DNA of 39,405 bases, from NCBI GenBank assembly GCA_029975165.1, contig JARKPR010000018.1:1-39405 (forward strand), read 5' to 3'. Positions 1 to 39,405 of this stretch are shown here, piece after piece. This stretch comes from Selenomonadales bacterium. GTDB lineage: Bacteria; Bacillota; Negativicutes; Sporomusales; UBA7701. The notes beneath the pieces were generated by a model that saw only the letters and a program-made list of their open reading frames with translations, made no database searches and was not told the origin of the DNA. Numbering within the stretch: the stretch's first letter is position 1; the number at the start of each line of letters is the position of its first letter. The position numbers and the translations under genes were made by a program.

Positions 1-1
1 C

Positions 2-145
2 ACGCTGATAAGCGAGCTGGCGGCAAGGGTGAAGAGGAAGGAGATCACTCCGGAGAAGGCAGGGGAGATGCTGGCTAAGCCGTGCATCTGCGGGGTGTTC
101 AATCCCGAGCGCGCCGCCGCGCTTATCCAGGAGTTCGTCGACTGA
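2..145 (+). CDS. C-terminal end of an unrecognised protein (partial)
   Basis: An open frame enters from the left edge and ends at TGA 143-145, giving 47 residues. The tail is charged and helical, then contains a short Cys pair ([10 protein letters not shown]) and ends in LIQEFVD. I do not recognise the family; the Cys-x-Cys could be a metal or redox site but nothing else supports that. It is followed by a hairpin terminator at 206-234, so the frame is probably the real end of the previous transcription unit. Codon use (GCC, GAG, CTG, CGC) matches the neighbouring genes. Confidence 0.5.
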
Positions 146-205
146 GAGCGCGCGCGTTGGTGTATTTCGTTTTTCGATAGGGAGAAAAAATTGCCGAGTG
201 CTTGC

Positions 206-234
206 AGGACCCGCGTTTATGCGGGTCCTTGTTT
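206..234 (+). terminator. Rho-independent terminator
   Basis: A perfect 9-bp stem AGGACCCGC (206-214) / GCGGGTCCT (221-229) with a 6-nt loop is followed by a short T-rich run (TTGTTTG). It lies 60 bp after the stop of the upstream partial gene. It also argues that the activator gene does not begin at the more upstream in-frame ATG codons (198, 219), because these sit inside this hairpin. Confidence 0.65.
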
Positions 235-335
235 GCGTCCGGCTTATTGCTGATCAGCCACGCCGGCCGGTTCGACAAGGAATTGCCGTATTGGGCAGCG
301 AAGAACAAGCCATTAGCATTCGGGAGGAGATCGCA

Positions 336-2234
<1,899 letters not shown>

Positions 2235-2243
2235 AGCGTCTGG

Positions 2244-2297
2244 CGTTCTAATGTAGAACGGTATATTCGCGGCAATTGCCGCAGAATTGCGAATATA
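2244..2297. promoter_or_regulatory. Two inverted repeats, candidate activator-binding (enhancer) sites
   Basis: CGTTCTA (2244-2250) and TAGAACG (2254-2260) form a 7-bp inverted repeat with a 3-bp centre. Next to it TATATTCGC (2262-2270) and GCGAATATA (2289-2297) form a 9-bp repeat enclosing the palindrome GGCAATTGCC (2271-2280). They sit about 70-125 bp upstream of the sigma-54 promoter, the usual distance for enhancer-binding-protein sites. The second could instead be a weak terminator of the regulator gene, since ATTTTGG follows it. Binding by the adjacent PrpR-type protein is inferred from position only. Confidence 0.5.
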
Positions 2298-2367
2298 ATT
2301 TTGGCCGGCCGCCGGAAATCCCCGGCTGGACGGGCCGCGCCGCCCGAACGGCACGAAGGAGTCCGGG

Positions 2368-2384
2368 TTGGCACCGTTTTTGCA
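2368..2384 (+). promoter_or_regulatory. Sigma-54 (-24/-12) promoter
   Basis: TTGGCACCGTTTTTGCA matches the sigma-54 consensus TGGCAC-N5-TTGCA, with GG at 2370-2371 and GC at 2382-2383 separated by exactly 10 bp, the required spacing. It lies 48 bp upstream of the YciI-like start and directly after the sigma-54 activator gene. Transcription should start near 2395. Confidence 0.88.
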
Positions 2385-2408
2385 TCCGGTAATAGCCGGA
2401 TGCAAAAA
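2377..2408. repeat. 13-bp perfect inverted repeat overlapping the -12 element
   Basis: TTTTTGCATCCGG (2377-2389) pairs perfectly with CCGGATGCAAAAA (2396-2408) around the 6-nt centre TAATAG. The left arm contains the -12 element of the sigma-54 promoter and the expected start point falls in the centre. It could be an operator that blocks the promoter, a cruciform, or a terminator-like hairpin for read-through from the regulator (AAAAATTTT follows). The function is not known. Confidence 0.6.
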
Positions 2409-2431
2409 TTTTCCCGCCAGGGGGGGCGCCG

Positions 2432-2779
2432 ATGCGGAAATTCGTATTCATCATCAAGGACAAGCAGCAGCCGGTTCTGACCAAGGAGTTGTATTACCGG
2501 CACATCGAGCACATCAAGGGCAATGTACTCGCCGGGAGATTGTGCCTGGTCGGGCCGCTCAAGGGCGGCGAGGATCAGCTTCTCCAGATTTACCGGGCCG
2601 ACTCGGCGGAGGAGGCCAGGGAGCTGATGCGAGGCGATCCTTACATCGAGGCCGGGCTGTATACCGCCGTCGAGGAGTACGAATTGCTCGAACTCAGGGA
2701 AGATAACAACTGGCTCATGGACACCCCGCGGATTCAGGAAATGCTGCGCTCCCTGGAAAAGGCCGGCCGGCAGGCCTGA
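2432..2779 (+). CDS. YciI-like (muconolactone-isomerase-like fold) protein
   Basis: A 115-residue protein with the YciI/dimeric alpha-beta barrel pattern: an N-terminal strand MRKFVFIIKD, a central GPLKGGEDQLLQIY segment and the AREL...DPYIEAGLY helix-strand typical of the family. YciI-type proteins are small soluble dimers, many of unknown function; some act in lactone or chloro-aromatic degradation. It is the first gene after the sigma-54 promoter and is 35 bp upstream of the MBL-fold hydrolase, so it is probably cotranscribed with the hydrolase and transporter. A role with a lactone or hydroxyacid substrate is a guess from that context. Confidence 0.8.
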   Translation: MRKFVFIIKDKQQPVLTKELYYRHIEHIKGNVLAGRLCLVGPLKGGEDQLLQIYRADSAEEARELMRGDPYIEAGLYTAVEEYELLELREDNNWLMDTPRIQEMLRSLEKAGRQA

Positions 2780-2814
2780 AGCCGGCAAGCAAAAAGGCGA
2801 GGGAGGTACGGAAA

Positions 2815-3564
2815 ATGAAAATCGATGTATTGTTCCAGGGCTTTCCCGGGACAATCACCAGAGGCTACATGAGCTGGAGCTCGATCGTGTACGTCGAAAG
2901 CGGCGGGCACAAGATCCTTTTCGACACCGGCGGCATGAGCGAACACACTCAGCTGCCCAAGGTCTTCAAGGCCCGCGGTCTGAGCATGGACGACATCGAC
3001 ATGCTGGTGCTCAGCCATTTCCACCACGACCATGTCATGAATTACGAATACTTTCCTAAAGCCCGCATCCTGCTCCACGAGAAGGAAGCCGCCTGGGTGC
3101 TCAGCGATCCGGACGACTGGCCGATCCCCAAATATCTGTTCCCGGTCGTGGAAAAAACGGGCCGGCTGGAGCTTATCGCCAAGGACGAAGAGATCGCCCC
3201 GGGCGTCACGACCCTGCATTCCCCCGGCCACACCCCCGGCTGCATGTCGCTGGTCGCGCGCGGCGCGGACAGGCCGGTCACCGTTCTGGCCGGCGACGCG
3301 ATCAAGAATCTGACCGAGCTGGCTACCGGCGAAGTGGCCATGTCGCACGACAACGCCGTCAGCGCCCAGACTATCCGCAAGATCCGCGACATCGCCGCCA
3401 TTGTCATTCCCGGGCATGACCGCACCCTCAAGATCGAGGCCGACGAAATCGTCGCCGTCACCGCCCTGCACGAAGTTATCACCGTTCCCGCCGGGGTGGT
3501 TTACCCGGACAAACCCGCCCAATTCGATCTGGCCATCGAGCCGACAAGATTAAAAATTCGTTAA
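2815..3564 (+). CDS. MBL-fold metallo-hydrolase (lactonase-like)
   Basis: A 249-residue metallo-beta-lactamase-fold protein. The metal-binding motif HFHHDH is at residues 68-73, with further ligand-like His in SPGHTPGCMS (about 133) and in PGHDRTLK (about 199). The overall layout (ILFDTGG followed by LSHFHHDH) is that of the N-acyl-homoserine-lactonase-like group, whose members hydrolyse lactones or esters. There is no signal peptide, so it should be cytoplasmic. The start has a good GGGAGG site. It is 14 bp ahead of the MFS transporter gene, consistent with one operon. The substrate is not identifiable; an imported lactone or acyl ester is plausible. Confidence 0.85.
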   Translation: MKIDVLFQGFPGTITRGYMSWSSIVYVESGGHKILFDTGGMSEHTQLPKVFKARGLSMDDIDMLVLSHFHHDHVMNYEYFPKARILLHEKEAAWVLSDPDDWPIPKYLFPVVEKTGRLELIAKDEEIAPGVTTLHSPGHTPGCMSLVARGADRPVTVLAGDAIKNLTELATGEVAMSHDNAVSAQTIRKIRDIAAIVIPGHDRTLKIEADEIVAVTALHEVITVPAGVVYPDKPAQFDLAIEPTRLKIR

Positions 3565-3578
3565 GGGGGCGACGCAGT

Positions 3579-4910
3579 ATGGAAAAGGTCGGTAACGAAA
3601 GAGTAACCTCCCTGCTGAAGAGCAAGCGTTTCTACATCGTTCTCCTGCTGTTTTTCAACATCGTCATCAACTATGTCGACCGCATCAACCTCTCCGTCGC
3701 CGGGCCGCTGATCGCCAAAGAATTCGGTTGGGACGCCGGCACCATGGGCATAATTTTTTCCTCGTTCCTGTGGACTTACGCGCTGGCGCTGGTCCCTTGC
3801 GGCTGGCTGGCCGACAAGTACGGCAGCCGGATAGTCAACGGCTGGGCGATCAGCATCTGGTCCCTGGGCGCCATCCTTACCGGGGCGATCACCAATTTCG
3901 GCAACATGCTCGCCGCGCGGTGGGTGCTGGGCGCCGGTGAGGCGGCCTCTTACCCGCTGGCCGGCAAGATTGTCCGCCAGTGGTTCCCGGCCAACGAACG
4001 GGCTACGGCGATCGCCATCTACAACGCCGGCGCCTTCGCCGGCCCCGCCCTGGCGACGCCTGTGGCGGCCTGGCTGGTGCTGGAGACCGGCTGGCGGCTG
4101 TCGTTCGTCATCCTCGGCTCGCTGGGCTTCGTCTGGCTGTATTTCTGGCTCAAGAAGTTCCGGATTCCCGAAGAGTGCGACTGGTTGCCCGAGGACGAAA
4201 AACAGTACATCATCGGCTCTCGCGACAACCAGGCCGATCCGAAGAAGGTCACCGTCAGCAACAAGCCGATAAAAATCTCCCTGGCCCGCATCTTCAGCCA
4301 GAAAACCATGTGGGGAATCTTCGTATCCCAGGGGTGCATCGTCTACAGCCAGTACCTGTTCCTGACCTGGCTGCCCTCTTATCTCGTACAGGCCCGGGGC
4401 ATGCAGCTCATGAAGGCGGGCATTTTCAGCGCCCTGCCGTTCGTCATCGCCGTCGTGCTCGGGATAATCATCGGCCGCATCAGCGACAGGATCCTCGACG
4501 CCGAAAAGATCCGCCAGGGCAAACGGCGCACGGCGGTCATCGTCGCCATGCTGGTGTCGAGCGTGGTCCTGCTCACTAACATGGTCGAAAACGAATATCT
4601 GGTCCTGGCGCTTATCTCAATATCCCTGACAGCCGTTTCCAGCTCCTTGACGCTCAATTTCGCCCTCACCAACGACCTGATCAGCGAACCGCGGATCGCC
4701 GGCACGGTCATCGGTTCCCAGGTGCTCGGCGGCAACACCTTCGGACTGATGGCGCCGATCGTCACCGGTTTCATCGTCAAGACCACCGGGAGCTTCAACA
4801 GCGCCTTCATCCTCGCCGGCGGCCTGCTGATTTTCGGCGCTTTCATGTCGTACGCCTTCACCAGGAAGCCGATCGTTTACGAGGTAGGCGAAGAAGCCGA
4901 CGCCGCTTAA
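3579..4910 (+). CDS. MFS transporter, anion:cation symporter (ACS) family
   Basis: A 443-residue membrane protein with about 12 hydrophobic segments and the ACS/phthalate-permease signature early in the sequence (NYVDRINLS, about residues 28-36) and GWLADKYGSR in the first cytoplasmic loop. ACS members import organic anions such as hexuronates, glucarate, galactarate, tartrate or phthalate by proton symport. A GGGGGCGACGC stretch precedes the start, and the gene closes the sigma-54-driven cluster. The PrpR-type regulator, the hydrolase and the adjacent LarA-family remnant together suggest a hydroxycarboxylate substrate. Confidence 0.88.
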   Translation: MEKVGNERVTSLLKSKRFYIVLLLFFNIVINYVDRINLSVAGPLIAKEFGWDAGTMGIIFSSFLWTYALALVPCGWLADKYGSRIVNGWAISIWSLGAILTGAITNFGNMLAARWVLGAGEAASYPLAGKIVRQWFPANERATAIAIYNAGAFAGPALATPVAAWLVLETGWRLSFVILGSLGFVWLYFWLKKFRIPEECDWLPEDEKQYIIGSRDNQADPKKVTVSNKPIKISLARIFSQKTMWGIFVSQGCIVYSQYLFLTWLPSYLVQARGMQLMKAGIFSALPFVIAVVLGIIIGRISDRILDAEKIRQGKRRTAVIVAMLVSSVVLLTNMVENEYLVLALISISLTAVSSSLTLNFALTNDLISEPRIAGTVIGSQVLGGNTFGLMAPIVTGFIVKTTGSFNSAFILAGGLLIFGAFMSYAFTRKPIVYEVGEEADAA

Positions 4911-4948
4911 GCGCTCCGGGGCAAACGGCTCCTTCGTGAAGAAGCTTT

Positions 4949-4984
4949 GCGAAGCCTCCTCGCCATAACGGCCGGGGGCTTCGC
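4949..4984 (+). terminator. Hairpin after the MFS gene, possible weak terminator
   Basis: GCGAAGCCTCC (4949-4959) can pair with GGGGGCTTCGC (4974-4984), with one U-G wobble. No clear T-run follows, so it may be a transcript-stabilising end rather than an efficient terminator. It sits 39 bp after the MFS stop and just before the LarA-family remnant. Confidence 0.35.
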
Positions 4985-4997
4985 TTGCGCGCGGTAA

Positions 4998-5198
4998 GAT
5001 AATAAGTGGCAAGTCCAGGTGCAGGCGATGGTGCAGCTTAAGGCCGACTGCTCCCTCTATTTCGACCGTGGCAAAGGCCGCGTTCATCCAGATGCCGATG
5101 TCGAGCAAACCCTGGCCGGGCTGTTCGCAAAATATGGCCCGCGCCCCCGCGTTGCCGTCCTGCCCCTAGGTCCGCTGGCCATTCCCTATGTAAAGTAA
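4998..5198 (+). pseudogene. LarA-type (nickel-dependent lactate racemase family) C-terminal remnant
   Basis: The frame 4998-5198 encodes 66 residues ending GPLAIPYVK and containing WQVQVQAMVQLKAD, the distal part of LarA/DUF2088 proteins, which typically finish ...GPxARVAVLPEGPxTIPY. A TAA immediately precedes it (4995-4997) and there is no upstream coding sequence for the roughly 350 missing residues, so the gene has lost its N-terminal catalytic part. LarA homologues racemise or epimerise 2-hydroxyacids using a pincer nickel cofactor. The fragment suggests the sigma-54 cluster once included a hydroxyacid racemase. The family call is from recalled C-terminal sequence patterns and should be confirmed by a profile search. 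Confidence 0.6.
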
Positions 5199-5237
5199 CC
5201 TGGCGACCCGGTCGCAAGTTGGCTTCCGCGTACAAGA

Positions 5238-5271
5238 AAGATGCACCCGCCTGTTCCTGCGGGTGCATCTT
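5238..5271 (-). terminator. Rho-independent terminator of the HTH/PBP regulator
   Basis: A perfect 13-bp stem, AAGATGCACCCGC (5238-5250) and GCGGGTGCATCTT (5259-5271), has an 8-nt loop and lies 2 bp beyond the regulator's stop codon. On the minus strand the stem is followed by TCTTGTA, a weak T-rich run. The same hairpin may also stop transcription arriving from the left. Confidence 0.75.
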
Positions 5272-5273
5272 CG

Positions 5274-6215
5274 TTATGTCTCGGCCAGTATCTCGCCGGT
5301 GCGGCTGATGTCGTAGCCGCCCATGCCGGCCACTTCGTTGCGGAAGGCCGTCGAGCGCAGCACCGTCAACAGAGCCTGGAATTGGGGCTTGGCGGCGTCC
5401 TCGCGGCGGATGACCAGGTCGTACCGCTCTTTCTGCAGGGGGATAAAGTCGATCTCCCGCACTTGCAGGGCGGCCTTTTCGATGCCGAGGCCGACGTCGG
5501 CCTCGCCTCTGGCGACTCTGCTGGCCACCGCCAGGTGGCTGGTTTCCTCGCGGTCGTAGCCGGCAATGTCGCGATGGTCGATGCCGAAGACGCGCAGCTT
5601 CTCGTCGAGCAGCACCCTGGCCCCCGAGCCGCGCTCGCGATTGACGAACCATACGCCCGGTTTGGCCAGGTCCCGCCAGTCGTTTATTTCCTTGGGGTTT
5701 CCTTTGGCTACGTAGAAGCCTTCCATCCGGTAGGCCAGGTTGATTATCTGCGTGCGGTGGCCGGGCAGCAGCCGCCGCACGTAGGGGAGGTTGTAGGTGT
5801 CGCTGTCGCTGTCCCACAGGTGGGTGGTGGCGATGTTGGCCGTGCCGCGGTACAGGGCCATCAGGCCGTCGATGCTGCCGGCGTAGTTGCGCAGGCAGCG
5901 GCTGTAGGGGAGCAGTTTCTCCAGGTGCCTGGTGAGGATGTCGAGAATGACGTCCTGGCCGCAGATGATCAGTCCTTCCGGCGCCGGAGCGGGGGTTTCG
6001 GCGGCTTGCGCCGCCTGCGCCTGGGTCTGGGCGGCGGGGGAGAGGCTTTTCGATTTCTTGATGTAGGTATCGAGGTCGGGGGCTTCGACGCGGACCTTGC
6101 GGCCGATGCGGTAGGCGGTGAGGTCGCCGCGCTTGATCATTTCGTACACGGTGAACCGCGAGATCTTCAGAATTTTGGCTACTTCCTCGGGCGTATAGGA
6201 GATCGTGTCGGTCAT
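5274..6215 (-). CDS. One-component regulator: excisionase-type HTH plus PBP-like sensor
   Basis: A 313-residue two-domain protein. Residues about 6-52 are a MerR/excisionase-type helix-turn-helix (YTPEEVAKILKISRFTVYEM, then RIGRKVRV). Residues about 55-80 are an Ala/Gln/Pro linker. The rest is a periplasmic-binding-protein-like domain (PF12727 type) without a signal peptide. Proteins of this plan are cytoplasmic regulators beside molybdate or tungstate transport and molybdoenzyme genes, where the PBP domain is thought to sense the oxyanion or cofactor. It is divergent from modDAABC and preceded by a GAGGTGG ribosome site, so it is the probable regulator of the mod operon. Confidence 0.85.
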   Translation of the reverse strand: MTDTISYTPEEVAKILKISRFTVYEMIKRGDLTAYRIGRKVRVEAPDLDTYIKKSKSLSPAAQTQAQAAQAAETPAPAPEGLIICGQDVILDILTRHLEKLLPYSRCLRNYAGSIDGLMALYRGTANIATTHLWDSDSDTYNLPYVRRLLPGHRTQIINLAYRMEGFYVAKGNPKEINDWRDLAKPGVWFVNRERGSGARVLLDEKLRVFGIDHRDIAGYDREETSHLAVASRVARGEADVGLGIEKAALQVREIDFIPLQKERYDLVIRREDAAKPQFQALLTVLRSTAFRNEVAGMGGYDISRTGEILAET

Positions 6216-6267
6216 CGCTCCACCTCATTCGATTGCATATATCGCATGTATATATTGGCAAACCCTC

Positions 6268-6297
6268 TTGCGTTAATCATACCGCAAAATATATAAT
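6268..6297 (+). promoter_or_regulatory. Probable sigma-A promoter of the mod operon with overlapping inverted repeat
   Basis: TTGCGT (6268-6273) and a perfect TATAAT (6292-6297) are separated by 18 bp. The inverted repeat TTGCG (6268-6272) / CGCAA (6283-6287) overlaps the -35 region, and an AT-rich alternating stretch (6236-6256) lies just upstream, between this promoter and the divergent regulator. These are candidate operator sequences. The predicted leader before modD is about 165 nt; I do not see a recognisable molybdenum-cofactor riboswitch in it. Confidence 0.6.
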
Positions 6298-6468
6298 AAC
6301 ACCATAGAGATTTAATTAGTTTTTGTTTGTTTATATTGGCTGAACCTTTCGGATATAGATTTAATACGGGTTGTTTTTGTCCGCCGGCCGGTATTTAACC
6401 GCGGTGAAGTTGGTTTTGTTTTGATTATGGCAGTTTTCGTGTGATGCTTTATAGGAGGGATGGGCGCA

Positions 6469-7296
6469 ATGCTGCTTGCTAAGAGCCCGACGCTGTTCGA
6501 CTGCCTGACAGTGGGACTGACGGAGGATTGCCCTTACGGCGACATCACCACCGAGCTGCTGGCGATCGGAGGGCCGGGCCGCTTCCAGTTCATTTCCCGC
6601 GTGGACGCCGTCGTTTCCGGCACCCTCCGGCTGGCGGAGTTCTTCGCAGCCCAGAAGCTGGACGTCGCTGCCTGCCGCCGGCCGGGAGAAGCGATACATA
6701 AAGGCGATGTCATCATCGAAGCGACGGGGGATATCGGGACGCTGTTCAAGCTGTGGCGGATATGCCAAACTTACCTGACGGTGGTGTGCGCCATCGCCAC
6801 CCAGACGGACAGGATCGTGCGGGCGGCCAGGGAGGAGAACGGCGGCATCGAGATCGTGGTGGCCTGCCGCAAGGCCCATTTGGGGATGCGCGCCGACGAG
6901 ATCCAGGCCGTGCTGGACGGCGGGGCCATCTACCACCGCAACTCGCTCAGCGATACTATCCTGATAACCCAGAACCATATGCGGGTGCTCGGCGCTTTGC
7001 CGGACAGGCTGCATTCCTTCCACCACAAGCTCGAGTTCGAGCCGTCGTCCGCCGAGGAGGCCTACCGCTACGCCGGCGTGGTCGACGTGATGCTGCTGGA
7101 TCATTTCACGCCGGATGAACTGGTCGTCGTCGCCGGCAAGCTGCGGGCCATCAACCCGCGCCTTGTCGTGGGGGTGGCCGGCGGCATAACCATGGCGACG
7201 GTGAGGGATTATGCCCCGCTGGTCGATATCATCGTGCTGAGCTCGGTTTTGTATGCCCCGCCGCTTGATATCACCTGCAAGATAACCAGGCTGTAA
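6469..7296 (+). CDS. modD: ModD, molybdenum transport-associated QPRTase-like protein
   Basis: A 275-residue member of the nicotinate-nucleotide pyrophosphorylase (quinolinate phosphoribosyltransferase) fold, with TEDCPYGDITTELL near the N-terminus, KAHLGMRADEIQAVLDGG in the middle and VVGVAGGITMATVRDYAPLVDIIVLSS-like phosphate-site strands at the end. Its position directly before modA fits ModD, a mod-operon protein of uncertain biochemical role. The ATG at 6469 is preferred over 6460 because AGGAGG at 6453-6458 is 10 bp from 6469 but only 1 bp from 6460. A NadC role is unlikely: no nadA/nadB genes are nearby and all downstream neighbours are mod genes. Confidence 0.85.
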   Translation: MLLAKSPTLFDCLTVGLTEDCPYGDITTELLAIGGPGRFQFISRVDAVVSGTLRLAEFFAAQKLDVAACRRPGEAIHKGDVIIEATGDIGTLFKLWRICQTYLTVVCAIATQTDRIVRAAREENGGIEIVVACRKAHLGMRADEIQAVLDGGAIYHRNSLSDTILITQNHMRVLGALPDRLHSFHHKLEFEPSSAEEAYRYAGVVDVMLLDHFTPDELVVVAGKLRAINPRLVVGVAGGITMATVRDYAPLVDIIVLSSVLYAPPLDITCKITRL

Positions 7297-7315
7297 AAAT
7301 TAGGAGGAGAGAGCA

Positions 7316-8131
7316 ATGAACAAACGGACACTGTGGATTATCATCGGCATGCTGGCGATCGCCTTGCTGGCCGCGGGCTGCGGCGGCGGAGCGAAACAGG
7401 CGCCGCCGGCTCCGGCCGCCCAGCCCGCCCAGCCGGTGGAGCTTTACGTCTCCGCCGCCGCGAGCCTCAAGGACGCGCTGGCCGAGATCCAGACCAATTA
7501 CCAGAAGAAGAGCCCCAACGTGAAGCTCATCTACAACCTGGCCGCGTCCGGGACGCTGCAGAAGCAGATCGAGCAGGGCGCGCCGGCCGACATCTTCTTC
7601 TCCGCCGCCCCCAAGCAGATGAACGATCTGGAGGCCAAGAATCTGGTAAACAAGGCCAGCCGCAAGAATCTGGTGGAAAATAAGCTCGTGCTCGTGGTGC
7701 CTGAGAACTCGACCCTGGGGTTGAGCAAGTTCGAGGATATCACTAAAGCCGGCGTGCAGAAATTCGCCATGGGCGAGACGGCCACCGTGCCGGCCGGCCA
7801 GTACGGGCAGCAGGCGCTCCAGAAGCTGGGCCTGTGGGACAAGGTCAAGGATAAGGCCGTATTCGGCAAGGACGTGCGTACCGTTCTGACCTATGTATCC
7901 ACCGGCAATGTCGAGGCGGGCATCGTCTACAAGACCGACGCCGTTTCCCCCGGTGCCAAGGTCAAGATCGCCGCCACCGCTCCCGAGGGCTCGCACGATC
8001 CGGTCATATATCCCGTCGCTGTCCTCAGCGGCGCCAAGCAGCCGAAGGCGGCGGAGGAATTCCTCGCTTACCTCGCCGGCCCGGAATGCAAGGCGGTGTT
8101 CGAGAAATACGGCTTCACGATGAGCAAGTAG
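7316..8131 (+). CDS. modA: Molybdate/tungstate-binding lipoprotein ModA
   Basis: A 271-residue lipoprotein; the signal sequence ends in the lipobox LAAGC with Cys22 as the lipidation site, followed by a Pro/Ala-rich tether. Motifs typical of ModA are AAASLKDAL, ASGTLQKQIEQGAPADIF and VPAGQYG. By alignment with E. coli ModA, the oxyanion-contacting residues Ser12, Ser39 and Tyr170 correspond to Ser50, Ser78 and Tyr205 here, all present, so binding of molybdate or tungstate is expected. AGGAGGAGAG precedes the ATG. A paralogue follows 13 bp downstream. Confidence 0.92.
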   Translation: MNKRTLWIIIGMLAIALLAAGCGGGAKQAPPAPAAQPAQPVELYVSAAASLKDALAEIQTNYQKKSPNVKLIYNLAASGTLQKQIEQGAPADIFFSAAPKQMNDLEAKNLVNKASRKNLVENKLVLVVPENSTLGLSKFEDITKAGVQKFAMGETATVPAGQYGQQALQKLGLWDKVKDKAVFGKDVRTVLTYVSTGNVEAGIVYKTDAVSPGAKVKIAATAPEGSHDPVIYPVAVLSGAKQPKAAEEFLAYLAGPECKAVFEKYGFTMSK

Positions 8132-8144
8132 GCGGGAAAGAGGC

Positions 8145-8954
8145 ATGCGATACCGCAAACTGACGGCGTGGCTCGCCGGCGCCTGCGTTGTTCTGGCGCT
8201 GGCCGGGTGCGGCGGGAAGCCGGAACCGGCTCCCGCCCCTGCCCCTGCTAAGGTCGAGTTGAATGTTTCCGCCGCTCTCGGCCTCAAGGAGGCCTTGCTC
8301 GACATCCAGAAGGAGTACGAGCAGAAGAATCCCAATATAACGATCGTCTATAACCTGGCGGCCGCCGGTGTTCTGCAGACGCAGATCGAGCGGGGCGTGC
8401 CGGCGGATGTCTTTATCTCCGCCGCCCCCAAGCAGATGGATGAGCTGCAGAAAAAGGGCCTGCTCGCGGCCGGCACCCGCCGGGATCTCGTCGGCAACAA
8501 GCTGGTGCTGGTCGTGCCCAAGGATTCCACGCTTGGCCTGGCGAGCTTCGCCGATCTGGCGAAAGACAGCGTCGGGCGCTTCGGCCTGGGCACCCCGGAG
8601 ACGATGCCGGCCGGGCAGTACGGCGTCGAGGTGCTGAAGCATGTCGGCGTCTGGGATAAGGTGAAGGACAAGGCCGTCCTGACCAAGGACGTCCGCCAGA
8701 TCATTGCCTATGTCGAGACAAAGAATGTCGACGCCGGTATCGCCTTTTCCACGGTCGCCGTCCTCAGCGACAAGGTCCGGATGGTGGCCGACGCCCCGGA
8801 GGGCAGCCACGAGCCGATCGTCTTCCCCGGCGCGGTGTTGAAGGAGGCCAAGCAGCCCCAGGCCGCCCAGGCTTTCCTCGCCTACCTGACGGGGCCGGAC
8901 GCGGCGAAGGTCTTCCGCAAATACGGCTTCAGCGTGTTAAGCCCGCAAAAATAA
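8145..8954 (+). CDS. Second ModA-like lipoprotein with altered ligand residues
   Basis: A 269-residue paralogue of the preceding ModA, with lipobox ALAGC (Cys22), a Pro/Ala linker and the same domain throughout (TQIERGVPADVFISAAPKQM; MPAGQYG). The positions equivalent to E. coli ModA Ser12, Ser39 and Tyr170 are Gly46, Ala74 and Phe201, so side-chain hydroxyls contacting the oxyanion are missing at all three. It probably arose by tandem duplication and then diverged; it may bind a different anion, bind weakly, or not bind at all. A GAAAGAGGC ribosome site and close spacing place it in the same operon, sharing ModB and ModC. Confidence 0.88.
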   Translation: MRYRKLTAWLAGACVVLALAGCGGKPEPAPAPAPAKVELNVSAALGLKEALLDIQKEYEQKNPNITIVYNLAAAGVLQTQIERGVPADVFISAAPKQMDELQKKGLLAAGTRRDLVGNKLVLVVPKDSTLGLASFADLAKDSVGRFGLGTPETMPAGQYGVEVLKHVGVWDKVKDKAVLTKDVRQIIAYVETKNVDAGIAFSTVAVLSDKVRMVADAPEGSHEPIVFPGAVLKEAKQPQAAQAFLAYLTGPDAAKVFRKYGFSVLSPQK

Positions 8955-8970
8955 CAGTGTGGTGACTACA

Positions 8971-9660
8971 ATGGTCGAATGGCAGCCGGTCATCCTGTCA
9001 ATCAAAGTAGCCCTCTGCTCACTCATATTCGTAACCGTGTTCGGCGTCATGGCCGCCCACCTCATGCGTCACCGGGAGTTTCCCGGCAAGGCGGCGGCCG
9101 AGGCCATCTTCACGCTGCCGCTCGTGCTGCCGCCGGTCGTCACCGGCTTCCTGCTGCTCATCCTCATCGGCAAGCAGGGGCCGGTGGGCCGGTTGCTTAC
9201 CGAGGTTCTCCACACCCAGATCATCTTCACCCCCTACGCCGCCATCCTGGCGGGAACGGTCGTCGCCTTCCCGCTGATGTACCAGAGCACCAAGGCCGCT
9301 TTCCTCGCCGTGGACACCAACCTCGAGGACGCCGCCAGGACGCTCGGCGCCGGCGAGTGGCGGGTCTTCTTGACGGTAACCCTGCCGCTGGCCTGGCCCG
9401 GCCTTGTGGCCGGGATGGTGCTGTCCTTCGCCCGCGCCTTGGGCGAGTTCGGCGCCACCATCATGGTGGCCGGCAACATTCCCGGCAAGACCCAGACCAT
9501 CCCGCTGGCCATCTATTTCGCCGCCGAGTCCAACGATCTGACCCAGGCCGGCCTGTACGTGGTGATCATCAGCCTCATCACCTTCGCGCTCATCTTCTGG
9601 CTCAATACCTGGTCCAAGGCCAAGGCCAAGCCGACCAGGACGGCGAAGGCGGTGTCGTGA
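8971..9660 (+). CDS. modB: Molybdate ABC transporter permease ModB
   Basis: A 229-residue permease with about five membrane segments and the cytoplasmic EAA-type loop EDAARTLGAG that docks onto the ATPase. PLVLPPVVTGFLLL and FARALGEFGATIMVAGNIPG are characteristic of ModB. ATG 8971 is used; two GTG codons (8959, 8962) are in frame just upstream and the ribosome site is weak (GGTGA), so the start is uncertain by up to four residues. Its stop overlaps the ModC start. Confidence 0.92.
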   Translation: MVEWQPVILSIKVALCSLIFVTVFGVMAAHLMRHREFPGKAAAEAIFTLPLVLPPVVTGFLLLILIGKQGPVGRLLTEVLHTQIIFTPYAAILAGTVVAFPLMYQSTKAAFLAVDTNLEDAARTLGAGEWRVFLTVTLPLAWPGLVAGMVLSFARALGEFGATIMVAGNIPGKTQTIPLAIYFAAESNDLTQAGLYVVIISLITFALIFWLNTWSKAKAKPTRTAKAVS

Positions 9661-10307
9661 TGCTGAAAGTTGACATAAAAAAGGAGCTCGCCGATTTCAC
9701 CCTGGAGGTGTGCTTTACCGTCGAGCGCAACGTCCTTGTGCTGTTCGGTCCCTCGGGCAGCGGCAAGACGACCATCCTGCGCTCGATCGCCGGCCTGCTG
9801 AGGCCGGACGGCGGCAGCATCGTCCACGACGGGCGGGTGCTTTATGCTGCGGAGAGCGGCGTTTTCGTGCCGCCGCGCGAGCGCCACGTCGGCTATATGT
9901 TCCAGGAGTTCGCCCTTTTTCCGCATATGAATGTGCGCCGAAACATCTGGTACGGGGTCAAGAAGCACAACCAGGACGCGACGCGGATGTACGAGCGGCT
10001 GCTGGAACTGCTCAAGATCGGGACGCTCGCCGACCGGTACGTCGGCCAGCTGTCCGGCGGCGAGAAGCAGCGCGTGGCCCTGGCAAGGGCGCTGATGGCC
10101 GAGCCGGCCATCCTGCTCCTCGACGAGCCGCTGTCGTCGCTCGACGTGGCCACCCGTCTGGAGCTGCGGGCCGAGCTGAAAAGCCTGCAGGAGCTGTGGG
10201 ACATACCCTTCGTCCTCGTCACCCACGACCCGGACGAGGCGAAAATCCTCGGCCACAATATCGTGTTCCTCGACAAGGGCCGGCAGGTGGCGCCGCAGTG
10301 GACGTAA
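9660..10307 (+). CDS. modC: Molybdate ABC transporter ATPase ModC, short form
   Basis: A 215-residue ABC ATPase with Walker A GPSGSGKT (about 30-37), signature LSGGEKQR, Walker B ILLLDEP and the H-loop VTHD. The start ATG overlaps the modB stop (ATGA), so translation is coupled. Canonical ModC proteins are about 350 residues and carry C-terminal TOBE (MOP) oxyanion-binding domains; this protein stops right after the nucleotide-binding domain, so transport cannot be inhibited through a MOP domain in cis. A strong terminator follows at 10328. Confidence 0.92.
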   Translation: MLKVDIKKELADFTLEVCFTVERNVLVLFGPSGSGKTTILRSIAGLLRPDGGSIVHDGRVLYAAESGVFVPPRERHVGYMFQEFALFPHMNVRRNIWYGVKKHNQDATRMYERLLELLKIGTLADRYVGQLSGGEKQRVALARALMAEPAILLLDEPLSSLDVATRLELRAELKSLQELWDIPFVLVTHDPDEAKILGHNIVFLDKGRQVAPQWT

Positions 10308-10327
10308 ACGCGGCCGGAGGAAAATGC

Positions 10328-10370
10328 CAAGTCCCCGGGAAATTCATTTCCCGGGGACTTGTTTGCTTTT
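10328..10370 (+). terminator. Strong rho-independent terminator of the mod operon
   Basis: A 15-bp stem, CAAGTCCCCGGGAAA (10328-10342) and TTTCCCGGGGACTTG (10347-10361), with a TTCA loop is followed by TTTGCTTTTT. It separates modC from the convergent DUF2325 gene. Confidence 0.92.
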
Positions 10371-10383
10371 TGGGACGCGCCGG

Positions 10384-11988
10384 TCAGTGTCGCTCCACGG
10401 CGGCGGCCATCTGGTGGACGGCCAGGGCGGTGTTGGTCCTGGAAAGGAATACGAGCCGCTTGTTGTGGCGGCGGACGATGTCGGCCAGCCGGTAAAAGCA
10501 GCCGTGGTTGAATTTGAAGCGGGTATCGGCGAAAACGATGTCGGCGTTGATGACCAGCGATTCGTCGAAGCCGGCGGCGTCGCCGTACAGGTAGACGAAA
10601 TGGGGCAGATGGCTGCTGAGCTTCGCCTGCCATTTCTCGGTGCCGCCGATTACGACCGCCCGCACCGCTTGCAGTTTTTTCAGATCCTGCGTCGTATCGG
10701 GGGCCGCAAGGCGGAGCGGCGCGGGCGCGGCGCCGGCATCGGCCGGGGTCGTGATTTTGGGCTGGGCGGCGCGGGGCGCCTCGTTTTTGAGGGCGGCGAT
10801 TTCCCTGGTCAGGGCGGCGATCTCCAGTTTGTGCCGGCGGTCCTGCTCGTCGGCCCGCTGGTCTTTCAGGGCCAGCAGGCGGTCTTTGGCGGCCAGCGCT
10901 TCGTCGGCTTTGCGAAGCTTCTTTTCGGCGTCGGCGAGCTTTTCTTCCGCAGCCTCCAGCTCGCCGCGCAGATGGTCGGCGCTGTGGGCGGTGTAGTAGC
11001 GCCGGGCTTTTTTGTATTCCCGCACAAGGCCGAGCCAGACCAGGCCGAACATGACGAATTCGGCGCATTCCTGCTCGACTTCGTCTTGCGTCTGGTCGAC
11101 AGGCCCGAAGCGGAACATTTCCGCGGTTATCTTGATGAAGTAAAGGCGGCAGAGGAGTTCGACGTCCCGTTCTTTCGGGGCGGCCAAGAAATCGTGGCCA
11201 AGCAGGGTGACGCCTTCTTCCGCCGCCAGGAACGCCCCGCAATGCGCCCAGCCTTCGATATAGCGGTCGTTATGCCAGATCTGGCGGGAATCGGGGCGCG
11301 CCTGCTGGAATATCGCGTTTTTGAGCCTGCGGGTCACTTTCCGGAATTCGGGCGTGGACAGCCTGCGGTTTAAATCCCGGAAGCAGCGCGTAACGGGTAT
11401 TTTGCCGCCCAGGAGCCCGACTTCCGGCAGCAGTTCTTCGCTTTTCACGCGTATATCCCGCCCGAGGGCGCAGGCGGCGAACAGGGCGAATTTGAGGGCG
11501 GCCTGGCGAGGCAGGTCGAGGACGGGGTAAGCTTTGACGAAGCTGGCGAAGAAATGGCCGGCCACGCCCGAGACCAGGCTGACGTCGGATCGGTCCGCCG
11601 CGGGGGCGTGGTATTGGGGGGCGACGACTTCGTCGAGAAGTATTTCGGCGCTGTCGGTTATGTAGCGGTGAAGGTTGGCCCAGCGGTTGGCCATCACCGC
11701 GAATACGCGCGCGAACAGGGGCGAGTCGAGGCCTTCGTCGATGGCCGTGAGCAACAGGCCGAGATACTTTTTGGCGTATATCTCCCTTTCGATGCCGCCG
11801 CCGGTGAACGCCGCATGGCCGTAATACGGCGACCGCGCCGCGGCCGCGTGATAGCGGGCGCTTTGTCGGGCATGGAGAGCGTCGATTTCTTTGTGCGCGG
11901 CGGCGGTGTCGGCGGCGAGCTGCACGAACGGGGGGATGGTGTCCACGGCGATCGAGCCGATGTTCACGGTGAAGACGGCGCTTTTCAT
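10384..11988 (-). CDS. Coiled-coil protein with C-terminal DUF2325 domain
   Basis: A 534-residue soluble protein of unknown function. Residues 1 to about 330 are a mainly helical region I do not recognise (MKSAVFTVNIGSIAVDTIPP at the start). Residues about 334-402 are a highly charged coiled coil (repeated EEKLADAEKKLRKADEAL type heptads), then an Ala/Pro linker. Residues about 442-533 match DUF2325 (AVVIGGTEKWQAKL ... VYLYGD ... ADIVFADTRFKFNHGC), a small Rossmann-like domain. GGGAGG precedes the ATG. It is 57 bp downstream of an 89-residue gene on the same strand, probably one unit. There is no membrane segment or signal peptide. The gene is bounded by terminators and has no functional link to its neighbours. 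Confidence 0.8.
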   Translation of the reverse strand: MKSAVFTVNIGSIAVDTIPPFVQLAADTAAAHKEIDALHARQSARYHAAAARSPYYGHAAFTGGGIEREIYAKKYLGLLLTAIDEGLDSPLFARVFAVMANRWANLHRYITDSAEILLDEVVAPQYHAPAADRSDVSLVSGVAGHFFASFVKAYPVLDLPRQAALKFALFAACALGRDIRVKSEELLPEVGLLGGKIPVTRCFRDLNRRLSTPEFRKVTRRLKNAIFQQARPDSRQIWHNDRYIEGWAHCGAFLAAEEGVTLLGHDFLAAPKERDVELLCRLYFIKITAEMFRFGPVDQTQDEVEQECAEFVMFGLVWLGLVREYKKARRYYTAHSADHLRGELEAAEEKLADAEKKLRKADEALAAKDRLLALKDQRADEQDRRHKLEIAALTREIAALKNEAPRAAQPKITTPADAGAAPAPLRLAAPDTTQDLKKLQAVRAVVIGGTEKWQAKLSSHLPHFVYLYGDAAGFDESLVINADIVFADTRFKFNHGCFYRLADIVRRHNKRLVFLSRTNTALAVHQMAAAVERH

Positions 11989-12045
11989 CAGGCGAGCCTC
12001 CCTTCGTTGCAGATTGCACGCGTGTTGCTCCGGATTTGGCGGCAG

Positions 12046-12315
12046 TTACCGCACCCTCAAGGCGGACAATGGCCGGGGACCTGTCGGCAGCTTTTTTTCC
12101 GCCTCGAGGGCGAGGAGAACTTCAGAAAGTTTTGCCAGGTCGCCGGAGAGCGAATCGAGGAAGCGGACGTACTCCTCGAACAAAAAGGTGTTGCGCGTCA
12201 TGCTGGCTTCGCGGATGGCGTCCCGGATGACGGTGACCGCTTCCAGCAGGGCCTTTTCCATGTGGTCGCGGGTGGTTTCCTGTTGTTCGGTATTGTCATT
12301 ATCGTCCCAAGGCAT
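12046..12315 (-). CDS. Small hypothetical protein (89 aa), partner of the DUF2325 gene
   Basis: An 89-residue acidic, helical, cytoplasmic protein beginning MPWDDNDNTEQQ, with amphipathic helices (EKALLEAVTVIRDAIREASM and LDSLSGDLAKLSEVLLALEA). The ATG at 12315 has a strong AGGAGGAACAGCT site; the longer frame upstream of it lies in the untranslated leader. I do not recognise the family. Helical content and adjacency suggest a small adaptor that works with the coiled-coil DUF2325 protein, but this is inference. Confidence 0.75.
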   Translation of the reverse strand: MPWDDNDNTEQQETTRDHMEKALLEAVTVIRDAIREASMTRNTFLFEEYVRFLDSLSGDLAKLSEVLLALEAEKKLPTGPRPLSALRVR

Positions 12316-12687
12316 AGCTGTTCCTCCTAAGGCGGTGTTGCCTGGCAGGGGATCGCTGGAACGGGGCCCGGAAAATGAAATATGCCAAGCCCGACGGATG
12401 TGGAAAGGCTTGGCAACATATCCTGGCGGCCGGCGCAACCTTAAATAGGCGCATAAGAACCTGCGCCGCCGGACGTATCGCTCCTTTCCAAGGGCAGGGA
12501 AGCATAGCCGTTTCCCGCTATGCCGATCGGCCGGATACCTTGCCCGGCAGGGTTTAGGTAGGCCGGCTAAGGAGCACGTATTTGTATTGGCAGGACTGGT
12601 GGGCCGGGGGGATTGGCGTGACCGTTGTCCTGGAACAGCAGGTGTCGTGTTAGAAATCCTATAACATAAACCAATATAAACCAGCTT
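12316..12687 (-). other. Long structured leader of the 89-aa/DUF2325 unit
   Basis: About 370 nt lie between the predicted minus-strand promoter and the small gene, with no convincing coding frame. They contain several hairpins: GCCAAGCC/GGCTTGGC (12384-12391 and 12407-12414), GGCGCA/TGCGCC around 12450, and GCATAGC/GCTATGC (12502-12508 and 12517-12523). I compared it by eye with the c-di-GMP-I, cobalamin, T-box and ZTP consensus cores and saw no match. It may be a riboswitch-like or protein-binding leader, or unrelated hairpins. Confidence 0.4.
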
Positions 12688-12693
12688 ACTGAT

Positions 12694-12723
12694 ATTATAA
12701 TATTTGTTTCAGTACAAATGCAA
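12694..12723 (-). promoter_or_regulatory. Probable sigma-A promoter for the 89-aa/DUF2325 unit
   Basis: On the minus strand TTGCAT (12723-12718) and a perfect TATAAT (12699-12694) are separated by 18 bp, in an AT-rich stretch unlike the GC-rich surroundings. Transcription would start near 12687. Confidence 0.55.
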
Positions 12724-12740
12724 TAGGGGAAGTTCGGTCA

Positions 12741-12795
12741 TGATCGTTGGCGGCCTTCCCTGCCGGGGCGGAAAACCCGGCAAGAGCCGCGATCA
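12741..12795. repeat. Nested inverted repeat between divergent promoters
   Basis: TGATCG (12741-12746) pairs with CGATCA (12790-12795), enclosing TGCCGGG (12761-12767) / CCCGGCA (12776-12782). It lies upstream of both predicted divergent promoters, so it is not obviously in either leader. It may be an operator, a cruciform or part of an unannotated small RNA. Confidence 0.4.
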
Positions 12796-12870
12796 GCCAG
12801 GCCAGGCAGGGCATCGGCGGCGGAATTTAAAAGTTGATTAAAAGAATGTAAAGGCCTGGTTAAAAAGGAA

Positions 12871-12899
12871 TTGACTATCAGGCTGTCCTGCTATAAGAT
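12871..12899 (+). promoter_or_regulatory. Probable sigma-A promoter of the ABC/RuBisCO-like operon
   Basis: TTGACT (12871-12876) and TAAGAT (12894-12899) are separated by 17 bp; TATAAG at 12892 with a 15-bp spacer is the alternative -10. It is the only good sigma-A match I see ahead of the ABC operon, and the tandem operator follows immediately. The predicted leader is about 225 nt. Confidence 0.55.
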
Positions 12900-12906
12900 A
12901 ACGGTG

Positions 12907-12948
12907 TAGGATATTGTATCCAATATCCTAAAATCGTATCCAATATCC
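12907..12948. promoter_or_regulatory. Tandem operator just downstream of the promoter
   Basis: TAGGATATTG (12907-12916) and CAATATCCTA (12921-12930) form a perfect 10-bp inverted repeat around TATC. The 13-bp element GTATCCAATATCC occurs twice (12916-12928 and 12936-12948), exactly 20 bp apart, about two helical turns. The core ATTGTATCCAAT resembles TTGTATACAA-like sites of FCD-class GntR repressors, and the operon ends with such a regulator gene (23392). Position over the start region suggests repression. Confidence 0.65.
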
Positions 12949-13133
12949 GTTTTTAATAAATAAGGATCGTTCTTCTGCTGCAACATCGCGGACCCCGAGG
13001 AAGGTTTCAATAAAGGGGTTGGCAGGCGGTCAGCAGTATTTCGCGGCAAGAAAAGACCAAAAGGTTTGGGGATGATGAAAAAGAGCGTAATTTTAAAAAG
13101 GGGCTTTGCAAAAACAAAAACGGAGGGGAAAAA

Positions 13134-14210
13134 ATGAAGAAGGTTCTGGTAGGTCTAGTGTCGGTCGTTTTGTTGGTTGCTTTTCTGGTAGCGGGCTGCT
13201 CGAGTCCGGCGCCGAAAACCGCGCAGCAAGCACCGGCCGCGGTAGCGGATTCGAAACCTGTCGACCACAGCAAGCTTCCCACCAAGGGAATCGGTACGAG
13301 CATTTCGACCGATGTGAAAGCAAAGAAGCCCTATAAGATCGCGATTATCGTCAAGAACACGACCAATCCGTTCATGGTCAAATCGATCGCCGGCACGCAG
13401 AAGGCCGCCAAGGACATGGGCTTCGAGTGCATTTCCCTGTCGCCTGCCCGGCAGGACAGCATCGACGATCAGGTCAAGATCATGGAAGACGCCATCCAGA
13501 TGGGCGTAAACGGGATCATCCTCCATCCGATCGATTCGAACGGCATTATGCCGGCCATCAGAAAGGCCGAAGCGGCTAACATTCCAGTGGCTGTCATCGG
13601 CACGCCGGCGGCGAAGGAAACCTTCCTGCGGAGCGGGGTCGACTACACGGAGACCGGCGTGCTGATTACCAAGGCCGTTGCTGAGCTGATCGGCAAGAAA
13701 GGCAAGCTGATAATCATCGAAGGGCCTCCGGGGGCGCAGAACGCGATCGAAAGGCTGCAGGGCATCAAGACTGCGCTCAAGGATTACCCGGACATCCAGG
13801 TCGTCGCCTCGCAGACCGCCAACTTCAAGCGCACCGAGGGCATGCAAGTGACCGAAAATCTCCTGCAGAAGTATAAGGACGTCAACGCGATCATCGGCGC
13901 GAACGACGAGAGTGCGCTCGGCGCCGCCCAGGCGGTGAAGGCTGCCGGCCTCAGCGGCAAAGTCGTCATCGGCGGGTTCGACGGCAACCAGGACGGCAGC
14001 GCCGCGATAAAGAGCGGCGAAATGGCTGTTTCTTACAATACCGACCCCTTCGGCTCGACCTATCTGGCTGCGGCCTATATCGTGCAGTTCCTCAACGACG
14101 GGACCAAGCCGCCCAAGTTCTTCGTGCCGTTCCCGTCGGCCCTTGACGACCCGATCATCAACGCCAAGAACATCGATAATTACATTAGCAATATCGCCTG
14201 GTGGAAATAG
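13134..14210 (+). CDS. Sugar ABC transporter substrate-binding lipoprotein (CUT2 type)
   Basis: A 358-residue lipoprotein with lipobox LVAGC (Cys22) and a ribose-type periplasmic binding domain: YKIAIIVKNTTNPFMVKSIA at the first strand, DDQVKIMEDAIQMGVNGIIL, then DVNAIIGANDESALGAAQAV and GGFDGNQDGSAAIKSGEM in the hinge and C-terminal lobe. This is the pentose/hexose-binding RbsB-like family. An AACGGAGGGG site precedes the ATG. It is the first gene of the operon and feeds the tandem-domain ATPase and two permeases downstream. The ligand is unknown; the catabolic genes suggest a branched or C4-C5 sugar or sugar acid. Confidence 0.92.
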   Translation: MKKVLVGLVSVVLLVAFLVAGCSSPAPKTAQQAPAAVADSKPVDHSKLPTKGIGTSISTDVKAKKPYKIAIIVKNTTNPFMVKSIAGTQKAAKDMGFECISLSPARQDSIDDQVKIMEDAIQMGVNGIILHPIDSNGIMPAIRKAEAANIPVAVIGTPAAKETFLRSGVDYTETGVLITKAVAELIGKKGKLIIIEGPPGAQNAIERLQGIKTALKDYPDIQVVASQTANFKRTEGMQVTENLLQKYKDVNAIIGANDESALGAAQAVKAAGLSGKVVIGGFDGNQDGSAAIKSGEMAVSYNTDPFGSTYLAAAYIVQFLNDGTKPPKFFVPFPSALDDPIINAKNIDNYISNIAWWK

Positions 14211-14248
14211 GACAGACTGGAGCACGGCAATAAAGGCTGTTAGTTAGC

Positions 14249-14334
14249 AAGGCGAGATTGGAAGCTGACGTTTTCCCGGCCGATTTCCGCTCTAAAATCT
14301 GCTACGGTACGGTGCCGGCTCCCAATCTCGCCTT
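14249..14334 (+). terminator. Intercistronic inverted repeat after the binding-protein gene
   Basis: AAGGCGAGATTGG (14249-14261) and CCAATCTCGCCTT (14322-14334) are perfect complements (13 bp) around a 60-nt loop, followed by CATTTTCG. Placed between the binding protein and ATPase genes, it probably attenuates transcription or protects the upstream mRNA so that the binding protein is made in excess. Confidence 0.6.
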
Positions 14335-14437
14335 CATTTTCGTTCAGCGGTTTTCAGTCTTGAGGGTCGAAACTTTCCCTTTGGTTGGGAATTTGCCTGT
14401 GTTTTTTATGATTTGCAGGAAGTTTCGAGGTGGGAAA

Positions 14438-15952
14438 ATGGACGAGACAATTCTCAGGGTGCATTCGATAACCAAACGGTTTCCCGGCGTAAAAGCCCTG
14501 GACAACATAGACTTCGACCTCAAGCGAGGCGAGGTGCATATTCTGGTCGGCGAGAACGGCGCCGGCAAGAGCACGCTGGCGAAGGTCATTCTCGGCGCTT
14601 ATGTGCCCGACGAAGGGGAGATATTCTTCGAGGGCCAAAAGGTGGCGTTCAAAACCACCCGGGATGCGCTGGAAAAGGGCATTGCCGCTGTTTATCAGGA
14701 ATTTACCCTCTTCCCTTATTTGAATGTGGCCCAGAATATCTTTTTCAACCGGGAGCCCCGCAATAAACTGGGGATCATCGACCACCGGAAGATGGAGCGC
14801 GACGCCGCGGAGCTGCTCCGCTCGCTCAACTGCGAATATATCGACGTCAGGGCGTACGTAAAGAAGCTGAGCGTCGCCGAGCAGCAGATGGTCGAGATCG
14901 CCAAGGCGCTCTCCTATAGTCCCAGGATAATGGTATTCGATGAGCCGACGGCCACGCTGTCGGAACGCGAGGTCGAGTCGCTGTTCGAGCGCATCCACAA
15001 GCTCAAGGCGGCCGGCATCGGCATTATCTATGTGTCCCACCGGATGCAGGAGTTCAAGTTCATCGGCGACCGGATCACGGTGCTGCGGGATGGGAAGAAG
15101 ATCGGCACCGTGGGCATCAACGAAGTAAGCGACAAGGAAATCGTGAAAATGATGGTCGGCCGGGATATCTCGCAGGTATTCCACCGCTCGGCGAATGTTT
15201 TCAGCGGCGAAGTGCTCAAGACCGAAACCCTTTCCGACAGGGCCGGAAGGGTCAAGGAAGCGAGCATCGTCTTGAACAAAGGGGAAATCGTCGGCCTCGC
15301 CGGCCTGGTCGGCGCCGGAAGAACCGAGCTGGCCAAGCTCATCTTCGGTGTCGATCCCATCGGCGGCGGCAAGGTTTATATACACGGCCGGGAAGTAAAC
15401 GTAACTTCCCCGGTCCATATGGTGAAATGCGGGGTGGGGATGGTCTGCGAGGACCGCAAACGCCTCGGTTTGGCCGTCAACGATTCAGTGGCCTGGAATA
15501 TCATGGCGGTGAGCCTCAAGAAGTACTTCCCCAGGTTCATCATTTATTACAACAAGGCCTACGATATCGTGGAGAAGTACAAAACGCAGCTGCGCATCGC
15601 CACGCCCGATGTCCTGCGGAAGTGCAAGTTCCTCAGCGGCGGCAACCAGCAGAAGGTCGTCCTGGCGAAGTGGCTCAGCATGGACACCGATATCCTGATT
15701 TTCGACGAACCGACCCGCGGCATCGATGTGGGCGCGAAGATCGAGATTTACGGCTTGATGGACAAGCTGGCGTCCGAGGGGAAATCGATCCTGATGATTT
15801 CGTCGGAGCTGCCGGAGATAATCGGCATGAGTGACAGAATCTACGTCATTCGCGAGGGAAGGATCGTCGGCGAGTGCAAGCGCGCGGAGTTTTCCACCGA
15901 TGACATCGCTTCGCAGATGCTGGGGATAGTGGGGGATGCGCATGCAAGCTGA
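14438..15952 (+). CDS. Sugar ABC transporter ATP-binding protein, tandem NBD (RbsA-like)
   Basis: A 504-residue protein with two nucleotide-binding domains. The first has Walker A GENGAGKS (38-45), signature region LSVAEQQM and Walker B IMVFDEPTA (about 162-170). The second has a degenerate Walker A GLVGAGRTE (about 289), signature LSGGNQQK (about 399) and Walker B ILIFDEPTRG (about 420). This asymmetry is normal for CUT2 ATPases of the RbsA/MglA group. The start ATG 14438 has GAGGTGGG upstream; the open frame extends further 5' but only through the hairpin region. It overlaps the next permease gene. Confidence 0.93.
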   Translation: MDETILRVHSITKRFPGVKALDNIDFDLKRGEVHILVGENGAGKSTLAKVILGAYVPDEGEIFFEGQKVAFKTTRDALEKGIAAVYQEFTLFPYLNVAQNIFFNREPRNKLGIIDHRKMERDAAELLRSLNCEYIDVRAYVKKLSVAEQQMVEIAKALSYSPRIMVFDEPTATLSEREVESLFERIHKLKAAGIGIIYVSHRMQEFKFIGDRITVLRDGKKIGTVGINEVSDKEIVKMMVGRDISQVFHRSANVFSGEVLKTETLSDRAGRVKEASIVLNKGEIVGLAGLVGAGRTELAKLIFGVDPIGGGKVYIHGREVNVTSPVHMVKCGVGMVCEDRKRLGLAVNDSVAWNIMAVSLKKYFPRFIIYYNKAYDIVEKYKTQLRIATPDVLRKCKFLSGGNQQKVVLAKWLSMDTDILIFDEPTRGIDVGAKIEIYGLMDKLASEGKSILMISSELPEIIGMSDRIYVIREGRIVGECKRAEFSTDDIASQMLGIVGDAHAS

Positions 15953-16907
15953 AGCCGTGCGTGGGAACAGGTTGACCGGCTTTGTATCCGGCCTGCCCCC
16001 CGTGGCCTGGATATTGTTCGTGATGGTGGTCGTTTTCAGTTTTGCGTCGCCCAATTATTTCGAGCTGCGCAATATAAGCAATATCTTCATCCAGTCGATG
16101 CCGCTGATGCTGGTCGCTTTCGCCCAGACGATCATCGTGCTGACGGAGGGCATCGATCTTTCCCTCGGCACGCAGGTGAGTTTCGTAAGTGTGCTGTGGA
16201 TACTCCTCTGCCAGTACGGGGTGCCCATCCTGGCCGCGGCGGCGATAACGGTCGCAGTTTCGATGGGCGTCGGCGCGACGAACGGGCTGATAATCGGCAA
16301 AGGCAAGATTCCGGCGTTTATCGCCACCTTGGGGATGCAATACGTGCTTTATAGCACGAGCCTGCTGCTGACGGCCGGCGCATCGATTTCCTTTTCCGAT
16401 TATCTATTCCAGTTCGTAAGCGAAACGAAGCTGTTGTTCATTCCCCTGCCGGTGTGGATAACGGCCGTGATGTTCTGCCTTACATGGGTGATGCTGTATA
16501 AAACCAGGCTGGGAGCAAGCGTGTTCGCCCTTGGCGGCAATCCGGACGCGGTCACGCTCGCGGGCGTCAACGCCAACAAATCACTGATCAAGATTTACGG
16601 GTTCGCCGGCTTGCTGACCGCGGTCAGCGGCCTGATAATAACCTGCCAGTTGGAATCGGCGCAGCCGATCGTCGGCTCGGGCTGGGAATTCGAGGCAGTG
16701 GCGGCGGCATTGATCGGCGGCACGTCGTTCCGAGAGGGCAAAGGCGGGATCGGCGGCACCATTCTCGGCGTGCTGTTGATCAGCACGCTGAAAAACGGCC
16801 TTAATATCGCCCGAGTGCCGTCGCTTTATCAGAGCGCGATCATCGGGACAATTATTCTGGCTGCGATCATTATCGACGTAATGGTGCGCCGCAGGAGAAA
16901 CGGCTAG
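15936..16907 (+). CDS. Sugar ABC transporter permease 1 (CUT2)
   Basis: A 323-residue membrane protein with 8-10 hydrophobic segments and the family marks LTEGIDLSLGTQVSF and ATNGLIIGKGKIPAFIATLG, plus GGNPDAVTLAGVN and ALIGGTSFREGKGGIGGT near the C-terminus. These are typical RbsC/BPD_transp_2 permease motifs. It overlaps the ATPase gene by 17 bp. ATG 15942 is an alternative start two codons later, with better spacing to the GGGGG upstream. It probably pairs with the second permease as a heterodimer. Confidence 0.92.
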   Translation: MRMQAEAVRGNRLTGFVSGLPPVAWILFVMVVVFSFASPNYFELRNISNIFIQSMPLMLVAFAQTIIVLTEGIDLSLGTQVSFVSVLWILLCQYGVPILAAAAITVAVSMGVGATNGLIIGKGKIPAFIATLGMQYVLYSTSLLLTAGASISFSDYLFQFVSETKLLFIPLPVWITAVMFCLTWVMLYKTRLGASVFALGGNPDAVTLAGVNANKSLIKIYGFAGLLTAVSGLIITCQLESAQPIVGSGWEFEAVAAALIGGTSFREGKGGIGGTILGVLLISTLKNGLNIARVPSLYQSAIIGTIILAAIIIDVMVRRRRNG

Positions 16908-16921
16908 GGGAGGTGGGTACG

Positions 16922-17881
16922 GTGAAAAAATATCTGGACAGTATCAAGCACTCCCGCACGATTTACAGCTTCGTCGGCTTGATGATTATGGTCGTGATAT
17001 CTTCGCTCACAGTCAATAAGTTCATGACCTTCGACAACGTCATCACGATTTTCAGGCAAGCCAGTACCCTGTTCATCCTCAGCGCGGGCCTCACGGCGAC
17101 CATTCTCATGGCCGAGATCGATCTTTCCGTCGGAGCCGCCTCGGGCTTTATCGGCTGCGTGTCCGCCCAGTTCCTTAAGGCGGATTTGCCGGTGCCGATG
17201 GTCTTCCTGCTGGGGATGGCCTTGGGCGCGTTGGTGGGCATGCTTAACGGCTTTCTCGTCGGCACGGTCAAAATGCCGTCGTTTATCGCTACATACGGCG
17301 TCAGCTGGGTTCTGGCGGGCCTGTCGGTCATCGTGATGAACGGGGCGGTTATCTTCGGCCTGCCCGAAGGTTTTACCTGGTTCGGCACCGGGTATGTCGG
17401 GCCGATCCCGGTGATCGTCATCATCGCTTGCATTATCGTGGCGCTGGTGTATTTCCTGTTGCATAGAACGACGTTCGGCCGCGATATCTATTCGTTCGGG
17501 TTTAATCCCGACGCGGCTTTGTATTCGGCTGTGCCGGTAAATAGGACGCTGTACGCGGCGTTCATCCTTTCGGGCATCACGGCGGGCATCGGCGGCCTGC
17601 TGATGATGGCCCGGCTCAACGCGGCCGACGCCACGATGGGCGACGCCTACGGCATGCAGACGATCGCCGCCGTCGTGATCGGCGGCACGTCGCTGCTCGG
17701 CGGCGAGGGCGGGATAGTCGGCACGATTATCGGCGCCTTGCTGCTGACGATTGTCGTCAACGTAATGAACTTGCTGGGGATTTCCTCCTTTGCCCAACCG
17801 ATGGTTGTCGGCCTGCTGATTCTGGCCGTGGTCATGTTCGACACCTATACGCGGGCGATGCAGGAGAAGTTGATTGAATAA
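16922..17881 (+). CDS. Sugar ABC transporter permease 2 (CUT2)
   Basis: A 319-residue RbsC-like permease (MAEIDLSVGAASGFIG, NGFLVGTVKMPSFIATYG, AAVVIGGTSLLGGEGGIVGT). The GTG at 16922 is chosen because GGGGAGG at 16907-16913 is 8 bp upstream; an earlier GTG at 16913 overlaps that site. Two different permeases, as here, are common in CUT2 systems with a single ATPase. The next gene follows after 47 bp. Confidence 0.92.
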   Translation: MKKYLDSIKHSRTIYSFVGLMIMVVISSLTVNKFMTFDNVITIFRQASTLFILSAGLTATILMAEIDLSVGAASGFIGCVSAQFLKADLPVPMVFLLGMALGALVGMLNGFLVGTVKMPSFIATYGVSWVLAGLSVIVMNGAVIFGLPEGFTWFGTGYVGPIPVIVIIACIIVALVYFLLHRTTFGRDIYSFGFNPDAALYSAVPVNRTLYAAFILSGITAGIGGLLMMARLNAADATMGDAYGMQTIAAVVIGGTSLLGGEGGIVGTIIGALLLTIVVNVMNLLGISSFAQPMVVGLLILAVVMFDTYTRAMQEKLIE

Positions 17882-17928
17882 AGGCGAAGTGGAAGCAATT
17901 ATAGTCATTCAGAATGGAGGAATTGTTT

Positions 17929-18732
17929 ATGAAGAACTTGACGGTAAGGCCTATCAACACGGGTTATGTGCCCACATATCCGCTTCAGTATCATTACCAC
18001 CACTCCTGCGCGCCTTATCTCAAAAACGTGCCGACCGAAAAGGTGCCGCTGCCGGTGTTCACCTTCCTGGTCGAGGGCGGCGACCAGCTGCTGCTGGTCG
18101 ATACGGGGATGTCATGGACGGAAAGGGCCAACGATTATCACCATCCCGGCTCCTGGCAGGATCCCGGCATGGCTATCCACGAGCAGCTCGCCAAGATCGG
18201 CTACAAGCCCGAGGATATCGATATCGTGGTCTTTACCCATCTGCATTGGGACCACATGTTCTACATGGAGAAATTCACGAAGGCTACCTTGATCGCCCAC
18301 GAACGGGAGTGGGCGTTCGCCAACGATCCGATCCCCCTGTATTACAAGTCTTACGAGCATCCCGCCCTCGGCATCACGCGGCCTTTCGAGGGGCTGACGT
18401 TCAAGACGGTGAAGGGCGAGACGGAGATCATGCCCGGCGTAAGGGTGTTCGAGTCGTTCGGGCATTCCCCCGGCCATATGTCGGTGGAGGTCGACACGAA
18501 GGACGGCAGCTATATCTGCGCCGGCGATTCGATCTTCGTCAAGGGCAATCTCAACGAGATTCCGGAGCTGCATTACAATATCACCCCGCCGGGGCGGTTC
18601 TACAATATCGTCGAGTCCTGGAAGAGCATCGAGTACCAGAAGGCGCGCGCCAAAGACCCCAGCTTCCTGTTGCTCTGCCATGACAAGGAGCTGGAGGAAC
18701 GGATCAAGACAACGCCGATTTTCGGCAAATAA
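17929..18732 (+). CDS. MBL-fold hydrolase, N-acyl-homoserine-lactonase family
   Basis: A 267-residue metallo-beta-lactamase-fold protein with the dinuclear metal motif HLHWDH at residues 104-109, SFGHSPGHMS later, and a C-terminal LLLCHD. The AttM/AhlB-like family hydrolyses lactones. ATG 17929 has GGAGG 9 bp upstream; the in-frame ATG at 17914 lies before it. In this operon the most sensible job is opening a sugar lactone taken up by the ABC transporter or made from it, rather than quorum quenching; this is inferred from context. It is related in fold but not closely similar to the MBL protein at 2815. Confidence 0.85.
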   Translation: MKNLTVRPINTGYVPTYPLQYHYHHSCAPYLKNVPTEKVPLPVFTFLVEGGDQLLLVDTGMSWTERANDYHHPGSWQDPGMAIHEQLAKIGYKPEDIDIVVFTHLHWDHMFYMEKFTKATLIAHEREWAFANDPIPLYYKSYEHPALGITRPFEGLTFKTVKGETEIMPGVRVFESFGHSPGHMSVEVDTKDGSYICAGDSIFVKGNLNEIPELHYNITPPGRFYNIVESWKSIEYQKARAKDPSFLLLCHDKELEERIKTTPIFGK

Positions 18733-18754
18733 CCGGCCAAGGCCGGCTCCTGCA

Positions 18755-18788
18755 GAGCCACACCTTTCCGTTGCGCGGGGTGTGGCTC
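18755..18788 (+). terminator. Intercistronic hairpin
   Basis: GAGCCACACC (18755-18764) and GGTGTGGCTC (18779-18788) form a perfect 10-bp stem; a second small palindrome CCGGCC/GGCCGG (18733-18746) precedes it. There is no T-run, so it is more likely an mRNA-processing or stabilising element inside the operon than a full terminator. Confidence 0.45.
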
Positions 18789-18835
18789 CGTGGCACGGAG
18801 ACGCGCGAGAGGAAGAGCCCGGAGGAGCCTGACTT

Positions 18836-20083
18836 ATGAAGACTGTTGCCATAATCGCCAGTTGCGATTCGAAGCTCCAAGAGGTTAGGCATGTTAAGAA
18901 ATTTATCGAAAGTACCGGCCAGCGGGTGCTGGTGATCGATATCAGCATCGGGCCCCGCCAGGTCGACGCGGGCGATATTCGCCGCGAGGAGGTCATCGCC
19001 GCTGCCGGCCGGCAATGGCAGGACGTAAGGGACCTGAGCAAGGGCGAGCTGATGGCGATCGTCGCCGAAGGGGCCGAAAAGCTGGTTCCCACGTTGTACG
19101 CGCAGGGGAAATTCGACGCCGTATTCGCTATGGGCGGCGTGCAGAATACGACGGTGGCCGTAGGCGCCATGAAGAGGCTGCCCATCGGCGTCCCCAAGGT
19201 GGTACTGTCGACCGTGGCCAGCGGCAACAGGACCTTCGAGCCGCTGGTCGGCACGAAGGATATTGTCGTCATGCCTTCGGTGGCCGATATTTCCGGGGTC
19301 AATACCGTGACGAGAACGGTGATGGAGAACGCCGCCGCGTGCGTGGTCGGCATGGTCAGCTATGCCGGCCGGCCACTGGGCGCCAGCGGCCGGCTGGTCG
19401 TCGGCACGACCCTCATGGGGGTGACGAACGACGGCGTATGCAGCGCCATCGACCACCTTGTCGCCAAAGGGATCGAGACTATCGGCTTCCATTCGACCGG
19501 TGTCGGCGGCCGGGCGATGGAAGAGCTTGTCGCCGGGGGCGTCGTCACCGCGGTGATGGATCTGACCATTCACGAGATCACGTCCGAGTATTTCGGCGGC
19601 GGCTTCTCCTACGGGGCGCTGAACAGGCTGACCGCGCTGTGCGAGGCGGGCATCCCCCTGCTGGTGTCGCCGGGCGGCCTGGATTTCGTCGATTACCCGC
19701 TCGACAATCTGCCGGCGGATATCGATAAACGCAAGTATATCCGCCATAACGCCCAGCTTGCCCATATCAAGATTCTTCGGGAGGAAGCCCCGGACGTGGC
19801 CCGGATCGTCGCTGAGCGGCTCAACAGGAGCGTCGGCGAGGTTACGCTGCTTATCCCCACGAACGGCTTCCGGAAGAATACCCGGCCGGGCGAGCCGCTG
19901 TACGACAAGGAGGTCGACGACGCCATCGTCGCCACTCTCCTGGCGAATATCACCACTGACAGGGTAATCGTCAAATACGTCGACGCCAACCTCAACGAGG
20001 AAGCGTTCGGCGTGGCGGCCGCGGAGGAGATGATCGCCATCCTCAAACGCCGCGGGAAACTGGACGCCAACTTCGGAAGGTGA
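18836..20083 (+). CDS. Tm-1-like ATP-binding domain protein (UPF0261)
   Basis: A 415-residue protein of the UPF0261/Tm-1 N-terminal family, named after the ATP-binding half of the tomato Tm-1 resistance protein. Visible family motifs are VAIIASCDSK at the N-terminus, FAMGGVQNTTVAVGAMKRLP, STVASGNRTFEPLVGTKDI and the C-terminal NTRPGEPLYDKEVDDAI. Plant Tm-1 carries a second TIM-barrel domain, and bacterial members often have that domain as the neighbouring gene; here it is absent and the next gene, 6 bp away, is a RuBisCO-like protein. The biochemical function of the family is not settled. Because the pathway needs a phosphorylated substrate and no other kinase is seen, a role in ATP-dependent activation of the substrate is an attractive but unproven idea. 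Confidence 0.88.
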   Translation: MKTVAIIASCDSKLQEVRHVKKFIESTGQRVLVIDISIGPRQVDAGDIRREEVIAAAGRQWQDVRDLSKGELMAIVAEGAEKLVPTLYAQGKFDAVFAMGGVQNTTVAVGAMKRLPIGVPKVVLSTVASGNRTFEPLVGTKDIVVMPSVADISGVNTVTRTVMENAAACVVGMVSYAGRPLGASGRLVVGTTLMGVTNDGVCSAIDHLVAKGIETIGFHSTGVGGRAMEELVAGGVVTAVMDLTIHEITSEYFGGGFSYGALNRLTALCEAGIPLLVSPGGLDFVDYPLDNLPADIDKRKYIRHNAQLAHIKILREEAPDVARIVAERLNRSVGEVTLLIPTNGFRKNTRPGEPLYDKEVDDAIVATLLANITTDRVIVKYVDANLNEEAFGVAAAEEMIAILKRRGKLDANFGR

Positions 20084-20089
20084 CGTGAA

Positions 20090-21343
20090 ATGTTGGATTA
20101 CTTCGATTATCCTTACAGCCGTCCGGAACAGCTGGCCGGGGACTATATAGTCGCTACCTATCTCGTTTACGGCACGGATTGCGGCAACGTGCTGAAAAAA
20201 GCGGGCAATTTCGCTGTCGGCCAGACGGTCGGCACGTGGATAAAGATTCCCGGCGTGACGCCGGAAATGGTGGAGAGCTACCAGGCCCGGATACTGTCGC
20301 TGCAGCTGGTTCCGGCCGGCGAAGAGCAGGTGGCCGTCGTGCGGCTGGCTTTCCCGCTGGCCAATCTCGCCGGCAATTTCGCCATGATGTTTACGGCCCT
20401 AATGGGCAACGACGTGTCGACGGCCCTGCGGACGAAGCTCGTCGACCTCGAACTGGCCGGCAACGCCGCCGCGGCCTTCAAGGGCCCGGCGCAGTCGATG
20501 GACGACCTGCGCGGACTCACGGGCGTATACGGCCGGCCGCTCATCCTCAATATGATCAAGCCCTGCACCGGCTTTTCGCCGGCGGACGGGGCCAAGCTTT
20601 TTTACCAGGCGGCCCTCGGCGGCGTCGACCTCATCAAGGACGACGAGCTGTTGGGCAACACCGGCTACAATCAGGTCGCCGACCGCGTGACCGAGTATAC
20701 CAAGGCGGCGAAAGAGGCGGCGGAGAGCACCGGCAAGGAAACGATCTATTTCGTCAATATAACCGACCGGCCGGCGCGGATGAGGGATAACGCCAAGGCG
20801 GCCATCGCGGCGGGAGCGAAGGGCTGCCTGGTCAACTTCGTGTTCGCCGGCATGGACGCGCTGGCGGAGATTTGCGAGGAGTTCGGCGACAGGATGTTTA
20901 TCATGGCCCATTACGCCGGCGTGGGCGCGATGAACTGGCAGCGGGGCGGCATCGCCAACCCGGTTTATATCGGCCTGATCCCGCGGCTGGCGGGCGCGCA
21001 TGCCGTCATGACGATGTTCGTCGGCGAGAACAACGCCGCGGACAGATACGATTTTTTGAAGACTGTGCAGGCCCAGCGGCTGCCGCTGCAAAACATCGGG
21101 CCGGTGGTGACGACGGTCGGCGGCGGGGTGACGCCGCTCAACCTGGCGTCGATATACCACGATCTCGGCAAAGACGCCATCCTCGGCGTCGGGGGCGCCA
21201 TTCAGGGCCATCCCGGCGGCGCGGCCTGCGGCGCCAAAGCGACCATGAGCGCGGTGAAGGCGGCGGTCGCCGGCATATCGCTCGACGAGGCGGCCGAAAG
21301 CTGCGAGCATCTGCAAGCGGCGATCGACTGCTGGCGCAAGTGA
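20090..21343 (+). CDS. RuBisCO-like protein, probable oxo-acid phosphate decarboxylase
   Basis: A 417-residue RuBisCO large-subunit-like protein. The TIM-barrel active site keeps the first lysine (Lys157 in MIKPCTG, equivalent to RuBisCO Lys175), the carbamylated lysine and Mg ligands (Lys183, Asp185, Glu186 in IKDDE), the phosphate-binding loops VGGGV (343-347) and GVGGAIQG (366-373), and His304. Lys177 is Cys159, and the loop-6 lysine (Lys334) is Glu313, so it cannot be a true RuBisCO. MtnW enolase activity is unlikely because no methionine-salvage gene is nearby. With a TIM-type and an RpiB-type isomerase downstream, the best match is the 3-oxo-isoapionate 4-phosphate decarboxylase group (OiaX-like), which yields L-erythrulose 1-phosphate. 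The exact substrate here is inferred. Confidence 0.85.
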   Translation: MLDYFDYPYSRPEQLAGDYIVATYLVYGTDCGNVLKKAGNFAVGQTVGTWIKIPGVTPEMVESYQARILSLQLVPAGEEQVAVVRLAFPLANLAGNFAMMFTALMGNDVSTALRTKLVDLELAGNAAAAFKGPAQSMDDLRGLTGVYGRPLILNMIKPCTGFSPADGAKLFYQAALGGVDLIKDDELLGNTGYNQVADRVTEYTKAAKEAAESTGKETIYFVNITDRPARMRDNAKAAIAAGAKGCLVNFVFAGMDALAEICEEFGDRMFIMAHYAGVGAMNWQRGGIANPVYIGLIPRLAGAHAVMTMFVGENNAADRYDFLKTVQAQRLPLQNIGPVVTTVGGGVTPLNLASIYHDLGKDAILGVGGAIQGHPGGAACGAKATMSAVKAAVAGISLDEAAESCEHLQAAIDCWRK

Positions 21344-21374
21344 AGCGCAGTGACTCAGAAGGGAGAAGAGAAGG

Positions 21375-21839
21375 ATGAAGGCGAATACCATCGTGTTGGG
21401 GTGCGACAACGCTGCCGTTGACATGAAGAATATGGTGGCGAAGTTTCTCGAAAGCAAGGGGATTACCGTCGAGGACGTCGGCGTGGCCGACGCCGGCGAC
21501 GGGACTTTTTACCCCCTGGTGGCCCAAAAGGCGTGCGAGAGGATAATCGCCAGCGGCTATGCCAAGGACGGCATCCTGATCTGCGGCACCGGCATCGGTA
21601 TGGCGATGACCGCCAACAAGTTCAAGGGCATCAGGGCCGCCGTGTGCCACGACAATTTCTCGGCCGAGCGGTCGCGCCTGAGCAACGACGGCAATGTGCT
21701 GTGCATGGGGGCGCGGGTGATCGGCCCCGAGCTGGCCAAGAAGATCGTGGCCGAGTGGATCAGCCTGTCGTTCGTGGACGGCAGCTCGACGCCCAAGGTG
21801 GCGGCCATGAAAGGCATCGACGAACAGAATATGAAATAA
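21375..21839 (+). CDS. RpiB/LacAB-family sugar-phosphate isomerase
   Basis: A 154-residue RpiB-type isomerase with the active-site Cys70 in ICGTGIGMAMTANK, Asp11 in GCDNAAVD, and CHDNFSAERSRLSNDGNVLCMG. The family interconverts aldose and ketose phosphates. Beside a TIM homologue it resembles EryI/DerI, the D-erythrulose 4-phosphate isomerase that forms D-erythrose 4-phosphate, more than a housekeeping ribose-5-phosphate isomerase. An AGAAGGGAGAAG site precedes the ATG. The gene is 14 bp before the TIM homologue, so the two isomerases are probably made together. Confidence 0.87.
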   Translation: MKANTIVLGCDNAAVDMKNMVAKFLESKGITVEDVGVADAGDGTFYPLVAQKACERIIASGYAKDGILICGTGIGMAMTANKFKGIRAAVCHDNFSAERSRLSNDGNVLCMGARVIGPELAKKIVAEWISLSFVDGSSTPKVAAMKGIDEQNMK

Positions 21840-21853
21840 TCGGGGCGAGAGCG

Positions 21854-22642
21854 ATGCGAAAATTAGCCAAGCTTTATATCGGCACCAATACGAAGATGTA
21901 CAAAACCGTGGCCGACACGGTCGCGTTCCTGACCGAGCTCGGCCGGCTGACGGCCGATATCGACCGCCAGGCGTTCGAGCTGTTCGTGATCCCGTCGTTC
22001 ACCGCGCTGGAGAGCGCCCGCAAATGCGTGCCGCCGGCGCTGGTCAAGATCGGCGCCCAGAACATGCACTGGGAGGACGAGGGCCAGTTCACAGGGGAAA
22101 TTTCGCCGCCGATGCTCAAGGAGCTCGGCGTCGAAATCGTCGAGATCGGCCACTCCGAGCGGCGCCACGTATTCGGCGAGAGCGACGCCGACGAGAACAA
22201 AAAGGTGCTGGCCGCCCTGAAGCACGGTTTTACCCCCCTGCTGTGCGTCGGCGAAACGCTGGCGCAGAAAGAGCTCGGCATCAGCGACGAGAGCTTGAGC
22301 ATTCAACTGAAAATTGGTTTGAGCGGCGTTGCCAGGGAGGATGCCCGCAAGCTTTGGGTCGCCTACGAGCCGGTCTGGGCCATCGGCGTGAACGGCATCC
22401 CGGCTTCCGCCGGCTACGCCGCCGAAAAACAGTGGGTAATCAAAAGGGTGCTCGGCGACATATTCGGCGACGCCGGCCGGGAGATACCCGTTTTTTACGG
22501 CGGGAGCGTGAATCCCGGCAACGCCGCGGAGCTTATCGCCCAGCCCTACATCGACGGCCTGTTCATCGGTCGCAGCGCCTGGAACGCCTGCGCCTTCAAC
22601 GAGCTGATCAGGAAGGTCGTCCCCGTTTTCGCGGGCAAGTGA
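21854..22642 (+). CDS. Triose-phosphate-isomerase homologue, probable L-erythrulose-1-phosphate isomerase
   Basis: A 262-residue TIM-fold isomerase. The catalytic set is intact: Asn12 and Lys14 (GTNTKMYK), His100 (IGHSERR), Glu172 (AYEPVWAIG) and the phosphate loop YGGSVN (215-220). It departs from housekeeping TIM in the first loop, NTKMY instead of NWKMN, and in loop 6, VNGIPASAG instead of TGKTAT. Such differences mark the EryH/LerI branch, which converts L-erythrulose 1-phosphate to D-erythrulose 4-phosphate. The adjacent RpiB-type gene supplies the next step. A glycolytic TIM role is therefore unlikely. Confidence 0.85.
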   Translation: MRKLAKLYIGTNTKMYKTVADTVAFLTELGRLTADIDRQAFELFVIPSFTALESARKCVPPALVKIGAQNMHWEDEGQFTGEISPPMLKELGVEIVEIGHSERRHVFGESDADENKKVLAALKHGFTPLLCVGETLAQKELGISDESLSIQLKIGLSGVAREDARKLWVAYEPVWAIGVNGIPASAGYAAEKQWVIKRVLGDIFGDAGREIPVFYGGSVNPGNAAELIAQPYIDGLFIGRSAWNACAFNELIRKVVPVFAGK

Positions 22643-22695
22643 TAGTGCCGCCGACCGGTCTGTGGCAAGAGAATTTCTGACAGGAGCTGACGCAT

Positions 22696-23298
22696 ATGAC
22701 CGATATCGATAGGATCAAGGACGAGATGATACTGGCCGCCTCGCGGGCTTATACGCGGGGCATTCAGACCGGCAACGGCGGCAATTTCAGCGCCCGCGTC
22801 CCCGGCAAGGACCTGATGGTTCTCAAATCCAGCGGCGGCTCGTTCATGGATGCCACCCGCGACAATCTGCTGATTACCGATTTTGCTGGCAAGCTCGTCG
22901 AGGGCAACGGCAAGCCCACGCGTGAAGCGCTGCTCCACGGCTTTATCTATCAGGCCGCGCCGCAGGTGAACGGCGTCATGCACTGCCATTCCCCCTGGGC
23001 GATCGCCTGGGCCGCCACGGGGCAAGACCTCGACAAGGTCACCTACCACCAGGAGCTCAAGTTCGGCTGCCCGATCGCCGTCATCGATGTAAAGTCGCCG
23101 GTCGTCAGGGCCGAGGACTTTCCGCTGATCGAGGCGTTGTTAAAGAAGTATCCGCAGCTCCCCGGGTTCGTGCTGGCCGATCACGGGGTGGTCGCCGTGG
23201 GCGACAATATAGTCAATGCGGAGCACAACGCGGAATTGATCGAGGAGACTGCGCAGGTGGCCTTTTTGAAAGCGCTGGCCGCCAAGCTGGCGATATGA
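22696..23298 (+). CDS. Class II aldolase/adducin-family protein
   Basis: A 200-residue member of the class II aldolase family (fuculose-phosphate aldolase, ribulose-phosphate epimerase, OtnC-type decarboxylase). Zinc ligands are visible as His96 and His98 in HCHSPWA and His163 in ADHGVVAVG; the catalytic Glu is probably Glu77 in PTREALLH. GNGGNFSAR matches the family phosphate loop. The reaction could be aldol cleavage, epimerisation or decarboxylation, and the sequence alone does not decide. Next to a RuBisCO-like protein and tetrose-phosphate isomerases, a four- or five-carbon phosphate substrate is likely. GAGCTGACGCAT precedes the ATG. Confidence 0.87.
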   Translation: MTDIDRIKDEMILAASRAYTRGIQTGNGGNFSARVPGKDLMVLKSSGGSFMDATRDNLLITDFAGKLVEGNGKPTREALLHGFIYQAAPQVNGVMHCHSPWAIAWAATGQDLDKVTYHQELKFGCPIAVIDVKSPVVRAEDFPLIEALLKKYPQLPGFVLADHGVVAVGDNIVNAEHNAELIEETAQVAFLKALAAKLAI

Positions 23299-23391
23299 CG
23301 CCTGATGTGGTAAAATCTGTTTAATGATAGAACACAGAACTGAAACGGTAATATTTATGTGTTTGACTTGCGCAAGGAGGGCAGAGAAACA

Positions 23392-24156
23392 ATGCTGATA
23401 GAAGGATCGCACGGTTCGGGAAAGATCAAATCGAAGCGGATGCCCGAGCTTGTGATGGAGCAGCTTATGGACTGGCTGATGGACGGCACCATTTCCATGG
23501 GCGACAGGCTGAATGCCGAGGATCTCGCGGCCAGGATGGGCGTGAGCAGGATGCCGGTGCGCGAAGCCCTGAAGTCCATGGAAAAGTCGGGCATCGTCGA
23601 ATCCATTCCGTATGTGGGCGCCAGGGTCGTCGACCTTTCCATGCCCGATGTCGCGCAGATATATATCATAAGACAGGCGCTCGAACCCTTGGCGGCTTAT
23701 TATGCGTGCCAGAATATCACCGATAAAAAGATCGAAATCATCGAGGAAATCAACGAAAAGCTCGCCGATGTGCTCGACCAGCCGCAGCCCGACGGCAAGA
23801 ACATCTTTTTGCTCAACCGGGAGTTCCATTTCGCGATTTATAATGTGAGCGGGATGAAGCATCTGGTGGATACGATCGCCGTGCTGTGGTACAAACTCGC
23901 GTTCTTCAAGCTTATTTACGGGCGGAAGTATGTCAAGGACAAGAGCAGCGCCGGGCGGAAGATCGCGGAGCACCGCAATTTTATCGCCCTGCTCAAGAAC
24001 CGGGATTGCGACGGCGTGAGAGACGCCATCGAAAAGACGCTGAACAGGCGGCTGGAGAAGATCCAAAATGCCGAGGACCAAGACCCCGACATCATCACAT
24101 CGGATCATCCCCCGGCGTCCTGGTACGCCAAAAGGAATCCGGGCAGGCTGTCGTAG
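23392..24156 (+). CDS. GntR-family (FCD domain) transcriptional regulator
   Basis: A 254-residue regulator. Residues about 17-80 are the GntR winged helix (LNAEDLAARMGVSRMPVREA), followed by an all-helical FCD ligand-binding domain (LNREFHFAIYNVSG ... EHRNFIALLKNRD) with His residues that usually bind a metal. ATG 23392 is chosen from the AAGGAGGGCAG site 9-15 bp upstream. It is the last gene of the ABC/RuBisCO-like operon and is the natural candidate to bind the tandem operator at 12907-12948; a sugar acid or sugar phosphate would be the inducer. Confidence 0.9.
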   Translation: MLIEGSHGSGKIKSKRMPELVMEQLMDWLMDGTISMGDRLNAEDLAARMGVSRMPVREALKSMEKSGIVESIPYVGARVVDLSMPDVAQIYIIRQALEPLAAYYACQNITDKKIEIIEEINEKLADVLDQPQPDGKNIFLLNREFHFAIYNVSGMKHLVDTIAVLWYKLAFFKLIYGRKYVKDKSSAGRKIAEHRNFIALLKNRDCDGVRDAIEKTLNRRLEKIQNAEDQDPDIITSDHPPASWYAKRNPGRLS

Positions 24157-24341
24157 ACGGGGTGCAAAAACGGCCCGGCAGCAAGGCCTATTGCCGAATC
24201 CATGTGTTTGTGCAGGGGCCGACATGCTTATGGAGCCGGATAACGGCCGGATAGGCGCCAGGGTGGGCGATCCTCGGCAAATGGTGTGTGCCTGAGCGGC
24301 AGTAGGCTTCTGCCCCGGGGGTTGTCGCGGCCTGAATTCGC

Positions 24342-24376
24342 AAAGGGTAGTCGAGATTTTATCGGCTACCCTTTTT
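24342..24376 (+). terminator. Terminator of the ABC/RuBisCO-like operon
   Basis: AAAGGGTAG (24342-24350) pairs with CTACCCTTT (24366-24374) around a 15-nt loop, and TTC follows the arm. The 24157-24514 stretch otherwise holds no gene: the frames I see there are short and lack ribosome sites, and no structured RNA is recognisable. Confidence 0.75.
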
Positions 24377-24514
24377 CATGCGCGCCAGGATATTGCCGCA
24401 CCGTTTGACAAAATCTCACTGCGGCGGAAGGAGATGGCCGGACGGGTGCGGTATATAGTCATTATTTGCCGTGCGGGCCGAAGGGCCATGACGGCGGTCG
24501 GCCGGAGGTGCAGG

Positions 24515-26866
24515 ATGCCGGGGAGTTTTTTCGACAAGCGCAGGATCGCGGCGATGCTGAACAGGCGCAATTGGGGCCTGTTCAGCAAGATATTCGCCGT
24601 TCTCGTCGGCGTGAGCATCGTGCCGGTGATCGCCTGTTCGCTGTTTTTTTATTTCATCTCCCGGCAGAACGTCGAGGCCGAGGTCAGCCTGTCAAACCTG
24701 GACACGCTGAAGCAGACGCAGATGGCGGTGGACAATATCCTCGAGGCGACGGAGCGGATATCGCAGCAGATCGTCCGCAACAAAGAAGTGGCCAATTTCA
24801 TGACCAACCCGATCGACAAGTCCCGCCAAGGCAACCCGGCCGTCACCAACGCCATCAATGTGGCCGATTCCTTTTCCGAGGGGGTCCAGTACATCGAGAG
24901 CATCAGTATTTACAGCTTCCTCAACAATATGCTGGTCTCTTCGGGTACGCAGCGGTACGCCGAGATGGACGACAGCTTCATGGACAACTACGGCAATTCC
25001 ATCAGGACCAAGGGCTTCACGATGTGGATCGAGCCGGACGACAGCGAGCTCTTCGGCGAGAAGAGCCGCTCGCTCCAATTCGTGGAGTTCATTTTCGAGA
25101 CGTTCAACAAACCGGAAGGCATCGTGCTCATCAAGCTGAGGAACGACGAGTTCGCCAAACTGATAAACGCCATGTATATCCGCAAGTCAGGCCATATCTT
25201 CGTCGTCAACGACAAGGGCAAGGTCATCCTCGGCCGCAACCGGCTGCCGGAGGCGTTCGACGCCGCCGATTTCCTCGGCCGCTACAAGGCGACGGGCGAG
25301 GGCTACTACAAGATCGACAAAGGCGGGCAGCAGCTGCTGGTCTCGTTCACGACTTCCCGCTACAACCAGTGGAAGTACGTAGCCGTGCTGCCGGTCAACG
25401 AGATATACAGCCGGACGCATCTCATCGGCGGCATGATCGCCTTCCTGTGCCTGACGTTCGTCCTCCTGGCCGTCGGTCTGTCGTTCGCCGCCTCCAAGGG
25501 GATTTACAACCCTATCGGCGCGCTCGACCAGTGGCTGCGGGGCCGCAAGCGGTCCGCACAGGGGGGCGAGCTGCTGAAGGCGCGGAACGACGAGCTCGGC
25601 CGCATCCGGCAGGAGATCGACGATCAATTGGCGAAGCTGCGGAATTATTTTCTCCACCGGCTGACGTACGGCAGCGTCACCGACAAGGATGAGATCCATA
25701 CCCAGGCCGATTTCCTCGACATCCCCGTCGACAGGCAGTTCGTGGCGCTGCTGGTCGAGCTCGACCGGGGCGGCGAGGGCGGCGCCGACCGGGAGGCGAC
25801 CCGCGCCGCGGTGGCGGGCAGCGTGCAGGGCGCCCTGGCGGAGGCCGGCTGCCTGCTGAATGTCGCCTGGGAATACCGCGACGACAGCGAGCGGCTGGTG
25901 GCGGTGACCGTTTTCGGGGCCGAGCGGCCGGCGGCCGATATCTGGCCCGTCTTGGCCGCGGCCGTGGGGCAGGCCCGCGGCCGGATCGGCGAGCGCTGCC
26001 GGGCGACGGTGACCGTCGCGGTGGGCACGGCGCAGACCGGCCTGGAGAATATCCGCGTTTCGTACAACGAAGCGAACGAGGTGCTGAAGCATAAGTTCAT
26101 CAAGGGGGCCGACGCCGTCATTTTCAGCCATGAGGCCGCCGGCGGCATGAGCGTGGACGCCCGCAAGCATTATGCGAAGAGCCAGTTGACGAACTGCCTC
26201 GACGCCCGCGACCGCCGCCAGTTGGAGAAGCTGCTGGCGAAGTTCAAGGCCAGCATGAAGACGCAGGTTTCCGCCAAAGCGGCGTATGTTTTCTACTGCA
26301 AGGACATAATCGACATCCTGCGCGAGTATCTCCGCGGCCTCGGCCCCCGCTTCGCCGCCGAGCGGGCCGCCCTCAAGGATATGTTCGACAACTTTGAGAA
26401 GCGTTTCGACAATATCGACGCCGCCGTGGCCGCCATCATGGACTGCGCGGCGCAGGCGCTCGAAAAGCTGGAGAAGGAGAGCCCGGAAGCGGCCAGGCGG
26501 CAGGCGGTCGGGAAGGCGGTGGCGATCATCGCGGCCGAGTACGGCGACGATATCGGCCTGACCTATGTGTGCGAGAAGGTCGGGATGTCCGAGCCGTATT
26601 TCTCGAAGATTTTTAAGGAGGAGCTCGGCCAGAATTTCAAGGATTACCTGACGGGCATCAGGCTTGACAAGGCCAAGGAGCTGCTGCGGGATACGGATGC
26701 CACCATCGCCGCCGTCGCTGACCAGGTGGGCTACAACAACACGAACCAGTTCGCCAAGATGTTCAAGAAGTACGAGGGCGTCACACCGGGGGCGTACCGC
26801 GAGTCGGCGCGGAACAAGAGCCGGGTGATCAACCTGCGACAGTACAAGAAGAACCAGGAGAGATAA
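24515..26866 (+). CDS. Membrane-anchored AraC-family regulator with extracellular sensor
   Basis: A 783-residue protein combining a sensor and a DNA-binding domain. A first membrane segment (about 25-48, IFAVLVGVSIVPVIACSLFF) and a second (about 302-326, FLCLTFVLLAVGLSF) bracket an extracytoplasmic Cache-like domain of about 250 residues. The cytoplasmic part has a HAMP-like linker and a middle domain, and the last 110 residues are an AraC/XylS double helix-turn-helix (VCEKVGMSEPYFSKIFKEEL ... AAVADQVGYNNTNQFAKMF). This is the YesN/YtdP-like plan. GGAGG 6 bp before ATG 24515 sets the start; earlier in-frame ATGs lack good spacing. It precedes the TTT operon and probably controls it. Confidence 0.88.
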   Translation: MPGSFFDKRRIAAMLNRRNWGLFSKIFAVLVGVSIVPVIACSLFFYFISRQNVEAEVSLSNLDTLKQTQMAVDNILEATERISQQIVRNKEVANFMTNPIDKSRQGNPAVTNAINVADSFSEGVQYIESISIYSFLNNMLVSSGTQRYAEMDDSFMDNYGNSIRTKGFTMWIEPDDSELFGEKSRSLQFVEFIFETFNKPEGIVLIKLRNDEFAKLINAMYIRKSGHIFVVNDKGKVILGRNRLPEAFDAADFLGRYKATGEGYYKIDKGGQQLLVSFTTSRYNQWKYVAVLPVNEIYSRTHLIGGMIAFLCLTFVLLAVGLSFAASKGIYNPIGALDQWLRGRKRSAQGGELLKARNDELGRIRQEIDDQLAKLRNYFLHRLTYGSVTDKDEIHTQADFLDIPVDRQFVALLVELDRGGEGGADREATRAAVAGSVQGALAEAGCLLNVAWEYRDDSERLVAVTVFGAERPAADIWPVLAAAVGQARGRIGERCRATVTVAVGTAQTGLENIRVSYNEANEVLKHKFIKGADAVIFSHEAAGGMSVDARKHYAKSQLTNCLDARDRRQLEKLLAKFKASMKTQVSAKAAYVFYCKDIIDILREYLRGLGPRFAAERAALKDMFDNFEKRFDNIDAAVAAIMDCAAQALEKLEKESPEAARRQAVGKAVAIIAAEYGDDIGLTYVCEKVGMSEPYFSKIFKEELGQNFKDYLTGIRLDKAKELLRDTDATIAAVADQVGYNNTNQFAKMFKKYEGVTPGAYRESARNKSRVINLRQYKKNQER

Positions 26867-26890
26867 AAAAGCATAGTCCGCGAAACCAGA

Positions 26891-26925
26891 TTTTTTAAGG
26901 GGCCGGCCACCGGCCCCTTAAAAAA
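26891..26925. terminator. Long symmetric hairpin (bidirectional terminator-like)
   Basis: TTTTTTAAGGGGCCGG (26891-26906) and CCGGCCCCTTAAAAAA (26910-26925) form a perfect 16-bp stem with a 3-nt loop, 24 bp after the AraC-type gene. The T-run precedes the stem on both strands and nothing T-rich follows, so it is atypical for an intrinsic terminator even though the position suits one. Confidence 0.5.
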
Positions 26926-27067
26926 GTTCCTAGGACGATAAAATAAACGGGTTGAATTCTGAAAATTTGTACAGGACAATTATTGCTGACTGATGCTGGC
27001 ACCCTGAGAGTCACGCCGGTATGGACCGCCGGGACCGGAGGAAAACACGCGCGAGCGGAGGGCGACG

Positions 27068-28048
27068 ATGGAACGGATGAGTGGCAAGGTGGCCGTATGC
27101 GGCATGGTGTTGGCGGCTGTGGCCCTGGGAGCGGCCGGCTGTTTTTTGGGCACGAAGGAGGAGGCCAAGCCGCCGGCCCAGCCGATCGTCTTCCTCATCC
27201 CCGCCGGGCCGGGAGGGGGCAACGATCTGACGGTGAGGGCCCTCATCCCCGGCATGCGCCAGGCGCTCGGCCAGGAACTCATCGCCGAGAACAAGCCGGC
27301 CGGCAAGGGCGCGGTGGCGGCGGCCGAGATCATGAACGGCCGGCCGGAGGACAATAAGTTGTATTTCAATTCGCAGACCGTCTTGCTGATGCCGTACGGC
27401 GGCATGCCGGACGTGAAGTTGGAGCGCTTCCAGCCCGTGGCCCAGGTGGTGGAGGACATGGGGGCGATAATCGTCCGCCAGGACGCCCCGTACGACACGC
27501 TGCCCGAGTTCATCGCCGCCGCCAAGCGGCGGGGCGGGAAGATCCGCGTGGCCCACAACGGGGTCGGCAGCCTGTGGCATCTGGCGGCCATCAGGTTTTC
27601 GCAGGCCGCCGGCGTGGATTTCAAGTATTGCGCCTACACCTCCGGCGGGCGGCAGATGCTGGGGGCGCTTGTGGACGGCGAGGTCGAGGTGTGCGTCATA
27701 AGCCCGTCCGAGTCGAAGCCGTTCATCGAGGCCAAGAAGGTCAAGGTGCTGGCGGTGATGAGCGACAGGCGCCATACCGTCGTGCCCAACGTGCCGACCT
27801 GCCGGGAGGTGGGCCTCGACACGGTCTTCAACGTCTGGCGGGGCGTGTTCACGACGGCCGGCGTGAGCGAGGAACGGCTGAACGCTCTGGATGCGGCGGT
27901 GCGGCAGGCGGTGGCGACGGAGGAGTTCCAGGCTTTCGCCCGCAACAACGGCCTGCCGGTGAAATTCCGCGGCCACGAGGAGTTCAAGAGGATCGTGTAC
28001 GAGCAGCGGGAGATGTACGCGAAGCTGTTCGGCGAGATAGACAAGTAG
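27068..28048 (+). CDS. tctC: TctC-type substrate-binding lipoprotein 1 of a tripartite tricarboxylate transporter
   Basis: A 326-residue TctC/Bug-family binding protein; lipobox GAAGC gives lipidated Cys25. Hallmarks are FLIPAGPGGGNDLTVRALIP, NSQTVLLMPYG, the hinge APYDTLPEFI, and VWRGVFTTAGV near the C-terminus. TctC proteins bind citrate or related di- and tricarboxylates, amino or sugar acids, and deliver them to the TctAB membrane pair. It is closely related to the next gene, so this transporter has two binding proteins. GGAGGGCGACG precedes the ATG. 26867-27067 contains a hairpin and otherwise nothing I recognise. Confidence 0.9.
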   Translation: MERMSGKVAVCGMVLAAVALGAAGCFLGTKEEAKPPAQPIVFLIPAGPGGGNDLTVRALIPGMRQALGQELIAENKPAGKGAVAAAEIMNGRPEDNKLYFNSQTVLLMPYGGMPDVKLERFQPVAQVVEDMGAIIVRQDAPYDTLPEFIAAAKRRGGKIRVAHNGVGSLWHLAAIRFSQAAGVDFKYCAYTSGGRQMLGALVDGEVEVCVISPSESKPFIEAKKVKVLAVMSDRRHTVVPNVPTCREVGLDTVFNVWRGVFTTAGVSEERLNALDAAVRQAVATEEFQAFARNNGLPVKFRGHEEFKRIVYEQREMYAKLFGEIDK

Positions 28049-28080
28049 CCCCAAGGGGCATACCCCGACGCTGTGCGGGG
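28048..28080 (+). other. Small intercistronic hairpins between tandem tctC genes
   Basis: GCCCC (28048-28052) / GGGGC (28055-28059) overlaps the last base of the first tctC stop, and CCCCG (28063-28067) / CGGGG (28076-28080) is followed by AAAAAAAGG. They are short and probably affect mRNA stability only. Confidence 0.35.
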
Positions 28081-28099
28081 AAAAAAAGGAGGAATCATC

Positions 28100-29065
28100 G
28101 TGAGTGGAACCCGGAAAATGCTGTGCCTCGTAATGCTGCTGGTGTTCGCGGCTGTCGTAGCCGGCTGCGGCGGAGGCAGCGACAAGCCCAAGTACCCGCA
28201 GGGCGACGTTACCTTCCTCATCCCTCAAGGACCGGGCGGCGGCAACGACATGACCGTTCGCGCCCTTATCCCCGCCATGAAGAAGGAGCTGAACGGCAAC
28301 GTCGTTCCCGTGAACAAGGCCGAGGCCAGGGGCGCGGTTGCGGCCAGCGATCTGGCGTCCGCCAAGCCGGACGGCCAGAAGCTGTATTTCAATTCGCAGT
28401 CGCTGCTGCTCATGCCGTACGCCGGGGTGGACGTCAAGCTAGAGAAGTTCCAGCCGGTAGCCCAGGTGGTCGAGGATACCGCCTCGATCATCGTCAAGGC
28501 CGACGCCCCGTGGAAGACGCTCGACGAATTCATCAAGTACGCCCAGGCCAATAAGCTCAAGGTGGCCCACAACGGCAACGGCGCTCTGTGGCATTTGTCG
28601 GCCCTCCAGCTCGCCAAAGCCATCAAGGCGGATTTCAATTACATCGCCTACCCGAGCGGCGGCGCCCAGATGCTGACCGCCCTCGCCTCCGGCGAGGTCG
28701 ACTTGTGCGTCATCAGCCCGTCGGAGTCCAAGGCCCTCATAGACAGCGGCCGCCTGAGAGTGCTGGCGGTGATGAGCGACACCCGCCACGCCGTCGTGCC
28801 CAACGTGCCGACCTGCAAGGAACTCGGCCTCGACCAGACTTTCCCGGTATGGCGCGGCATCTTCACGACCGCCGGCACGCCGAAGGAGACGCTGGCCCTC
28901 CTCGAAAAGGCCATCAAGACGGCCACCGAGTCGCCGGAATTCACGACTCTGGCGAAGAACAACGGTTTCCCGATCAAGTTCCGCGGCGTGAACGAGTTCT
29001 CCGCTTTCGTCAAGGACGAGACGGAAAAATACAAGAAGCTGATGGCGGATATCAAGCTCAAGTAG
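28100..29065 (+). CDS. tctC: TctC-type substrate-binding lipoprotein 2 (tandem paralogue)
   Basis: A 321-residue TctC-family lipoprotein with lipobox VVAGC (Cys23). It parallels the preceding gene in nearly every motif (FLIPQGPGGGNDMTVRALIP; NSQSLLLMPYAG; VWRGIFTTAGT), indicating a tandem duplication. GTG 28100 is chosen because AAAGGAGG ends 7 bp upstream; the frame could extend nine codons further but without a ribosome site. The two copies may bind different ligands for one TctAB channel, or one may signal to the membrane sensor regulator upstream. Confidence 0.9.
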   Translation: MSGTRKMLCLVMLLVFAAVVAGCGGGSDKPKYPQGDVTFLIPQGPGGGNDMTVRALIPAMKKELNGNVVPVNKAEARGAVAASDLASAKPDGQKLYFNSQSLLLMPYAGVDVKLEKFQPVAQVVEDTASIIVKADAPWKTLDEFIKYAQANKLKVAHNGNGALWHLSALQLAKAIKADFNYIAYPSGGAQMLTALASGEVDLCVISPSESKALIDSGRLRVLAVMSDTRHAVVPNVPTCKELGLDQTFPVWRGIFTTAGTPKETLALLEKAIKTATESPEFTTLAKNNGFPIKFRGVNEFSAFVKDETEKYKKLMADIKLK

Positions 29066-29081
29066 ACGGCGCGATAAAGCG

Positions 29082-29136
29082 GCGCCGCAAGCAAACGGGC
29101 ACCGCCGGGGTCCGGCGGCGGAGTTGCTTGCGGCGC
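29082..29136 (+). terminator. Strong stem-loop between tctC2 and tctB
   Basis: GCGCCGCAAGCAA (29082-29094) pairs with TTGCTTGCGGCGC (29124-29136), enclosing a second stem CCGCCGG/CCGGCGG (29102-29108 and 29112-29118). No T-run follows. It probably shields or attenuates the transcript so that binding proteins exceed membrane components. Confidence 0.65.
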
Positions 29137-29164
29137 AGCCTACGCGCCCAAAGGAGGCTAAGCG

Positions 29165-29617
29165 GTGAAAGATTTTATCCTGGCCATAGTCGCGGCCGGC
29201 CTGGCGGTTTTCATCTACGTCGATTCCCGGACCTTCGCGGCTCCCCAGGGCGGTCTGGCGAAAGATCCCGCCCTGTATCCGCAGATGCTCGCGCTCATTC
29301 TGGCCCTGCTGGCAGTGGCCCTGGCTGTCAACGTTATCAGGGGCAAGCGGCTGAACGAGAAAATCGTCCTGGACCGTCAGGCGCTTTTCAACGTCGGCAG
29401 GCTTGTGGTCATTCTCTGCCTGTATGTTTTCGCCATCGTGTATGTCGGCTTTCCCGTTTCCACGGTGCTGTTCATTTATGTCGGCGTCGTCGCTCTCGGC
29501 GGCAGCCGGCTGACGGCGGCAAAGCTCTGCCTGCCGGTCGCTCTGGCCTTGTATGTGGTTTTTTTCGTCCTCTTCCAGATGCCGATGCCTGTCGGGAAAT
29601 TGTGGGAAGGGTTGTGA
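29165..29617 (+). CDS. tctB: TctB, small membrane subunit of the tripartite tricarboxylate transporter
   Basis: A 150-residue protein with four hydrophobic segments (ILAIVAAGLAVFIYV; LALILALLAVALAV; LVVILCLYVFAIVYVGF; VALALYVVFFVLF), the expected size and topology for TctB. The GTG start follows AAAGGAGGCTAAGC. It sits between the binding proteins and TctA, as in other TTT operons. TctB supports the large TctA channel; it has no recognised catalytic residues. Confidence 0.88.
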   Translation: MKDFILAIVAAGLAVFIYVDSRTFAAPQGGLAKDPALYPQMLALILALLAVALAVNVIRGKRLNEKIVLDRQALFNVGRLVVILCLYVFAIVYVGFPVSTVLFIYVGVVALGGSRLTAAKLCLPVALALYVVFFVLFQMPMPVGKLWEGL

Positions 29618-29623
29618 TGCACC

Positions 29624-31156
29624 GTGAGTTTTGAATTCTACACCGCAGGCTGGCAGCTTTTCACCTTACCGGTGCTGGCCTATATGCTGCTCGGGACGGT
29701 CATCGGCATCATAATCGGCGCTCTGCCCGGACTGACGGCGATGATGGCCGTGTCCGTGCTGGTGCCGCTCACTTATACCCTGTCGCCTACCGCCGGCATC
29801 ATCATGCTGCTGGGAGTATACTGCGGCGCCAACTACGGCGGCTCGATCTCCGCCACCCTCGTCAACATCCCCGGCACGCCGTCGGCGGTGATGACGACGA
29901 TGGACGGCTACCCGCTGGGCCAAAAGGGCAAGGCCGGCCTGGCCATCGGCACGGCCACGGTCGCTTCCGGCCTCGGCGGCATATTCAGCGTCGTAACCAT
30001 GGCGATGTTTGCGCCGCTTATCGCCAATATCGCCCTCAAGTTCACCTCGCTGGAGATTTTCGCCATCGCCCTGTTCGGCGTGACCATCATGGGCTACATT
30101 TCGCCCGGCTCGGTGCTCAAGGGCTTGATCTCGGGCGTTTTCGGCCTGCTGATCGGTTGCATCGGCTTCGATCCGACGACCGCCGTGCCGCGGTTCACGT
30201 TCGGGGAACAGAACCTGCTGTCCGGCGTGCAGTTCGTGGCGGCGATGATCGGCTTGTTCGGGCTGGCGGAGATATTGCTGGCGTCCGAGAAGATCAAGGA
30301 TCTGCAGACGCGGCCCGAGCTCTTCAAGATGCAGAATCCCCTGGAATGCCTGAAATACCTGCGGACGCTCTGGGGCAATCTCCTGCGCTCCAGCGTCATC
30401 GGCGTGATCGTCGGCGCCGTGCCGGGGACCGGCGGCACGATCGCCGCCATCGTCGGCTATGCCGTCCAGAAGAAGGTGTCGAAGAATCCCGAAGGGATGG
30501 GCAAGGGCGCGGTCGAAGGGATCGCCGCCCCCGAAGCGGCCAACAACGCCTGCTGCGGCGGCGCGCTGACGACGCTGCTGTCGCTCGGCATTCCCGGCGA
30601 CGCCGTCACCGCCATCCTGATCGGCGCTTTCGTCCTCCATGGGCTGACCCCCGGCCCGATGCTGTTCGAATCCAATCCCGACCTCGTTTCCGCCATTTTC
30701 ATCGGCATGTTCCTCATCCAGATGCTGATCATCGCCCTCGGCCTGAACTTTGCCCAGTATTTCGCCAAGCTGCTTCTGGTGCCGCGGCCGATACTCAATA
30801 CGATTATCCTCGCCCTGTGTGTCGTCGGTACGTACGGCGTACAGAACAGCATCTTCGACATCGGCACGATGATCGTGTTCGCCGTGCTTGGCTATGTCAT
30901 GGCCAAGGCATCCATCCCGCGGGCGCCCATTGTCCTGGCGCTGATTCTCGGGCCGGTCATGGAGGAGAACCTCCGCCGCTGGCTGTCGCTGGCCGAAGGA
31001 CACGTGCTCGAAAGCCTGGCCGGCGCTTTCACCACCAACCCCATCGCCATGGCCATCCTCGCTATCACCGCCCTCACGCTCGTGCTGCCCCTCTTCCAGA
31101 AGTCCGGGCGCCTGAACGAGGGCATGGCCGAGCACATCGTCGGCGGCAAGAAATAG
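29624..31156 (+). CDS. tctA: TctA, large membrane subunit of the tripartite tricarboxylate transporter
   Basis: A 510-residue permease with about 11-12 hydrophobic segments and family motifs GALPGLTAMMAVSVLVPLTY, YCGANYGGSISATLVNIPG, EGIAAPEAANNACCGGALTT and LGIPGDAVTAILIGAF. TctA forms the cation-driven transport channel. The GTG start at 29624 is 7 bp after the tctB stop and its ribosome site is weak, suggesting translational coupling. Two metabolic genes follow in the same direction. Confidence 0.92.
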   Translation: MSFEFYTAGWQLFTLPVLAYMLLGTVIGIIIGALPGLTAMMAVSVLVPLTYTLSPTAGIIMLLGVYCGANYGGSISATLVNIPGTPSAVMTTMDGYPLGQKGKAGLAIGTATVASGLGGIFSVVTMAMFAPLIANIALKFTSLEIFAIALFGVTIMGYISPGSVLKGLISGVFGLLIGCIGFDPTTAVPRFTFGEQNLLSGVQFVAAMIGLFGLAEILLASEKIKDLQTRPELFKMQNPLECLKYLRTLWGNLLRSSVIGVIVGAVPGTGGTIAAIVGYAVQKKVSKNPEGMGKGAVEGIAAPEAANNACCGGALTTLLSLGIPGDAVTAILIGAFVLHGLTPGPMLFESNPDLVSAIFIGMFLIQMLIIALGLNFAQYFAKLLLVPRPILNTIILALCVVGTYGVQNSIFDIGTMIVFAVLGYVMAKASIPRAPIVLALILGPVMEENLRRWLSLAEGHVLESLAGAFTTNPIAMAILAITALTLVLPLFQKSGRLNEGMAEHIVGGKK

Positions 31157-31196
31157 CTGCGGAGACTACACGGACAATCATTAAGGGAGGCGCACC

Positions 31197-31964
31197 ATGA
31201 TCAAAGAAAACAAGATCAAAAAGCTGCTGAAAGAAGGCCGGGCGGTCATCGGCACGTTCGTGAAGATCACCGACCCGTGCACTGTCGAGCTGATTACCAA
31301 CGCCGGCTTCGATTTCATCGCCATCGATAACGAGCACACGGCGATGAGCAAGGAGACGATGGTGAACCTCATCCGCACGGCCGACGCCACCGGCATCGTG
31401 CCCACCGTCCGGGTGCGCGAGAACAGCCGGCCGGAGATTCTCCAGGCGCTCGACGCCGGCGCGTACGGCGTCATGGTACCCGAGACGAGCTCGGCCGAAG
31501 AGGTGAAGCTGGTCGTAGAAAGGGCCAAATATGCCCCGGAGGGCAACCGCGGCTACTCGGCCAGCCAGCGCTCGGCCAACTACAGCGGCATGAACCCGGC
31601 CGAATACGCCCGTTTGTCGAACGACAACACGCTGGTGGTCGTGTACTGCGAGACGGCCAGGGCACTCGAAAACCTCGACGCCATGCTGGCCGTGGAGGGC
31701 GTGGACGTGATGTTCGTCGGCCCCTTCGATCTCACCCAGGCGCTCGGCGTGATCGGCGAGCCCAACCATCCCAAGGTGCTGGCGGCCATCGACACCATCG
31801 TGAAGAAGACGCGGGCGGCCGGCAAGGCGGCCGGCATCATCGCCGCCGACGCCGACAAGGCCAAGCAGCTCATCGCGCAGGGCTTTCAGTACATCGTCCT
31901 CGGCTCGGACCAGGCATTCATCCAGAACCTCGGCAAAAAGTATCTCAAGGAAATCAGGGGCTGA
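31197..31964 (+). CDS. HpcH/HpaI-family 2-oxo-acid aldolase
   Basis: A 255-residue class II-type pyruvate aldolase of the HpcH/HpaI (GarL-like) family. DNEHTAM (44-50) holds the conserved Glu-His pair, VMVPET holds the metal-binding Glu, and NRGYSASQR and VGPFDLTQALG are family signatures. Members cleave 4-hydroxy-2-oxo acids, including 5-keto-4-deoxyglucarate, to pyruvate and an aldehyde. The following reductase resembles GarR, which reduces tartronate semialdehyde, one product of that cleavage. GGGAGGCGCACC precedes the start. The true substrate is not fixed by sequence. Confidence 0.87.
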   Translation: MIKENKIKKLLKEGRAVIGTFVKITDPCTVELITNAGFDFIAIDNEHTAMSKETMVNLIRTADATGIVPTVRVRENSRPEILQALDAGAYGVMVPETSSAEEVKLVVERAKYAPEGNRGYSASQRSANYSGMNPAEYARLSNDNTLVVVYCETARALENLDAMLAVEGVDVMFVGPFDLTQALGVIGEPNHPKVLAAIDTIVKKTRAAGKAAGIIAADADKAKQLIAQGFQYIVLGSDQAFIQNLGKKYLKEIRG

Positions 31965-31986
31965 GACCGGCAAGGAGGAAGGCATT

Positions 31987-32874
31987 ATGGGCAAGATAGG
32001 CTTCATCGGCCTCGGCGTGATGGGCAAGCCGATGAGCAGGAACCTCATCAAGGCGGGCTATTCGCTGGTGGTCCACAACCGCTCGCAGGCGGCCGTGCAG
32101 GAGCTGGTGGCGGAGGGCGCCGCGACGGCGTCCTCGCCGGCGGCGGTGGCCGAGCAGTGCGACCGGATCTTCACTATGCTGCCAAATTCGCCCCAGGTGC
32201 GCGAGGTGCTGCTGGGGGAAAAGGGCGTGATCAAGACGGCCAGGCCGGGCACGGTCGTCATCGACACCAGCTCGATCGCGCCTGTCGCCGTACGCGAGAT
32301 CGCCGGCGAGCTGGCGCGAAAACAGGTCGCCATGCTCGACGCCCCGGTGAGCGGCGGCCAGGCCGGTGCCGTCGCGGGCACGTTGTCGATTATGGTCGGC
32401 GGCGACGAGGCGGTTTTCGACGCCTGCAAGCCGCTGCTCGATACGGTGGGCAGCTCGGTCGTCCGCATCGGCGGCATCGGCGCCGGCAACGTCGCCAAGC
32501 TGGTCAACCAGACGATCGTGGCCATCAACGTCGCCGCCATAGCCGAGGCGCTGACCCTCGCCGCCAAGGCCGGCGTCGACCAGACGGCCGTTTTCAAGGC
32601 TATCCGCGGCGGTTCGGCCGCCAGCCGGATGCTGGAGATCAAGGGGCCGTTCATGCTGGCACGGAAGCACGAGCCCGGCTTCCGCCTGGGGCTGCACATC
32701 AAGGACCTCGGCAATGTCCTCGAGACCGGCCACGAGGTGGGGGCGCCGCTGCCGCTGAGCGCCGCCGTGATGGAGATGATGCAGATCCTCAAGGCGGACA
32801 ACTACGCCGACTGTGACAACAGCGTGCTGATAAAGTACTACGAGAAGCTGGCCGACGGGGCGGCGACGGAGTAG
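31987..32874 (+). CDS. GarR-type beta-hydroxyacid dehydrogenase (tartronate-semialdehyde reductase-like)
   Basis: A 295-residue NAD(P)-dependent 3-hydroxyacid dehydrogenase. The Rossmann motif GFIGLGVMGKPM is at 5-16, the substrate loop DAPVSGGQAGAVAGTLSIMV at 118-137 and the catalytic lysine is Lys171 in GAGNVAKLVNQ. Enzymes of this group reduce tartronate semialdehyde to glycerate, or act on 3-hydroxyisobutyrate. Placement directly after the HpcH/HpaI aldolase supports the first role. AAGGAGGAAGGCATT precedes the ATG. The gene ends 10 bp from the convergent LysR gene, with the palindrome GGGGCGCCCC (32874-32883) in between. Confidence 0.9.
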   Translation: MGKIGFIGLGVMGKPMSRNLIKAGYSLVVHNRSQAAVQELVAEGAATASSPAAVAEQCDRIFTMLPNSPQVREVLLGEKGVIKTARPGTVVIDTSSIAPVAVREIAGELARKQVAMLDAPVSGGQAGAVAGTLSIMVGGDEAVFDACKPLLDTVGSSVVRIGGIGAGNVAKLVNQTIVAINVAAIAEALTLAAKAGVDQTAVFKAIRGGSAASRMLEIKGPFMLARKHEPGFRLGLHIKDLGNVLETGHEVGAPLPLSAAVMEMMQILKADNYADCDNSVLIKYYEKLADGAATE

Positions 32875-32884
32875 GGGCGCCCCG

Positions 32885-33787
32885 TCACGGCGAGTCGAAC
32901 AGCCAGTCGCGGTTGAGCATGTGGAAGTATCTGTCGAAGATGGCCAGCACCTTAACCGTGCTGGCCTTCGGGTATTTGTGGGTGACCTTGAAGACCGGCA
33001 TGGCCGGCGGGGCGGGCGACAGCCGCCGGATGGCGTAGTTGCCCCGCCGGAAGGCTTCTTCGGCCACCCACATCGGCATGATCGTCCAGTGCCGGGGGTC
33101 GCGCATGAGCTGGAGGATGACGGTGGCGTTGTCCAGGCTTATACGGGAGGGGTGGAGCGGGTTCCACCATTTGTCGTGCCAGGCCTGGAAGTGGGGCGAG
33201 GACCAGGACAGATACAGCTCGAAGTCCGGGTCGAGTTCTTCGGGGCGGACGATGCCGGTGGCCGGGTCGTCGGCCGTTTTCAGCATGATGACGACCATGG
33301 GCGAGGCGAAGCACTGTTCGACGTTGAGGTTGGGGAGGGTGGTCTCGCGGAGGACGACGGCGACGTCGAGCTGGCGCCGTTCGACTTCGCCGTAGAGCTC
33401 GACGGAGTGAAAGGCGCGGATGACGAGGCGGACGGGCGGCTGGTGCTGGCTGATGGCCCGGTAGAGCGGCGGGAAGTAGAAGGTGTTGAGGCTGTCGGTC
33501 GTGCCGATGGACAGGACGGCTTTGGGGCCGTGGGACTGGAGGAGCTGCGTCTCCCGCTGGAGGGCGCTCCATTTTTCCGCCAGGGCGACGAATTCTTCGC
33601 CGGCCGGGGTGAGGCGGATCTCCTTGAGGCCTTTGCCGCGTTCGATGAGCGTGAGGCCGAGATTCTGTTCGAGCTTTTTCAGCCGGTGGCTGATGGACGA
33701 CTGGGCGAGATGGAGCTCCTCGGCGGCGCGGGATATGCTGCCCGTCCGCAGCACGGCCAGAAAGGTCTCGACGGCGAACAAGTCCAT
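32885..33787 (-). CDS. LysR-family transcriptional regulator
   Basis: A 300-residue LysR protein: N-terminal winged helix-turn-helix (residues 1-60, AVLRTGSISRAAEELHLAQS, then SHRLKKLEQNLGLTL) and a type-2 periplasmic-binding-like effector domain. AGGAGG lies 5 bp upstream of the ATG. It is divergent from the RraA/Ldh2/TTT operon with a 167-bp shared intergenic region carrying an inverted repeat and a promoter, so it is the likely regulator of that operon. The effector is probably a hydroxyacid handled by the operon (inference). Confidence 0.9.
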   Translation of the reverse strand: MDLFAVETFLAVLRTGSISRAAEELHLAQSSISHRLKKLEQNLGLTLIERGKGLKEIRLTPAGEEFVALAEKWSALQRETQLLQSHGPKAVLSIGTTDSLNTFYFPPLYRAISQHQPPVRLVIRAFHSVELYGEVERRQLDVAVVLRETTLPNLNVEQCFASPMVVIMLKTADDPATGIVRPEELDPDFELYLSWSSPHFQAWHDKWWNPLHPSRISLDNATVILQLMRDPRHWTIMPMWVAEEAFRRGNYAIRRLSPAPPAMPVFKVTHKYPKASTVKVLAIFDRYFHMLNRDWLFDSP

Positions 33788-33797
33788 GGATACCTCC

Positions 33798-33833
33798 TAA
33801 TATCGAAACTGTTAATATTTCATAGCGATATTA
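33798..33833. promoter_or_regulatory. LysR-type operator candidate
   Basis: TAATATCG (33798-33805) and CGATATTA (33826-33833) are perfect 8-bp inverted arms 20 bp apart, starting at the lysR ribosome site and ending just before the divergent promoter. A site here could serve both autoregulation and activation of the divergent operon. Confidence 0.55.
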
Positions 33834-33838
33834 TTCAC

Positions 33839-33867
33839 TTTACTGTGGGTAACCCTTATTTTAAAAT
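33839..33867 (+). promoter_or_regulatory. Probable sigma-A promoter of the RraA/Ldh2/TTT operon
   Basis: TTTACT (33839-33844) and TAAAAT (33862-33867) are separated by 17 bp, directly downstream of the LysR-type inverted repeat. The spacer holds the small palindrome GGGTAACCC. The predicted leader is about 80 nt. Confidence 0.55.
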
Positions 33868-33954
33868 TATAATTAATCCAAGCATTCCGTCAATAGAGCC
33901 GGCAGAAATCGGTTCGCCAATCACGGCCACGGCCGAAAAAAAGGAGAGTAATAT

Positions 33955-34635
33955 ATGGGAAACGCTGGATTCCGCATCTACACCAAGGTTGCCAGACCGT
34001 CCAAGGAACTGGTGGAAAGCTTCCGGGGCATGCCGGTGGCCAATATCGCCGACAACATGAACCGGACGTTCGTCGTCGACGCCAGGATCCGCCCGATTAA
34101 CAAGCGGCCCCTGCTGGGGACGGCCTTCACGGTTAAATCCCGCACCGCCGACAATCTCATGTTCCACAAGGCGATCGACCTGGCGCAGCCCGGCGACGTC
34201 ATCCTCGTGGACGTGCAGGGCGATACGACGAATTCGGTGACCGGCGAGCTGATGATAACCTGGGCCGAGCACCGCGGCGTCGCCGGCGTCGTCATCGACG
34301 GCGCTATCCGCGATGTCGACGCTTACGAAAACATGCATATTTCGGTGTATGCCGCCGGCATCACCCCCAAGGGCCCGTACAAGGACGGCCCCGGGGAGAT
34401 AAACGTGCCGGTGTCGGTCGGCGGCGTGGTCGTCAAGCCTGGCGATATCATCGTCGGCGACAGCGACGGCATTGTGGTCATCGATCCCAAGGACGCGCCG
34501 GGGATTATCGACAAGGTCAAGGCGATGATGGAAAAGGAAGCGGCCATCATTAAAAATATCCGCGAAAAAGGCGTGTGGGAACGGCCGTGGGTCGACGCAA
34601 CCCTAAAGGAGAAGGGCTGCGAGATCATCGATTGA
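33955..34635 (+). CDS. RraA-like / HMG-aldolase family protein
   Basis: A 226-residue protein of the RraA-like family (once called demethylmenaquinone methyltransferase-like). The strand-loop GVVIDGAIRDVDAY (111-124) holds the Arg119-Asp120 pair that binds substrate and metal in 4-hydroxy-4-methyl-2-oxoglutarate/oxaloacetate aldolases. Enzymes of this group cleave 4-carboxy-4-hydroxy-2-oxoacids or decarboxylate oxaloacetate; some members are only RNase E inhibitors. Here, next to a hydroxyacid dehydrogenase and a carboxylate transporter, an aldolase or decarboxylase role is more likely. AAAGGAGAGTAATAT precedes the ATG. Confidence 0.85.
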   Translation: MGNAGFRIYTKVARPSKELVESFRGMPVANIADNMNRTFVVDARIRPINKRPLLGTAFTVKSRTADNLMFHKAIDLAQPGDVILVDVQGDTTNSVTGELMITWAEHRGVAGVVIDGAIRDVDAYENMHISVYAAGITPKGPYKDGPGEINVPVSVGGVVVKPGDIIVGDSDGIVVIDPKDAPGIIDKVKAMMEKEAAIIKNIREKGVWERPWVDATLKEKGCEIID

Positions 34636-34692
34636 CAAGCTAGGCCGGATTCGGGCCGCAGCAAAAAACTTATTTTCAGGGGAGTGACGATT

Positions 34693-35751
34693 GTGCAGGA
34701 CGGAACGAGGCTTGTCAATGCGGGTAAGCTGCGGGAATACTGCGGCCTGCTCTTCCGGAAGGCGGGTGTGCCGAAGGACGAAGCGGATATAAACGCCGAT
34801 AATCTGGTCGAAGCCGATCTGGCGGGAGTCGAGTCGCACGGCGTGACCAGGATGGGCATTTATCTGAAGAGGCTGCGGGTCGGGGCGACCAACCCCGTCA
34901 TGGAAGTGAAGACGGTGGCCGACGCGCCGGGGACGGCGGTCATCGACGCCTGCAACAGCATGGGGGCGGTGTCATCCCGCCACGCCATGCAGGTGGCGAT
35001 CGAGAAGGCCAAAAACGTGGGCGTGTCGTTCGTGAGCCTGCGGAATTCCAACCATAACGGCATGGCCGCTTACTATACGAAGATGGCTCTCGAGCATAAC
35101 ATGATCGGCTTTTCGGCCACCAACAGCGCTTCGCGGACGGCGCCGTGGGGGAGCCGGGTGGCCTTGCTGGGGACCAACCCATTCTCATGGGCGATTCCGG
35201 CCGGCAAGGAGCTGCCGATCGTCGCCGATATGGCCAGCTGCGTGGTCGCCCGCGGCAAGATCCAGCTGGCGCAGAAGAAGAATGTCCCCATTCCGCCGGG
35301 CTGGGCGCTGACGAAGGACGGCGACGAGACGACCGACCCGACGGCGGCTTTGAGCGGCTGCGTGCTGCCGTTCGGGGGCCCGAAGGGCTCGGGCATCGCC
35401 ACCATTGTCGAGGTGCTGACCGGCATCCTCGCCGGCTCGGCCTTTTCGACCCATATCCGCGACATGTACGCCGATTTCGACGGCCCTATCTACGTGAGCC
35501 AGTATTTCGGGGCGATCGACGTGGCTGTGTTCGAACCGGTGGCCGAGTTCAAGGCCAAGGTGGACGAGCTGATCACGATCATCAAAACGAGCCCCAAGGC
35601 CAAAGGGGTAAACGAGGTTTTCCTGCCTGGCGAGATCGAGGCGCGCACGCGCCGGGAGCGCCTGGACAAGGGAATCCCGCTGAGCACGCTGACGCTCGAC
35701 GAGCTGCGGCGCGAGGGCGAAGCCTACGGCGTGCCCTATACGCTGGCTTGA
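34693..35751 (+). CDS. Ldh2-family malate/L-lactate-type dehydrogenase
   Basis: A 352-residue NAD(P)-dependent oxidoreductase of the malate/L-lactate/L-sulfolactate dehydrogenase (Ldh_2) family, unrelated to classical Rossmann LDH. ESHGVTRMGIYLKRL, NSNHNGMAAYYTKMA, APWGSRVALLGTNPFSWAIP and LPFGGPKGSGIATIVEVLTG are family signatures. GTG 34693 is preferred because AGGGGAG at 34678-34684 is 8 bp upstream. Members oxidise 2-hydroxyacids such as malate, ureidoglycolate or sulfolactate to the 2-oxo acid. In this operon it could produce the 2-oxo substrate of the RraA-like aldolase. Confidence 0.88.
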   Translation: MQDGTRLVNAGKLREYCGLLFRKAGVPKDEADINADNLVEADLAGVESHGVTRMGIYLKRLRVGATNPVMEVKTVADAPGTAVIDACNSMGAVSSRHAMQVAIEKAKNVGVSFVSLRNSNHNGMAAYYTKMALEHNMIGFSATNSASRTAPWGSRVALLGTNPFSWAIPAGKELPIVADMASCVVARGKIQLAQKKNVPIPPGWALTKDGDETTDPTAALSGCVLPFGGPKGSGIATIVEVLTGILAGSAFSTHIRDMYADFDGPIYVSQYFGAIDVAVFEPVAEFKAKVDELITIIKTSPKAKGVNEVFLPGEIEARTRRERLDKGIPLSTLTLDELRREGEAYGVPYTLA

Positions 35752-35801
35752 TCTAGATGCGCCTTATCCGATATATGGTTTAAATAACGGAGGGAGGTAT
35801 C

Positions 35802-36806
35802 GTGTTAATGCGGAACTGGAAGACTTTTGTCCTTGTGGCGCTGCTGGTCGCGGCCCTGGTCGCGGCCGCCGGCTGCGGCGGCGGCCAGCAGGCCGCCCAG
35901 CAGGAGAAGTACCCGACGCGGGCGATCACGGTCATCGTGCCGTACGCGGCCGGCGGGGGGACGGACGTGGGGGCGAGGATGCTCCTGCCGTACGTCGAAA
36001 AGGACCTCGGGGTGCCGCTGACGGTGGTCAACAAGGTCGGCGGCGGCGGCTGGGTCGGCTGGTCGGAGCTTTTGAGCGGCGACACGTCGGGCTATACCAT
36101 CGCCTATATCAACACGCCGTCGCTGCAGGCCGGCTATCTCAATCCCTCGGTGAAGCGCAACAAGAGCCTGGATGACTTCGAAGTGATCGCCAACCATGTC
36201 CTTGATTACGGGGCCATCGTCGTGCGGGCCGACGACAATCGTTTCAACACGATCAAGGATCTCATCGAGTACGCCAAGAAGAACGAGTTGATCGCCACCT
36301 CCACCGGCGTGGCCAGCGACGATCATGTGGCGATGCTCAAGCTGAACAAGGCGTCCGGCACGAAGTTCGTCGCTCTGCAGACCAAGGGCTGGGCCGACGG
36401 CAAGGCCGCCCTGCTGGGCAGCCATGCCGACGTGGTGTTCGCCAATGTCGGCGAGGTGGCTGTGCCGCACAAGGAAAAAGAGGTAAAGGTCCTGGCCGTA
36501 ATGGCTGAGAAGCGGTCGAAGTTCATGCCCGACGTGCCGACGCTGGACGAGATCGGCTATAAGGGGATTTACTCGTGGTCGGGCCGCGGCCTGGCCGCCA
36601 AGAAGGGCCTCCCCAAAGACAAGCTCGACAAGCTGGTGGCGGCGTTCGAAAAGGCGGTCACCAACCCCGGGCATGTCAAGAAGATGGAAGAGATGGGCCT
36701 GGAGATCAAGTTCATGAAGGGCGACGAATTCCGCAAGTTCCTCAAATCGGACGAGGACGCCATCAAGAGCGTCAATAACCTGTTAGACTGGAAGCAGGCC
36801 CAGTAA
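35802..36806 (+). CDS. tctC: TctC-type substrate-binding lipoprotein 3
   Basis: A 334-residue TctC/Bug-family lipoprotein with lipobox AAAGC (Cys25) and ITVIVPYAAGGGTDVGARML at the ligand loop, AHVV-type central strands and WSGRGLAAKKGLP near the C-terminus. It is clearly more distant from the two TctC proteins at 27-29 kb than these are from each other. The GTG start follows GGAGGGAGGTATC. It begins the second TTT system and follows the dehydrogenase gene after 50 bp. Confidence 0.9.
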   Translation: MLMRNWKTFVLVALLVAALVAAAGCGGGQQAAQQEKYPTRAITVIVPYAAGGGTDVGARMLLPYVEKDLGVPLTVVNKVGGGGWVGWSELLSGDTSGYTIAYINTPSLQAGYLNPSVKRNKSLDDFEVIANHVLDYGAIVVRADDNRFNTIKDLIEYAKKNELIATSTGVASDDHVAMLKLNKASGTKFVALQTKGWADGKAALLGSHADVVFANVGEVAVPHKEKEVKVLAVMAEKRSKFMPDVPTLDEIGYKGIYSWSGRGLAAKKGLPKDKLDKLVAAFEKAVTNPGHVKKMEEMGLEIKFMKGDEFRKFLKSDEDAIKSVNNLLDWKQAQ

Positions 36807-36810
36807 GCCC

Positions 36811-36838
36811 CGGGGGCGGGCCGCCCGGCCCGCCCCCG
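36811..36838 (+). terminator. GC-rich stem-loop after tctC
   Basis: CGGGGGCGGGCC (36811-36822) pairs with GGCCCGCCCCCG (36827-36838), 12 bp with a 4-nt loop, then CAATTTGTTTCG, a weak T-rich tail. It starts 5 bp after the tctC stop, in the same place relative to the binding-protein gene as the other two such hairpins in the window. Confidence 0.65.
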
Positions 36839-36976
36839 CAATTTGTTTCGCCCCTGAAGAAAGCGTGGCAGTTCTTTCGTATCAAGGCGGGAAACGCATA
36901 TTGCCGGCAGCGGCGTCAGCCAGGCAGCCTGCCTGCGGACAAATCTGGCGGCGGTATTCTCATAAAGGAGGGCGGC

Positions 36977-37426
36977 ATGAACAACGCGGCTCTGTGGATC
37001 GGCCTGGTTATCCTGGCTTTCGCCGGCGTTCTTTTCCAGCAGTCTACGACCTACCAATACTTCGGCAGGTTCGGACCGGGTCCCGGCCTGTTCCCGTTAT
37101 GGCTCAGCGGGACGCTGGGCGTAATAACCCTCATTTATATCATTAATTCGTACCGGCACAAGATCGTCACTTTCGCCGCCATCCTGCCGAAGGGCACGGG
37201 CAGGATACGGGTGGTCTCCCTCTTCGCCGCCCTGATCGTGTTCCTGGTCGCCATACGGTTCACCGGCTATACGGTCGCCAGCACGATCATGCTGTTCATC
37301 CTGCTTGTCCGCGAATACAAGTGGTATAAAAGCCTGGCCATCGCCGCGGCCATATCCGTCGTCGTCTTCTATGTATTCAGGGGGATTCTCGACGTGCCGC
37401 TGCCGGTGAACCCGTTCGGTTTCTGA
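36977..37426 (+). CDS. tctB: TctB, small membrane subunit (second TTT system)
   Basis: A 149-residue protein with four hydrophobic segments and the TctB layout (LWIGLVILAFAGVLFQQS; FPLWLSGTLGVITLIYIIN; LFAALIVFLVAIRFTGY; IAAAISVVVFYVF). AAAGGAGGGCGGC precedes the ATG. The 170 bp upstream hold only the hairpin and no gene that I can support. Confidence 0.87.
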   Translation: MNNAALWIGLVILAFAGVLFQQSTTYQYFGRFGPGPGLFPLWLSGTLGVITLIYIINSYRHKIVTFAAILPKGTGRIRVVSLFAALIVFLVAIRFTGYTVASTIMLFILLVREYKWYKSLAIAAAISVVVFYVFRGILDVPLPVNPFGF

Positions 37427-37455
37427 CGGAATCCGCACTCCATGGGGGGGAGAAT

Positions 37456-38952
37456 ATGGAATATCTATTGACGGGATTTGCCACGGCTTTGAGCTGGCAA
37501 AACCTGCTTTACTGCCTGATCGGCGTGACGTTCGGCATGCTTGTCGGCGTACTGCCCGGGCTCGGCCCGTCGGCCGGGACGGCGGTGCTGCTGCCGCTGA
37601 CGTTCGGCATGGAACCCATCTCGGCGATCATTATGCTGTCCGGTATCTATTACGGCGCCATGTATGGCGGCACTATCACTTCCGTTTTGATCAACACCCC
37701 GGGTGAGGCCGCTTCGGCCATCACCTGCCTGGACGGCTACCCGCTGGCCCAGCAGGGCCGGGCGGGGACGGCGCTCGGGGTGGCCGGCATCGGCTCGTTC
37801 TTCGGCGGCACGGTCGCGATCATCGGCCTGGCGTTCATCGGCCCGCCGCTGGCCAAGTTGGCGCTGAAGTTCGGCCCGCCCGAATTTTTCGCCCTGATGG
37901 TGCTCGGCATGACGATGGTCATCGGCCTGATGGGCAAATCGGTGCTGCGCGGCCTGATCGCCGCTTTCATCGGCCTCAACCTGGCCATCATCGGCATGGA
38001 CCCGCTGACAGGCACCGTCCGCTTCGCGTTCGGCGTCGAGGAATTATCGAACGGTCTGGACTTTATTCCCCTGGTCATGGGGATGTTCGGGCTGTCGGAG
38101 ATCATCCTCTGCCTGGAGGACGAGATGAAGGCCGAGACGCCGCCGAAGGTCAGGGGCCTGTTGCCGCGCCGCGAGGAATGGGGGCCGGTGACGAAGGCCA
38201 TAATGCGGGGGACGGGCATCGGTTTTCTCGTCGGCCTGCTGCCGGGGACCAATTCGGTCATCCCGACGATCATGTCTTATTCGCTGGAGCGCAAGCTGGC
38301 CAAAGACCCCTCGCGCTTCGGCAAGGGCGCGATCGAAGGGGTCGCTTCGCCGGAGACGGCCAACAACGCCTATTGCGGGGCGGCGCTCATCCCGCTGTTC
38401 ACCCTCGGCATCCCCAGTTCCCCTACCGTGGCCATTCTCCTGGGGGCCTTCATCATGCACGGGCTGCAGCCCGGCCCCCAGTTGTTCAGCAAAAACCCCG
38501 ATTTCGTCTGGGCGGTCATTGCCAGCATGTTCGTCGGCAACCTCATCCTGCTGTTCATGAACCTGCCGATGGCCGGGTTCTGGGCGAAGATGCTGATGGT
38601 GCCGTACAAGCTGCTGTTCCCGATAGTCCTGGCGGTCGCCATTGTCGGCTCCTACAGCGTCAACAACAGCATGTTCGACGTCGGGGCGATGATCCTTTTC
38701 GGCATCCTCGGCTATTTCCTCAAGAAGGTGGAGATTCCCCTGGCCCCCGTCGTGCTTACGTTCGTGCTCGGCAGGCTGATCGAGGATTCGCTGCTCCAGT
38801 CGCTCACGCTGTTCCGCGGCGATTTCACGCTGATTTTCAGCCGGCCGATCGCCGGCACGCTGCTGGTGCTGTCGCTGCTGATCTTCGTCGCGAGCGTGAT
38901 CGCCGGCCTGAAAAACAAAAAGGGCGCCCTGGCGTCCGATGTGGAGATGTGA
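37456..38952 (+). CDS. tctA: TctA, large membrane subunit (second TTT system)
   Basis: A 498-residue permease with about 11-12 membrane segments and TctA signatures GVLPGLGPSAGTAVLLPLTF, SGIYYGAMYGGTITSVLINT, EGVASPETANNAYCGAALIP and LGIPSSPTVAILLGAF. It is a full-length paralogue of the TctA at 29624. It is followed 21 bp later by a hydroxyacid dehydrogenase gene. With tctC and tctB upstream, this is a complete three-component carboxylate importer. Confidence 0.92.
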   Translation: MEYLLTGFATALSWQNLLYCLIGVTFGMLVGVLPGLGPSAGTAVLLPLTFGMEPISAIIMLSGIYYGAMYGGTITSVLINTPGEAASAITCLDGYPLAQQGRAGTALGVAGIGSFFGGTVAIIGLAFIGPPLAKLALKFGPPEFFALMVLGMTMVIGLMGKSVLRGLIAAFIGLNLAIIGMDPLTGTVRFAFGVEELSNGLDFIPLVMGMFGLSEIILCLEDEMKAETPPKVRGLLPRREEWGPVTKAIMRGTGIGFLVGLLPGTNSVIPTIMSYSLERKLAKDPSRFGKGAIEGVASPETANNAYCGAALIPLFTLGIPSSPTVAILLGAFIMHGLQPGPQLFSKNPDFVWAVIASMFVGNLILLFMNLPMAGFWAKMLMVPYKLLFPIVLAVAIVGSYSVNNSMFDVGAMILFGILGYFLKKVEIPLAPVVLTFVLGRLIEDSLLQSLTLFRGDFTLIFSRPIAGTLLVLSLLIFVASVIAGLKNKKGALASDVEM

Positions 38953-38973
38953 CAGACTAAGGAGTGATTGTGC

Positions 38974-39405
38974 TTGAAAGCAGTCGTCCTCGACGGCTAC
39001 ACCTTAAACCCCGGCGACCTGAGCTGGCAGGCTATCGAAGCGCTGTGCGACCTCACGGTCTACGACCGGACGGCGTACGACCCGGCCGGCACGGCCAAGG
39101 TGATCGACAGGATCCGCGACGCCGACATCGTGTTTACCAATAAGACGCCCCTGCCGGCGGCGGCCATCGAAGCCGCGCCGCAGCTTAAGTATATCGGCGT
39201 GCTGGCCACCGGCTACAATGTGGTGGATGTGGAAACCGCCAAGGCGCGCGGCATTGTCGTCACGAATATCCCCACCTACGGCACGGACGCGGTGTCGCAG
39301 ATGGCCATCGCCCTGCTGCTGGAAATGTGCCACCATGTCGGCGCCCACGATGCGGCGGTGAAAGACGGCGAATGGGTCCGCAACCCCGACTGGTGCTTCT
39401 GGAAA
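38974..39405 (+). CDS. D-isomer-specific 2-hydroxyacid dehydrogenase (N-terminal part, runs off the window)
   Basis: 144 residues are visible: MKAVVLDGYTLNPGDLSW at the start, then TNKTPLPAAAIEAAPQLKYIG and GVLATGYNVVDVETAKARG, TNIPTYGTDAVSQMAIALLL. This is the catalytic domain of glycerate/hydroxypyruvate-reductase-like 2-hydroxyacid dehydrogenases, with the NAD domain beyond the window. The start is a TTG at 38974: AAGGAG lies 9 bp upstream, and an upstream TGA (38965-38967) leaves only TTG 38968 or 38974. It likely acts on the 2-hydroxy or 2-oxo acid imported by the adjacent TTT system. Confidence 0.85.
   Translation, partial: MKAVVLDGYTLNPGDLSWQAIEALCDLTVYDRTAYDPAGTAKVIDRIRDADIVFTNKTPLPAAAIEAAPQLKYIGVLATGYNVVDVETAKARGIVVTNIPTYGTDAVSQMAIALLLEMCHHVGAHDAAVKDGEWVRNPDWCFWK

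Follow-up and report, generated by a model that had tools for sequence, protein, structure and literature searches.

A UPF0261 protein as a proposed kinase beside a RuBisCO-like protein in a sugar-acid-type operon of a Selenomonadales bacterium

The operon and its gene families

The window, by which we mean the whole 39,405-nucleotide stretch analysed here, carries a forward-strand operon with the order ABC-lactonase-UPF0261-RLP-RpiB-TIM-AldII-GntR and without a classical kinase. It opens with genes for a sugar-type ABC substrate-binding protein (13134..14210; PF13407, E 2.5e-59), an ABC transporter ATPase with two ABC domains (14435..15952; PF00005; the ATG at 14435 was picked as start by eye) and two permeases (15936..16907 and 16913..17881; both PF02653). 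These are followed by a lactonase-like protein of the metallo-beta-lactamase fold (17914..18732; PF00753, E 2e-21), whose top NCBIfam matches, AiiA and 4-pyridoxolactonase, both lie far under their cut-offs. The UPF0261 (Tm-1-like) gene, for which we propose the role of ATP-dependent small-molecule kinase, occupies 18836..20083 (PF06792, E 3.7e-52; PF23189, E 1.4e-62), and the gene for the RuBisCO-like protein (RLP) lies at 20090..21343 (PF00016, E 1.9e-39). A preliminary description of this DNA had placed these two genes 6 bp apart in an operon lacking a sugar kinase; the open reading frame coordinates and Pfam matches bear out the distance (20084-20089, with a GGAAGG stretch at the extreme end of the UPF0261 gene), and a Pfam search of all eleven operon proteins returned zero sugar-kinase families. 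Downstream are genes for an RpiB-family sugar-phosphate isomerase (21375..21839; PF02502; NF004051 at 162.5 bits, cut-off 135), a triosephosphate-isomerase-family (TIM) protein (21854..22642; PF00121; ATG at 21854 likewise picked by eye), a class II aldolase-family protein, AldII (22696..23298; PF00596, E 3.5e-35), and a GntR/FCD regulator (23359..24156; PF00392 and PF07729), whose reading frame starts at a GTG but may truly start at a later ATG.

Upstream of the operon, a palindrome, GGATATTGTATCCAATATCC (12909..12928), is a candidate operator for this regulator, with a second, weaker copy at 12930-12947. Its core, TATTGKATMCAATA, is common to the upstream regions of relatives; in the operator shuffles, six upstream regions were about 450 bases long and those of L056 and L057 were 900 bases. 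The operator pattern matches twice in the window against 0.06 expected, and the 18-mer has no other perfect copy in its own genome. A search of that genome gave 7 sites per strand against 3 per strand for a backwards control pattern; because the control also gave sites, the distant matches are partly due to chance. Allowing up to 2 mismatches, we did not find the candidate operator in L041, L044 or L047, and none was detected in front of the RLP clusters of L069, L072 and L082.

The RLP matches PF00016 at 136 bits and keeps K157 and the K-D-E metal site (K183, D185 and E186). It shares with MtnW the RuBisCO-like fold and the carbamate-metal residues, but only MtnW has K98, the general-base lysine; where MtnW reads G-K, the RLP reads G-N-D. 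With K98 absent and a score of 257.4 bits against an NCBIfam cut-off of 409, an MtnW-type enolase is ruled out, and the protein scores 130.4 bits against the cut-off of 700 of the OiaX model (NF042437). T49, G344-G346 and G368/G369, which we take to be the C1-phosphate site of RuBisCO, are kept in the alignment of the window's RLP and its 10 non-MtnW companions. In a tree from which the fragments L075, L089 and L093 were dropped, the window's RLP clade comprises 18 rows with support of 100/100.

Two of the downstream genes belong to families with several copies in this genome. The operon's RpiB is one of three; it scores above the cut-offs of the general RpiB models TIGR01120 and NF004051, and at 142.2 bits against 240 it falls below that for the D-erythrulose-4-phosphate isomerase DerI/EryI (NF051858). 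The TIM family also has three genes, with a higher-scoring copy on another contig; such a paralogue beside the genome's own TIM may be an L-erythrulose-1-phosphate isomerase (LerI/EryH), but the operon's protein also scores 303.7 bits with one ordinary TIM model, above its cut-off of 293. AldII reaches 79 bits with the OtnC model (NF043034), below its cut-off of 250.

Relation of the UPF0261 protein to MarK and to TIM-barrel partners

The window's UPF0261 protein matches PF06792 and PF23189 along its full length (177 and 211 bits against cut-offs of 27), and in NCBIfam its matching models still go by the name 'hypothetical protein'. Residues 4-401 align to the chain of PDB entry 9MPY (E 1.2e-51, 30-32% identity), which is Saro_1862, a protein of the same two-domain family from Novosphingobium aromaticivorans with bound acetovanillone; our searches turned up no other bacterial UPF0261 member whose structure has been solved with a ligand. 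A fold search with the AF2 model (mean pLDDT 91.8) gave Z 42-43 to plant Tm-1, the fold shared with bacterial UPF0261 and PF09370 pairs, and Z 32.7 to 9MPY, with an rmsd of 7.2 over 392 residues. Matches beyond the UPF0261 family were partial and indicated no single reaction. Acetovanillone catabolism in N. aromaticivorans begins with MarK, described as 'a single-component kinase', whose known acceptors are aromatic (PMC13101465). Saro_1862 is very probably MarK, the names being joined by inference. The earlier view that the chemistry of bacterial UPF0261 proteins is not established is thus outdated, since MarK has been published as a kinase.

The likeness to MarK, which is described as single-component, extends to the lack of a PF09370 partner in the window's genome, but it has limits. 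MarK acts on acetovanillone-type phenols, whereas the window's protein lies amid sugar-ABC, RLP, RpiB and TIM genes and belongs to another clade: in the UPF0261 tree MarK, whose branch is long (2.08), groups with L156 (97/90), outside the window's UPF0261 clade. Other acetophenone kinases act on the same type of phenol as MarK. HpeHI resembles rifampin phosphotransferase: it is a dikinase of two components that has ATP-grasp and swivel domains (PMC12167813). AcvAB is its homologue (PMC9618137), and both are ruled out as UPF0261 precedents on these grounds.

Tm-1-type proteins are fused to or lie beside a PF09370 TIM barrel (PMC5028733). The preliminary description had taken a TIM-barrel protein to be the usual bacterial partner of UPF0261, and this agrees with our counts: a PF09370 homologue lies within the 1.5 kb flanks of 21 of 30 UPF0261 loci, a biased set made up of the best-scoring matches in the phylum. 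It had further suggested that the RLP fills the TIM-barrel slot. That the RLP replaces the PF09370 subunit as a physical partner seems very unlikely. The RLP gene does start 6 bp after UPF0261, and the window's genome (96% complete) has UPF0261 with zero PF09370 matches, unlike plant Tm-1 and the bacterial pairs. Against this, a PF09370 gene and an RLP both neighbour eleven UPF0261 genes of one clade, and other UPF0261 genes have neither partner in their short flanks, in genomes without an RLP match. MarK, moreover, is described as single-component (PMC13101465).

Pairing with RLP genes and exchange of phosphorylation genes

A draw of 398 genomes from the phylum was searched for both genes (RLP at E <= 1e-30, UPF0261 at E <= 1e-3). 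RLP was present in 45 and UPF0261 in 68. Both occurred in 18 genomes, one of them the window's own, against 7.7 expected (Fisher p 8e-5, only a guide because the genomes are related). The two genes are close together in all 18 of these genomes, with UPF0261 and RLP less than 2 kb apart on the same contig and strand; in one, G031, a stop lies inside the RLP. Among 80 RLP loci fetched irrespective of UPF0261 content, 29 hold UPF0261, and in 18 of the 29 it immediately precedes RLP on the same strand, at a distance of no more than about 105 bp. Loci L046 and L066, which carry UPF0261, come from cultured strains of Butyricicoccus faecihominis and Paenibacillus pasadenensis. L033 and L034 were left out of the gene clustering as copies of L045 and L047. 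Seemingly no open-licence paper among the matches listed combines 'RuBisCO-like protein' with 'UPF0261'.

Within the window's RLP clade, UPF0261 is in the locus in 15 of 16 upstream-complete members, a count that leaves out L050 and L051, which are cut off at the RLP 5′ edge. The single exception, L049, has genes for PTS IIA, IIB and IIC that end about 20 bp before RLP; its 14.2 kb locus lacks homologues of the ABC, lactonase and UPF0261 genes, and a genome-wide search gave no UPF0261. The exchange is that of a whole module, since the ABC and lactonase genes have likewise given way to the PTS. L049 forms a long branch, and its exact position within the clade is weak (95/35).

Similar alternatives recur across the RLP loci as a whole. 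Setting the MtnW-type loci aside, 32 RLP loci lack UPF0261; 16 of these carry a detected alternative (8 FGGY, 7 PTS and 1 PfkB), and in the other 16, two of which are cut at RLP and four shorter than 6.5 kb, no PTS, FGGY or PfkB was detected. UPF0261 and FGGY occur together in 4 of the 80 loci (L047, L056, L085 and L098). A Fisher test on these loci, with the MtnW-type ones set apart, gave p 0.003 for 61 loci, which are related and hence not independent. The 19 MtnW-type loci showed no kinase of the detectable kinds in a search run without an MtnK model; a kinase gene is therefore not a necessary part of an RLP locus. With these 19 and 16 of the 80 loci showing none detectable, the presence of a phosphorylation device in each RLP locus does not hold as a rule. 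Detection covered UPF0261, FGGY, EIIC/EIIA of one PTS type, five PfkB seeds (two of which matched, in L079 only) and one DUF1537 seed, which matched nothing in the RLP loci; because this is a limited set of families, other kinases may be missed. The genes of clusters c9, c12 and c13 in the Paenibacillaceae loci, considered as MtnK or MtnA, proved to be of the proline-synthesis or aldehyde-dehydrogenase type.

For 13 loci that have PTS (6) or FGGY (7) and no UPF0261, a genome-wide search found UPF0261 absent from 11 genomes, and all three positive controls (L076, L083 and L085) were recovered; L058, L061 and L064 are near-identical, and completeness is stated for few of these genomes. UPF0261 lies elsewhere in the genomes of L082 (a PTS locus) and L078 (an FGGY locus). 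L082 is therefore ruled out as a clean PTS swap, its genome having UPF0261 with lactonase and AldII homologues elsewhere.

A proposed route and its alternatives

The observations that bear on function are the gene order, the families, their conservation, one PTS exchange, the shared candidate operator and the fold and sequence relation to 9MPY. From these we infer that UPF0261 is probably an ATP-dependent kinase, likeliest of the MarK-type single-component kind, whose product feeds the chain of RLP, AldII, TIM and RpiB; most likely it makes a phosphorylated compound used by the rest of an undescribed sugar-acid-type pathway. In the predicted order of steps, the ABC transporter would import an unphosphorylated compound, the lactonase-like protein would open it, and UPF0261 would phosphorylate the opened compound using ATP. 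The phosphate ester would then enter the chain of RLP, AldII and the dedicated TIM and RpiB paralogues. The RLP, with its carbamate-metal site and phosphate-binding region kept, would probably carry out an enolisation-type step (decarboxylation or isomerisation), and TIM and RpiB may interconvert a tetrulose phosphate in the direction of D-erythrose 4-phosphate. OiaX, the 3-oxo-isoapionate-4-phosphate decarboxylase, is an RLP that acts on a phosphorylated keto-acid and is followed by TIM- and RpiB-type isomerases. Its pathway resembles the window in this combination and differs in kinase family.

Which enzyme takes up the product is less clear-cut. It is possible, although we lean against it, that the product of a UPF0261 kinase goes to AldII, with RLP, TIM and RpiB acting on a different intermediate further along. 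Such an order would parallel the 3-oxo-tetronate route, in which a DUF1537 kinase is followed by an OtnC-type decarboxylase, with UPF0261 replacing the DUF1537 kinase, and the sub-threshold OtnC score of AldII is in keeping with it. In the genomes of L069, L072 and L082, UPF0261 lies with lactonase and AldII homologues on a contig other than that of RLP-RpiB-TIM (two complete ABC-lactonase-UPF0261-AldII-GntR operons, L162 and L163, are among them); because of this separation, the direct consumer may be AldII. UPF0261 modules with AldII and no adjoining RLP do exist, and L154 has UPF0261 with ADH and AldII homologues in a genome (G013) without an RLP match. On the other side, no AldII homologue was found in any of the 11 loci having UPF0261, a TIM-barrel gene and RLP, so in that architecture UPF0261 and RLP go together without AldII. 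Of the earlier proposal that UPF0261 is the missing kinase of the RLP, the kinase role thus gains support from 9MPY/MarK and the PTS in L049, and the words 'of the RLP' go further than the evidence, as AldII may be the direct consumer.

Two further readings dispense with a UPF0261 sugar-acid kinase. UPF0261 might spend ATP otherwise, in acyl-phosphate activation, ligation or ATP-driven acid dehydration, leaving no stable phosphate ester. Only for a single bacterial member did we find a structure solved with a ligand, and fold matches outside the family point to no one reaction, but MarK is described as a kinase (PMC13101465) and L049 has a PTS in the module's place; we regard this reading as unlikely. 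It is likewise improbable, and a little harder to credit, that the RLP receives its phosphorylated substrate from a kinase whose gene lies elsewhere while UPF0261 has an unrelated job. The genome does hold 2 FGGY, 5 PfkB and 1 DUF1537 kinases, and MtnW-type loci also show no kinase of the detectable kinds. Most of these kinases have another likely job, however: GlpK and ThiD score above cut-off, others are gluconokinase-like, KDG-kinase-like, HldE-like (two) or an unnamed PfkB, and the DUF1537 gene lies near LarA-, KdgT- and amidohydrolase-type genes. No candidate-operator match comes within 19 kb of any FGGY, PfkB or DUF1537 match. A co-regulated kinase elsewhere, which would speak against the proposed role of UPF0261, was thus not found among these three families with the one candidate operator.

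Returning to UPF0261 as a kinase for the pathway, we tentatively suggest, with a little under even confidence, that UPF0261-RLP operons, which occur in many anaerobic Bacillota and, with a different arrangement, also in Actinomycetota, encode an undescribed route in which UPF0261 phosphorylates a sugar acid or keto-acid (possibly derived from a lactone) and the RLP decarboxylates or isomerises the phosphate in the direction of D-erythrose 4-phosphate. What is apparently new here is a UPF0261 kinase in carbohydrate instead of phenol catabolism. If true, a large set of RLPs without an assignment would gain a reaction, and UPF0261 kinases would reach beyond phenols to carbohydrates. The family is widespread, as its presence in 68 of the 398 genomes indicates, and if the operon uses UPF0261 as a carbohydrate-acid kinase, annotators of seemingly kinase-less sugar-acid operons would have one more kinase family to consider, and unassigned RuBisCO-like proteins a testable substrate class. 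Tm-1 is a tomato virus-resistance protein; such an activity may also hint at what the plant Tm-1 family does in the cell besides virus resistance.

The operon and its candidate operator

The operon lies on the forward strand of the window (contig G000:C31 of its own genome, coordinates 1-39405) and begins with an ABC substrate-binding protein gene (start 13134), followed by genes for the ATPase, two permeases, a metallo-beta-lactamase-fold, lactonase-like protein (17914-18732), the Tm-1-like protein UPF0261 (18836-20083) and the RuBisCO-like protein (RLP; 20090-21343); RpiB, a triosephosphate-isomerase family protein (TIM), a class II aldolase homologue (AldII) and a GntR/FCD regulator are encoded 3′ of RLP, in that order and on the same strand. 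The UPF0261 and RLP genes are 6 bp apart, which confirms the preliminary description, and Pfam detects no sugar-kinase family in any of the eleven operon proteins. An inverted repeat (GAGCCACACC / GGTGTGGCTC, 18755-18788), found by eye between the lactonase-like and UPF0261 genes and lacking a T tract, is a possible RNA processing or attenuation site. Elsewhere in the window, a second gene group (27068-38952) contains genes for tripartite tricarboxylate transporters (three for TctC, two for TctA) and HpcH/HpaI aldolase, 6PGDH/3-hydroxyisobutyrate-dehydrogenase-type, RraA-type and Ldh_2-type genes. Three putative long forward-strand ORFs with no Pfam match (5241-6293, 10324-11370 and 11554-12327) lie close to a pair of SBP_bac_11 genes (7316-8951) and a gene for an ABC ATPase.

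Upstream of the operon, the palindrome GGATATTGTATCCAATATCC (12909-12928) is a candidate GntR operator that forms, with a weaker copy, a site pair spanning 12909-12947. Its core, matched twice in the window versus 0.06 times expected, is also found upstream of the operons of the related loci L032, L040, L053, L056, L057, L076, L162 and L163, and upstream of GntR in L040 and L042. Allowing two mismatches, no copy was detected in L041, L044 or L047, and no operator was found ahead of the RLP clusters in L069, L072 and L082. The window holds the sole perfect copy in its genome, where the operator search returned seven sites versus three for a backwards control pattern, and matches with up to three mismatches lie on contigs C85, C3, C26 and C79 and at the second window copy. 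A co-regulated kinase encoded elsewhere, which the preliminary description named as evidence against its proposal, was not found among the genome’s FGGY, PfkB and DUF1537 genes, which are on C4, C81, C98, C26, C42, C36 and C2; those on C26 are >19 kb from its weak operator match. These kinases resemble GlpK, a gluconokinase-like enzyme, a KDG-kinase-like enzyme, two HldE-like enzymes, ThiD, an unnamed PfkB and one DUF1537 protein. The DUF1537 gene (locus L165, G000:C2:138500-152500) is near LarA-type racemase, KdgT permease and Amidohydro_2 genes, with no PdxA match on C2.

Conservation and partners of the UPF0261-RLP pair

We searched for RLP and UPF0261 in one common draw of 398 genomes of the phylum. 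RLP was present in 45 (E <= 1e-30) and UPF0261 in 68 (E <= 1e-3; 66 exceed the family’s cut-off), and the two co-occur in 18 genomes, the window’s own counted, versus 7.7 expected. All 18 genomes carry both matches on the same contig and strand, <2 kb apart (the RLP of G031 is interrupted by an internal stop); the preliminary description had suggested conserved adjacency as a check. When genome contigs were scanned with an RLP alignment, ignoring UPF0261, 29 of 80 RLP loci (the top 80 among the 494 matches that were confirmed) contained UPF0261, which was immediately 5′ of RLP, with a gap of up to ~105 bp, in 18 of the 29. Complete or near-complete operons of the window’s type also occur in clostridial, Christensenella-type, Aneurinibacillus-labelled and Planctomycetota-labelled MAGs.

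Two architectures emerge. The window’s type A combines lactonase, UPF0261, RLP, RpiB, TIM and AldII with sugar ABC genes; type B, found in 11 loci (L036-L039, L059, L068, L071, L073, L080, L084 and L087), has both the usual TIM-barrel partner gene (PF09370) and RLP near UPF0261, which is on the opposite strand in L068 and L071. An Amidohydro_2-cluster gene is present in 8 of the 11 type B loci, TIM and RpiB homologues in five (L036, L059, L073, L080 and L087), and an AldII homologue in none. From this gene content, UPF0261 and RLP are common to both types, and TIM and RpiB to type A and part of type B. In a 73-row UPF0261 tree, the type B rows, eleven in all, group in a single clade (branch supports 100/99), the window falls within a clade of 20 rows that lack the TIM-barrel partner (98/93), and L046, L066, L093 and L098 form a second such RLP-linked clade (100/99); given these separate clades, the association of UPF0261 with RLP appears to have more than one origin. 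In the window’s genome, which is 96% complete, PF09370 is absent. The data nonetheless do not support the suggestion that RLP takes the place of the TIM-barrel subunit, because the eleven type B UPF0261 genes have both partners nearby. Seven further UPF0261 loci (L149-L155) show neither homologue in their short flanks, and their genomes gave no RLP match in the 398-genome search.

The operon also occurs in pieces. In the L069 and L072 genomes, RLP-RpiB-TIM and a complete ABC-lactonase-UPF0261-AldII-GntR operon (L162 and L163, respectively) lie on separate contigs, and both genomes have further lactonase-UPF0261-AldII sets (L161; L159 and L160); the L082 genome has one such set (L158) separate from its RLP cluster. 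These one to three sets per genome, on contigs different from that of the RLP-RpiB-TIM cluster, suggest that the two halves are functionally linked and that several feeder modules may serve an RLP set. Because UPF0261 accompanies AldII here, the direct user of its product could be RLP or, in the main rival reading, AldII.

Other phosphorylation devices in RLP loci

A role of UPF0261 in supplying the phosphate would predict another device in relatives that lack it. In an 84-row RLP tree, the window belongs to a clade of 18 rows (100/100), in which L050 and L051 end at the 5′ edge of RLP, leaving 16 rows for upstream comparison. UPF0261 is in the locus of 15 of these (5.2 kb away in L046, and as a fragment at the contig edge in L048). 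The sole exception, L049 from a Megamonas MAG, has PTS genes ending ~20 bp 5′ of RLP; its IIC and IIA hit galactitol-type NCBIfam models at scores under the cut-offs, and its IIB was assigned by clustering with L061, whose IIA, IIB and IIC have Pfam matches. There is no ABC, lactonase or UPF0261 homologue in this 14.2-kb locus and no UPF0261 in its genome. L049 is a long branch, firmly within the clade and its 6-row subset (100/99) and weakly placed in exact position (95/35). Its PTS replaces the ABC-lactonase-UPF0261 set as one whole, which counts against the exchange test.

Farther out, PTS genes occur in L058, L061, L062 and L064 (near-identical Erysipelotrichaceae), L082 and L101, and FGGY without UPF0261 in L035, L063, L067, L078, L088, L090, L095, L097 and L107. 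UPF0261 is absent genome-wide in 11 of 13 checked genomes of such loci, those of L082 and L078 having one elsewhere. Also counting against the test, UPF0261 and FGGY occur together in 4 of the 80 loci (L047, L056, L085 and L098); in L098, FGGY adjoins an L-arabinose isomerase gene. Among the 32 of 80 loci lacking UPF0261, MtnW-type excluded, 16 have an alternative (8 FGGY, 7 PTS, 1 PfkB) and 16 have no detected device, six of the latter ending at RLP or being <6.5 kb. None of FGGY, PTS, PfkB and UPF0261 was detected in the 19 loci of one Paenibacillaceae clade, assigned as MtnW-type through L104 (MtnX and MtnB above cut-off). Four RLP loci (L035, L088, L090 and L107) combine FGGY with genes for an FAD-dependent dehydrogenase (DAO, Pyr_redox and a third, small gene; Pfam matches for L035 only), which suggests that some RLPs serve polyol catabolism.

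UPF0261 as a probable kinase and a proposed pathway through RLP

The window’s RLP retains K157, K183, D185 and E186, as well as T49, G344-G346 and G368/G369, which correspond to RuBisCO’s C1-phosphate site. It differs from MtnW, whose K98 is replaced by G-N-D, and scores under the MtnW and OiaX cut-offs. The genome encodes three RpiB-family and three TIM-family members, one of each in the operon, whose TIM protein also satisfies one ordinary TIM model. By analogy with the erythritol and apiose pathways, the end product would be D-erythrose 4-phosphate.

A PDB sequence search with UPF0261 (E <= 1e-3) returned three distinct Tm-1 sequences and 9MPY, and its AlphaFold2 model (mean pLDDT 91.8) aligns with Tm-1 (Z 42-43) and with 9MPY (Z 32.7, rmsd 7.2 over 392 residues). 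The title of 9MPY names Saro_1862, a UPF0261 domain protein of Novosphingobium aromaticivorans, with acetovanillone bound. From the ligand, the organism, the date and an author, the crystallographer Bingman, we infer that Saro_1862 is MarK. PMC13101465 calls MarK a single-component kinase that starts acetovanillone catabolism in N. aromaticivorans; the second well-studied kinase for this compound, HpeHI, is an enzyme of a different kind (PMC12167813). With this precedent, the proposal that UPF0261 is the missing kinase partner of RLP is likely correct as to the kinase, and better founded than the preliminary description could know.

We consider it reasonably probable that UPF0261 is an ATP-dependent small-molecule kinase whose product enters the RLP/AldII/TIM/RpiB chain, with confidence slightly lowered once the loci without any detected device were counted. 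The literature searched contained no description of a UPF0261-RLP pathway, and the kinase reading may extend across several RLP lineages.
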